A stretch of 64,000 nt of DNA from Patiria pectinifera. Lineage: Eukaryota > Echinodermata > Asteroidea > Valvatida > Asterinidae. Numbering within the stretch: position 1 is the stretch's first letter; each line of letters starts with the position of its first letter. This document shows, piece by piece, positions 1 to 64,000 of this stretch. Position numbers and translations under genes: made by a program. Under the pieces are notes generated by a model that saw only the letters and a list, made by a program, of their open reading frames with translations, made no database searches and was not told the DNA's origin. The DNA is taken from positions 1,674,001 through 1,738,000 of the forward strand of contig CM057130.1 of assembly GCA_029964075.1 (NCBI GenBank). Reading direction: 5' to 3'.

Positions 1-565
1 ATGTTGTCCTGTAACTTACAATGCCACTGTCATTATTTATGATTACAGCTTTTAACAAAAAAATGCAATTGCACAATAACCTTTGGCCGTCTTGCTTGAA
101 AGTCTTTCATGGAATGTTTGTGCCTATGGTAAACAAGCCTGGACCGACGTCCCTTGCGAAAATTGCTCCGAAAACTGACAACAATTATATCCCCTGAGTT
201 TTGTCGAAGTACTACCCTGTACAGTAATGAATGCTGCAAATACATTATTACTAAAAAAATTCTGATTGTATACCTGATTTCATTTTCACAGTTTTGTAAT
301 AAATACATTTAACATGTGGTGCTTGACATAGTTATGAAGTGCTCCAATATGTCCTTTCTTTTAGTTTTACTCTCTTCTGCAAATGAACGTGTTACAGTAC
401 TTTGCTGTACAACCCCACCACCATAATAAAAACACCAACTGCTATAATGACATTAACTTCTACTTTAATAAGAAACACCCCCTTCACCATAACAAATATA
501 AATTGTTGCCCACTTCCCCGGAAATATAATATGTGACCATTCACAGGTGTAACATAAATAGGCAT
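1..565. other. No gene recognised; AT-rich non-coding sequence
   Basis: I see no coding signal here. The short open frames show no family motif and no plausible splice structure. The stretch ends at the first G/C-rich interspersed repeat. Confidence 0.5.
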
Positions 566-800
566 GGGCGTCGCGAGGAGGGTGGGGGGCACTCCCCCCC
601 TCCCCCGAAAAGCAAAAAAAAAAACAATAATAAAAAGAGGCGCAAAGTCATAGTGGTCTGAATTTAATGAGTTTGGGTTGGGGGTGCAAAATGTCCCTGC
701 CCCCCTCTAAAACTGATAAATCGAGAATGTGTTGAGAAAACCAGGAATTTTTTGGGCCAAAATATGTTTTGCCCCCTCTAGAAAAATCCTGGCGACGCCC
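566..800 (-). repeat. Interspersed element with GGGCGTCGC ends
   Basis: The element starts GGGCGTCGCG and ends GGCGACGCCC, so its termini are short inverted repeats. Inside are C/G runs, a poly-A tract and a diagnostic inner block (ctctaaaactgataaatc). The same block occurs in opposite orientation in the element at 2120-2397, so these are two copies of one short non-autonomous family. No coding capacity. The superfamily is not identified. Confidence 0.6.
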
Positions 801-1800
801 ACACAATATCCAACCCCCACCCCCACTGGCTGCCCCCTCCTCTCCTCTGTAGTGAGAACGATGGATACGATTTTGTATAGGCCAAGATCAAACCGCGTTT
901 CGTCTAAATTACCTATTTGTACAGTTGGTGTATACGTCCTTAATGGTTTGGCACCTTGAAAATCAATGTTCAAATTGACAGGACAATATTCTAGCACAAC
1001 ATTATTTATGAGCTTTATATAATGAGACATCGCATGAGACAATCGGTCGGCAATAAATACTTAATTTCATTCAACTGTTGACAGCAAGACCTTCCTAATC
1101 GGCGCGCAATTTAAAACAACATTTAAACGGTATGAATCCCAGCACAAACATAAACCTCCACAATATCAGCGATTTCAATATCACCATCTCCCCTCTATAA
1201 CAAAAACCATTTCTCCCCATCCCTGGAAATATTTCTCCCCATCCCCGGAAATATTGGTGACATGGTTGACGGGTTTTACGGAAATTGGGCGTTCCAACTA
1301 GCACCCTTCACCCTAGCTAGCCCCTTCCCCTATATTGACAATATGTCCTGGACCCTCGCACAATCTCCGCAGGAAACGTTATGTGCACGCAAATACAACT
1401 TAGGCGAGACTGATTGCGAATCCAAATAGGCTCGCGTGCAGCAGAGGGTCTGATTCTTTATTTGACTTAACAGTTGTTTGGAGTTATTAGAGTTTAAATT
1501 ATCGAGATTTCATTGTATACAGTAATTATTACGAAACAGTCAACTCCACCCATCTAGCGGGTGCCGCGCGAAGCGCGGCATCCCGCTAGTCATAAACATC
1601 CAAATTACAAACACATGCAGCTGACGGTACTGCCCAAACAATGACGACTGCTTTGCACATGATCCAAGATGACCCACAATTCCGGTTTTTACCGTTTAGG
1701 TCTGGCTGTAATCACTTACGCGATCCCCTGACGTCTCATACACTGACTTTAGGCAAAATGGTCAGACTTTTGCGGTCTAGTAACCAGACTGCGACTCTAA
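801..1800. other. No gene recognised
   Basis: Mixed sequence with no recognisable coding region. It contains small local repeats (for example duplicated 'ttctccccatccc.ggaaatatt' near 1211-1256) and a GC-rich hairpin-like word around 1555-1590 (ctagcgggtgccgcg / cgcggcatcccgctag). Confidence 0.4.
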
Positions 1801-2295
1801 ACGAAACATCAAATGTAAAGTGAAACATCAAATGCATATTGCAAAAGATCGAATACATATACGATGAAATATCAAATACAGAAGTAAAAACACCAAAATG
1901 TATTGCTCGAAATATCAAACATATATTTGTAAAACATCGCTCACATATTTGAGAATATCGCAAATATATTGTAAAACATCACACATAATTATATCGAAAT
2001 CGTTGCACATTTAATGGAAAACATCGCATACATAATTGAAAATATCGCACATATATTGTAAAACATCGCACATATATATTGAAACTCGCACATAAATATA
2101 AAACATCGCACATATACATGGGCGTCGCCAGGATTTTTTCTAGAGGGGGGCAAAAAAAAAATTTGCCAAAAAATGCTTGTATTTCTCAACACATTCTCGA
2201 TTTATCAGTTTTAGAGGGGGGCAGGGACATTTTGCCCCCCCCCCCAACTCATTAAATTTACACCACTTTGTCTTCGCGCCTCTTTTTTTTTTTTT

Positions 2296-2342
<47 letters not shown>

Positions 2343-2550
2343 CTGGGGGGGGGGGGGGGGGGGCAAGTGCCCCCCTTGCCCCCCCCTCGCGACGCCCATG
2401 CACATATATATTGAACATCACACACAATATTGAAAAACATCGCACGAATATATTGAACATCGCACACACATACTGAACATCACACATAAATGTAAAAGAT
2501 AACACACAAATATTGAACATCAAACATATATATTGTGAAACATTGAATTT
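1801..2550. repeat. AT-rich tandem repeat (acatcgcacatatatattga-type)
   Basis: An irregular minisatellite built on words such as 'aaaacatcgcacatatatattg' repeated dozens of times with drift. It is split by the 2120-2397 element, with the same word on both sides, so the element landed inside the array. The open frames across it are repeat translations and do not indicate genes. Confidence 0.7.
2120..2397 (+). repeat. Second GGGCGTCGC-ended interspersed element with poly-T and poly-G tracts
   Basis: Starts GGGCGTCGCCAGGA and ends CGCGACGCCC. Its inner block is the reverse complement of that in 566-800. It carries a ~60-nt T tract and a ~20-nt G tract, both likely to be length-variable or assembly-sensitive. 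It sits inside the AT-rich tandem repeat. Confidence 0.6.
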
Positions 2551-2613
2551 TGCAACGTTTGACACGCCATAGGTGCGAGCTGCGGGTGAGCTGCTCTTTT
2601 TTAGCGTTGTGTC

Positions 2614-5600
2614 TTAATTCCCACTTAATGGCACTTTCTTGTTGCAGTATCTGGCTTGTACGACTAGGAGGGGAATAGTGAGAAGCATCACTCCAGCAAA
2701 CACGCAGTAGGATGAGCTGAAACGCCTCGTCCACTCGTAAAGCCGACCTTGGATGTGAAAATGAAAAAACATCATAATTATAATAACCAGTATGTATTGA
2801 TAAATGTAACATTAATCGTAGGGCCATCATACTGATGGAACAACCTGAAGCCTTGAACACTATGGCCTAGCTTGACAAAAGAGCGAAGATGACATTTCAA
2901 CTATGATATACAGCAGTGAGGCCTATTACATTCAGTTTAAGAATGTAATAAATGCGTTACGGAGTTAAAGCTACAAGAAGAACATTGAAAGAGTTCGAAC
3001 CTGCTACCAGTCCACCAAGCGCTCCAGCTACGCCGGTGAAGACTCCTTGCCAGCCTAGTAGACTAACAAACCGGTCATCCGTCGACAGGGATCTTATCAT
3101 GACGTCAATTCCTTGGTACAACACAGCGAAACCAACGCCAACTAGTCCCGTAACAGCTAACTGCCCGATGAATGGTTTGATGAAAGCCTCTGCGATTAGC
3201 GACACACACACGAGGGCTGCCCCAGAACACGCCCAAAATGCCATGGGCAATTGGATGCCGAACTTCTGCAGGAGGGGCGGTACCAGCTTGCCGACCACGT
3301 TGCCCACCCCGAACGCAGTGGGAAGAAACGACGCCTGGATATTGCTCAGGCCCTGAAACTGCCCGTGCGGCACCATGAACACCAGCCAAGCATTGAAGGC
3401 AAACGTGGCTGTGAATCTCCCGGAAGTCAGCAGAATGAAACTCACATCTGCCAGCACTTTGAAGTCAATTGCTTCGATGAAGAGTTGACAACACCTCCCT
3501 GCCTTACTTTGACGACTGTTTTGGTAAGAGTGCTTTCCCTCGTCGGTTGTATCGCATTCGTCTTTCGCGTAATCAGTTCCACCTTGCTCCTGGCTGTAGT
3601 CCTCCTCATCACTAACCGAGACCTCTTGGTACTGATCAGTTTCTGGTAAAGAGGACGATGGATCCCGTTGCACTAACATTGCACACGGCACCAGATGAAA
3701 CGAGATACCGCCCAATAAGAGCATGGTTCCTCTCCAACCATAGGTGTCCAGAAGTACCTGGGTTATGGGCCCAAAGATCATCATACCAATAGGCTCACCC
3801 ATCGTCGATATTCCAATGGCTAACGGGTATTTCTCTTTGAAGTAAGAGGCCATTACAGCCCAACTGATGTTCCAATGAAGCGAAGATCCGACACCTGTAA
3901 GAACAAAGATTAAAATAACTTAAATGCAAAAAAGCCATATTTTAAGCAAGTGGGGCGCTCTAATGATCATAAGTATTTCAGGCGACTGTTCACTGGAAGT
4001 CTGCTGTGCATGGTTCCCCCATGGGCTGCGTTTAACCCATTCATTGGAGTAAAACTGTAGGGTAATCCTACAAGATAGCACTGCTCGGTTTACAAGTTAT
4101 AGACTGCAGTCAGTTAGTGAGTCGGTAAGTCAGGTAAAGAAGACCATAGGCTGGCCGTCAGTGGGACCATCACAAACTACATTTTGATAACCGTTGAAAG
4201 ATGTCCATTACCTGAAAGTCCAACGGTGAACACGGATAAGAGAGGAACTGTGGTTGAGACTGACGTCAAGATGATGCCGGAGGTATACAGAAATCCACCG
4301 AATACCATCATAGCACGGGCGCCAAGCAGACGGGACAAAGCTCCTGCAACAGGTCCTAAAGGTACAAAACCACCATAATGGGTCGTATGTATAAAAACTA
4401 GCATTTGCTTTTACTACCCATTTTTAAGCATTTACTTGCATTTGTATGAATAAAAATGAAGCAAATGCTTAGTACTGGAAAGCATTTGCTGAAAGCTAAA
4501 AGTATTTACTTTTTACTTGCTAGCTTTCGCTAGACTAGAAGTGTTTACTTCATTTCGTATGAATAAAAAGGAGTAAATGCTTCAGATTTCAAGCATTAAG
4601 GGCCTACTGGTCATTTTTCAAGGCTGGGTTGGGGCAACCTTGAAAATAGAAAGCAAATACTTCTGCGCAAAAACTGCTGCATTTATTAATATTAATCGCC
4701 CCAAAATTGACACAAAACGTTAATAACCTACATATAATACCATACACTGTATTTTGACTAACATTTATGCGCATTTTAAATACTTTTTTATTATGTATTT
4801 TATTACTAGAATAAGAAACGATAATTTCGCATTTAGTTGTTCACGATATGAGAAGTGTTAGCGTAAAATTCAGTGCGGCACAGAATGATTAAGGATACAT
4901 TTTATCCAACGGCAGCCTGGGGACTGAACATAATGAAATCAAATTAGGTTTTGCCCTTCAGCTTCACCGACGTTTGAACACTGTATACTCAGTGTATACT
5001 CAGTGGGTCGTATGTATAAAAAGTAGCATTTGCTTTTACTACCCATTTTTAAGCATTTACTTGCATTTGTATGAATAAAAATGAAGCAAATGCTTTTACT
5101 GGAAAGCATTTGCTGAAAGCTAAAAGTATTTACTTTTTACTTGCTAGCTTTCGCTAGACTAGAAGTGTTTACTTCATTTCGTATGAATAAAAAGGAGTAA
5201 ATGCTTCAGATTTCAAGCATCTACTGGTCATTTTTCAAGGCTGGGTTGGGGCAACCTTGAAAATATAAATCAAATACTTCTGCGCAAAAACTGCTGCATT
5301 TATTAATATTAATCGCCCCATAATTGCCACAAAACGTTAATAAACTACATATAATACCATAAACTGTATTTTGACTAACATTTTTGCGCAATTTTTATTA
5401 TGTATTTTATTACTAGAATTAGAAACGATAATTTCGCATTTTGTTCACGATATGAGAAGTGTTAGCGTAAAATTCAGTGCGGCACAGAATGATGAAGGGT
5501 AAATTTTATCCAACGGCACCCTGGGGACTGAACAAAATGAAATCATTTGTTTAGTATATTAGGTCACCAATCGTTGCAAACTATTATTGTTTTAATATTT

Positions 5601-6645
5601 CAATAAACAAAACTCTTTGTGTATCGAATGTTGGTATGATTTTACCCACTTTAACACGTCTGTGATTTTTATGCAATTGTGACGTCTACAGGACACTGTG
5701 GACCTTTACAATTTTCATGAATGATGAAAGTATACTTTTTGTATTCTGCAACTGCCGAAAAGTGTCATCATGTTTGCTGGATTTGAGGATCAAAATGTAT
5801 GTACTACTACATGTACTATATGCATCACCTTGATTTGGACTATTACACCATGTGTAAACCCTGTGTGTGTGCGGCAGTTCGTACACACAAAAGAAACCCT
5901 ATTGTTGGCAATCATTCGTCCATGACAACAATCCAACAGTAAGAAGCATTTGCTATTTGTTGTCTAGTAAATGCTGAGCAGTAAAGGCAAACTTTTATTC
6001 ATACGAAATCAAGCATTTGCTTTTCCTTAATGCTTGTACTCCAAAGTAAATGCTTTTACTTTTTGCTTAAACTTCCTAGCATTTACTAGTTTTTATACAT
6101 ACGACCCAATATTAATAAATGTAGCAGTTTTTGCGCAGAAGTATTTGATTTATATTTTCAAGGTTGCCCCAACCCAGCCTTGAAAAATGACCAGTAGATG
6201 CTTGAAATCTGAAGCATTTACTCCTTTTTATTCATACGAAATGAAGTAAACACTTTTAGTCTAGCGAAAGCTAGCAAGTAAAAAGTAAATACTTTTAGCT
6301 TTCAGCAAATGCTTTCCAGTAAAAGCATTTGCTTCATTTTTATTCATACAAATGCAAGTAAATGCTTAAAAATGGATAGTAAAAGCAAATGCTACTTTTT
6401 ATACATACGACCCACTGGCTACGCCATTACTGACCGAAGCCATTCTGCACCATGGTGTATAGGACCGCAATCCAGCCGACAAGCCACAGGTCGCTATCAA
6501 GATCGTTTGTCATCGGAAGCAAGAGGACACCCAACGCTTTCAGATGACCAAACATGACAAAACAACTGGTGAACGTAACGGCCACCATGACCCAGCCCCA
6601 TCTGTCGTTGTCGTAATGGTCAGTGGTAAATCTAGTAGAAGCCAT
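2614..6645 (-). CDS. SLC16 (monocarboxylate transporter)-like protein, copy 1
   Basis: Model: complement of 2614-2747, 3001-3894, 4212-4355 and 6435-6645; 1383 nt, 460 aa, all introns GT..AG with phase 1 throughout. The protein is a major-facilitator carrier of the plasma membrane. Seen: N-terminal DNDRWGWVMVAV (residues 12-23) fits the SLC16 TM1 signature, and YFKEKYPLAIG (from residue 136) fits the family's TM5 signature. An acidic, Ser-rich cytosolic loop (SDEEDYSQEQ region) separates the two six-helix halves, and exon 4 supplies the last helix after LYEWTRRF. Length is normal for the family. The start at 6645 is the first Met before TM1. The family moves lactate, ketone bodies, aromatic amino acids or other small substrates with protons; the substrate cannot be read from this sequence. 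A second near-identical gene lies at 10942-13250. The last exon is easily missed because an in-frame stop follows exon 3 if intron 3 is read through. Confidence 0.88.
4380..6413. repeat. Nested foldback elements with GGGTCGTATGTATAAAAA ends, in intron 1 of transporter copy 1
   Basis: Four matching ends are visible: two in plus orientation (starting 4380 and 5005) and two in inverse orientation (ending 6107 and 6413). Words such as agcatttgcttttact and gaagcaaatgctt repeat throughout. Blocks 4380-5000 and 5005-5540 are near-identical direct copies and 6110-6413 is an inverted copy. The simplest reading is a foldback element with a second copy inserted in it, plus rearrangement. No transposase. 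Copy 2 of the transporter has only a 293-bp version at 12658-12950. Confidence 0.65.
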
Positions 6646-6720
6646 TTTGGCAAATAATCCTGTGAAGGTTGATTTTGCCTATTGCGTGTACTGAAAAGGT
6701 TACGGAATCACGCGGTGTAC

Positions 6721-6726
6721 TTTATA
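6721..6726 (-). promoter_or_regulatory. Candidate TATA box of transporter copy 1
   Basis: On the minus strand TATAAAG lies about 75 nt upstream of the start codon at 6645, a workable distance for a short 5' UTR. At the equivalent place copy 2 (about 13326-13331) reads TATAATG. Motif and distance only; no transcript data. Confidence 0.3.
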
Positions 6727-6729
6727 CTA

Positions 6730-7418
6730 TAGGTGCCGTTATCAAATGCTCTCAACCATGAAATCGCACGAAGGTCATTTTGCATCTCAGCCTTTGTTCA
6801 ACTGAAGTATCACTGACTCAGAGGATATAGGGCATTCACTGTGAATTATATTGTTAGTATAATTGCAATTTAACTCTTTGGGGAAAATTGCTCGGGTTTT
6901 AAGATTGAACGGTATATGTTACTAAAATGCAAAACCTCTGTTTAAAAAACTGGATATAGTATGGTCACGTGATACCGACGTTCAACAAATTCAGCAAATG
7001 TTTACTCTGGTCACTAATTTTACTTCAAACAATCCAAGACTTAAAATAAGTATCAGTGCTTTCACAAAATGTTTTCTTCCCATGTGTATTTTATTTTAAT
7101 GAAAACAAAATTGTTTTTTTTTGTATTTTGGGCGTCTGCAACTCTCTGAAAAGTTTTTTTTTGGGTTGCTTTTGCCCACAAACAGATCCATCCTATATGA
7201 GTAGACTGGTTCACGTCCCCACATTATTGATCCTAAATGGCGGGCGGGAACCAGTTTAACAAACGAGAACTATATCGTCGGGCCGCAAACAATTTAAACT
7301 TTGTAAAGTGTGATATTATCACACAGGTAAACGTTGGCCGAATTTGTTGGTCGATGTTTCATTCATAAGACTTAGTTAGAAACTTTTGAATGTTAGAAAG
7401 GATTAAAAAAAACACGAA
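6730..7418. other. 5' flank of transporter copy 1; no gene seen
   Basis: Shared with 13340-14207 in the second duplication copy, including 'ctcgggttttaagattgaacggtatatg' (split here by the reader at 20 nt: ctcgggttttaagattgaac). Contains half of the palindrome that is complete in copy 2 (gatatagggcattcactgtg). No coding region recognised. Confidence 0.4.
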
Positions 7419-7890
7419 ATAAGAGAAATACTCGTTAGGCGTTGGAATATCGACGATGGGTGAGCCCATTGGTATGTCTATGGGCCCATGACCCAGGTAC
7501 TTTTGGACACCTATGGTTGGAGAGGAACCATGCTCTTACTCGGAGGTGTCCGGCGTTTCATCTGGTGCCGTGTGCTATGTTAGTGCAACGGGATCCATCG
7601 TCCTCTTTACCAGAAACTGATCAGTACCAAGAAGTTCGATAAGTGGTTAGGAAGACTACAGCCAGGAAAAAGGAGGAGCCACCGACGACGGAAAATCACT
7701 CTTACCAAAACAGTCGTCAAAGTAGGGCGGGGAAGTGTTGTCTTCATTGAAGCACAAAGTGCTGGCAGATGTGAGGTTCGTTTGGGTGACTTCTGGAAGG
7801 TTCGCTACTTCATTTTCTTTCAGCGGCTTGGTTGGTGTTCATGGTGTCGCACGGGCAACGGGGCCGGAACGAATTTCAGGAGTCGTTTCT
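7419..7890 (+). pseudogene. Transporter exon-3 fragment, inverted, copy 1
   Basis: Reads as the transporter's exon 3 from about the TM5 signature (aagagaaatactcgtta) through STMGEP, DTYGWRGTMLLL and the SSLPETDQYQEV loop, then decays with frameshifts (after MGEPIGM, in the acidic loop) and stops near 7890. It lies opposite to the intact gene. The same fragment recurs at 14208-15290, so it existed before the segmental duplication. No start, no complete frame, so not a functional gene. Confidence 0.8.
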
Positions 7891-8112
7891 TCATTTGAGC
7901 TCAACTGAGCTCATTTCGATCCAGTGTAGCAATTTGTACAGTGTTGAAATGGTAACTGGGATTCAAATCAACAGCACCCTAATGTATTTAGCATAAAATT
8001 AAAATCAATATTTTCTCTGGGGCTCCCGTAAAAATGATTTTTGTTTTACCCCTTTGTTATCTGTCTTGAGTAAAATCCCAACAACAGTCACCAAAATATA
8101 TGTATACACTGT

Positions 8113-9260
8113 AAAAACGTTGGGCATTAAAATGTTGGGTAAAGCTAAATTGTCCAGAAGTTGGTAATTTTTAGTGTAAAGTTGGTCATTTTCCAAAATA
8201 TTCACCCAACACCAGGTGCTCTAATTTGATGAAAGGTATTAGATAAAAATTGTAGAAAATTTGACCAGATATTCGTAACTTCCTTAGCCCAACTGAGTTG
8301 GGGATTTGTTGTCCTCTCAATTGGGTAACGTAGGGCATTAAAATGTTGGGTAAAGCTAAATTGTCCAGAAGATGGTAATTTTTAGTGTAAACGTTGGTCA
8401 TTTTCCAAAATATTTACCCAACACCAGGTGCTCTAATTTGGTGAAAGGCATTAGATAAAAATTGTAGAAAATTTGACCAGATATTCGTATTTATACCACC
8501 CTAACTGAGTTGGGGATTTGTGTGTCCTCTCAATTGGGTAACGTTGGGCATTAAAATATTGGGTACGGCTAATTGTCCAGAAGTTGGTAATTTTTAGTGA
8601 AAATGTTGGTCATTTTTTCATAATATTTACCCAACACCGGGTGCTCTAATTTGGTGAAAGACATCCGACAAAAATTGTAGAAAATTTTACCAGATCATCG
8701 TAACTTCCTTACCCTAACTGAGTTGGGTATTTTTTGTCCTCTCAATTGGGTAACATTGGGCATTAAAACGTTGGTTATAGCTGAATTGTTCAGATGTTGG
8801 TCCTTTTTAGTGAAGATGTTGGTCTTTTTCCATAATATTTACCCAACTCCGGGTGCTCTCATTTGGTGAAAGGCATTAAGACAACAATTGTTGTAGAACA
8901 TTTGAACGTCCTTTGCCCAAGCTGAGTTGGGTATTAATTGTTGTCCTCTAAATCGGGTAACATTGGGCACTGAAACGTTGGGTAAAGCTAAATTGTCTAG
9001 AATTTGGTAATCATAGTGTTACAGTACAAGTTGGTCATTTTCCATAATATTTATCCAACACCTAATTTGGTGAAAGGCATTAGACACAAATTGAAGAAAA
9101 TTTGACCAGATCATCGCAACGTGGGTATTGAAATGTTTGGTAAAGCTATAATGTCCACAAGTTGGTCAATCAGTTTTAGTGTGAGTCGGTTGTCATTTCC
9201 TAAACTACTGGTGCTCAATTACTTGGTGAAAGGCACTAGACAACCCAACCCCCATATTGA
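8113..9260. repeat. ~211-bp tandem repeat array, five to six degenerating units
   Basis: The marker word gttgggcattaaaatgttgg (or close variants) recurs at 8119, 8330, 8543, 8755, 8962 and about 9121, spacing 211, 213, 212, 207 and ~160. Each unit also contains tttacccaacaccaggtgct and ttgtcctctcaattgggtaa. Identity falls to the right. The array begins exactly where the segmental duplication ends. A related remnant (aaaatgttgggtaaaacact) lies at about 9598-9690. Confidence 0.75.
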
Positions 9261-9787
9261 TTAACGGAGGCCAAGTGTACGGAGAAAAAACAAAAACCTG
9301 TCTTCATTTCAGAATTATCTGCTTATGAAATCCACACTGCGAAAATTCCTGGATCCGCCCCTTGTTGGGTCTGTTGTCCTCTCAGTTGGACATGCCACAG
9401 GCATATTGTCGATGCCACAATAGTAGTTGGCAACAACATGGTCATCAATTAGTATGGCACAAAGCTCATAAACTGGGCGTAATGTGCTGAATAATACTTT
9501 GATAAATTTATGATGCTCGTTTTGACATAATGTGATGAAGGACGTAAGCCCAAGTGATAACTGTGAATTTATATGTGTTTCTTGACAACTATATCACTGT
9601 AAAAATGTTGGGTAAAACACTGCTGGGCAATGTAATTTTACCCAACATTGGTTTGAAAATACTTCATTGTGGGTTGTTCCTCTCATTTAGCTCGAATTCA
9701 CAGCCCTTCGTGGGCGGATCATTATAGATGCCGCGCCAATGGGGGGGGGACGCATTTTGGCACCATGTGACACAATCTCTTCTGAGA
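9261..9787. other. No gene; remnants of the 211-bp repeat
   Basis: Non-coding sequence with a further 'gttgggtaa...ttacccaacattgg' hairpin-like remnant near 9605-9650. No coding signal. Confidence 0.4.
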
Positions 9788-9935
9788 AGATGTGTGGTTC
9801 TGAAATAACCGGTCGGGCTGTAAACTCGACGTTCCGATCAGTAGGCTTATGGTCTTCTTTTCCTGAAAACGATCGGAGCACACTGATCGGAACGAGTTCA
9901 TTGAAGCAACCGGTTCTTTTCAGAACCACACATCT
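9788..9935. repeat. Imperfect inverted repeat (hairpin)
   Basis: AGATGTGTGGTTCTGAAATA at the left pairs with the reverse complement of the right arm ending cagaaccacacatct. The inner parts (accggt, actcg, ttccgatcagt) also pair with interruptions. Probably a short foldback element; no clear target duplication was found. Confidence 0.5.
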
Positions 9936-10129
9936 CCTCACAAGAGATTCTTCAACATACCAAAACCCCTCACCAATTTACACTGAGCCATGCAAAGTGT
10001 TGCTATGTTTTTATGCATTATTTTCCTTTTTTTGCGGTCCAAGACGGGGGTTTACCACCCCCCCCCCCCGAAAAAAGGACCCTATCTAAGTGCGCTCCGA
10101 TTTCTGGTATTTACAAAATATATTGTTTC

Positions 10130-10760
10130 GGAAAGGCGGAGCATTGCGGACAGCTGGTGTATCAACATGCTGAGATCAACGCAGTGCTATCCGGCATTGC
10201 CCCCCCCCCCCCAGCGCTCCGCAGAGAACATCATATGCACGTGCTGGCGGAGAAGGCCTCCCAAGATGACAATCACATTCTGCACGAGTGCATCAAGGCT
10301 GCTGAAGATCTCGGCAGAAAACGCCTCAGCTCTCGTCACCCCTTCGGCCGTCATGCAGTCTCCCCCGAGTGTTCCAACTTCAACCTCATGGAACAATGGG
10401 AAAGCAACTGGCAAGAGACTGAGAGACCAATCCAGTTCGCCACCCCTCCGAGTACTAAACTTCCACCAGGTGCTCACCTCCCCCGCAGAGATTGGGTCAC
10501 TCTCAATCGCCTGCGCACCGGGGTTGGACGTCTCAATGCCAGCATGCACAGATGGGGCTTGAGCCCCTCCGCGGCCTGCGTCTGTGGTACCCCTGAACAG
10601 ACTGCACACCACATCCTGTTTGAGTGCCCGGACCTCGGACCGCCTGGAGATCTCCACATAGATCTTACCAACCCAACCCCGGAGACTGTCACATGGCTAC
10701 ATCAGCTGCACGAAATTGTATAGTGGTCAGCAAATCATACGAAAGAAGAAGAGATCAACG
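10130..10760 (+). mobile_element. 5'-truncated non-LTR retrotransposon (LINE), 3' end of ORF2
   Basis: The open frame ending at 10723 gives the C-terminal region of a LINE ORF2 protein: a SGIAPPPPALRRE block, then a tail with WVTLNRLRTGVGR, MHRWGL and CVCGTPEQTAHHILFECP, the C-x-C-x7-H-x4-C motif typical of LINE C-termini. The frame closes with ...LHQLHEIV and is followed by a short purine-rich tail (acgaaagaagaagag). The reverse transcriptase and endonuclease parts are missing, so this is a dead 5'-truncated insertion. The C tract near 10200 disturbs the frame locally. Confidence 0.8.
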
Positions 10761-10941
10761 CATGCATGTTCATTAATTCGCATAGGCACTAATATGTGCG
10801 TATGCGCAGGTGTTGACCCCCGGTTCAACGATTCAACAAACTAAAACAAAAACACTGAAAACTAGCCGTCACCATCGACTCGGAGCAATGGGTCACGTAG
10901 GTGCGAGCCGCGAGCGAGCTGCTCTTTTTTAGCGTTGTGTC

Positions 10942-13250
10942 TTAATTTCCACTTAATGGCACTTTCTTGTTACAGTATCTGGCTTGAACGACTAGGATGG
11001 GAATAGTGAGAAGCGTCACTCCAGCAAACACGCAGTGGGATGAGCTGAAACTCCTCGTCCACTCGTAAAGCCGACCTTGGATGTAAAAATGAATAAACAT
11101 CATAATTATAATAGCCAGTATGTATTGATAAATGTAACATTAATCGTAGGGCCATCAATCCTAATAAAACAACCTGAAGCCTTCAACACTATGGCCTAGC
11201 TTGACAAAAGAGCGAAGTTTAAGAATGTAATAAATGCGTTATGGAGTTAAAGCTACAAGAAGAACATTGAAAGAGTTCGAACCTGCTACCAGTCCACCAA
11301 GCGCTCCAGCTACGCCCATGAAGACTCCTTGCCAGCCTAGTAGACTAACAAACCGGTCATCCGTCGAAAGGGATCTTATCATGACGTCAATTCCTTGGTA
11401 CAACACAGCGAAACCAACGCCAACTAGTCCCGTAACAGCTAACTGCCCGATGAATGGTTTGATGAAAGCCTCTGCGATTAGCGATACACACACGAGGGCT
11501 GCCCCAGAACACGCCCAAAATGCCATGGGCAATTGGATGCCGAACTTCTGCAGGAGGGGCGGTACCAGCTTGCCGACCACGTTGCCCACCCCGAACGCAG
11601 TGGGAAGAAACGACGCCTGGATATTGCTCAGGCCCTGAAACTGCCCGTGCGGCACCATGAACACCAGCCAAGCATTGAAGGCAAACGTGGCTGTGAATCT
11701 CCCGGAAGTCAGCAGAATGAACCTCACATCTGCCAGCACTTTGAAGTCAATTGCTTCGATGAAGAGTTGACAACACCTCCCTGCCTTACTTTGACGACTG
11801 TTTTGGTAAGAGTGCTTTCCCTCGTCGGTTGTATCGCATTCATCTTTCGCGAAATCAGTTCCACCCTGCTCCTGGCTGTAGTCCTCCTCATCACTAACCG
11901 AGACCTCTTGGTACTGATCAGTTTCTGGTAAAGAGGACGATGGATCCCGTTGCACTAACATTGCACACGGCACCAGATGAAACGAGACACCTCCCAATAA
12001 GAGCATGGTTCCTCTCCAACCATAGGTGTCCAGAAGTACCTGGGTTATGGGCCCAAAGATCATCATACCAATAGGCTCACCCATCGTCGATATTCCAATG
12101 GCTAACGGGTATTTCTCTTTGAAGTAAGAGGCCATTACAGCCCAACTGATGTTCCAATAAAGCGAAGATCCGACACCTGTAAGAACAAAGATTAAAATAA
12201 CTTAAATGCAAAAAAAAACATAAGCAAGTGGGGCGCTCTAATGATCATAAGTATTTCAGGTGACTATTCACTGGAAGTCTGCTGTGCATGGTTCTCCCAT
12301 GGGCTGCGTTTAACCCATTCATTGGCGTAAAACTTTAGGGTAATCCTACAAGATAGCACTGCTCGGTTTACAAGTTATAGACTGCAGTCAGTTAGTGAGT
12401 CGGTAAGTCAGGTAAAGAAGACCATAGGCTGGCCGTCAGTGGGACCATCACAAACTACATTTTGATAACCGTTGAAAGATGTCCATTACCTGAAAGTCCA
12501 ACGGTGAACACGGATAAGAGAGGAACTGTGGTTGAGACTGACGTCAAGATGATGCCGGAGGTATACAGAAACCCACCGAATACCATCATAGCACGGGCGC
12601 CAAGCAGACGGGACAAAGCTCCTGCAACAGGTCCTAAAGGTACAAAACCAACATAATGGGTCGTATGTATAAAAACTAGCATTTGCTTTTACTACGCATT
12701 TTTAAGCATTTACTTGCATTTGTATGAATAAAAATGAAGCAAATGCTTAGTACTGGAAAGCATTTGCTGAAAGCTAAAAGTATTTACTTTTTACTTGGTG
12801 TCTAATAAACGCTGAACAGTAAAGGAAATCTTTTATTCATACGAAATCAAGCATTTGCCTTTCCTTAATGCTTCTACTCCAAAGTAAATGCTTTTACTTT
12901 TTGCTTAAACTTCCTAGCATTTACTAGTTTTTTTTTTTTACATACGACCCAATATATAATCAACGAGCTACAAAACGACTTTATAGTACAAAAAAGACAG
13001 AGAAAATCTGGGCAATTTATTCGCTACGCCATTACTGACCGAAGCCATTCTGCACCATGGTGTACAGGACCGCAATCCAGCCGACAAGCCACAGGTCGCT
13101 ATCAAGATCGTTTGTCATCGGAAGCAAGAGGACACCCAACGCTTTCAGATGACCAAACATGACAAAGCAACAGGTGAACGTAACGGCCACCATGACCCAG
13201 CCCCATCTGTCGTTGTCGTAATGGTCAGTGGTAAATCTAGTAGAAGCCAT
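10942..13250 (-). CDS. SLC16 (monocarboxylate transporter)-like protein, copy 2
   Basis: Model: complement of 10942-11075, 11283-12176, 12490-12633 and 13040-13250; same exon lengths (134, 894, 144, 211 nt), phases and 460-aa length as copy 1. The SLC16 TM1 (DRWGW) and TM5 (YFKEKYPLAIG) signatures are intact and there is no internal stop, so both genes look functional. Differences are conservative and few: for example Thr to Cys in TM1 (FTCCFVM region), His to Tyr just before the TM5 block (LYWNIS), Thr to Met in GVFMGVAG, and several changes in the last helix (GVTLLTIPIL). Intron 1 is short (~400 bp against ~2.1 kb in copy 1). Substrate unknown. Close paralogues in tandem suggest a dosage or expression difference, which is inference. 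Confidence 0.88.
12658..12950. repeat. Foldback element with GGGTCGTATG ends, in intron 1 of transporter copy 2
   Basis: Starts GGGTCGTATGTATAAAAACT and ends with its inverse (catacgaccc), flanked on both sides by 'aat'. It occupies the site corresponding to 4380-6107 in copy 1 but lacks the inner direct and inverted copies. An internal T tract interrupts the right end. Confidence 0.65.
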
Positions 13251-13411
13251 TTTGGCAAATAATCCTGTGAAGGTTGATTTTGCCTATTGCGTGTACTGAA
13301 AAGGTTATGGAATCACGCAGTGTACATTATACTATAGGTGCCGTTATCAAAATGTTCTCAACCATGACTCTCACGAAGGTCTTTCTGCATCAGCCTTTGT
13401 TCAACTGACAT

Positions 13412-13447
13412 AGTGAATGCCCTATATCGCGATATAGGGCATTCACT
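13412..13447. repeat. Perfect 36-bp palindrome
   Basis: AGTGAATGCCCTATATCG is followed directly by its exact reverse complement with no spacer. In the other duplication copy (about 6815-6835) only the right half is present. Confidence 0.85.
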
Positions 13448-14207
13448 GTTCAAGGTTTTGTATAGTGCATTGGGGCAGAGTACAAACTTCGCGAGGCTTG
13501 GGGGGGGGGGCGGATACACCCCTTAGTCCACAAACTCTGAATGAAAATTGGGTTTCTGAGAACCAGAATGAAGTAGGCCTACATCTGAGATGCGATCGTC
13601 AGTCTGCTGTATTGAATCTAGATGCTGGATGCTCAAGAGAATAAGATTATATTGTTTGTATAATTGCAATTTAACTCTTTGGGGGAATTGCTCGGGTTTT
13701 AAGATTGAACGGTATATGTTACTAAAATGCAAAACCTCTGTTTAAAAAACTAGATACAGCATGGTCACGTGATACCGACGTTCAACAAATTCAGCAAATG
13801 TTTACTCTGGTCACTAATTTTACCTAAAACAATCCAAGACTTTAAATAAGTATCAGTGCTTTCAACAAATGTTTTTCTTCCCATGTGTATTTTATTTTAA
13901 CGAAACAAAAAAAAAAGTTTTTTGTATTTTGGGCGTCTGCAAAGTTTTTTGGGGGGGTTGCTTTTGCCCACAAACAGATCCATCCTATCTGAGTAGACTG
14001 GTTTACGTCCCCACATTATTGATCCTAAATGGCGGGCGGGAACCAGTATAACAAATGAGAACTATATCGTCGGGCCGCAAACAATTTAAACTTTGTAAAG
14101 TATGATATTATCCCACAGGTAAACGTTGGCCGAATTTGTTGGTCAAAGTTTCATTCATAAGACTTAGTTAGAAACTTTTGAATGTTAGAAAGGATAAAAA
14201 AACACGA
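13448..14207. other. 5' flank of transporter copy 2; no gene
   Basis: Matches 6830-7418 of the first duplication copy apart from an inserted G-run segment (about 13470-13640). Short open frames here are not conserved between the copies, which argues against coding function. Confidence 0.45.
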
Positions 14208-15290
14208 AATAAGAGAAATACTCGTTAGGCGTTGGAATATCGACGATGGGTGAGCCCATTGGTATGTCTATGGGCCCATGACCCAGGTACTTTTGGACAC
14301 CTATGGTTGGAGAGGAACCATGCTCTTACTGGGAGGTGTCTCGTTTCATCTGGTGCCGTGTGCTATGTCAGTGCAACCGGATCCATCGTCCTCTTTACCA
14401 GAAACTGATCAGTACCAAGAAGTTCGATTAGTGATTAGGAAGACTACAGCCAGGAAAAAGGAGGAGCCACCGACGACGGAAATCACTCTTACCAAAACAG
14501 TCGTCAAAGTAGGGCGGGGAAGAGTTGTCTTCATTGAAGTACAAAAGGCTGGCAGATGTGAGGTTCGTTTGGGTGACTTCTGGAAGGTTCGCTACTTCAT
14601 TTTCTTTCAGCGGCTTGGTTGGTGTTCATGGTGTCGCACGGGCAACGGGACCTGAACGAATTTCAGGAGTCGTTTCTTCCCACTGCGTTCGAGGTGGGAA
14701 CATGGCCAGCAAGTTGGTACCGCCCCTCTTGCATTGAACGGTCGGCACCAATTAGCCCATTACATTTTGGGAGTGTTCTAGTGACCACAAATTTGCAGCC
14801 TTGTGGAGACTCACACACAATAGTGAACAAAACATTGTAAAGGTCTCCACAGGGCAATTTCTATAGATGAATAGGTCTCCACAAGGTTTTCACGAAATAG
14901 ATATATGGGTTTTACTCAAAAACTAGGAATTTCCAAGGTGTGTTTATTTGTCGCAAATGGAAGAGTTTTAGAAAAGGGATATTAATTCCAAATTTCAGCC
15001 CAGGAAACTTATTCTGGTTAAAATAAAAGCATTTTGAAAATTCACTTTCAAAATTGAACACTTTACTACACGGGAACAAAGAAATGTCTCCACAAGGATA
15101 CAAATTTTGGAGTGGGTGCAGCCTCGTGTGTGTATCGCTAATCGCGGAGGCTTTCATCAAACCGTTCATTGGACAGTTAGCTGTTACGGGACTACTTGGC
15201 GTTGGTTTTGTTGTTGCCAAAGGCGTACAAGTGGACGAGGAGTTTCAGCTCATCCTTCGACGGGTCGACGACGACACGTTACCAGTGGCG
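14208..15290 (+). pseudogene. Transporter fragment, inverted, copy 2 (exon 3 and part of exon 4)
   Basis: 14208-14735 matches exon 3 with frameshifts (MTQVLLDTYGWRG, SSLPETDQYQEV, then LVGVHGVARA in a shifted frame). About 350 bp of unrelated sequence follows. 15107-15220 resumes at the TM9-10 region (VCVSLIAEAFIKPFIGQLA) and then jumps straight to exon-4 sequence (tacaagtggacgaggagttt), skipping the end of exon 3 and intron 3. A deletion explains this better than retroposition, because a trace of the intron-3 acceptor (gccaaag) seems to remain. Copy 1 (7419-7890) lost everything after the first block. Confidence 0.75.
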
Positions 15291-15850
15291 TTGCCAAGGT
15301 GGGGGGGGGGGGGCTGGGGGCACGCCCCACCACAAATTCACAGTGCCCTCCTCCCCCCCCCCACGAAAAAATATGATGATCCAATGATCGGTTCAATTGA
15401 GCTCAATTGAACTTAATTGAGATCACTTTCTATTAAGCTCAAGTGAGCTAAACTGCGATCAACTTAAGTAAGTTTTAGATCAATAGAACCCCAAAAAGCT
15501 CTTTTAAGGTCAAGTCAGTTTTATTTAGTTCAACTGAATTAAATTTAGTACAATTTAAGTTCAATTGAGATTTTATTGAGTTCAATTGAGCATAATTGTA
15601 GATATCAATAAAGCCAATTTGTTGCGATTTGTTAGTTAGGTTCAAGCGTGTTCAATAATATGAGATCAACGTTTTATTGAGATGCACTCCGTTCAATCAA
15701 TTTAAATTTACTGTGCTCATTTCGAGCTAATTTGGGCTCAACTGTGTTTTTAATTGAGTTCAATTTAGTATATTTTTGTTTACTGAAATTCTTTTTCGTT
15801 CAATTTCGGAGATCATTTGAGCTCAACTGAGCTCATTTCGTTTCAGTGTA
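15291..15850. repeat. G/C-run element fragment followed by a TTCAATTGAGCTCAA-type degenerate repeat
   Basis: 15295-15380 resembles the GGGCGTCGC-type element (ggcgttgccaagg, G and C runs). From about 15385 to 15850 the sequence is a degenerate array of words such as gttcaattgagctcaattga and ttcaattgag. It is AT-rich, locally palindromic and non-coding. Copy 1 retains only the last few units (about 7900-7920). Confidence 0.55.
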
Positions 15851-16030
15851 GCAATTTGCACAGTGTTGAAATGGTAACTGGGAGTCAAATCAACAGCACC
15901 CATAATGTATTTGGCATAAAATTAAAATTAATATTTTCTCTGGGGCTCCCGTAAAAATGATTTTTGTTTTACCCCTTTGTTAACTGTCTTGAGTAAAATC
16001 CCAACAACAGTCACCAAAATATGTGTATAG

Positions 16031-18724
16031 GGAAGGGGAACAAAACAGTTTGAACTGTTTTAAAATGAATTATAAATGCATTTTATGTTATGTGTGCATT
16101 TGCATCTTGGAAATTGCGAAAATTGATGCGTTGTAACGCTCCGTAGGAAGAACAAACACACTTTGCCCGATTCCTGAATTGATTGCCCCCTGGATCGAGT
16201 CCCTCGAGACTATACATGTAGTACACGCTAACACGCCCACAATTAATGAACATTAAAAGCGAACGTGCTCTGCCATTGAGCGCTTCTGGTCCTTGATGCG
16301 AGCTTTCTCATGACCCACGGTTCAGTCTGCAGGTGAGATCTCACACGCGCCGGAATTTACTCCAACTTCGTTTGGTAAGGCAGCACACTTCACTTCCAGT
16401 TAGCCAAGACTAATACTGTTTGAGACGTTTGTTATTAAATAAAATGTACTGCAGTTTGTACTGTAACGGAGGAACGTCTTCAAGACTTGCACAAAATGCT
16501 GGTTCTTGTTCAGAGGCAACGGGTTTAGAGACTTATAGTATTCGTCTACTTTCTTTGAAAACGGATTTTTAGTAAAGGGGTTTATTCCGAAAAGGAAAAC
16601 GTACTTTCAAATTCTTGATTTTCAATAAATACCTCGCCATGTACAATTATGTGAACAACGACTTATGATTAAACTTCGGCCGAAGTGTTACCAGTAATTT
16701 GCACACTACACATGCCATCTTTAAAAAAAAAGCATTGAAAATGATCTGCTTCGATAAGCAATAAAGTGAAGGTGTTTTAAACATTCGAAAATGAGATGAA
16801 CTACGCCTATTATGGTGTAATTTGTTGTGATAGGGATTATAATTAGGATCATGAAAAACAGTATCCACATTGATCGTGGGATTATGTGACGTTGGCCAAG
16901 GGGGGGGGGGCTCGTACCATATTTTTAATGGGAGCGCGCTGATAAAATCCTACAATCATGCACACTATTTACAAATAGTGTACAGATGCCCCCTTCTCAC
17001 GACTATTTGTTTAGGGGGAGACCGTTCGCATGTGACATCACCTTCTGACGTTTTGTTACTGACATTTGTATTTATGTACTTGGGGGGGGGGGGGTCGGCT
17101 AGACAATTTAAGGTACGTAAAACCGCGACTGCACCTGATGTTACACAAGAAGGATGTTTAGAGATCCAGCGTTCGTTGTTCCAGAATAGCTTATAGGCTG
17201 TGAATGCGCTGGAAAATATCCACACAACAAACATTACATTCCCTTCGTATTTAATAAGACACGAACCGCCCTGCCTGTTACTCCCCATACCGCCCCAAAC
17301 CACCCCAGCAATCTGTGGTTTAATTAATTTATGGTGGAGAATATCAAATAGTATAAAAAAATAACAAGTGCTAAAGGGTTGATGGTTTTGTAAACATTTT
17401 TAGTTTCAACAGAAGTAGTAAAACCCCCGATTCACAATAAAGTTCCACAATAAAATTCACCCAAAACCCCCAAACCCCTGATTTGCTTTTGTGTCACTAT
17501 CACTGATAGTGACATAGGCTTGGGTTTGACACGTGACATCAACTCCACCTAATTCCCTATCCGATTCATTAGTAACAACGTCATACATGCGCGCGCACCA
17601 CCGATTACTAAGCGCCCATTGGATAAACTCTCAAGTTGCGTTAGCTTCCGGTTCCAATGGCAGTCTCTAAAAAAAAATATCCGAATGGTGACAATTATTC
17701 TTAGATGGTATGCTCCAATGGGTTGTTTCTGTAGTTTGTACGTTACAAAACTTGAACCGCTTTCCGACGATGGAAGTATTACCTTACTTTAGTTTCACGT
17801 AACATCAACATCACCTAATTCCTATCTATATCATCATTCCATGACCTAGTATACAGTAATTTATCAGAATTGGTGTTTTATGTCATTGCATGTATGCTCA
17901 CTGTAAAATAACTTTTACTGCTTGGCTAAACAAAACTCTACTCAGTAGTTGCAGAATTAAGATCTAAAACATTCTTTTTGAGAAGACTGTTACATGTATG
18001 CTACAGTGTAACTGTTTCGATGGCCTGCATAAAAAGCACCAAAGATAAAGGTTAACCTGTATTTTTTATCACCGTTTCATGAAATGAGACACTAAATACA
18101 ATGAAATGTAATAAATAAACGTGTATCTTAAATTGCCTAATTTGTTCATGTTTTCAACAAAATCTTTCATCTTGTACGTACTTTTCATAATTGACGGTGA
18201 ATAAAGGCAGAGCTAATTACCAAATTTGTGTGATTTGAGTAAACTTTGTCCGAGCACAGCAATATTTGTTTTCCTTTTCTGTAAACACCAACAGTAAACT
18301 TACTCTATAACCTTAAGAGTGGGAAACACTAAAAGTTGTCCCTCATAAAAAAAAATCACTCTTTCATAGTGTTTTTTTCACCATGGGCCATTGTGAAAAC
18401 CACTCAAAAAGATGCAAACTTCACTTAAAAAGAGAAGGAAAAAAACACTCAAAAGGAGTTGTCCCCATATGGCTCTTAAATAGAGAGGTTTTCAGTCTTT
18501 TACATTCAGAGAGTAAACATTACCAGTCTGCAAATAATTGCATTATTAGTCTGCAACAAACTTGATAAACTAGAAACTAACGCACATATACATGTTGCAA
18601 AGATCTAGGCTGTCGAACGGTATATCACGAACACGAAAGCACCAGTTTAATAAAATCACGCTCAATGGGCCTTATTTACGAGTTGGCCGTTTTTGTCGAG
18701 TTCCCTGAATGCATTTCATTAATT
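16031..18724. other. No gene recognised
   Basis: About 2.7 kb without a supported gene. It includes two similar blocks near 17530 and 17798 (acatcaa.tccacctaattcc), G runs at 16900 and 17080, and AT-rich stretches. The small open frames have no family motifs. Confidence 0.45.
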
Positions 18725-19221
18725 GTTAAAGAGGTTGTGGAATGCTCGAAGACATTTCCGTCATTTTTCGGGTATATGTAGCCTAAGGTGTGATGAAATA
18801 AAACGACTATTGTTTCTGTCATGAAATGAGTACAAAGGGTACTTTTGAGAGCTATTTTTTTCAGGTCCTGTTTCGACCCGAACGTGCAATTTGTGTAAAA
18901 GTCGTCGTTGCGGGCAGCAAACAAAACACAGTAAATCGTGACGTAATAAACAGGACTCGTTTATGCTATTCTGCATCGCGAGTCCTGTTTATTACGTCAC
19001 GATTTACTGTTTTTTGTTTGCTGCCCGCAACGACGACTTTTACACAAACTACACGTTCGGGTCGAAACAAGCACGACAGGACTCGAAAAACAGCTCTCAA
19101 AAGTACCTTTTGTACTCATTTTATGACAGAAACAATAGTCGTTTTTATTTTATCACACCTTAGGCTACATATACCCAGAAAATGACGGAAATGTCTTCGA
19201 GCATTCCACAACCTCTTTAAC
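18725..19221. repeat. 497-bp foldback element
   Basis: Left arm from gttaaagaggttgtggaatg and right arm ending cattccacaacctctttaac are reverse complements along almost their whole ~240-bp length, around a short spacer (about 18960-18975, tttatgctattctgcat). Both arms include the acgtcacgatttactg and gtcgtcgttgcgggc blocks. No coding capacity and no obvious target duplication. Confidence 0.75.
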
Positions 19222-19671
19222 TGTTGAATGGGATTGGGCCAGACTATTTATGCAGGCACAATGCAGCCTTATTTTACGGTCATTTTTTTTCAATTTGGCT
19301 TTAAACATTTAGGGAATGTTTCATTACAAATTTTAAATTATTTATTGAAGCAGACTGGAATTAATTAGAAACAAACTCACTTTCATTTCTCTTCACAAGG
19401 TCCAAATATTAAGATTTTATCTCAATTTCAATTCAATATGGCTGACTCGCGAATAAGGCCCATGGTTGTACTTTTAATTGATACACTCTGAAAACTGGAA
19501 AGCCACAAAAGAGGGGATCTAAATTCTACAAAAAGTATGTTGGAGCACAGACACTGTGCAAACGATGGATTCCCCTGAAGTGCCCTGAACTGTTTTTGTA
19601 CTAATCCTCCAATTTTCCATTTTATGTGGGCAGTATTGAGAGCTGTTGGAAGAATAGCTTGAACTGTGAGA
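19222..19671. other. 3' flank of the short Cys/His-family gene; no separate gene
   Basis: Non-coding by inspection. Part is similar in composition to the 3' flank of the paralogue (about 24400-24573: 'gttctacaaaagtatgt.. gagc.cagac'), so it may be shared 3' UTR sequence. Confidence 0.4.
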
Positions 19672-22600
19672 TTAAACAGCTGTTTCAGAGGACACATCCT
19701 TTGGTGTTGACTTCCTGCCCCTTGTAGCCATGTAAATAACATCCAGGGCCATGGTGAGTATCTTTCGTTCATCTCCATCTGCTACTTTGACCATTTCATC
19801 TTCTTCTGGTTCATCCGAGCTGCCTACAACCCATGCCAAGAAGTTGAACAGCTTCGTTGGGGTAATACGACGGGCATCATCCACGCTCAGGTCAAAGGAT
19901 GTTGGGGGCCATGGGCTGTGGTTAGATGGAATGCTGGCGATGTCTTGCTTAATGTCAAGGGCGGTTGAATAGCGGTCTCGCAAAATGCCGACGCGATTGC
20001 AGGTCCACATGCTGGACTTCCTTGAAGAGGTGGATGACAGCTCATGGGTTTCCTGCATGCCAGAGTCAGAATCAGAATCAGATTCCTCTTCCGTTACAGA
20101 TTCTTTCAGAGTGGCCAAATCTTCAATAAGATCTTCTCTGGTCAAGCTGTCAGCATACACCAACTCACTCAAGTTCATCCTCTTCGATCTCAAGAAACAC
20201 AGCTGTGGATAGGACTTGATCAGTCTCTGCTTGAGGTACACTGCCCTGAATCCTGATGAATCCTGTTCCTCGACTTGCTGTACAGTTCTATCAAAGATTC
20301 TTTTCAGCTTGGTCATCCTGAAGACATTTTTGTCCTGAAAGATTAGCCGATCAATGGTATCTGCGCAGAAGACCTTGAAGGCTTTGTCATAGAGGGGCAC
20401 TGGTGGTGCTCTTCCTTCTGGGTTTTTAGGGATTTTTGTGTAGCTCCTATAGCAGGATCTGTGGTATTTCAGTCCGATTGCTACGCAGTCTTTATTTTCT
20501 ATGTGAAGAAGCAAATCTTCATCTTTCTTCAGCCTAGCAGCCTTCAAAAGAAAACCTCCATCGATTTGTTCACACACTGCTAATGGTTCCTTCCGTCTTA
20601 CACCAGTGTGTCTATCCCTCATGTACTTACTACCTCGGCAAATAATGCAGATGTCTGGCAAAACATGTGAAGACGACGCTATTCCCTCCTGGCTCAATCT
20701 AGACCCGGACCGAAGTAAGTGGCTCTTCTTCATAGCAGGCCCAGATCTGGAATTATCCTTGGCTTTGGAGGAAACACCTTGACTGTCACTGTTATCTAAT
20801 GGGAAGGAATGCACAAAGAGGGAAAAAATTCAATTTAAAATGTATTTTTTTTTGTCAACCATAATGTAAGTGAACCCAATTTAATTAATAAGGAGACAAA
20901 CAAGGTATTTTAATCATGTTAATGTCTAAAGCCACCAACCATTGGAGTTGGACTCATTATTCGTCCCTTTTGCTTTATTCAAGACTATATGTATTTGGTT
21001 ATAAAAATTGGCCATTGAAACAAAAGTTTTAGTCGCATTGATACGCATACATGTACATGCAAGGAACATTGTTGCATGGAAATTACGAAGGAAATTACTT
21101 TTTAAACTGATTGAAACCCAATTATTCTGTGATGTTAAGTTGACCACGAATCATAGAGTAATGTGTAAATCATGTACCACAACCAGAACTTCATAGACTG
21201 GAAAGCACCATCACTATGTGGGTCTGCCACATGCTGTGATATTTCAAATATTGACTGCTTCGAGTGGTGTAGTGAAACTAGCCTCCCGAGGAGATCCAGG
21301 ATTCTATGGCAAAGCCGAGGGAAAATAGAATTCTCCATGGATCACAGAGGGAGAACAGTTTTACTGCATCACAAGATACAGGAGTCAATATTTATAATTG
21401 GTTTATCCACCTCTCCCACAGATTCTGCTTGATTTTAGCGACAATTGATTAATGTTATCTAAATGCAATTAAAATGCACTTCTCCAGTGTTGTAGTACTC
21501 GTACTTGGTACTCGTACTAGAGTACTAGTACTATTGAAGTACTTTTTTAAGAGTATACTAATACTTACTCGTACTCGAATGTCAAAGTACTCGTAGTAGG
21601 TTTTTTGTAGGTGCAAGTTAATGCAACCTGATGCTGCTTTTTTTCCTTCATAATTATCATCACAATCAACACCAGTCATTGCAAAAATGATGAAGATGCG
21701 AAACTGGGAGTAAGAAACATTTCCAATTGTGTAAGAATTAGGCCTAGCCCTAGGCCTACTTAGAAAATGTTTTAGACTCTCCATATAGACTTTGTATGCA
21801 ACCGCTGTAGTGGCATCAGGTTGCAACAATCTTTCCGAATCTTATCTCATCCCAGCTAAGTTACACTGCATAGCAGCCTTATAAATGTGGCCAATTTACT
21901 GGACTACCTCCGTAAACATAGGCCACACTTCCACATGTACAAAAACGTGTCAAACTTTGTCAAATTTTGATTTTCACATTTAGGCTTAGTTTGTAGGGTT
22001 TTTTTTTTTGCTTCAGTTTAGAAGCATTACTCACTCTCTAACTTAGTGCTGCCTTTTTCAGATGTCTAATTTTTGTGAAATTTCATGTTGAAATTTTGAT
22101 ACGCAAACGTGTGCAAATGAATCTGGAAATTTCACGAAAAAATAGACATCTGAAAAAGGCAGCACTTTCTGAATAGCCTATAAAGAGGGTGAGTATGCTT
22201 CTAAAGCAAAAAAAACCCCTAGAAACTAAGCTAAATGTGAAAATCAAAATTTGACAAAGTTCGACACGTTTTTGTACATGTGGAAGTGTGGCCTATGAGC
22301 TACATTGTACCGGTACATGTATGTTTACGGAGGTAGTCCAGTAAATTGGCCACATTTATGGGGCTACAATGATAGAAGAGGGGTTTTCTTACTCCTAGTC
22401 CTAGAACTATGAGCTCCATGCTATGACTGAGGCTCCACGCAGTGGACGTGGAGCCTCATAGTTCTAGGAGTAGGGTTTTCTAAGACACCTTTGATACGGC
22501 CGAATTACCTTTCGCCAGTGACCGCTCGGCCAGAGTAACTGGAGAAGTTTCCGTTGCCTGGTGAATTGAATCAACTTTTTGTTTTTGTAGTTTCTCCACA

Positions 22601-22992
22601 GCATTTATAGCCCTCTTATGAAATGTAGAATCGGTGAAATGAGCGTAGCATTGGCGATGAAAGCCAGCATTTTCAGGAATGGGTATTTCTTCTACAACGA
22701 CATCGAGCGGGTAGGCGTCGAAGAAGCTTTTTGCAACGTGAACTGCTTGCCCGCGCAGACCCGACCATGCCGACGTTACAGATTGGCCCACTTCCTTCCA
22801 TAGCTGCACACTTCGTAGAAAAGTTGCCCACGATCTGTCGCTAGCTGGTCGTATATCTCCGGTACATTTACCAACAGGATGCAAATGTGCGTAACACTTA
22901 AATTTTATACTGGGAATCTTCAAATTACTTGCATTTATTATCACACCGTATTTATCGTCTGGCACACGTCGGTATTTAGCTGGCAACGCCAT
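19672..22992 (-). CDS. Uncharacterised Cys/His-rich protein, two-exon form
   Basis: Model: complement of 19672-20795 and 22509-22992; GT..AG intron, phase 1, 1608 nt, 535 aa. I do not know its function. Exon 1 (residues 1-161) carries CYAHLHPVGKC, GDIRPASDRSW and HRQCYAHF, a Cys/His pattern. Exon 2 carries CIIC (C211, C214), C236, C265 and YHRSC (H273, C276), spaced like a treble-clef or zinc-ribbon metal site (inference). An acidic Ser-rich stretch follows (ESVTEEESDSDSDSG), then a conserved region with HSPWPPTSFDL and LFNFLAWVVGSS. The start at 22992 (MALPAKYRR) was chosen because conserved sequence begins there; an in-frame Met lies upstream at 23049. The paralogue at 24574-33489 has the same ends plus inserted modules. 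Similar proteins, as I recall, occur in several marine invertebrates and usually run on past this C-terminus; both copies here stop at the same point. Confidence 0.72.
21485..21610. repeat. hAT-like MITE fragment
   Basis: Begins CAGTGTTGTAGTACTCGTAC, a terminus style common in hAT-type MITEs (compare 57890-58093, CAGTGTTGTAGTCGAGACC). It continues as gtactcgtac-type repeats. The second terminus is not visible, so it is probably truncated. Lies in the intron of the two-exon gene. Confidence 0.45.
21871..22366. repeat. ~496-bp foldback element in the intron of the two-exon gene
   Basis: Arms pair over ~200 bp: left ataaatgtggccaatttact with right agtaaattggccacatttat. Also gtttacggaggtagtcc, cgtgtcaaactttgtc and gcagcac/gtgctgc blocks occur in both arms. 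A shorter separate hairpin follows at about 22388-22470 (ctcctagtcctagaactatg / catagttctaggag). Neither codes for protein. Confidence 0.7.
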
Positions 22993-23049
22993 CTTGACAT
23001 ATAACATGTGCAGATAATTCGCGCGACCTCTCTTGCATGTCTTGTGCAC

Positions 23050-24573
23050 GTGAAAAACAGGATGGCTATGGAACGCCTTAAATATAAATTTTATTTTTAC
23101 GAAGGAATTTATAATTTTCAGGCGGGTGTCGAGGACACGGTACTATATTCACATACCGTTAATGCAGAGCTAACCGAAAATAATTCCGTCCATTCTCGAT
23201 TTTTAAATATGGAACAAAGCAACTACAGTCCATGTATGCCGAGACTATAGTTCCACATGTTCCAGTGTAGGCTTTGCATGGGATATATGGGTGTCCCTGT
23301 ATTTTGATCGATTCGCACTCATCGCATCAGACAGGTTCGAAAAATTCTTCTGCAGCAGTTTTATAATTTAACTCCAGTCGACACAATTTCAGTTCCTAAA
23401 ATGTCAATTTTTAAGACCGGAGCTGATAATTATACACAGCAGCAACCTAAGTGACAATGACACAGCCAGGGAGACTTACTCTAGGTCCCGCTCCCCCCCC
23501 CCCCCAAAAAAAAACCCCACCCATACAAACAAACAGACAAACTCCCCAACAAACAAACAAACAGCAGCCCAAACCATTTTAAGTGTTGCTTATCCCACTT
23601 GGTGGGTGACGGGCCAAGTCATCCCCCCCCCACTCTTAAGAAGTGATCAATGCCCATGTGTACATGATCTAGCCTCGGTCATCACATCAGTGCTGCAAAA
23701 AATAAGCATGCAAGAAAAAGCAAGGAAAGTGCAGTTTTCGGTAAAGGTGACATCCATTCTTAAATTTTTCGCTGCGTTTGATAGGTTTGCTTTTGTCCTT
23801 TAATTGTGCACTCTAATATTGTACAGCTTTCTCAAGTTACAAGAATTGGGGCTTATGCCCATTTCTTTTTATTGTCACACACTTTTCCATCATTCAGAAG
23901 ATTGAATCGAACATAAAAATACAAAATGTAATGGTTGCCTTCGTGAAACCTGTTGAAAATTTAAGATGTCATACATGAAATGACACACTAAATAACACGT
24001 AGTGTAATTTTAATATAACTCAAATTGGATGTTTCATTTTTTACAAACTGCATCATTCAATTGTACTTTTCATCACTGACAGTGCATGAAGACAAAGTAA
24101 CAGGTAAGCAAAAAAAATTGTTATTCTCTTTTTTGGTGTACATGTACAGTTAAAAATAGGTACTTTAAGCGTTGTTGGTAAACAAAACAGTTGTAAACTA
24201 AACATATAGTAAAAGTCTCCAGAAAACAACCAAATATAATACAGATAACGCATGTACATGTTGCAAAGACAAAAGAAGTCGAACAGAAAATCACACAGTA
24301 CACCAGATGTAATGGCACCCTTCAAAGGGATTTGGATTGTACTTGAACATGTAGGTGGTATATGTTGTGTGGTACATTCTGGACAGCTACTAGGAAAGGT
24401 GAGCTGGGTTCTACAAAAGTATGTCAGAGCTCAGACAACGCTTGAGGGACGAAATCCTATTGACCTGAGCTGCACTGTTGTTAACGAGTACTCATTTATC
24501 ATACACTATTCCACTTAATATGTGTGGGGCACTTCTGGGAGCTGATACTCAGAGAATGGCTCTAAGTTTGAAA
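23050..24573. other. Intergenic region between the two Cys/His-family paralogues
   Basis: No coding region recognised. Contains C/A-rich low-complexity sequence at 23490-23575. The last ~170 bp resemble the 3' flank of the other paralogue and may be transcribed as 3' UTR of the large gene. Confidence 0.45.
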
Positions 24574-27500
24574 TTAAACAGCTGTCGCAGGGGACGCATC
24601 CATTGGTGCTGACTGCTTCTCCCTCGTTGCCATGTAAATAACATCCAGGGCCATGGTGAGTATCTTTCGATCATCTCCATCTGCTACTTTGACCATTTCA
24701 TCTTCTTTTGGGTCATCCGAGCTGCCTACAATCCATGCCAAGAAGTTAAACAACTTCGTTGGGACGATACGATGGGCATCATCCACAGTAAGGTTCAAGG
24801 ACGTTGGGGGCCATGGGCTGTGGTTAGATGGAATGCTGGCGATGTCTTGCTTAATGTCAAGGGCGGTTGAATAGCGGTCTCGCAAAATGCCGACGCGATT
24901 GCAGGTCCACATGCGGTCTCTGCTGGACTTCCTTGAAGAGGTGGATGACAGCTCATGGGTATCCTGCATGCCAGAGTCGGAATCAGAATCAGATTCCTCT
25001 TCCGTTACAGATTCTTTCAGAGTGGTCAAATCTTCAATAAGATCTTCTCTGGTCAAGCTGTCAGCATACACCAACTCACTCAAGTTCATCCTCTTCGATC
25101 TCAAGAAACACAGCTGCGGATAGGACTTGATCAGTCTGTCCTTCAGGGACGATGTCCTGTATCCTGATGAATCCTGGTCCTCGACTTGCTGTACAGTTCT
25201 ATCAAAGATTCTTTTCAGCTTGGTAATCCTGAAGACATTTTTGTCCTGAAAGATAAGTCGATCAATGGTATCTGCGCAGAAGACCTTGAAGGCTTTGTCA
25301 TAGAGGAGCACTGGTGGTTCACTTTCTTCTGGGTTTTTAGGAATTGATGTGTATTCCATAAGGCAGGATCTGTGGTACTTCAGTCCGATTGCTACGCAGT
25401 CTTTATTTTCAATGTGAAGAAGCAGATCTTCGTCTTTCTTCAGCCTTGCAGCGGTCAGAAGAAGACCACCATCAATTTGCTCACACACCGTGAGAGGTTC
25501 CTTCCGTCTGAAACCAGAGTGGTTATCCCTCTTGTTCTGAGTACCTTGGCAAATAATGCAGGTGTCTTGCAAAAGGTGCGAAGATCTCGCCGTTCCCTCC
25601 TGGCTCAATCTCGACCCAAACTGAAGTAAAGGACTCTTCTCTGTGGCGGATGCAGAGCCTGAATGATCCTGACTTGCATTACCTAAATGGGAAGGAATGT
25701 ACAGAAGGAAGAAAAAAAATTCAGTCTAGATTCTAGAATTGAAACTTTGTCAATCATATTTATGTGAACTAATTGTAAGGAGAAACAAAAGCACACGCAC
25801 CGAAAACAAGAAAATACATTAGAACTGTTTGCACAAGGTTATTCCGTTTGGAATATATTATGTCAGCCTATCAGCATCTGACTATTTGACAGTGGGTATC
25901 TGAAATGTATTGCGAGACAAAGAGTTTCCTGATTCTAAGTCAAGCTAGTGCCTACTGTGTGATCAGATCCCAAAGAAAACTTCAGAGAAACCCTTTGTCT
26001 AATGGACACCCACCTCTCTTCCGTTCTTCACGTAAGTCGTTCAGTAGATCAGCGAAGTGAGCGACATCGGCCGGGGGGTTAACATGTGTGATTTTTCCAC
26101 CGACTTTGGTGGTCCAACTGATGTGGGCCCCATTGCCAAGACTGATGCTGCATCGGGGTACGTTGTGATTGAAGATCACTCCTCTAATCTGATTGGTCAC
26201 CTGAGGTGCAAGAATGAATATGATTGGTAAACAGGGACAAATATGCAAATAAAAATGTAAAAGGACCCTTTGCAGCCATTGTGGTAGTGCAGTGCTTATG
26301 TTCTGCTTCTATATCCTGATGCTAACATAAGCCCGTGTCAAAGCAACATTAAGAAGGGGGGAGTTAGGGAGAGAAGGGATATAAATACATCTGTTTATGA
26401 ACATAAGTAAGTGACATATTTTCAGGTACTTATAAATTATTTCAAAATTCAAAGAAACTGATGAGGATGCATGATGAATGCTTTTTTTCAATCTACGTTT
26501 ATGCCAATGCTCATGTAGCTTTGTCTGACCGTAGTCCCCGATAGTGGATCACGTCAGAGTCTGACGTGATCCACGATCGAAAAACTTGTCTTCCAAAATG
26601 TGTCCGTGATGTGCTCAACATAGAAACAAGCAGTCGCTGAAGTGAGGGCGCTGTTGACGGTTTGCTCCATGCATTACCATGGTGAGCAAGCATGGCACAT
26701 ATGTCGCAAATGGACAGCTATGATGGAGCAAATTTGACTCAATTGTATTGAAAGGGTTAACTGGAATGCTTCACAACATACCACACATTTTTTGGAGGGG
26801 CCAATTTTGAAATTGACCGAGCAGACCACCTGTCCCGTTGGCGAAGTGGCCAATTCTAGGCTGCCAGTCTTCCAGCTAGCCTGGCCGGTTTCAATGCTGG
26901 TGTACTTGATGCTTCCTTGCACCGTACATAGCGTCTTGTAGTTACCCACGTCTTTGGCCACTGTCGTTGGGTGGGGAGGACTATTACCTACAGAAAAAAC
27001 AATTTCAAAATTGAAAAGTTTAGTGACAACACATTTTCCGGTGTACAATGTATTTCCATGTCATTTCAAAATAAAGACAATGTTTTTGTTGCTTGTTTTG
27101 AGGTTTTACAAATAGAAACATTTTGAAATGTAATTCTTCAACAACAACGTCAAGGGGGTACCCACCCAGGAAGCTCATTGCCACGTGAGGTGCTTGCTGA
27201 TACGTACCACCAGATGCACCAGATCTCGCTGTTTCCTCCTGGCTCGACTCGGTCTTAATTAAAGGACTCTTCTTTGTGGCAGATCCAGAGCCTGAATGAT
27301 CCTGACTGTGCATACCTAAAGGGGAGGAATGTACAAAGGGAAAACAAAAAAATCTGTCTACATTCTAGAATTGAAAACTTTGTCCATCATACTGATGTGA
27401 ACTCAAACAATTATAAGGAGAGAAGATCTATTTTGTTTATCTTTCATCCTAAAACTTGCATTTCATCCAGACTGCTGAATCTACGAATTGTTGGATGATT

Positions 27501-30500
27501 TTTTTTTGCACTCGGTGATGCAAGGTGTACCATAACATTGATAAAAGAGCTGAAACTCACAATTCATTTTTAAAAACAAAAGCAAGAAAGTAAATATAAC
27601 TGTTTGCACAAGGTTATTCAGTTTGGAATATATTATGTCAGCCTATCAGCATCTGACTATTTGTCAGTGGGTATCTGAAATGTATTGCAAGACAAAGAGC
27701 TTCCTGATTCTAAGTCAAGCTAGTGCCTACCGTGTGATCAGATCCCAAAGAAAACTTCACAGAAACCCTTTGTCTAATGGACACCCACCTCTCTTCTGTT
27801 CTTCGCGTAAGTCGTTCAGTAGATCAGCGAAGCGAGCGACATCGGCCGGGGGGTTAACATGTGTGATTTTTCCATCGACTTTGGTGGTCCAACTGATGTT
27901 GGCCCCATTGGCAAGACTGATGATGCATCGGGGTACGTTGTGATTGAAGATCACTCCTCTAATCTGATTGGTCACCTGAGGTGCAAGAATGAATACGATT
28001 GGTATACAGGGACAAATATGCAAATAAAAATGTTAAAGGACCCTTTGCAGCCATTGTGGCAGTGCAGTGCTTATGTTCTGCTTCTATATCCTGATGCTAA
28101 CATAAGCCTGTGTCAAAGCAACATTAAGAAGGGAGGAGTTAGGGAGTGAAGGGATATAAATACATCTGTTTATGAACATAAGTAAATGACATATTTTCAG
28201 GTACTTATAAATATTTCAAAATTCAAAGAAACTGATGAGGATGCGTGATGAATGTTTTTTTTCAATCTACGTTTATGCCAATGCTCATGTAGCTTTGTCT
28301 GACCGTAGTCCCCGATAGTGGATCACGTCAGAGACGGACGTGATCCGAGATCGGAAATTCGTCTTCCAAAATGTGTCCGTGATGTGCTCAACATAGACAC
28401 AAGCAGTCACTGAAGTGAGGGCGCTGTTGACGGTTTGCTTCATGCATTACCATGGTGAGCCTGTGTGGCACATAGGTCGCAAATGGACAGCTATGATGGA
28501 GCAAATTTGACTCAATTATATTGAAAGGGTTAAACTGGAATGCTTCACAACATACCACAAATTTTTTGGAGGGGCCAATTTTGAAATTGACCGAGCAGAC
28601 CACCTGTCCCGTTGGCGAAGTGGCCAATTCTAGGCTGCCAGTCTTCCAGCTAGCCTGGTTGGTTTCAATGCTGGTGTACTTGATGCTTCCTTGCACCGTA
28701 CACAGTGTCTCATAGTTACCCACATCGTTGGCCACTGTCGTTGGGTGGGGAGGACTATTACCTACAGAAATTTTTTTTTCAAAATTGAAAAGTTTAGTGA
28801 CAACACATTTTCCAGTGTACAATGTATTTCCATGTCATTTCAAAATAAAGACAATGTTTTTGTTGCTTGTTTTGAGGTTTTACAAATAGAAACATTTTGA
28901 AATGTAATTCTTCAACAACAACGTCGAGGGGGTACCCATCCAGGAAGCTTATTGCCACGTGAGCTGCTTGCTGATACGTACCACCAGATGCACCAGATCT
29001 CGCTGTTTCCTCCTGGCTCGACTCGGTCTTAATTAAAGGACTCTTCTTTGTGGCAGATCCAGAGCCTGAATGATCCTGACTGTGCATACCTAAAGGGGAG
29101 GAATGTACAAAAGGAAAACAAAAAAATCTTTCTAGATTCTAGAATTGAAAACTTTGTCCTCCATACTGATGTGAACTCAAGCAATTGTAAGGAGAGAAGA
29201 TCCATTTTGTTTATCTTTCATCCTAAAACTTGCACTTTACCCAGACTGCTGAATCTACGAATTGCTGGATGATTTTTTTTTTTTGCACTCGGTGATGCAA
29301 GGTGTACCATAACATTGATAAAAGAGCTGAAACTCACAATTCATTTTTAAAAACAAAAGCAAGAAAGTAAATATAAAGGTTTGCACAAGGTTATTCAGTT
29401 TGGAATATATTATGTCAGCCTATCAGCATCTGACTATTTGACAGTGGGTATTTGAAATGTATTGCAAGACAAAGAGCTTCCTGATTCTAAGTCAAGCTAG
29501 TGCCTACTGTGTGATCAGATCCCAAAGAAAACTTCAGAGAAACCCTTTGTCAAATGGACACCCACCTCTCTTCTGTTCTTCGCGTAAGTCGTTCAGCAGA
29601 TCAGCGAAGCGAGCGACATCGGCCGGGGGGTTAACATGTGTGATTTTTCCATCGACTTTGGTGGTCCAACTGATGTTGGCCCCATTGGCAAGACTGATGC
29701 TGCATCGGGGTACGTTGTGATTGAAGATCACTCCTCTAATCTGATTGGTCACCTGAGGAGCAAGAATGAATACGATTGGTAAACAGGGACAAATATGCAA
29801 ATGAAAATGTAAAAGGACCCTTTGCAGCCATTGTGGCAGTGCAGTGCTTATGTTCTGCTTCTATATCCTGATACTAACATAAGCCTGTGTCAAAGCAACA
29901 TTAAGAAGGGGGGAGTTAGGGAGAGAAGGGACATAAATACAGTCGACTCTTGTTAGTACAAACTCTGTTAATACAAATTCTGGTTATAACAAACATAAAG
30001 CCTTGGTACCGACTGTGAATTTATGTGCACAATGAGTGGGACTGATGTTCCTCTTAATACAAAATTCTGATATAACAAACAATTTGGCTAGGTCTGAATG
30101 AGTTTGTATTAACGAGCCTCGACTGTAAATCTGTTAATGAACATAAGTAAATGACATATTTTCAGGTACTTACAAATTATTTCAAAATTCAAAGAAACTG
30201 ATGAGAATGCATGATGAATGCTTTTTCATAGATACTTGTGCCAATGCCATTAGATTTGTCTAGCCGTAGTGTAGTTGAGATCATCAGATCCATCAGATCA
30301 TCAGACTCTTCAAAATATGTCTGTGATGTGTGTGTGAGCAAAACAAGCAGTCACTCGATCAGGCAGCTGTTGACGTAAGTTTCCATGCATTACCGCCAGT
30401 CGAGCCTGCGTGGCACATAGTACAAATAGCACAGCAGCTATGGAACAAATTTGACTCAATTGTATTGAAAGGGTTAACTGGGATGCTTCACAACATACCA

Positions 30501-33489
30501 CAAATTTTTTGGAGGGGCCAATTTTGAAATTGACCGAGCAGACCACCTGTCCCGTTGGCGAAGTGGCCAATTCTAGGCTGCCAGTCTTCCAGCTAGCCTG
30601 GCCGGTTTCAATGCTGGTGTACTTGATGCTTCCTTGCACCGTACATAGCGTCTTATAGTTACCCTCGTCGTTGGCCACTGTCGTTGGGTGGGGAGGACTA
30701 TTACCTACAGAAAAAACAATTTCAAAATTGAAAAGTTTAGTGACAACACATTTTCCGGTGTACAATGTTGTATTCCCATGTCATTTCACAATCAAAACAA
30801 TGTTTTTGTTGCTTGTTTTGAGGTTTTACAAATAGAAACATTTTGAAATGTAATTCTTCAACAACAACGTCAAGGGGGTACCCATCCAGGAAGCTTATTG
30901 CCACGTGAGCTGCTTGCTGATACGTACCACCAGATGCACCAGATCTCGCTGTTTCCTCCTGGCTCGACTCGGTCTTAATTAAAGGACTCTTCTTTGTGGC
31001 AGATCCAGAGCCTGAATGATCCTGACTGTGCATACCTAAAGGGGAGGAATGTACAAAAGGAAAACAAAAAAATCTGTCTAGATTCTAGAATTGAAAACTT
31101 TGTCCACCATACTGATGTGAACTCAAACAATTGTAAGGAGAGAAGATCTATTTTGTTTATCTTTCATCCTAAAACTTGCATTTTACCCAGACTGCTGAAT
31201 CTACGAATTGCTGGATGATTTTTTTTGCACTCAGTGATGCAAGGTGTACCATAACATTGATAGAGCTGAAACTCACAATTCATTTTTAAAAACAAAAGCA
31301 AGAAAGTAAATATAACTGTTTGCACAAGGTTATTCAGTTTGGAATATATTATGTCTGCCTATCAGCATCTATTTGGCAGTGGGTATCTGAAATGTATTGC
31401 AAGACAAAGAGCTTCCTGATTCTAAGTCAAGCTAGTGCCTACTGTGTGATCAGATCCCAAAGAAAACTTCAGAGAAACCTTTGTCAAATGGACACCCACC
31501 TCTCTTCCGTTCTTCGCGTAAGTCGTTCAGCAGATCAGCGAGGCGGGCGACATCAGCCGGGGGGTTAACACGTGTGATTTTTCCGTTGACTTTGGCGGTC
31601 CAACTGATGGTGGTCCCATTGGCAAGACCGATGCTGCATCGGGGTACATTGTGATTGAAGACCACTCCTCTAATCTGATTGGTCACCTGAGGTGCAATAA
31701 TAAATACAATTGGTTGACAGGGACAAATATGTAGATAAATATGTAAAAGGACCCTATGCAGCCATCGTGGTGGTGCTGTGTTTTTGTATTTTGTTTTTTG
31801 TATTGTACATGTCGTACGGCAAGCCGCTGGCAGCGGCTCGGTGACGTCGCTGTGGATAAACAGGGTATCCCCATGACGTGTGCCTTATCTACATAATTTA
31901 TATCGTATAACCTCTGACCCTAGTTTGAGGCGCTGCCAGCGGCTCTCCATCTCGCCGGAGTCTGCTGCAGGTTATTGTGAGCAGTTTGTTTAATACAGAG
32001 ATACATTTAAAGATGGCGGCGTCCACATCGACACAAGCAATTTATTACGTCCAAACGTGAAAAAAAACCGGTAAATTAAATTCCGCAGCGAAAGAGTTAA
32101 TAGAGAGAAGGGACATAAATACATCTGTTTATGAACGTAAGTAGATGACATATTTATCGGGTACCAATAATTTATGTCAAAATTCAAAGTAGCTGATGAG
32201 GATAACGAAAGCTTTTTCCAGACTACAATGGTGCCAATGTTGGTACAGCTTTCTCTGATGAGTGATGTGACCCACTGTTTGGGTCTTGGGGAGTTGTCTT
32301 TCAACATGTGTCCATGATGTGCTCATCATAGCAAGAACAAGGTTTTGCTCCATATAATCACCACGGTGAGCCTGTGTGGCACATACATGTAGGTCGCGAA
32401 TAGACAGCTACGATTGAGCAAATTTGGCTCAACGGTATTGAAGGGCTAACTTGAAGGCTTCACAACATACCACAATTTTTTTGGAGGGGCCATTGTCGAA
32501 ATTGACCAAGCAGACCACCTGTCCCGTTGGCGTAGTGGCCAATACTAGGCTGCCAGTCTTCCAGCTAATCAGGCCAGTCTCAATACTGGTGTACATGATG
32601 CTTCCTCGCACCGTACATAGAGTCTCATAGTTATCCACGTCGTTGGCCATTGGCGTGGGGTTTGGGAGACTATTATTATTATAACCTACATAAAAAAAAT
32701 AAAAGTTAAGTGACCACCTTTACATATTGATTAGTTAATTCGCAAACAATGAAAAAGAAGCTTTTGAATGTCATGTGAAAATTGCCCATATCTGGCCATC
32801 ACTTGTCACCCTGTGCATAATTCAGCACAAACCCTAGTAGTACATGTACATTTCTTCTCAGTAAATACTTCAATATTTTCCCTGCTAAATTTGACTTTTT
32901 AAGGACATATCACTTTCTGATGGCTAATACTTGATAGGTCACTGAAGGGCAAAATTAGTGATGGCCAGATATGGGAATCTTGCCGTAATGTCCAATGTAC
33001 AAACCATATATTGCATTTTTTAAAACTAACTATCGATACATCATGCACTGAGGCGCTACCTTGCGTCTGTGACTGCTCAGCCGGTGTGACGGGAGGCATT
33101 TCGGTTGTCTGGTTTTGTTGTTTTTGGTCTTGTCTCTCTTGGCCTATATCGATCACTGCGCTCCTGTCATGCCTGTCCAATGAATAAGAGGTGAAAGAAG
33201 TGTAGCATTGGCGATGAAATCCAGCGTTTGCAGGAATGGGCATTTCCCCAACATGCCCAACAACGACGCCGAGGGGGTACTCATCAAGGAAAGCTCTGGC
33301 CACGCGGGCTGCTTCCGGGTACCATACAGGAAGGAATAGATACGAAGCACCGGGTGCAGATACGGTCTTCCACACCTGCACACTTCGTAGAAAGTCTGCC
33401 CAAGATTTATCACTGGCTGGTCGTATGTCTCCTTCACACATACCATCACGATACATGTGTGCATAACACTTAAGTTGTATACTATTCAT
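24574..33489 (-). CDS. Modular uncharacterised Cys/His-rich protein with four internal A+B modules
   Basis: Model (minus strand, 5' to 3'): 33489-33060; A1 32685-32471; B1 31686-31500; C1 31035-30928; A2 30704-30499; B2 29752-29566; C2 29089-28982; A3 28761-28556; B3 27975-27789; C3 27315-27208; A4 26987-26782; B4 26200-26014; terminal 25682-24574. All borders are GT..AG (A exons end GTG|GTATGT, B exons GAG|GTGGGT, C exons GTG|GTACGT) and every phase fits, giving 3444 nt and 1147 aa without a stop. Residues 1-143: CYAHMYRDGMC, GDIRPASDKSW, HRQCYTSF. Modules at about 144-277, 314-444, 481-611 and 648-778: strand-like segments (GSIKYTSIETG, SWKTGSLEL, GQVVCSVNF) then a helix-like end (ADVARFADLLNDLREE). 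C linkers are 36 aa each. Terminal 779-1147 matches the two-exon paralogue (CIIC, YHRSC, WPPTSLNL). Function unknown. An in-frame TGA lies 33 nt upstream of the chosen Met where the paralogue is still coding, so the N-terminus may be shortened. Confidence 0.68.
26014..31035. repeat. ~1.77-kb tandem repeat of exon pairs and introns inside the modular gene
   Basis: Linker exon starts are at 31035, 29089 and 27315 (spacing 1946 and 1774; the first includes a 186-bp insertion, so 1760 without it). Module A starts at 30704, 28761 and 26987 repeat the pattern. Exons and introns are both nearly identical across units 2-4, whereas the first A/B pair (31500-32685) is more diverged and its A exon has nine extra bases. 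Confidence 0.88.
29940..30125. mobile_element. 186-bp pogo/Tigger-like MITE at a TA site
   Basis: Termini CAGTCGACTCTTGTTAGTAC and ...CGAGCCTCGACTG are inverted, flanked by TA on both sides (29938-29939 and 30126-30127). It contains aatacaaattctg / ataacaaa words typical of such elements. The corresponding introns of the neighbouring repeat units (near 26385 and 28160) lack it, giving clear empty sites. Confidence 0.8.
31790..32095. repeat. ~300-bp unit-specific insertion in the intron between modules A1 and B1
   Basis: Sequence from about tattttgttttttgtattgt to ccgcagcgaaagagttaata is absent from the equivalent introns of units 2-4. It contains two related GC-rich words (aagccgctggcagcggctcg and cgctgccagcggctct). 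Unclassified. Confidence 0.5.
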
Positions 33490-35450
33490 CTTCGAATTAG
33501 GCCTACTGGCAAAGTGGCATCACCCGTATTCATCGTCTGTCAGTGAGTGTCAAAATAAATCGCGCGCGAGCTAGCGCAGAGGGCGATCGCGAGCAAGCGG
33601 AGATCCACTTATCCTGCGAACATAATTTGTTCACACAGAGTGGGTATGGAACGCCTTAGAAACAATTTTTGATTTAATACTTTGACGAAGGGAAGCGGAC
33701 AATTTTCAGGAGGAACTCTCAGGATTATATTTTTATTTAGTTTTACCCATCACTGTTTTACGACTATGAATTAAAATTAGTGAGGATGATACCCTAACGT
33801 TAGCAGTAAATTCATCGTTAAAAAAAGTTAGATTGTCGTTCCGCTAGTCCCCCACCCCACAAAACCCCCACAATATTTACTGCTGACCCCAGCTCAGTGG
33901 GATCATCATATATTTTACCGTTACCTCCGCCCAAGGAGGTTATACTTTCATCGGATTTGGGTAGTTTGTTGTTTAGTCTCCCCCTACTCAAAAAGTTATG
34001 GACGAATTTGCATAAAAGAAATGTGGGGGTTGTACTTTGTGCAAGTACTAAGTGATCCGGATCTGGGTCCGGGATTTGTTTTTAGGTTTCTCCACTCCGT
34101 TATGTTTTTTGGTCGTCGTCTCTGCTGCGTATCCAAAGCAAGAGGAATCTGCAAAAGATAAAAGAAATATATCCATATTTTATTTTTTTTCAAATTCGAA
34201 GCACAACCCAACCATCGGATTGAAAAGATATGTCATAAAAAATGATTTTTATAAGTTAATTTTTACACCATGGCTGTGCCAGGTCACGCTCCCCTACGCT
34301 GCTTCTGGTGTGCACGGCTGCCTACGCGCGCCATGTGCCTATACCCCACCCACCCCGCCTTCATCCCACACCTTAACCTGAATCGTAATCTTTCATTTAA
34401 TACAATCATAACTTTGCCTTTATTTGCCTCCTTCCAAACGTCGAATTTCGCTTGTCTCGATCTCGCACCAAGTCTTCTTCAATTCTTTTGAGCTTCAAAT
34501 ACTTCTCACGGTCGGCAATCTATTCAAATCTAAATTTATACAATTATAATCAAAATAATTCAGCTCTCAATACTTTTCTTCTGCTGTCCTCTTGAACTTA
34601 TAATAGCATTTATGATATACAAAATACCCTAAAGCTAATGGTGTAAAGTCCGTTGTTTTGAGCAATTTATACATATTTGAGATCCGTGGATATACATTGT
34701 CCATAAAATGATTTTGGTCCATTGGAATGCCGCCCTATAATACTCTAAATAGTGTGCTTGCATTAAATAATTTCAGGTTTACGATAAAATCCGTTGGCTC
34801 ATTAATATTGTTAACTCCTCGAATTCATGGTGTTCAGCTTTTTCACTAGTTCAGTTAAAATAATTAAATAAGCTCGAACTATTTGTTCTGGTAAATTTTC
34901 AACCAGTAATTTTAATACAATTATAAGAAACAGGCAAACCAAATTCCAAGGAACCCTCCATTCTTTACCAAAATCTAAACATGTTTACTCCAACTTTGAG
35001 TAAACCCCTAAAAGCCCCTGCCTTGTTGGACTGACTTTGAAAGTTTAGCAAAGATGGTGCGCGCACCTGGCCGCACACCGCGCGCGGCCTTTCAACTTTT
35101 CGGCCAATAAGAATCATCGGAGTCTATGAACACGCCCACACTGCGCCAGCCGCGAGGGGCCCACGTGCACTCGGTCTCTCGATTTTGCTTTTGAAACAAT
35201 GCGTGGCAATGCAACAAAAGGCATGTTCATGTATATATTTTTGACGCACAAATTGGCAGGTATTCACATGCCGAATTACTCTAAATCCAGAGGGCTTTCG
35301 CCTACAGGAATGGCATTTCAACGTACAATATTCAGTAATGCAAAAAACAAAATTGAGCATCCTTCTCAGTTGTTGTAGACTAGGCTGACATGTTGTGATT
35401 TTAAACAACATTGCAGGGAGTGAAATGCCAAACAGAAGGTCCCCTGGTCG
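33490..35450. other. Upstream of the modular gene; no further gene established
   Basis: 33892-34085 contains an interspersed repeat (cctccgcccaaggaggttat ... gatccggatctgggtccggg) of a type I recall from many marine invertebrate genomes. 35040-35170 is CpG-rich with a CCAAT word (ggccaataag) and could be a promoter. From 35413 a possible exon (after ttgcag) runs into the transposon. None of these is firm. Confidence 0.4.
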
Positions 35451-35485
35451 TGAAGGTACGAAAGCCCTGTAGTGCCATAGAGATT

Positions 35486-35795
35486 TTTTTTCTCGAAGTT
35501 CGTTTTTAGGAGATTTTTTTTCTCGAAGTTCGTTTTTAGGAGATTTTTTTTATCGAAGTTCGTTTTTACGAGATTTTTTTTCTCGAAGTTCGTTTTTAGG
35601 AGATTTTTTTTTCTCGAAGTTCGTTTTTAGGAGATTTTTTTTCTCGAAGTTCGTTTTTAGGAGATTTTTTTTCTCGAAGTTCGTTTTTACGAGATTTTTT
35701 TTCTCGAAGTTCGTTTTTACTTAGATTTTTTCTCGAAGTTCGTTTTTATGAGATACATTTTCTCGAAGTTCGTTTTTATGAGATATATTTTACGG
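35486..35795 (+). repeat. Left subterminal array (~29-bp units)
   Basis: About ten copies of gagattttttttctcgaagt + tcgttttta, with small variants (agga, acga, atga junctions). The mirror array at the right end is at 40375-40640. Such subterminal arrays often bind transposase (known for other elements; inference here). Confidence 0.85.
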
Positions 35796-35921
35796 AGTTA
35801 AAGTTACGGAGCCCCTAAAAGGACATCCAAAATTATTTTCTTATCTCGTGCGCACGACATAATATCTCGTGCGCACGACATATCTCGTGGCGCACGACAT
35901 ATATCTCGTGCGCATGAGATG

Positions 35922-36502
35922 GGTGTCGACGCTTCGCCCATTTCCACGTCGCCCCATGTCACTTCGCCCCTAACCACTTCGCCCCATCCCCACTTCGCCC
36001 AATCCACTCGCCCATCCCCGCTTCGCCCATCCCCACTTCGCCCCATCCCCACTTAGCCCCATCCCCACTTCGCACCATGTAGATTGGTATTGTCGCTCTC
36101 AGATAAGTGGGAGACGGGTTGGTATAGCCGGGTTGGGAACGAAGTTGGATCTTTACTTCAAGCTTTTTCTCGGTATGGAGAGTGATAGCTTGAGAGGTTT
36201 GTTATGAATTGTTCATTTGGTCAATATTGGTGGGCTAATTCTTTCCGTTGGTTAGCAATTAGTGAATCTGTTGGAATTGTTTTTAAGCCAATAAAATACG
36301 TTTAGATGAGCTGTTTTTTACATCTAAAAGATGGGGCGAAGTGGGGATGTCGAGAAGTGAGAATTGGGCGAAGTGAGAATGGGGCTAAGTGAGAATGGGG
36401 CGAAGTGGGATGGGGCGATGGGGATGGGGCGGCGGGGATGGGGCGATGTGGTTAGGGGCGAAGTGACATGGGGCGACGTGGAAAAGGGCTGCGTCCACAT
36501 TC
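35922..36502. mobile_element. Nested 581-bp foldback element with 9-bp target duplication
   Basis: Both arms are made of cacttcgccccatcc words and their inverse (gggatggggcgaagtg). Outer ends include tccacgtcgccccatgtcac and its inverse. The 9-bp direct repeat catgagatg flanks it (35913-35921 and 36503-36511). A 9-bp duplication with long inverted arms suggests a Mutator-like (MULE) non-autonomous element. It lies within the left inverted end of the 5.2-kb transposon. Confidence 0.65.
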
Positions 36503-36659
36503 CATGAGATGTATGTCGTGGCGCACGAGATATTATGTCGTGCGCAGATATATGTCGTGGCGCACGTGATAATTATCTCGTGCGCGAGATATTATAGGCG
36601 CACGAGATAAAAAATAATTTTGGATGTCCTTTAGGTACGGAGCCCTAAAGGGACATCCA

Positions 36660-36945
36660 ATTTTTTTTTTTATCTCGTGACGCACGTTATATCTCGTAAG
36701 ACGACATAATTTATCTCAGGCGCATTATATATCTCGTGGCGCACGACATAATTTATCTCGTGCGCACGATATATATCTCGCGCACGCATATATATCTCGT
36801 GACGACATATTTATCTCGTGGCGCGACATATATCTCGTAAGACGATATATTTATCTCGTGCGCACGACATATATCTCGTGCGCACGACATATTTATCTCG
36901 TACACGACTTATATCTCGTGCGCACGACATAATCTCCCGGGTTGT
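36660..36945. repeat. Palindromic TCTCGTGCGCACGACATA array, left side
   Basis: Repeated units of atatctcgtgcgcacgacat with drift. Each unit is itself nearly self-complementary. Related blocks lie at 35840-35920 and 36505-36610, and the right-end counterpart is at 40105-40325. Part of the transposon's long inverted ends. Confidence 0.8.
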
Positions 36946-37243
36946 TTGAAAGAAGGAAGTACAAAAAAAGGTGGAACTTGTGTAATCCTAAGTGGCGTGG
37001 AAAGTCTAGACAGCATTTTCAGTGACTAAACAGGTAGTACGTGACCTAGGCCTATATCGCATTGAATTGAGTGTCATTCTGTTACTTTATCGTACATGGT
37101 TGAACATGGCACGTTAATTAAAGTTGTTCTGGTAATCCGTCTTGTCTAAAACTGAGCTCACTCAGTGTATTGGTAACAGACATGATGTCTAGAGTGTATG
37201 CATGTAATGAAATACGTATTAATCTCCTTTCAGGCTGCAGACA

Positions 37244-39088
37244 ATGGATGCTGTCAACAACCTGAGAGATGAAGCCATCAAGCTGTACTTTGTAATTGGA
37301 CTTCTGTACAAAGATATTGTACAGATATTGGCGCTGGAGCATGGCATTATTTTATCACTACGACACCTCAAACGAATTCTAAGAAAACTTGGTCTGTTCC
37401 GCAGAAAATATTACTCCAACATTACAGATGTTGTCGAATTTATTCATGATCAAATCCAAATTTCTGGTAAACTTCATGGATACAGATGGATGTCCGAGAA
37501 ATGCCACTTGCATAACTTACAATGTAAAAAGGAAGATGCGAATGATACTTCAAATTCTTGATCCTGAAGGCAACACACAAAGAAGAAAACGAAGGTTGCT
37601 GCGTCGCTCGTACTATGCCAAAGGTCCAAACTTCATCTGGCACATAGATAGCTATGACAAACTTAGGAGATATGGCATCTGCATCAACGGATGCGTCGAC
37701 GGCTTCTCACGACGAATCGTTTGGATGAATGCGTACAACACTTCTTCAGATCCACAGCTGATTGGGGTTACTACATGGAAGCTGTAGAATCCCTTTCTGA
37801 TGTCCAAGGTTCGTCCGGCGTGATCTTGGTACTGAGAATGGCCATGTGAAGCATATCCAGACATTTCTACAGATGGATGATGAAAACGATGAAGAGACAG
37901 GTCACAGCTACCTGGAGGGACCGAGTACAGCAAATCAAAGGATCGAATACATGTGGTCATTTTTGCGACGAGAATGCACCGACTATTGGATTTGTCTCTT
38001 TCAGGGTATGATAGATGAGGGCGAATTTGTTGGGGACTTCCTTGATGTCAATCTCGTACAGTTCTGCTTCATGCATCTTATTCAGGTGGGTATGTGAAAT
38101 TAAAATGTGCATGCGTGGAGGTACTTAACCTATAAGGTCGATGACTCTAAAACCTGCTTCGATGTTTTTGAAAATTGCGAGTTGAAAAAGATTCCCTATT
38201 ATTTTAAAGTTGAATATATAATTTATCGAATTGTACTTGTTTTTAGCTTTCCAATAAGTTATCACTATATAGCAAAGCTTGGTCCACGAGGAGTCAAATT
38301 AATTTCAATTTGGTAATTGTAGCGTCCCACCGGAGATGCAAATTAGAAACCAGGGACTTGTATGCGCATGTAGGCCTATTAACTATTTTCAAGATAGGTG
38401 GCATGCGCTCGGTACCCAGGGGATATCAACGCGGCAGCAGTATAAAAGGGCAATCACCAGACTGTAAACTTGACCCCTTGCACTATGAGGTCCCTGTTTC
38501 GAGCCCCGGCTTGGTCCATGGACTTTAAGTCCATTTGTTTTCCATTCCGTACTCGCTCTCGTTGGTTTTCTCCAGGTGCTCCGGTTTCCTCCTGTCTCTA
38601 AAACTGGACCTTCTTCCTATTACCCATTCACTGCATTCCCACTGTGCACCAACATTTTCTTTGTATAACATAGGCTTGGAATTGGTCACAGTGTTTTTTA
38701 ATTTAATTTTATTAGTGCCGTTGCTGCAATGAGGTTATGGTTTATTGTCTGTTCACAGGCGGAGTTGGATGAAGTTGTCAACACGTGGAATCGTCACCTA
38801 ATCCGACCATCAAGGAACGCTCGCGTACCCTTCGGTCGTCCAAACGTGATGTACTTCTTGCCTACACTCTACGACACTACAGATTGCATTTGCAATGTAT
38901 CTTCAGTGAGAGTTGATATCGCCAAAGATGAATGCAGATATAGAGAACGGATCCCCTGTGATGAAGACGTGCATGAACTCTGCTGTTCAGTTATGGCTGA
39001 AAATGGATACGAATTTCCCAAATGTCCAGAGTCTGCAGTAAATTTATACACTAATCTAAGAAGAACAATTTCTGCTGTTCTAATGTAG
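37244..39088 (+). pseudogene. DDE integrase-like transposase of the 5.2-kb element, frameshifted
   Basis: Exon 1 starts after an acceptor (ctttcag) with Met at 37244: NLRDEAIKLYF, LLYKDIVQIL and HLKRILRKLGLFRRKYY, a DNA-binding N-terminus. The reading frame shifts near 37500-37520 (between GYRWM and ITYNVKRK), again near 37760-37775, and again near 37806-37812. Catalytic-core motifs remain in separate frames: WHIDSYDK (first Asp at 37647), VRRDLGTEN (second Asp at 37822) and NQRIEYMW (Glu at 37945), a DD(41)E spacing, all three acidic residues kept. A normal intron (38086-38758, CAG|GTGGGT .. CACAG|GC) joins FCFMHLIQ to AELDEVVNTWNRH, and the frame ends at 39088 after LRRTISAVLM. Function when intact: cutting and joining the element's ends. 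Three frameshifts indicate an inactive copy unless they are sequencing errors. Confidence 0.82.
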
Positions 39089-39247
39089 TTACTCCACAGG
39101 ACAGAGTAGCGATAAACTGACTGAATCAGTGCAAGCGTATTTGACTGTAAACGGTCATTACCAAATGAAGCCTAATGCTGTCACCGAAAGTACACCTTGT
39201 TACATTTTCAGGCTGTAGAAATGGACTTGTTAATTTAATAATCTTCT

Positions 39248-39253
39248 AATAAA
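39248..39253 (+). terminator. Candidate polyadenylation signal of the transposase gene
   Basis: AATAAA 160 nt downstream of the transposase stop at 39088. Motif and position only. Confidence 0.4.
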
Positions 39254-40104
39254 GGAATCCCATCGATGCTGGTTTGTTTTTGTGTTCTAAGTTCAAAATG
39301 TAGGTGTAGTTTCCTGTTTATTTTATCAACTTCGATTCAATGTGATCTAAACCTTTAAACTACAGCAACTAGCACAGCAGCTGAATTATATGGCATAATA
39401 TTTCACCTTTTGGGGAAATTATGAAACTTGGCAAACTTGTAGGGGACCGGCCATGTTAGGTCCTAATCGAAAATGATCCTACTGGGTCCCTGACATGCGT
39501 GCCACGTTTCGTAATTCTTCAAAAAATATTTTTGGACTTAGCTGCTAGACAAAATATGGAAACACGTACCTACTCTCCCTGTGGTTATCATGGATGTTTA
39601 TATAGTTTCCACGTTTTTTACCCACGACTTTTCTTTCACATTCAAAAGACCTTTTCTTACCATCCTATTGGGGGTAATGGTGTTATACCAGAATAAGTAA
39701 GTTAATGTGGGGTGGCTGCAAATAACTTTGTCAAATTATCTTCCGTTAATAAAAGCTACGGCTGGATTCAAAATCTGAAAGTTTTTCTATTTATTTTGTT
39801 ATCAGAAAGTATAAAGGGGTTAATAGTTTTAAAGCTGAAAGTTATTACAAATCAGATAATCAACTGGCCATCGAAATATGTGTACATCTGATATGTTTTC
39901 ATTGCAAGAAATGCAAATTTAAAAGTGAAACCAATAAAGACAAAGAAACAGGAAGAAATACATGTGGGATCCTTTTTTTCAAAAACGTCAACACATTTAA
40001 TGCCTTGTAACATGACAAAGTATCAAACACTGCATGTTTTTTGACATACATAAACTGATTGGAAACACATTGTTTTAATATCGGCAAAAGAAGTTGAAAC
40101 CGGC
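39254..40104. other. Interior of the transposon, non-coding
   Basis: AT-rich sequence between the transposase 3' end and the right inverted end. No further gene recognised. Confidence 0.5.
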
Positions 40105-40640
40105 ATAATAAATTATGTCGTGCGCACGAGATATATGTCGTGCGCACGAGATAAATTATGTCGTGCGCACGAGATATATGTCGTGCGCACGAGATAAATT
40201 ATGTCGTTCGCACGAGATATATCTCGTGCGCACGAGATAAATTATGTCGTGCGCACGAGATATATCTCGTGCGCACGAGATAAATTATGTCGTGCGCACG
40301 AGATATATGTCGTGCGCACGAGATAAAAAAAATATTTTGGATGTCCCTTTAGGGGCTCCGTATTTAGGGGCTCCGTAACTTCATAAAACTTCGTAAAAAT
40401 CTCGTAAAAACGAACTTCGAGAAAAAAAAATCTCGTAAAAACGAACTTCGAGAAAAAAAATCTCCTAAAAACGAACTTTGAGAAAAAAAATCTCCTAAAA
40501 ACGAACTTCGAGAAAAAAAATCTCCTAAAAACGAACTTCGAGAAAAAAAATCTCGTAAAAACGAACTTCGAGAAAAAAAATCTCCTAAAAACGAACTTCG
40601 AGAAAAAAAATCTCCTAAAAACGAACTTCGAGAAAAAAAT
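40105..40640 (-). repeat. Right inverted end of the 5.2-kb transposon
   Basis: 40105-40325 holds clean tandem palindromic units (gtcgtgcgcacgagatatat). 40326-40374 holds the ggatgtccctttaggggctc block. 40375-40640 holds about nine ~29-bp units (tcctaaaaacgaacttcgag), the inverse of 35486-35795. The right side is more regular than the left, which has been expanded and invaded by the nested element. Confidence 0.85.
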
Positions 40641-40672
40641 CTCTATGGCACTACAGGGCTTTCGTATGAAGG

Positions 40673-41613
40673 TGAACATGCCACAACTCAAGAAGGTTCG
40701 GATGTACGGGTCTGGAATATGCTGTAGCCCCCTCTATGGCGCGCCTCGGATGACACTAAACTATTGGGCTGAAGCCAGATCAGGGGCATTTTTACCAATA
40801 TCTCATGCAATTCTCTTAAAAGATTTTCACGCAAATAGGACTAAGGAAATCCGTCTTAAGATGTTGAGTTCGGGGCGTATTGAACATCATTTAAAAAAGA
40901 GAACAATGCACTTCGTCCAATTTATTCCTCCATGGTCCAAATGATAAAAAAACGGGCTTCCAGAGCTACGGCTACGTCTATTGTCAGCGCATCCCTGCGT
41001 ATTTTTAATGGGCGCGGACCTAGACCAAGCTCTAGACAGTTGATTCGGATGCAGCCTGATATTGGCATGTGGAGTCACAGCTGGAGCGATGTCTGCATTT
41101 GGAAACATCATATTTTGTCACGTCCGGTCCTCAATGGTACCCGTCATGCAATGACGCTTTTGAACAATATCTGAATGTTTACCAGTTATACTACATGCAA
41201 ACTTGAATGGCGCGCCGGCCGGGACAGCTGTTCGCTACACGGCCGAAAATCAGATTTTTCTCGCATAATCTGCTGTAGAGAGCATTGGAGATCGCTCTGA
41301 TTTTCAGGTTTAAAGGAAACTTGATTTCATACCCTACCTCGACCTAGCTGTCGTGGGAGCTGGCATGTGTCAGTAGCGTTGAAATCGCTTGGATTTGTGT
41401 GAACCAAAATATTCACAAATTGCACGTAGGCCTACGGACGGTGCATTTGCAGTCGACAACCAGACAGCATCGAGAACATCGACAGGCTAGGCGGAGCTGA
41501 TGAGGGCCCTACATAGTATGTGTGCGCTGATTGAGGTAGCGAATTTGTAGCGGTTTATTTTACAACCTTCAGTTCTAATTCTATGGGAATCATCACAATA
41601 GCTGCTTTGCATC
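40673..41613. other. Probable ALS2 upstream region and 5' UTR; no separate gene confirmed
   Basis: An open frame (about 40645-40944) starts inside the transposon terminus, so it is not a real gene as written. 41200-41610 is mixed in composition and immediately precedes the proposed ALS2 start codon, so it probably contains promoter and 5' UTR. No clear TATA box. Confidence 0.35.
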
Positions 41614-44600
41614 ATGGAGGGAAATGTGTAAGTTGACATGAATAACTGTTTGTCTTAACTTTTTATTTAAGCATTAATTTAAGATGTTTACTTTTTTTGC
41701 AAACAATCAAAAACATCATAACATGGCACGGCTATTCTGTTCACTAACCAAAAAAGGCAGTGCCAGTGTATATTAGTTTACATTATTACAAATATTATTA
41801 TTTATTACTAGCCTATGCTTTATTAGACCGTGAACCAGTTCTAGTCCGAGTAACTTGGACCCAACTTATTGCCTTTTTTTAACATTTGGACATGGTCTGG
41901 CTATAGTAAGGTCCAAGCTAATACCGCGACCTAGACAACACAGTCCCAAAAACCAACATTTTCCAACAAAAAACATCAGATTTCACCTTCAAAACGGCCT
42001 CCAAATTACTAGATATGCCACCTGAGGTACAAGTAGACATCGATGATTACGATGGTTGTGATGAAGTTTACTTACGATCCGGAAAAAAGTGAAATTTTCC
42101 GTTCATTTCAGAGAGCTCCCCTCGCGATCTTGAACACGTTAAATTTCCGATCGTGTTTAATGTTTGAACGACGCGATTTCTTCTACATGCCCAGCGTACA
42201 TTCGATGGTCCCTGTATCCCGAGTGCGATTCCGTTACCGAGCGCGCGCGATGCATCGATTATGATAATGAGTAGACTGGATCACGTTTGTAAACACATGT
42301 GCATTTCAAACGATAATAGGGAGTCGGGCACTAGGGCAGCTTTTATGGCAGGTACCAGTTCAAGCTGGTTCCCGAATCCCGATTTCCTTTTACAGTTCGA
42401 AATGCACATGTATGTGTTTACAAACGTGACTCATTATCATAATCGATGCATCTCGCGCGCTCGGTAGCGGAATCGCACACGGGATACGGGGACCATCGAA
42501 TGTACGCTGGGCATGTAGAAGAAATCGCGTCGTTCAAACATTAACATGTTTCGGAAATTTAACGTGTTCAAGATCGCGAGGGGAGCTCTCCGAAATGAAC
42601 GGAAAATTTCACTTTTTTCCGGATCGTAAGTAAACGTCAGTACAACCATCTTAATTATCGATGTCTACTTGTACCTCAGGCCGTTTTGAAGGTGAAATCT
42701 GATGTTTTTTGTTGGAAAATGTTGGTTTTTTGGACTGTGTTGTCTAGGTCGCGGTATTAGCTTGGACCTTACTATCGCCAGACCATGTCCAAATGTTAAA
42801 AAAGGCGATAAGTTGGGTCCAAGTTACTCGGACTAAACCAGTTCCTGGTATTTTGCTTGTTCTTGTGCTACCACTACCAGGACTTCCCAGCTAGACCGGT
42901 AAAAACACAGGCCTATCCACGCTTTGTTAACAATCTCTGGACTTTCGACGTGTTCGAAATCCTGGTTGGAGACCTTCCACTTATCCAAGATGTTCCAGTG
43001 GCATAGGATCTGTCATTCCAAAGAAATTCTAGAATTAGAAAGCACCTCTCAATAATAGCTAACGAGAGGTGCCTTCTAGTTCTAATTCTAAAAGTACATA
43101 ATTTTAGATTCAATTCAGGAGATAATTTGTCCATGGGTACCAGGGGAACTCTATTTTTAAACCACCTTAAGTGAGTGTTTTGTTGCAGATATACAATCTC
43201 ACTACTTTGTGTATATTTTTGATAAATTTATGGTAACTCCTACAAGCACTTTGAACAACTTTTCTGTTATTAAATGGGTAGGAACTTTTCCAGATTATTG
43301 CAACTGATTACGCGGCTTTAACAAATTAGGAAATGATTTTCACTTTCTCAATCCAAAATTCATATTTTTGTTTCAATATGATATTTAAAATAAAAAATCA
43401 CCATCATTGATAGTCCGAGTAACTTGGACCCAACTTATTGTCTTTTTAACATTCGGACATGGTCTGGCGATAGTAGCGTCCAAGCTAAACCGCTGCCATC
43501 GCTCCACACAATTCTGTTTTCGACCCAAAAAGCCAACATTGCCCAACAAAAACATCAGATTTCACCCTCAAAACGGCCTCCAAATTACTAGATACGCCAC
43601 CTGAGGCTGAGGTACAAGTAGACATCGATGATTAAGATGGTTGAACTGAAGTTTACTTACACTCCGGATGAAAAGTGAAATTTGTGTGTGGGATTCTAGT
43701 TCCCTAGGGATGGGGCGGGGGAGTCTTCACAAAATCTGATTCTACACGAATACCGACCGGTAGGCCTATTATCTACATGTGCACAACTTCAAACTGTCTA
43801 TAGAGTTCCACATTACAATGGGGCTGACCACTGCTGATTCTGTGGTAAAAATGCTGCAAAATGACACACCACTGTCAAGCTAATTCACACATTGCCATTT
43901 GCCTTGGGAAACGACAAGCTAGTACATGTACATGTGCAGATGTTCATGCCAGTGTTGTGTGATTTTAATCAACTGATTTAAATACATTGTGCGTACACTG
44001 AACATGTATAAATGTACAAAAACAATACCCCCACCCCCTCCCCCCCCCCTCCAAAAAAAAAAGAAAGCCACACAAACATATCTCCAGGATACCTACCAAC
44101 CCTTGATTTCTTCCTTTGCTTGGACAATGTTACCTGCAAATATGGCTTTAAAAAGGAAATTTTATTTTTATATATCGTTTTGGGTTGGGGGAGGGGGAGG
44201 GGAATTTCCAGTGTCTACATTCCAACATGTTCAAGTCAGTCTGCACCTCCTTTATTTTGTTTTTTTAAGAAGACTGACTTTTAAAAAACATGGCATTAAA
44301 AAAACAACAAATTCATTATATTTGGTTATTTGTTTAATTTTATTTATTCATTTATTAAGGCCCCCCCAAAAAGTCTCCGGTTTCTGGTATGGAGCTTGCC
44401 CCAAAAGTGGTGCAGCAGTGTGGCTTTTTTTTTTTAACTTTTTTTCCCTTCAAATGTCAGCTGATGACTGCAAATGGTGCCCGACTAAATTTGGTGCAAA
44501 ATGTATTGGAGCCCAGAGAGGCCACATAAAGCACAAATACTCGATTGTAACCCCATCTAAAAACACGTTTAAATTGTGCAGCAGTAGGATTCCAGTCAAA

Positions 44601-47600
44601 CCAGTGAGTTTGGCGGTTTTGAGACATCATTTTACATTGAAAAAATAACTTTTAAATTTTGCCGATGTGCATGGCTACATTTTTTTGGGGGGGGGCCTTA
44701 TTTTTTTTTCTTGGGGGGGGGGGAAATATTCCAGTGTCTACATTCCAACATGTTCAAGTCAGTCTGCATCTCCTTTTTGCTCACTGCCCCCCCAAAAATC
44801 CCTGCCAAGGGCCACAAGTGATACATATTTGGCTGTAAATTCCCCAAGTGCTTCGTGCCTGAGCAGTGATGTAGACCCAGTAGACACGCGAGCAAACCAT
44901 ATTGGCGATCTGCTTCATCCGGTCTCCTGGGTGATGATGTCACCTGCCACATCATCCATCTCCACATCACCCACTCCTCCCGGCAGAGTGACTCATCCTC
45001 AAGACAAACTAACAGTGCACCCCTGAGCAGAGGATGTGCTGTTTCTCAGGCCTTCACGTTTGATAATCTTGAGGAGACCTTTACAACTTACATACTACAT
45101 GTACAATTTAACATCATTCAATGCACGTCTGTGTTCTTTTGTTTGTCTAGTATGCGTGTATCACGGCATGCTTGTATGTGTACACATATTCACATGAACC
45201 GCCAGGTTACCATAGTAACAGCTCAAACATACATGTATACTTAGACAGGCTTAGGGATACACTTGTGGATTACAATATGAATTTGGATGAAAGAAGCTTC
45301 TGCTATAGTGTTAAAAATGCATACACATGTAGATCTACAATGTATGTTATTGGAATACATGGCTCATAAATGAATATGAAAAAAATTGTAAATAAATGAC
45401 CAAAATTGCAGGTTAAAGTACAGATTTCTCAAACAGATATATATAAGATATTAACTCTGCTCATTTTTAATTTGTATGTCAAGAGGACTGAGTCTTACAA
45501 ATTGGCATACCTGTACAAAAGATGAAAACGGTGAAACATATATTAAACATCATTTTGGTGCATTGCATTTACTACATGTACGTGTGTATTTCCACAATGT
45601 AACACACTAAGCAATGTGTATTTGGACTGGTTTAGAATAACTTAAATAAAATAAAAACAAAAAATGCCAAAAACCTAAATAAATAATAAACAATATTATA
45701 AATAATGCTAAATGTACATGTTTAAAGCCAGGGAAGTGTGAACATTTTGATTATATTTTTGTAATGAAAGCCTCCTCTATTAAGGAAAAATATGATTAAA
45801 TAAACAAGACTTCACATCCAGCTGGCCTTCACCAAAATCAATACACAATTATCATAATGCAGATGTGTCATTGTGTTTGTGTGAATAGGAATCAATTTTG
45901 ACAGGATGGGGGGTTCATAGCCAGGGGCAATCCCCCATTGATCATGATCAGCTGACTGGAAGATAATTGGCATCTCGGGGGGCCGTATAATACCGTGCTT
46001 GGAATAAATTAACTGGTGATGTGTGTTTGGAATGTCGTGTACAAATTGTGCTCACACTAAACCCAGAGTCTTAGCACAGTCGAAGGAGACTTAATGTTTA
46101 CAGAATAGTCCAGGAAATAAAACAATTTAAGATTTATATGTGTATACATGTAGACATGTACATGCATCTTAAATAAAGAATTCAAAGATTGGGCACAACA
46201 TATAAAATATACAAGTGTATGTTCACAGACTTTTGTCCATAATGCAACTCAATGAAAATGCTGTTGGAAAGAAGAGATGAAGGGGGAGGGATTTGTTATA
46301 AGGATTTTTTGATATTTGCAGCAAGTGAAACTGCTTAAAAATGTTCTAAGAATTTCCTTCCCAAGGGGAAAAAAAGTGAACCAAAAAAAAAAACCTCAAA
46401 AATGTCTCAAAACTTTATCTGATTGCTCTCATTTCTATTCACGAGTTCCAAAAATGAAAATTTACATGTGCCTCACTTCAATTGAATATGGCCGACTCAT
46501 GAATAAAGCCTAATCTTCTGCGGATGCATTTGTACAGCTCCATTGTACAACAAATTGAGTACATGTACACTTTTAGCACTTCTCTTTTATCTGTAAGGTG
46601 AACTTGCCTTGGGCAAAAAAATTGCCAAATCAAGCACTTAGCCGGATGACTAATCCACAGACTCTTTTACACCACTAGGCAGTGGGTTTTTATGGGGAAT
46701 AATAAGACTGGCGAGATAATAAAATGGGCTCTCCCTAAACCCAAACAAATAGCGACAGATCTGACAGACTGCGAAGCCGGGAAGGTATTTACATTGGGTG
46801 TAGTGTGATGCCATGAGGATTCACATTAGCATGGAAAGCACTGCAATGAATATTAATTTATTTGACGTATAGACCAAGGTGACAAAAGCATTTCATGATA
46901 TATTTTTTTTCAACTTGCATTTACGCAGGTGGCTTTATTTGGGCTAAACTATTTGCTTATAAAATATATGTGGTGATGAAAAGATATCATTATGAAAAAC
47001 AAATAGAAATTTATTGCTGCTACATCCAAAATATGTAGGGCCTACATGTACGTCACACGTACGTGATGTTTACATTACATATCTTATGTGGACATTCCTT
47101 TGTTTTTGCACAGTTAAGGAAAACCGGAGGAAAACAGTTTTTTTACTCGCACTGCGAAAACTCTCTCAACCCAAATATTTTATCCTGATTTCCTTGAGTG
47201 TATCTCTTCATTTTGCGACAGATAACCCTAACCCCAAAATGCATCTTAACCTGTTTTCTAGAGAGGGCGAAACCTTATGTGGACCTGGCTAATTAGTCCA
47301 CATAACGTTCACACATCCTGCGTTATGTGGACCTGTTTTGTTGTCAGGTCCACATAAAGATGGTAAGGTTGGCACCTACCCGTATGTGTACTTCGTGTGT
47401 GGTGTACAATTGAAGTGTAAATTGTACTGGATAAACACATCTCACAATTTACAATTTGAAAATTGTAGTCCCTGTATCATCCCAAAGCAACTTGACAAGA
47501 GTTACTCCTTTAAACCATCTCAAACCACCCCAGCTCTCTGGGTTTTAAGGATTTATCAAAGGAGGAAAACGGTGTAGTACATGTGTATACTGCGTTGTAG

Positions 47601-50600
47601 TACACGTGCTAATGGGCTATTTAAAACGTTTATAATAAATATATAATAATTGTGCTTATATAGCGCTTTCCATCGTATCGACAATCTCAAAGCGCTTTAC
47701 AATTATTACCCCGTTCATCAGGCCATGGAACCACGTGGCAGCCGATATCAGTGCTCAATCGGTCCTCGACCCTCACAGGTACCCATTTATACTCCTGGGT
47801 GGAGAGAGGCAATTGTAGTTAAGTGTCTTGCCCAAGGGCACAAACACCATGTTCCTGGCAGGGTTCAAACCCACGCACCTTCGAACATGAGTCAAACACA
47901 GTAGCCACTGGACCATGGCGTTCTACATGTAAATTGTAAACACAATATTCCAAACTAACGAACATTTTGCCCTTAGTATGCATTGCTTTGCCTCGTCAGG
48001 TACAACAGATGTTCACAATTGCTGCAGTGTGATCCAAGGACATTTTAGTCAGATCTAATTTTTGGATTATTACATTTTTGGATTATTGCATGTACGTGTA
48101 CATTTTGTAAGCACAAATTGCTTTAAAAATTATATCCACAGATATGTACACATTGTTCATTGTACATCAACCAAATCAAGAGTTTCAAAATTTCAAATGA
48201 TTTTGTTTTGTGGCTATTCATGTAAATCTGTAGAGACTTTGTACATGTAGGATTTCAAGTGAGTTTTAATCTTAATATTCTCATAATTGCCTTGGTTTTC
48301 TCATTCTTGTATTACAGAGAGCCTGATGATTCAGCTAGCAAACGGCAGAGCCTCCAATCAGTGGCTTACACCTGGAGGGGGTTTCTCAGCAACACCTCCC
48401 CATATACCTACCCCAACCTGAGCGCCAAGAATGTGATCAAGGTCTCTCTGGGAAGTAGGCACTCTGCCTTCCTGACTGATCAACACGCCGTCTACTGCTA
48501 CGGTTCTGGGGAGCTCGGCCAACTGGGCCACAAGAAGTTCTCCGATGTCACCAAGCAGCCTGTACTTGTCCAAGATTTGAAAGGGGAGAACGTCATCGAC
48601 GTGGTGTGTGGGAGCAACCACACGGCAGTCCTGTGTTCAGATGGCATTGTCTTCTGCTGGGGAGACTCTAGCAGTGGCCAGTGTGGGATTGGACAGATAG
48701 AGAAGACCAACTCGCCCCAGCAGGTGCAGATCAGCGACACAGATTCCGATCCAATCATCACACAGATCTCATGTGGAGACTCACACACCTTGGCCTTATC
48801 CAGCAGTGCCGAGATATGGGCCTGGGGAACAGGTCCACAGCTGGGACTTGGGACGGGATCAACACCTGTCCCGACCCCACGAAAGGTGCAAGGCCTGGTG
48901 GGGAGAAAGGTGCTGCAGATATCGTGTGGTTCAAACCACAGCCTGGCTGTGGTGCAGAAAGCACGCACCTCCAAGCTGAGCGGCGGCAGGCAGAGAGACA
49001 TGGATGAGGACAGTTCTGGAACCAGTAGCCTCCAGATGACGGATGAAATTTACTCCCTCCACGAAGAAGGGGACATTGTCATCATAACGGACACGAGAAC
49101 CGCAAGCAGCTCTGTCGAAGAGATTCCCTCAATGAGAAGCTTTTCACCGGACAGTATTGATGTTGCCGCAAGACGACCAGCTCAAAAGGATGCACCTGCC
49201 AAAAGCGATTCGGAGGATTCCAACAACAGCCAAGGCACGTACACTGTGGATGAAGACAAGGAAAAAGAAGCAGAAGCTGGACAAAGTGAGTCTGTGGTCA
49301 ATGGGGAGGTTTTCCATGATCAGCCAGATAGTGCCAGCACCCCGACTTCAACAATTCGGCCAGAGCGAAGACTGACATTCACTGAATCCTTCGACAGTGC
49401 TTCTGCCAAGAAGTACCTGGCGCAGCAGCTGAAGCCCCTGCAGCTCGCAGAGCCACCCAAGCCAGTCAAGACATCCCCAAAAGACCGCATTCTTGCCAGC
49501 CTCCCACAAGCCGTGGCCTCGAAAATCAGCAAGCTGATGAGCCCCCTCAGCCTGAGATCGAAATTTAGTCTGACGGAGGGTGGCGAACAAGAGGACGCAG
49601 AGGTTGAGGAGCTGATGACGAGTGGGGTTTCCCAGCATGAACTTGGCAGAAGCTCTGGTGTCAGGTTCTTGCTAGAGGGTCCTCTGGACGACTCAACATT
49701 ACAGACTGAAGTGTGGAGCTGGGGCAAGGGGGCGAATGGGCAGCTTGGCCAGGGAGACCCTCTTGACAAGTTAGTACATATACTCACAAATGTGCTTTTA
49801 GTTTTTGTTGGGTTCCCATCCACTGTGAAAATCAGGGAAAACATTTTGAAAGAGTTTCCATAGTCAAGTCAGGGAAACTCAAAGAATTGGGGAAAACAAA
49901 AAAATCAGGGAAAACTTGTGCAACAAATTATGGGGTAACTTGCGCAACAAATTATGGCATATCTTGCACAATCATTTTAGGTGGCATACGTTACATGGCG
50001 TAGCGACTGAAGTGACCAATTTTACCAGCAAATTGTGATCGTCGTTGAGCATGTTATTGCACAACTTATCAAGGTTGATACAAGACACTCAAAGCTTTTT
50101 GTTTGAAATAAAAGAATTGCTATTTGACTCATGACGGAGTTAAAAGAGTTGCTGCAAGAAAATCGGACAAAAATACTTTCGAAATGGCGGGCGGAGGTGA
50201 TTCAACGACTGTTTTACATGTACAAACAAAGAAAATCATACACAAACAGCCATCGTAAATGCTATTATTATCCTCGTCCAAGATGTTCAGATTATCTAAA
50301 ACATTGCGCAGCTAAGTTTTGTGAAATTGCTCGTAGGTTTATTGCGCAGCTGTGCAATAAATTTGTTGCATAAGTCCCACGTATGGCGTACATGTAAGTT
50401 ACGCGCTGTTTTGTGAAATCGGCTGCAGTTGTGCCGAAATCTGCAACCTGTTTGCTGCTTGCTCATACATGCACGGTGAAGTGCACACATGAGGCAGATG
50501 AGGTTGGAGTGATGACTCATAGATCTAGTTTTCATATTGAAAATTTCAAACTTTGCATCAGTGAATTCTAATCACATTAAAATCTGCAGTGGAAAAGGTC

Positions 50601-53600
50601 GCCTTCATCAACAGAGCTCTGTCATATGTATATAAGAATGTACGATATACATTGTCAATTTCAGTACTAAATGTTCGCAAATGTTAAACTAAGTACAGGG
50701 TTGTTGATCTGGGCAATTTTTTGTTATGGCAGTTTTTCAATACGGAAGAAATTTATTAATTAATTAAAGGGTCCTTATTTTGAAGTTATAGGCTCTGTAC
50801 GTACACCCGTACAGTGTTTCTCATTCAAGAGAAAATAAGTCATGCATAAATGTATCCTAATGAACCAGCTTACACACATTTTATGGTGCTTCACCCTTGA
50901 GCTCTCGGTACGAAGTCTATAGCGTACATCTATGCAATTTCCCAACTCGCACTTCATTGGCAAAATCTAAATTTGTGGTCATTTTCATGCATTTGTCATA
51001 AAGAAATGAATAAATACATGTACAATCTGAAGTAATTATACGTAGCTTTTGACAAATTGTACAACTTTTAAAGCTTAGAGAATTTCCTCCTTATATCCTT
51101 TTGGCAATAGTGTATCATTGATCCAAATCTGGAGTCTTTTTTCTGTTTGTAAATCATCAACAGCAATGTCTGATGCATTTGCTGTTAATGTGTGTGTACA
51201 TGTGTATGGGAACATGTAACATAAAAGCAGATATTCTCTTCCTTGAGCATGTCAGTTTCATTTTGTTTTGCTGTAGTTTGGGGCATATCCTGAAAGCATA
51301 CATTTACCCTGTCTATATTTCGTTGTTTTTTTCCCTTCATTTTTGTCAGCAAACCTACATGTTAATGTACATTTACTCAAAAGTACCGGTAACTTCATTG
51401 TTATCATAAAAATCAAAACAGGCACACAATCACAAGGAAATTGTGTCCCTTAATAATAAGCACCACTTTCGCTTTCATTCAGTATATGATTGTACTGCCT
51501 GAGGATTAAAACAAATACTACATAATGTAGGCCTATTCTTTACATAATTTACATGAATCAGTAAAATCAATAAACAGAGTCTAGGGTGTGCACATACATG
51601 TATTCATGTGACGTACCTACATGTACAATGTAGATGTAAATTATAATGCAAAAATCAATGTACCGGCACTTGAATTTTTTTTCCTTTTTACATGTATACG
51701 TGTACATGTATGGCATAAAATTTACCACAATTGAAGCAAAGGGTCCTACATGTACCGTTCATGTCATTCAGACTGCAGATACATGTAGTGGTACATGTAC
51801 AGGGTGTTTTTGTACATGTTTTTATTCAACAAGTGCACTGTATTATGTAATTTACTGCAATTGAACTATATTCTTTGAAGAGGATTCAAAATGCACATGC
51901 ACTGTATCTAGATGGTACACCTACAATGAATGCAGTAATCATATCCCCTCCTGATAAATTTTCAAATGCCATTCCTGCCCGATTTGATAACCCTGTCAGG
52001 CAGTATATACACTTGTGAGTTTCTGCTTGACATATCACACGCCTGACAGAAGCAATAAAGTTTGGTCATACAGGGAGGCATGGCAGTGAGATGTGACTAA
52101 TTATTATGCGTCTAATGCGCGGTACAGCTGTAGACCCATGTACATGTACATGTCTCGCTTAGAAATGGTGAAGGCTGAAGCAAAATATCAGAATTATAAA
52201 CGATTTGTATTTACTGCATTTACACATACATGTACATGCATGTTAACATAAAAATTCATAAACACTTACAAATACATGATGAAATATTTGGCAATAGATG
52301 AACATTTGCTGTTTACTTTTTACAGTCAATGTGCACTATAGTAACATTTGCACCTGTAGGTCTATATACCCACAAACATTTACTATATTAACCCTCCCTT
52401 TGCTTAATAGGTCACCAATGTTTAAAATTGTCTTCCTCACCTCCTGGCCTACTGTGTACAAACCAATGGGGACTTGACCAATATTGACTCAAGTAATAAG
52501 CAGGCTGACAATGCCTGTTTCCATAGGAGGGCTAATTAAGTGGGCTGCTAAATACTGTATTAGTTAGTGTTTTTTATAACATCAAACATGTCAAAAAACA
52601 AATTAAATGTTATTACTATCATTTTTGTTGTTGAATATGTTGTGTACAAATGCATACTGTGAATAATATGTACATGAACACACACTGTCATGACTGTAGC
52701 TGTACATGTAATTAACATTCACTACAGGTAAAGACATGAAGATGTATACGAGGCTGCCCTTGTCACATGTTAAATATTTTCCTAAATTTAATTGTTTGAT
52801 AAACTGAACATACATGCATACATTTACATACAAGTACCGGCAGGCATTGATGTTTTAATTTGACTTTTGCAGAGCACAACCCCTGGTCATCAAGCAGTTG
52901 ACTGGTAAGGGTGTGGTCCGCGCGATAGCTGGACCCAACCATTCCATGGCCATAGCAAGCAGCGGTCAGGCATTCTCCTGGGGTTGCAACTCTGACGGTC
53001 AGCTGGGACACAATGGTCAGCTGGTTCCAAAGAGGATCAAGGTAAAAGAATATCTTTTTACATTTTTAAATGACGTGTTGGTCAAAGCCAACAGTGTTTT
53101 CATTTTTACTGGAGTTGCATTTATCTCATTTAATTATGAAGTTGAACAAAGAAGTTGACTGGAGCGGGGTTTGAACCTGCGACCTCCGGAACACCGGACA
53201 AGTGCTCTACCAACTGAGCTATCCAGCCCTAATGTAAAGCTGGATAGCTCAGTTGATAAAGCGTTGATATGGTGTTCCAGAGAATGTGGGTTCCAACCCC
53301 GCTGTAGTCAATTTCTAAGTTATTCAATTTTATAATTATTGTAAATGCACCTAGTCAATTTCCCCTCGGGTGTATTGGACAATTATCTCATTTAACTTAG
53401 GACTCAGAACTAGAGGTTGATTTTTATTTTTATTTTTGTGAAGCCTGTTGGTTACTTGAGCCCAAATTCACAGGATAGCACAATTTCATTGAGCCTATAC
53501 CTATTATACAGTAGCAGATAGAGCAGCAGATTTCATGCTGTTCGAATGGGCAACATTTGCCTAAACCTTCACTAAACATGTTAAATAGAATTGAAGTTTT

Positions 53601-56600
53601 GAAATATTCACACAAGTAACGCTAGCACAACTTCAACTTTTGATAAAAAAAACCCCAAGAATCATCAGTAAAGTTTATATCAACTGATAAAGGGTGTTTA
53701 TTACCTACATTTTCATTTTTTTTCAGATGCCTAATAATGCTTTAGTATGGGATGCTGCTGCTGGCAGTACCCACACTCTCCTGCTGGCTGATGGGAACAG
53801 CTTCCAGCCCGACATATACTATCTGGGAAAACAACCAAGGTTTGCAACAGTTTTCTATTAACCTTTGTTTTGTGTATTCAGTGGAAATGTCGAACTATAA
53901 TTAGATCACCGTCTAAACTTCAAGGCACTTAATTAAAGGGAAGATACCACATTTGCAAACATCAAATAACTAAATGATCAAATTATCACGAAATACCTTA
54001 CTGGATTGTTCGGGAATGACAGTCTAAAGCATCCTGTAAAATAATGGTACTTGGTGTGCTGACATTTTCAAGAAAACTTGTATTTTTCCAACGTTGGTCG
54101 GCCGACCAGCATTGGAGAAAACTGGCTTTTTCAAAAATTGCTCCTCATTTTTAATATTTAGTTATTCCAAATTTTCTTTGCAATTGATTACACATCTGTG
54201 AAGGGGTACAAGCTTGCTAGACTGATTCTCTGACCTTACAATTCCCCAAAGTATATAAATTGCTATGTTTCATCTTAAGTGGGGTCATGGAACCAGACTA
54301 CAAGCACATGCTACCAGCATCCGCAAGGCCAAAACCTGAAACAAGTCATTTTAACAATATTTGCTATAACATACTAATCCTCCAATTCCATTTATTTCTG
54401 AAAATTGCAGCAAAAGCAAATGTTGTACATTCCCTTTAAAGGGAAAATACAACATTTGCAAACATCAAAAAATAAAACTACCAAATCATGTTGAAATACC
54501 TTGCTGGACTGTTAGTGAATGACAGTGTAAAGCATTCTGTAAAATCATGGCACCTGGTATACTGTCATTTTCAAGAAAAGTGGTATTTTTGTATCAATTT
54601 CCAACGCTGATCGGCCGATCAGCGTTGGAAAAAACTGGCTTTTTTCAAATACTGGCCCCAATTGACCATCGCACTTGTTTGCAATCGATTACAAACCTAT
54701 GAACGGGTACGAGCCAGCTAGACTGGTTCCCTGGCCTAACAATTCCCCAATGTATGTAAACTGCTCTGTTTCTTCTTATATGGAGTCAGGGAACCAGACT
54801 ACAGGAAAATGATTGTTTTTCTTGGTTTTAATAGCATTTTCGAACCCAAAACCTCAAAAAAGTCAGTGTAACTATATTTGCTATATATTTCCAACCCCCA
54901 ATTCCATCCATTTCTGAAAATTACAGCAAAGCAAATGATGTATATTCCCTTTAAAGATGGTCAAATTTGCTTTTTCACTCTTCTGTCTGTCCCTCTCTTT
55001 CTCCACAAGTCAACAGAACTTTTGATTGATTTGTTGGTTCAAAAGCAAAGAAAAGTTCACCTCAAATCAATATGGAATTGGATCGGCATGTATTTCTGGC
55101 ATCATTGGCGTGAATTGACTGGGAATATTCTATTTCTCCAATGGGCGGAGAAAGGGACGTTGGGGTGAAGTGGGTTGCTCAAGGACACAACAGGGATTCA
55201 ATCCAGTTGCTGCTGATGTGTAGCAGCTGGACTCAAAGCCTTGGCCTTCTGATCAAGAATCGATGACCCTCACAACTAGACCAAACTCCCCTCCCCCACC
55301 CCCCCCCCCACAAGAAGTTGTAACAACTACACCATATGGGCTCCGTGTGCTAATGAAAGAGGGCGCCTTTTTATCTAGCAACGACATCCCATGGGTGGGA
55401 CATTTAGCTAGATGACGCGCACCGTTGCTTGTGTGTGACGCACGTACACCAGGGGATTTGTACTATGTACACGCAGTGGTACATGGTATGTCCGCGCGTC
55501 GCGGCAAAATTGCAGTCAGGCAAGATGGCGTTGGACGGTCGCCCCCAACTGTGCTTTCTTTGCCGGTGAGGGGGTACTTGTGAACGGAGCGAATAACAAG
55601 ATTTAGTTGTTGCATTAGAAAGCTGAAAGCCTACTTCTAGTTGGAAACTATCATTTGGAGAAATGCTGATGCTAAAAATATCCATGTTGGGCTTAGGTAG
55701 AAAATGTGGCTTTTCACCGGAGTTAGCTAATTTGAATGTTTAATATTTTTATATACTGAGCTGAATTTAAAAAAAAAATTGAGCGTAAAACTGTAGAGCT
55801 CTTCTGATTCTTTGTTGTATATATTTTTCTCAATAAGAAAACTACAATCACGATTTTATTCAAGCAGTTTGATGATGTTTTTCTTCGCTTTTAAATGTTT
55901 TCAGTCTCCAAGAATTAAAGAATGAGGGGCGTACTGGCACACCTGAGAACAGCCCCCTGAAGGAGAGTAAAGAAGCCAGTAAGAAGCGACCGATGTCTAG
56001 CATTGCCAAGGGACCAACAGTCAAATATGCAGCAAGAGCCAAACAGCCAGAAAAGCTTCCCTTCATTAGAAAGGTAACCTCTGGCATGAGAAATGTGTGA
56101 CCACAGACTGCAATTGCTAGTGTGGGTCTTTTATGAAGCCAGTGAATAGCCAGGAAAGATCTTGAGAGTGAAGTTAAACTGTTAACGTTGCAGGTTAGCT
56201 CAGTATCAGTGGGAATAGAAACGGTTGGCACTCCAAGAACTAGAATCGTCAGAAAAGTTAAAGTAAACTTGTCGGTGCCATTGTGAAGCCGCATGGACAA
56301 AGAATTCCACGTACATAATGTGTAACATTCTTTAACTCTAACTCCCCAGGCCTTTTTGCTAGGATGTAACCTCAATCCTGCAAAATTCTCCAATTGGCCT
56401 CATGAATGGAAAAATAGCCTCAATCCTGCAAATTCCTCCATTATTTCTTGAATATGGTCTGTGGAAGGGTGACCACTGCCTGAATCCTGCAAAATCCTGT
56501 GGCAGTGACTGTCAATATGTTGAGGCTTGGCCAGTGACATCCTGGAGCAGTACGGAGGATTTCAAGCATAATCCAGGCCTGCATTTATGCATGGCTGAGC

Positions 56601-59600
56601 AAAAACAACACAAGGTCCGGCCCAAGACCTTGACAAAGTGCATCTGACGAAATCAGTAACACACTTTTGCCATGTAACCTCAATCCTCCAAATTTCTCCA
56701 CTTTGGCAATGAGGACTTGAAGGATTCAGGGCGGTTAGGGTTAAACATGATTCTTTTCTGCCGTTTCCAGTGTGGTTGGGCCCAGTTTGTAGCGGCTGCG
56801 TCTGACCTGTGTGCATGCATCACTGACAAGAATGCCTCCGGCTTTACGGCCATTCTCCATGAGCTGGCTGCCTCGGAGAGGCTGTTGCACTACCAGCTCA
56901 CCACAACGCGGTCCACTATCATCAAGGCCCTCAGCAGTCCAGGTACATGTTGCAATGATGATCATTGCTTATTTCTGGTACTGAAACCAAGGATTCCTCA
57001 AAAGCGCCCGAGGCACTGTAGCTCGCAAGCCTGAAGAAACCTGTAGAGAGAAGACAACTAGATGAAATTAGAGTTTTAGAGGTTGGAGAAAAAACCCAGA
57101 AGAATATTCTGGGAAAACCCACGGACTCGGGTGGGGACTGTAAACCAATCCACATGGGGACCATGGCAGGAATCGAACCTGGGCCATAGAGGTGGAAGGG
57201 GAGGAAAGGACTACTGTGCCTACCTGACTCCCTAAGTATCCCAAGTCCCATGTTGTGGTTGAGTCCTTTTATGGGTGACCAAGTATGGACTTCTTGCAGG
57301 AACAGTAGATAGCACTGGGTGACAACTAGGGGTGTGCCTTTACGGGTAGTACGGGAACTTGGTACCCGATTGGAAAAAACACGGGTACCTGGGTACCCGT
57401 TAAAAAAACCCAACCCAAAAATTCAAATCTCGGTACTTGCTGTTCAGATTGTTCATAAAGGTCTGCACGATAATACTACCACATCTGTGCATCGATACAG
57501 CAAGATACAAGTGTGTTCAGTGAGCTTTATAGCTTTACGATGTAAACTGCAACTTTCGCAAAGGTCACAGACATGACATGTTTTGTTTTCCTATGCAGCC
57601 TGGCTTGCATTTTTAAAATCCCCCCAAAGGACATTCAAAAGCTTTCTTTTTTCATTGTCGGAGAAGTTACTATAAGTAATTTGCAAAGTTGGTTACGGGC
57701 ACCTGATTCCATAATCTGGAACCGGTTCCTGACATTAATGGTCGGGTACTCGCGCACCCTGTTCTGATGCACAGCCCTAGTGACAACCCAGAAGAGTTCC
57801 AGTGTGCGATATTGTGATTGAGTCCATCATGCATTATAAGTACATCAAAGATCCATCACAAATCCAGTCACAAATCTGGTCACAACTTGCAGTGTTGTAG
57901 TCGAGACCCTGCAAGACCATCACAAGACCGTCACAAGACCTCCAGTCTCATTTCAAGTCACAAGCTATTCAAATGAACAGCAACAGAGGCATTCCTGTGT
58001 CATTGTTGGTGCCCTGTTACTTGTGGCTGGTCTTGTGAATGGTCTTGTGCTGCTCTTGTGTCTGGTCGTGTGATGGTCTCGACTACAACACTGGTCACAA
58101 GTAAATCATTAATCGGTTCACAATGTCAGTCACAAGTAACAGAGTAAGAACAATAATAAGAGATGCCTTTATCACTACTCTTGAATAGCTTGTGACTTTT
58201 AACTTAGGAGAGAACGACGTATTGACTTCTATGGCTTGTGAAGACTTGTGATGGCTCGACCACAACGCTGCCTGTGTGTTGGAAACTCTTGTGTGTAAAT
58301 ACACACGCACTGTACATACACCTTGTTTTGCTTTTTAGTATAGCAGTGATGTTCCTTCTGTCCTTGATACAGACATGAACAAAGTACTAGAAGGAACCAT
58401 CTACCAGCAGCCATTCCGACAAATCGTTGACCTCTTTTCGTTACTCGGCACGACCGTGGCCCACAATTCCATCGGCCTGATGGCAGCCGTACAACGGAGC
58501 CGTGACCTTGTTGAGCTGGCCATGTTGAAGAGTGGAGCCGAGTACCGGGCCGTCTTTGAACAGTACGCTGTCTATGTCTGCAACTTTGTTACTGTCGGCG
58601 GATTCACTCACATGGGAAAAATTGGAAGGTAATTTGGTCGTGACTTTACTTTCATGGCATTTTCTTGCAAATGATGTAAGTGAGATGGATTTGCTGAGGG
58701 ATCATCTGACGTAGCTGTTTACAGGGGGTCACAAAGATAAGTGCTTATTGGTGTATTTTTCTGTACCCTGGGTTATTGTTTATTATTCCTTTTTTAGAAA
58801 TAGTACGGTTTGTTCAATGAAACTACTGGTTTGGAGTAGCCATAGAGATTACTTGATGGTAGATGAGCTCTGAAATCAGTATTGGTGGGTTAGCAAGTGT
58901 GTGAACCCATCCCAATTGTCAAATATATTAATCAGCAATGCAAGTTCAATGAAAGAAGAAAGATTCTTCCCACAGGGTGAATAGAATTCCATGTGTATAA
59001 TTGAACAATTTCCCAGTTCCTAAAGTCACAGAATTCCACACAGGAAAAACTTGGCAGTGTTTGTTGTCCATCCACACTCTCTGTGCTTAGTCCGATTAAT
59101 ACTTCACATGAATTTGGAGCGAAACGAATTCATTAGGGTAACGGAGTCACAATGAAACAACGATATTGACGTTATGAAATTCGCTCCACTTTTTGCAATC
59201 ATGTGAAGTACGAACCTGTCTTTGTATTTATAATGATTGGTGTTTGAATGTCTGTCATGCAGTGATGCGCTGTCCAAGCACGAGGCAGTCTTCACGGAGC
59301 TCTTAAACGAGGAGAAACCAGCCAGTTACGGCACTCCGCTGAGGAATCTGATGAAACTCCCCATGGATAGGGTCAAGTGCTACGCCTACCTGCTGGGGAA
59401 GCTCAAGGATTACTATGCCCAGGTGAGAGCTGTGACAGTAGACCAATGGATTAAGCCCCGCCCCCATGGTGCTTTCACCAATCACCGCCAAGGTTTATGT
59501 CTGACATCAGTCCTTCATTTTTAAGGAGCGCGATCACGCAGGCGCTCCTACTGCGCTCCTCGACTGTCTCGAAGGAGCGCCAAAAATAGCGCTCCTCAGA

Positions 59601-61670
59601 AATCCAAAAGAGGGCTCGTCAAACACGGGAAGTTTAAAAATAAAAAGTGATAAAAACGCAAAGGATTTCAAGTCTGAAGCTACACGTATTTTTCGTTGGT
59701 ATAATGCCCAAACTCACGTTAATATGCCGCTGGACATCGCTAAAAAATAACGAACATCGAGCTCGTATGTACTGTATCGTGTGTGTACGTACAGCGGTTG
59801 TATACTGTGCGTGCACAATCTGCATATCGCATAGAGCTGCATGAAAACACGTGGGCCCGTACGTGCGAGTGCAGCAATGACTGGTTCCCGCTGCGCCGCG
59901 TACTAAGTCCCAATGAAGGCATGATGAAAATGCGGTAACCAGTCAATGTAATAGTCGCGCGCGGTGCAATGCACTGCCGTACAGTGTTTTGCGTGCAGGC
60001 CGGACGGAATAGACATCGTAAAAATGCCAAGAAAACAATGATTAAGAAGGACGATCTTTGCAAGCTTATTCACAGAACTTGATCTCTCTTGTCTGTGTAT
60101 GTATTTCCCGTGTTCATGAATTTATTTTGAGGAAGTTTTACTGGTATGTGAAGTGAAACGATGCAGCGTGTTTCACCGAAATCCTATACCGTAAAACGTG
60201 TCTCATTGCCGGCCCACCACACACAGTTCATCACAAACGCTCGTACTAGTGCGAAGTTCAGACGTTGTTAGCCAGTTTCTCGTCGTGACTAGCATTGTGT
60301 ATATGGCATACTTGACCTGCATTTTCCATTATTTTTAAGATTATCGACGGCAGATATTTTCGATAAAACTTAAGGCAAGTTTGTGTCATTTGAGGCCATT
60401 TTTGTATAGATTTCGTAGAGCAATTGAAATAGTTCAGGCTGAAAGTTTCATATAATTTTAACGAATCTGAAAGCAAATATTCAGTTGCTTTATGTGCCGT
60501 TTATTAACTCTCCATTTTCCAAGTATAATCAAGTGATGAACCAACTGACAACTGTATTAAAAACTGAAAGCCTAAGCAGTAGTCAAACCTTTTATTAATC
60601 TCCATTTAGTTAGTTTTTTAAAATAAATTTTACCTTGTCTTACAGTTACAAAAACAAAAAAAGTAATGCAACTTGAGCATATGTTATTATGCAAAAACTA
60701 ATAATAACGCAGCCCCTTGAATAAATCCTTATGTCAAAATAAAACAAAAACAATGGTAACCCGTCGTTTTACCACTGTTTATCCGTAGATTTTAAGGAGA
60801 GCGAATTGCTCTCCTCAAATATTTGAGGAGAGCGATTTATAGCTCTCCTGGATTTTCTTTAAATGAAGGACTGTGACATACATGCTTAAATGTTTGACAG
60901 GCGTGTGCGTGTGTATGACACGCTCGACTAGAACATGTAGCATGGTATTCAATAGGGGGACGTGTTGTCGCCCACTGTTTACACTAGAATTAAAATCCTT
61001 CATTTTTTTTTGAGAATATTAAAAGTAACTGTGTTTACATTTAGGTGGTTTGTCACAAAACCGTCACTCTTTCATAAACCCTAACTCCCTAGGCATTTTT
61101 GCAACCTCAATCTTGCAAAATCACCAATTGCCTCCGTGTAAAAATGGCATACAGCTGCAAAATCAATCCTGCAAAATTCACCATTATTTCTTGAATGTGG
61201 TCCTTGGAGCGGTGACCATTGCCTCAATCCTGCAAAATCCTCCAGCAATCACTGTCAATATGTTGAGGCAGAGCCAGTGACATCCTGGGGCAGTGTGAAG
61301 GATTTCAAGTATAATCTAATGTAGGCCTAACTTTATGCACGGCTGAGCATAAAAAACACAAGGTCCGGCCCAAGACCTTGACACAGTGCATCCTCCAAAA
61401 TCAGCCACACATTTGCAATGCTGCAAAATCCTCCATTTCGCAAAGAGGATTTGGGAAGGTTAGGCGAACCTTACATTTGACACGAAGATTTAAATGTACC
61501 ACTGGAATCTGATCTTCTTTCACTTTCATGTTTTTCAGGGAAGCACAGAGTTCAATCTCCTAAAGGAAAGCAGTGAATCATGGGAGGCACTGCAGCGCAG
61601 CATTGACGAGAAGAAAGCCCACGCTGAAGAGACCAGGGCGTTCTGGGAATCCTGCCCATCCAAACTTGCT
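41614..61670 (+). CDS. ALS2: Alsin (ALS2), RCC1-like and DH part; 3' part outside window
   Basis: Exons: 41614-41627 (proposed), 48318-49769, 52873-53041, 53727-53839, 55905-56073, 56771-56942, 58373-58628, 59263-59422, 61539-61670; all GT..AG and phase-consistent, 2637 nt, 879 codons. Alsin is a guanine-nucleotide exchange factor for Rab5 (VPS9 domain) with a DH/PH module linked to Rac1, acting on early endosomes. Seen: RCC1 repeats at about 43-225 (YGSGELGQLG, CWGDSSSGQCG, AWGTGPQLGLG), a Ser/Glu-rich low-complexity insert to about 468, two more RCC1 blades (EVWSWGKGANGQLGQGD, FSWGCNSDGQLGHN), then FQPDIYYLGKQPR as in vertebrate alsin, and the DH domain from about 660 (FTAILHELAASERLL) through RDLVELAML and KCYAYLLGKLKDYY to RAFWESCPSKLA. 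PH, MORN and VPS9 exons are not found before 64000. The 14-nt first exon (MEGN + GT) is the least certain part; the rest is secure. Confidence 0.9.
41842..42835. mobile_element. 994-bp Mutator-like foldback element in ALS2 intron 1
   Basis: Starts TAGTCCGAGTAACTTGGACC and ends with the inverse (ggtccaagttactcggacta). A perfect 9-bp target duplication, AACCAGTTC, lies at 41833-41841 and 42836-42844. The arms are about 450 bp each and nearly identical in inverse, around a short loop near 42330-42390. Matching open frames in the two arms (FTYDPEKSEIFRSF...) are one sequence read twice. Long terminal inverted repeats with a 9-bp duplication point to a non-autonomous MULE. Confidence 0.85.
42845..43410. 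other. ALS2 intron 1; short hairpin, no gene
   Basis: A small inverted repeat lies at about 43024-43095 (aattctagaattagaa.gcacctctc / gagaggtgccttctagttct). The rest is AT-rich intron. Confidence 0.4.
43411..43682 (+). mobile_element. Solo arm of the same MULE-like family
   Basis: Starts with the same TAGTCCGAGTAACTTGGACC terminus and follows the left arm of 41842-42835 (ggacatggtctggcgatagt, aaaacggcctccaaattact, acatcgatgatta) until about 43682, where similarity stops. No second arm, so a truncated copy with ~90% identity by eye. Confidence 0.75.
43683..47639. other. ALS2 intron 1; low-complexity and duplicated blocks, no gene
   Basis: A ~50-bp block (ccagtgtctacattccaaca) occurs at about 44208 and 44730 next to G-run sequence, so a ~520-bp segment may be a local duplication. 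47323-47357 is a hairpin (ttatgtggacctg .. caggtccacataa). The remainder is AT-rich with many tacatgta words. No exon with the expected phase and alsin similarity was found. Confidence 0.45.
47640..47925 (+). repeat. SINE/LINE-tail-like repeat in ALS2 intron 1
   Basis: Has the layout of a widespread animal repeat: tatatagcgctttccatcgt, caaagcgctttacaattatt, then agtgtcttgcccaagggcac, a ttcaaacccacgc B-box-like word and cactggaccatgg. Part of this layout (ttgctcaaggacacaacagg.. gattcaatcc) recurs at 55150-55290. Family not named. Confidence 0.6.
49862..52872. other. ALS2 intron 2; no gene
   Basis: AT-rich intron of about 3.1 kb (intron begins at 49770). Around 49905-50380 are several 'gcaacaaatta' and 'ttgcgcagc' words in both orientations, a decayed repeat. 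51590-51810 and 52130-52250 are rich in acatgtacatgta words. Confidence 0.45.
53155..53312. repeat. Head-to-head pair of tRNA-derived sequences
   Basis: The minus strand of about 53158-53229 reads ctggatagctcagttggtag (A-box) ... caggttcaaaccccgctcca (B-box), a tRNA-like element. The anticodon arm does not fold with a normal seven-base loop, so I do not call a functional tRNA. 53240-53312 is a diverged second copy on the plus strand (gctggatagctcagttgata .. gggttccaaccccgct). Together they form an inverted repeat in ALS2 intron 3. Confidence 0.65.
53937..54435. mobile_element. TTAA-flanked MITE, copy 1
   Basis: Bounded by TTAA at 53933-53936 and 54436-54439. Ends aagggaagataccacatttg and inverse gcaaatgttgtacattccct. 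Contains a near-palindrome ccaacgttggtcggccgacc. TTAA targets are typical of piggyBac-like and some Kolobok elements; which one is undecided. No coding. Confidence 0.7.
54440..54950. mobile_element. TTAA-flanked MITE, copy 2, adjacent to copy 1
   Basis: Shares the TTAA at 54436-54439 with copy 1 and ends at TTAA 54951-54954. Same internal order as copy 1. The internal palindrome is a perfect 28 bp centred at about 54615 (half site ccaacgctgatcgg). The two copies are direct repeats, diverged by eye by roughly 15%. Confidence 0.7.
55140..55320 (+). repeat. SINE-tail-like repeat and C-run in ALS2 intron 4
   Basis: gggtgaagtgggttgctcaa, aggacacaacagggattcaa and ctagaccaaactcccctccc echo the 3' part of the repeat at 47640-47925. 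Ends in a C/A run. Confidence 0.45.
55321..55904. other. Remainder of ALS2 intron 4; no gene
   Basis: Unremarkable mixed sequence. The 55404-55685 open frame on the minus strand lacks any recognisable domain and is not called. Confidence 0.4.
56340..56745 (+). repeat. Intronic repeat shared with 61070-61470 (copy 1)
   Basis: Contains cctcaatcctgcaaaattct, tgtcaatatgttgaggctt, gcccaagaccttgaca and aaggattcagggcgg, all in the same order in a later ALS2 intron. Internal ctcaatcctgcaaa words repeat several times. Mobile or locally duplicated; no coding. Confidence 0.7.
57327..57779. mobile_element. 453-bp hAT-like non-autonomous element
   Basis: Inverted ends TAGGGGTGTGC and GCACAGCCCTA with an 8-bp target duplication GTGACAAC at 57319-57326 and 57780-57787. 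Inner words such as cgggtacctgggtacccgtt and ggtcgggtactcgcgcaccc are typical of this repeat type. The 8-bp duplication supports hAT. Confidence 0.85.
57890..58093. mobile_element. 204-bp hAT-type MITE
   Basis: Starts CAGTGTTGTAGTCGAGACC and ends GGTCTCGACTACAACACTG, a 19-bp perfect inverted terminus. Internal cacaagacc / ggtcttgtg words also pair. No convincing 8-bp target duplication because the flanks are themselves tcacaa-rich. Confidence 0.75.
59508..60873. mobile_element. 1366-bp non-autonomous DNA element with 6-bp target duplication
   Basis: Ends CAGTCCTTCATTTTTAAGGA and, inverted, ...tctttaaatgaaggactg. The flanking 6-bp repeat TGACAT lies at 59502-59507 and 60874-60879. Next to the left end, ggagcgc/gcgctcc words form hairpins; next to the right end, ggagagc/gctctcc words do the same. 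No transposase recognised. Superfamily undecided. Confidence 0.75.
61070..61470 (+). repeat. Intronic repeat shared with 56340-56745 (copy 2)
   Basis: Same blocks in the same order: accctaactccctaggcatt, cattatttcttgaatgtggt, ggtccggcccaagaccttga. About 85-90% similar by eye, with small indels. In ALS2 intron 8. Confidence 0.7.
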
Positions 61671-63491
61671 GTAAGTAGACAATCGGGGTACCCATCACAT
61701 ACTGAACAGGTGGATATCAGCAAGAAGGTTATTGCCAAAATGTAATCATTTATTTGTTATTCAGTTACGTGTTTGCAAAATGATACAAACTTTTATACAA
61801 AGTAGCACAGGTAGCACATATTGGTTTAAGCTTGCTTTTTATGTTGACTGCAAAAAAAAAATACATGTATTTCATACAATTTCTGTTGTGGAAAAAAACA
61901 TGCCTTGTATTCTAAATTCTGTAACTGCAATTATTGGGTTATAAACATCACCTATCATTACAGCTGTATCCCTGTTAGTGACATTCTTGTAATGAGCATC
62001 CAGGCTGGTAGTTTATATCACAAGTCACGTCTCCTGTCAATCACAAATTAAGTCAGATAAAGCCTGCTCTACACCTTTGCGATTTTACCGGTTCAACGGA
62101 TCATCGGGCCATTGGACATGCAGATGAGAGAGGTGCGCGCTGAAAAATTGGACCGATCTGACCTTACAGCTAACTACTTTTATTTATACATTAAGGAATA
62201 TATGTTGAATTATCATTGTTTTAATACACATAATTCTTCAAATAAGTCAAAAGATTTGGCGCATTTTCTAATCGTATACGATTTAAGTCACCAGGGACAA
62301 AATGTAATGACAACAACATGAAAACGAATGACAAAAAACGAATTTGCTTTGTCAATTCAACGCCGATTGCTACACCAGACGAATTTCACAAATTTAGGAC
62401 GAATCGGTATGCTAAAAAAATGAATTATACTGAACCTTAAATGAAATCTACTGCTGACTTTCTGAAATCCAAATTGAGAATTGAGCTTGGCGATGTTCGG
62501 GGACAAAATTAAAGTATCGATATAAGGAATTTGTGTGATACAAGTGTTAAAATGACCCGGAAATTGGGGTGGAAAACCTATACTATAATTCTTAAATTTG
62601 CCTTCCCGGTTTGTTTTAATCATTTAACTTAAACAAACATTTTTGCAGGGTTATTCCATCAAATAAGATCATCATTACAATACAGAAACAGTAAGATAAG
62701 CTGCACAAATTCAAACTACTCAGCTTTTTGTAAAGGGACACTGACCTGCCACTGAAGGATAGGAGAATATATGGAGAACACCGAAACGACCTTGCTTGTT
62801 TTCATTTTCGTTTACATTCTTCTTGTGAAAAATATAAAAAAATTACGAATGAAACAAAAGTCAGAACCCTTTGAAAAACATTTCTCATATACCAATGTCA
62901 ATTGTGAAACTCTGTTGTATGCTTTTATTAAAGTGCTGTCCAAACAATGGAGACAAAAGTTGCATTCAGTAGATCAGGTCAACTAATAAAAATGTTTCTC
63001 GTCCAGACATTTGAAGAAAAAAGAAAAAAGAAAAAAAGAGGCCCTTTTTTTCCCACTCAAGATGGCAGATTTTCCAAGATGGTGAATGGATTCTTCCCCG
63101 TTCTCAACTCTTTTGCTGATACTTTTGTATCCAAAGGGGCCATAACCTACAAGATTTTGAACTTACAAAAAACATAGCTACAATTTCGCTGGAAAAATAT
63201 AACAAGACGAAACATTTCATACATGTATGATTTAAAAATACAAAAAGGAGATGGGCGGCAAAAAGAAAACGAGGAAGGACAAGAAACATGTCAATTTTTT
63301 TACTTGGTGTTACAGAAACAAGAAAAAGTTAGAAGGAAAGGTGAAGAAGGTTTGAGTTTCAACTCCAGCTCCAGATTTCTCATTCCTTGTTGGTATAAAA
63401 CTGGAGTGATCTTGTGATAGGGCAGACCACTCTTTGTTGCACCTGAGCACAATGTTAGACATGGAAATCATTGCTACAATGAACATGAACT
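61671..63491. other. Downstream of the last ALS2 exon in the window; no PH-domain exon found
   Basis: The donor at 61671 (GCT|GTAAGT) is strong, so another ALS2 exon is expected further on. I found no sequence here resembling the alsin PH-domain start. The region is AT-rich; the open frames at 62771-62986 and 63223-63417 show no known motif. Confidence 0.45.
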
Positions 63492-64000
63492 ATGGGTGAT
63501 GGCTACCAAGACAGCTCCTCTTCATCGATTGGGAGGCTCCGGAGGGACTTTCTAGGCACTTTTGATCAAACTCAACAAATATCTCGCCTTGGCATGAAAA
63601 TCATTGCACCAATTGGCCTTTTCTTGAACTTTGTCTTTCTCTTCACAGTCATTCGAGTGAAGTCCATGCGTACGATCATCAACATCTACTTATCCAATCT
63701 GGCTGTGGCTGACTCGCTCTACCTTATGACCGACTTTATATTTGCATTGTTTGCTTACAAGTTCAACACACTAGTCCAAACAGTGGTCCTAAGCATGCGG
63801 TACACGTTCCTAGCAGCTTCAAAATTCTTTGTGGTTACCATAGCAGCTGAGAGATTCTCTGCAGTGCGCAATCCTCTGACATTTAAAGAAAAGGCCTCTA
63901 AATCTCGAGCAGCAAAGATATCAGCAGGAATCTGGGTTCCAACAATTATTGTTGGCGTGATTCTTGTATTTGTACCAGACCCTGTCTTCTCTAACGTCCT
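63492..64000 (+). CDS. Rhodopsin-family (class A) GPCR, N-terminal part; runs off the window
   Basis: Open from Met at 63492 (in-frame stop at 63486-63488) to the window edge, 169 codons, no intron seen. A short N-terminus (MGDGYQDSSSS) precedes TM1 (KIIAPIGLFLNFVFLFTVI, with the usual Asn). TM2 has the NLxxxD signature (YLSNLAVADSLYLM). TM3 ends FFVVTIAAERFSAVRNP, so the usual D/ERY is ERF. TM4 follows (ISAGIWVPTIIVGVILVF, with the conserved Trp). I see no Cys at the start of TM3, where nearly all class A receptors have one for the extracellular disulfide. The ligand is unknown; the NLAVADxLYL style resembles peptide receptors. It sits beyond ALS2 exon 9 on the same strand, either nested in an ALS2 intron or adjacent after a rearrangement. 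Lineage-expanded single-exon receptors of this class are known in sea urchin. Confidence 0.8.
   Translation, partial: MGDGYQDSSSSSIGRLRRDFLGTFDQTQQISRLGMKIIAPIGLFLNFVFLFTVIRVKSMRTIINIYLSNLAVADSLYLMTDFIFALFAYKFNTLVQTVVLSMRYTFLAASKFFVVTIAAERFSAVRNPLTFKEKASKSRAAKISAGIWVPTIIVGVILVFVPDPVFSNV

Follow-up and report, generated by a model that had tools for sequence, protein, structure and literature searches.

The window, the whole 64-kb stretch of DNA analysed here (contig C2, positions 1674001-1738000), carries on its minus strand a predicted gene of 13 exons that runs from 33489 to 24574. An independent rebuild gave phase-consistent joins into a protein of 1147 amino acids with one terminal stop; all 12 introns are of the GT..AG type (24 of 24 splice ends canonical), and in the seven of 13 exons that were checked (E1, A1, B1, C1, A2, B2, and E5) the frame of the model is the sole frame without internal stops. 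Exon phase is 1 at the start of every A exon, every C exon, and the last exon, and 0 at the A/B joins. The exons and the features associated with them are as follows, the module names anticipating the homology described below.

33060-33489, minus strand: E1, first exon; 143 codons plus 1 base; Cys/His-rich, with a CxxH...C...HxxC pattern
32471-32685, minus strand: A1, putative PH module 1, first half; Met (in PMAND) retained where USP37 has its start codon
31500-31686, minus strand: B1, putative PH module 1, second half; A1+B1 match UCH_N at E = 0.24
30928-31035, minus strand: C1, linker exon; start of a last exon apparently fused to a middle piece of a first exon
30499-30704, minus strand: A2, putative PH module 2, first half; A2+B2 match UCH_N at E = 1.2e-4
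29566-29752, minus strand: B2, putative PH module 2, second half
28982-29089, minus strand: C2, linker exon; last-exon/first-exon fusion as in C1
28556-28761, minus strand: A3, putative PH module 3, first half; A3+B3 match UCH_N at E = 0.0023
27789-27975, minus strand: B3, putative PH module 3, second half
27208-27315, minus strand: C3, linker exon; last-exon/first-exon fusion as in C1
26782-26987, minus strand: A4, putative PH module 4, first half; A4+B4 match UCH_N at E = 0.0037
26014-26200, minus strand: B4, putative PH module 4, second half
24574-25682, minus strand: E5, last exon; second Cys/His segment, CIIC...C...YHxxC, plus remainder
27140-27202, minus strand: first-exon remnant at the start of the C3-A4 intron; matches E1 residues 57-77
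28914-28976 and 30860-30922: further first-exon remnants, after exons C2 and C1, respectively
25990-27099, minus strand: DNA of probable USP37 origin at module 4; reaches from the last part of the preceding intron through A4, portions of the A-B intron, and B4 to 24 bp past B4
19672-22992, minus strand: neighbouring gene with E1-like and E5-like exons; start placed at the first Met, 22992, with an approximate upstream boundary

The tandem-module gene model is borne out by the DNA, and the sequence-only reading described it correctly in its details. That reading had joined 13 exons in phase into 1147 amino acids, as did the rebuild, and had seen four modules of about 130 amino acids with 36-amino-acid linkers; the modules measure 131-134 and the linkers 36 amino acids, and the repeat units recur in the DNA itself at a spacing of about 1.77-1.97 kb. 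Units 2-4 share long stretches that are about 90-96% identical, while A1 and its intron share about 74-84% identity with the other units; taking exons and introns together, units 3 and 4 resemble each other most closely (identical at 377/393 exon and 693/726 intron bases) and unit 1 is the most diverged. The first and last exons, which had been described as the same as those of a two-exon neighbour, are indeed related to its exons (54% and 83% identical, respectively), and a tblastn search at E ≤ 1 found no PH module between the E1-like and E5-like exons of the neighbour. The A1-B1 intron contains an inserted repeat at 31802-32099, which is 81% identical to locus L035 7612-7917 in inverted orientation, and a second apparent insertion lies near 29942-30125 in the A2-B2 intron.

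In Pfam, UCH_N (PF16674) was the single family returned for all four modules (E limit 10 for modules 1 and 2, and 1 for modules 3 and 4), with 11.8, 22.4, 18.2, and 17.6 bits for modules 1 to 4, respectively; the N-terminus of the genome's own USP37 scored 20.4 bits (E 4.7e-4). The curated cut-off of this family is 25 bits, and since none of the five sequences reaches it, the modules and the genome's own USP37 probably represent a divergent branch of the family. NCBIfam gave no match above cut-off. Global alignment to the letters of the human USP37 PH domain, confirmed from PDB entry 3u12, scored 6.6-7.1 s.d. above shuffled sequences for the genome's own USP37, module 1, and module 2, and none of 2000 shuffles reached the score of any of the three; the alignment is good in its first half and ambiguous in its second. 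The structure 3u12 was also found at E 0.06-0.48 in all four PDB sequence searches, run with a single module, with the profile of all four, or with the N-terminus of the genome's own USP37, but ribosomal protein uL2 or internalin A outscores it in three of the four, and these matches, taken alone, are a lead only.

From the profile (below its cut-off), the alignment, and the DNA homology with the genome's own USP37 described below, we identify the module by homology as a USP37-type N-terminal PH domain, a known domain in a new setting. The earlier statement that the module resembles no named domain therefore falls, given the UCH_N matches below cut-off and a donor USP37 gene in the same genome; a profile search of the module, named beforehand as a check that could overturn that statement, assigned it to UCH_N, below the cut-off of that family. 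The accompanying guess of a PH-like fold agrees with the homology to the USP37 PH domain. Unlike in USP37, the domain is present here in four tandem copies, has other flanking exons, and belongs to a gene model without a deubiquitinase domain, since neither E1 nor E5 has a match to the catalytic domain (UCH) at E ≤ 10. Reports of tandem UCH_N domains were not found in the open-licence literature, in searches not aimed at that alone, and neither were mentions of PF16674. An exon-by-exon search of the whole genome with PF16674 yielded two matches, both under cut-off; this search missed the modules and the exons of the genome's own USP37 and is uninformative on further copies. One match, at 63120-63302 in the window (E 0.0255), contains an internal stop in sequence that looks non-coding and appears to be due to chance; the other is on contig C7 (E 1.47).

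A search of the genome itself (613.5 Mb, 1,020 contigs) with module 2 as query yielded 10 matches at E ≤ 0.001 among 14 candidates scored; only the best candidates are scored, and weaker relatives may be missed. Eight of the ten are the A and B exons of the present gene, and the remaining A and B exons lie on the same contig, 2.67 Mb away, at C2:4376483-4377939 (plus strand), where they form the first two coding exons of USP37. Within the 60 kb examined, they are followed on the same strand by UCH-like exons from 4388280 (FSNLGNTCYMNA) to 4398681 (the piece with SHIGSTSSVGHYISDVYD). These catalytic pieces were placed at the locus using what we take to be the letters of the human protein; Pfam UCH is over cut-off in three of the five (E 4.1e-8, 7.3e-7, and 2.9e-15), weak in one (0.0018), and absent from one. 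Judging by these sequence matches, we take this locus as the USP37 gene of the genome. Two similar pieces of catalytic exon occur at L041 761-1021 and about 1175-1228 (QFYDLSLDMPRRR, QFYDLSLDLPRR), possibly an internal exon duplication.

The match between the modules and USP37 is present in the DNA and covers positions 6354-7074, 7090-7126, and 7647-7964 of the USP37 locus (L034), introns and flanks included, with a best E of 2.8e-178; the stretch 7127-7646, within the USP37 intron, has no counterpart at module 4 (25990-27099). The A donor, the B acceptor, and the B donor agree with those of USP37 save for one or two bases in some copies. Because the match extends into introns and into the 5' leader, DNA and not spliced RNA was copied. 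In USP37, the ATG of the PH exon is at L034 6501; its frame, interrupted by a stop a short way before that codon, is open from 6483. From the predicted acceptor to the ATG, the leader counts 31 bases in USP37, which would be out of phase after a phase-1 exon, and 35 bases in module 1 and 26 bases in modules 2-4, which are in phase (all counted by eye). The Met-Ala-Asn that begins USP37 is internal in module 1, and modules 2-4 have Val-Ala-Asn or Val-Ala-Lys instead. The homology over exons, parts of introns, and flanks indicates that the modules share their ancestry with the N-terminal part of a USP37 gene, and an origin of the PH modules from this genome's own USP37 DNA is highly probable.

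The host exons have relatives of their own. E5 matches the genome in at least 77 places at E ≤ 0.001 (111 of 178 candidates scored), a number that includes this gene, its neighbour, and several pieces of single loci; the best 20 were used as loci, and open reading frames containing E5 reach 1357 amino acids. A protein search with E1 gave three matches only (itself, the neighbour, and one locus on contig C22). A pattern search of the family loci added more distant matches, with the E1-type pattern in L013, L014, L022, L046, L047, and L048, which represent three places: in L046 and L047, the E5-type part is preceded at about 1 kb by a separate E1-type ORF, and in L048 both are in one ORF. The window gene thus has in common with this dispersed Cys/His-rich family the E1-type and E5-type segments in the same order, but both the window gene and its neighbour end after the N-terminal part. 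With two family ORFs as queries, no match to the downstream region of the long family proteins appeared in the window: the L043 ORF (1235 amino acids) aligns over residues 14-284 only, and the C-terminal 799-amino-acid ORF of L046 has no match. These comparisons identify the host exons as the truncated N-terminus of a dispersed multi-copy family.

By sequence, the family itself can be called mobile-element-like. DUF6589 (PF20231) matched four of nine family ORFs scanned, at three of six loci, all below cut-off (E 0.0038, 0.027, 0.18, and 0.35), and a CXC domain just under cut-off was detected in one ORF (L048, E 1.8e-4). Adjoining a family member on the opposite strand, an ORF at L048 8419-9240 (plus strand; the same as L022 3123-3944) matches Phage_integrase, a tyrosine recombinase family, at E 6.8e-8. 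The Cys/His modules are probably nucleic-acid- or protein-binding. Structure prediction of E5 with the E5 of the neighbour, in a two-row alignment, gave a mean pLDDT of 38.6 and a pTM of 0.25, and a PDB search with E5 gave an antibody chain as best match (E 0.017) and weaker ones, which we take as chance.

The linker exons combine both ends of the host gene. In the 61 residues of the C exon and its continuation, residues 1-32 match E5 (E 2e-8), residues 32-61 match the E1 of the neighbour (E 1.3e-7), and residues 39-59 match the gene's own E1 (E 1.4e-4); the fusion is also present in DNA (83% over 209 bp and 78% over 65 bp), and the C exon donor (GTACGT) lies inside former first-exon sequence. 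At module 4, 27140 is the last base of the first-exon piece, and the USP37-like DNA begins at 27099, 40 bases on. By these sequence matches, C1-C3 are fusions of host last-exon and first-exon pieces, and together with the junction at 27140/27099 they indicate that a last exon became connected with a piece of a first exon, probably across tandem copies of the gene.

The sequence supports the view that about 1.6 kb of the genome's own USP37, comprising the last part of the intron that precedes the first coding exon, the leader, the start codon, and both PH exons with the intron between them, was copied as DNA between the first and last exons of a two-exon family gene. Since the captured exon pair is symmetric, with phase 1 at both outer sides, the PH domain could be read in frame; the start Met of USP37 became an internal residue and the leader became coding. 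A rearrangement suggested by the joins would then have brought the start of a last exon next to the middle part of a first exon, forming the linker exon, and unequal exchange would have amplified the unit of PH domain plus linker to four PH domains. The order of these capture and amplification events is one that we infer. For the chimeric-gene explanation as a whole, we estimate a probability of about 0.7.

Comparison among the modules supports their coding status, since no indels occur in 392-393 exon bases in any of the six pairs, while the aligned introns carry 3-22. Exons carry fewer substitutions per base than introns in five of the six pairs (modules 2 and 3: 9/393 and 75/742) and almost as many between modules 3 and 4 (exons 0.041, introns 0.045). 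The dN/dS ratio is 0.73-0.81 between module 1 and modules 2-4 and 0.29-0.90 among modules 2-4, and the 0.81 of modules 1 and 2 is indistinguishable from 1 (p 0.65), all from few changes in non-independent pairs in which gene conversion may have mixed copies; a three-sequence split, to which the same applies, gave 1.2 for module 1, 0.49 for module 2, and 0.17 for USP37 plus stem. Between modules and USP37 the ratio is 0.25-0.41, which also reflects constraint on USP37. For E1 and E5 against the neighbour, it is 0.44 and 0.47 (Fisher p 0.00036 and 0.00034). Our reading of these values is that the reading frames of the modules have been kept and that amino-acid constraint on them has probably been relaxed.

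Such values might also be expected if the A, B, and C exons were passengers, that is, a recent and amplified copy of the 5' DNA of USP37 residing in an intron and spliced out or included in minor transcripts, with the gene working as E1 plus E5. The neighbour has the E1 and E5 exons alone, a direct join of E1 to E5, both in phase 1 at the junction, would likewise keep the frame, and the amino-acid constraint on the modules is weak, as in the ratio for modules 1 and 2 and in the module 1 branch. However, all 11 internal exons retain canonical splice ends and frame, and both the indels confined to the introns of the same copies and the lower exon substitution in five of the six pairs are at odds with a passenger status, which we therefore regard as unlikely. 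Several separate short genes, each unit having its own start and encoding a single PH protein, would fit the Met retained at the USP37 start position in module 1, but modules 2-4 have Val there, every B exon runs without a stop into a splice donor, and the linker exons lead in frame into the next module, making this arrangement very improbable. A translated protein from the 13-exon gene is, as judged from its sequence, the likely outcome.

Two further alternatives concern the relationship to USP37, and both are very improbable. Sequence similarity by itself carries no direction, so the tandem gene could formally be the source from which USP37 gained its N-terminus, but the N-terminus of human USP37 contains a related domain (3u12), implying that USP37 very probably had its PH domain before, and module 1 keeps the USP37 start Met inside the protein, so that this direction is hardly credible. 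Kinship of the module with uL2 or another beta-rich fold, in place of a PH domain, is suggested by phmmer (uL2 at E 0.0043 against 0.063 for 3u12, and 0.0025 against 0.21 in a second search) and by NCBIfam (3e-4, yet 20.4 of 265 bits, far under the model cut-off), but it is negligibly probable, as Pfam gives UCH_N as the sole match, the other genomic copy found is trailed by USP catalytic exons, and uL2 is absent for module 1 and for the four-module profile, for which internalin A scored E 0.25 and 3u12 0.48.

Reading the modules as USP37-type PH domains, each would be expected to fold as such a domain. According to one study (PMC12177040), the USP37 PH domain is predicted by AlphaFold-Multimer to bind CDC45, and PH mutants impair chromatin association, deubiquitylation of the stalled helicase, and protection from topoisomerase poisons. 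Of eight positions mutated in that study, W22 alone is securely conserved in the modules; at the other mutated positions, the modules have K at 11 (M in module 1), T at 13, S at 21, and N at 63, and positions 71, 85, and 86 were paired differently by two alignments of the modules to the human protein. The genome's own USP37 differs from the human protein likewise at 11, 13, 21, and 63, and the binding partner may therefore have co-evolved or differ. The study names N13 and K63 where 3u12 has R, so that its numbering may follow the protein of another species.

Repeated modules may reasonably be supposed to bind multivalently, as the sequence-only reading suggested, and four of them would bind the partner of USP37 (in vertebrates CDC45, part of the replicative helicase) more tightly than one. 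A protein without a deubiquitinase domain of its own would tether its Cys/His part to replication forks or compete with USP37. By analogy with USP37, a CDC45- or replisome-related function of a four-PH protein is possible, although we hold it with little confidence. The further proposal that a mobile-element-like gene took and multiplied the replisome tether of USP37, giving high-avidity docking of Cys/His modules at forks or blocking of USP37, is putative and distinctly doubtful.

Exon capture with later multiplication of the captured domain is a known kind of event, of which the present arrangement, built from a known domain, is a new form. SETMAR, CSB-PGBD3, and KRABINER are fusion genes of mobile-element and host domains, named in PMC12062965, and they resemble the present gene, which combines a host domain with a portion of a multi-copy family that may be mobile-element-like. 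Unlike in those genes, the gene of the multi-copy family is here the recipient of the host domain, the donor is traced, and the domain was then amplified. The locus offers a readable case of the formation of a new multidomain gene, in which each element can be located on the sequence: the donor, the copied segment, the conversion of leader into coding sequence, the creation of the linker exon, and the tandem amplification. Should the protein be made, it would be a natural multivalent USP37 PH protein and a test of the binding partners of that domain; the value of the finding hinges on the existence of the transcript.

Elsewhere in the window, two near-identical ORFs of 320 amino acids on the minus strand (2957-3919 and 11239-12201) resemble major-facilitator transporters, a label given from reading, and a decayed, partial third copy is present on the plus strand at 14254-14655 and 15027-15410. 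At 9905-10723 (plus strand) lies an ORF that we take to resemble the end of a non-LTR retrotransposon polyprotein. A tandem repeat of about 30 bp at 35424-35844 and a repeat with a 10-amino-acid unit at 40408-40944 read as coding-like peptides (KKSPKNELRE and FEKKNLLKTN). An ORF of 545 amino acids at 48226-49863 (plus strand) contains RCC1-like repeats, and the exon at 63540-64000 (plus strand), just downstream of the chance-like UCH_N match, resembles a rhodopsin-type receptor, both labels again being from reading. The sole Rfam match is a tRNA gene at 53156-53228 (minus strand, 47 bits), unrelated to the tandem-module gene.
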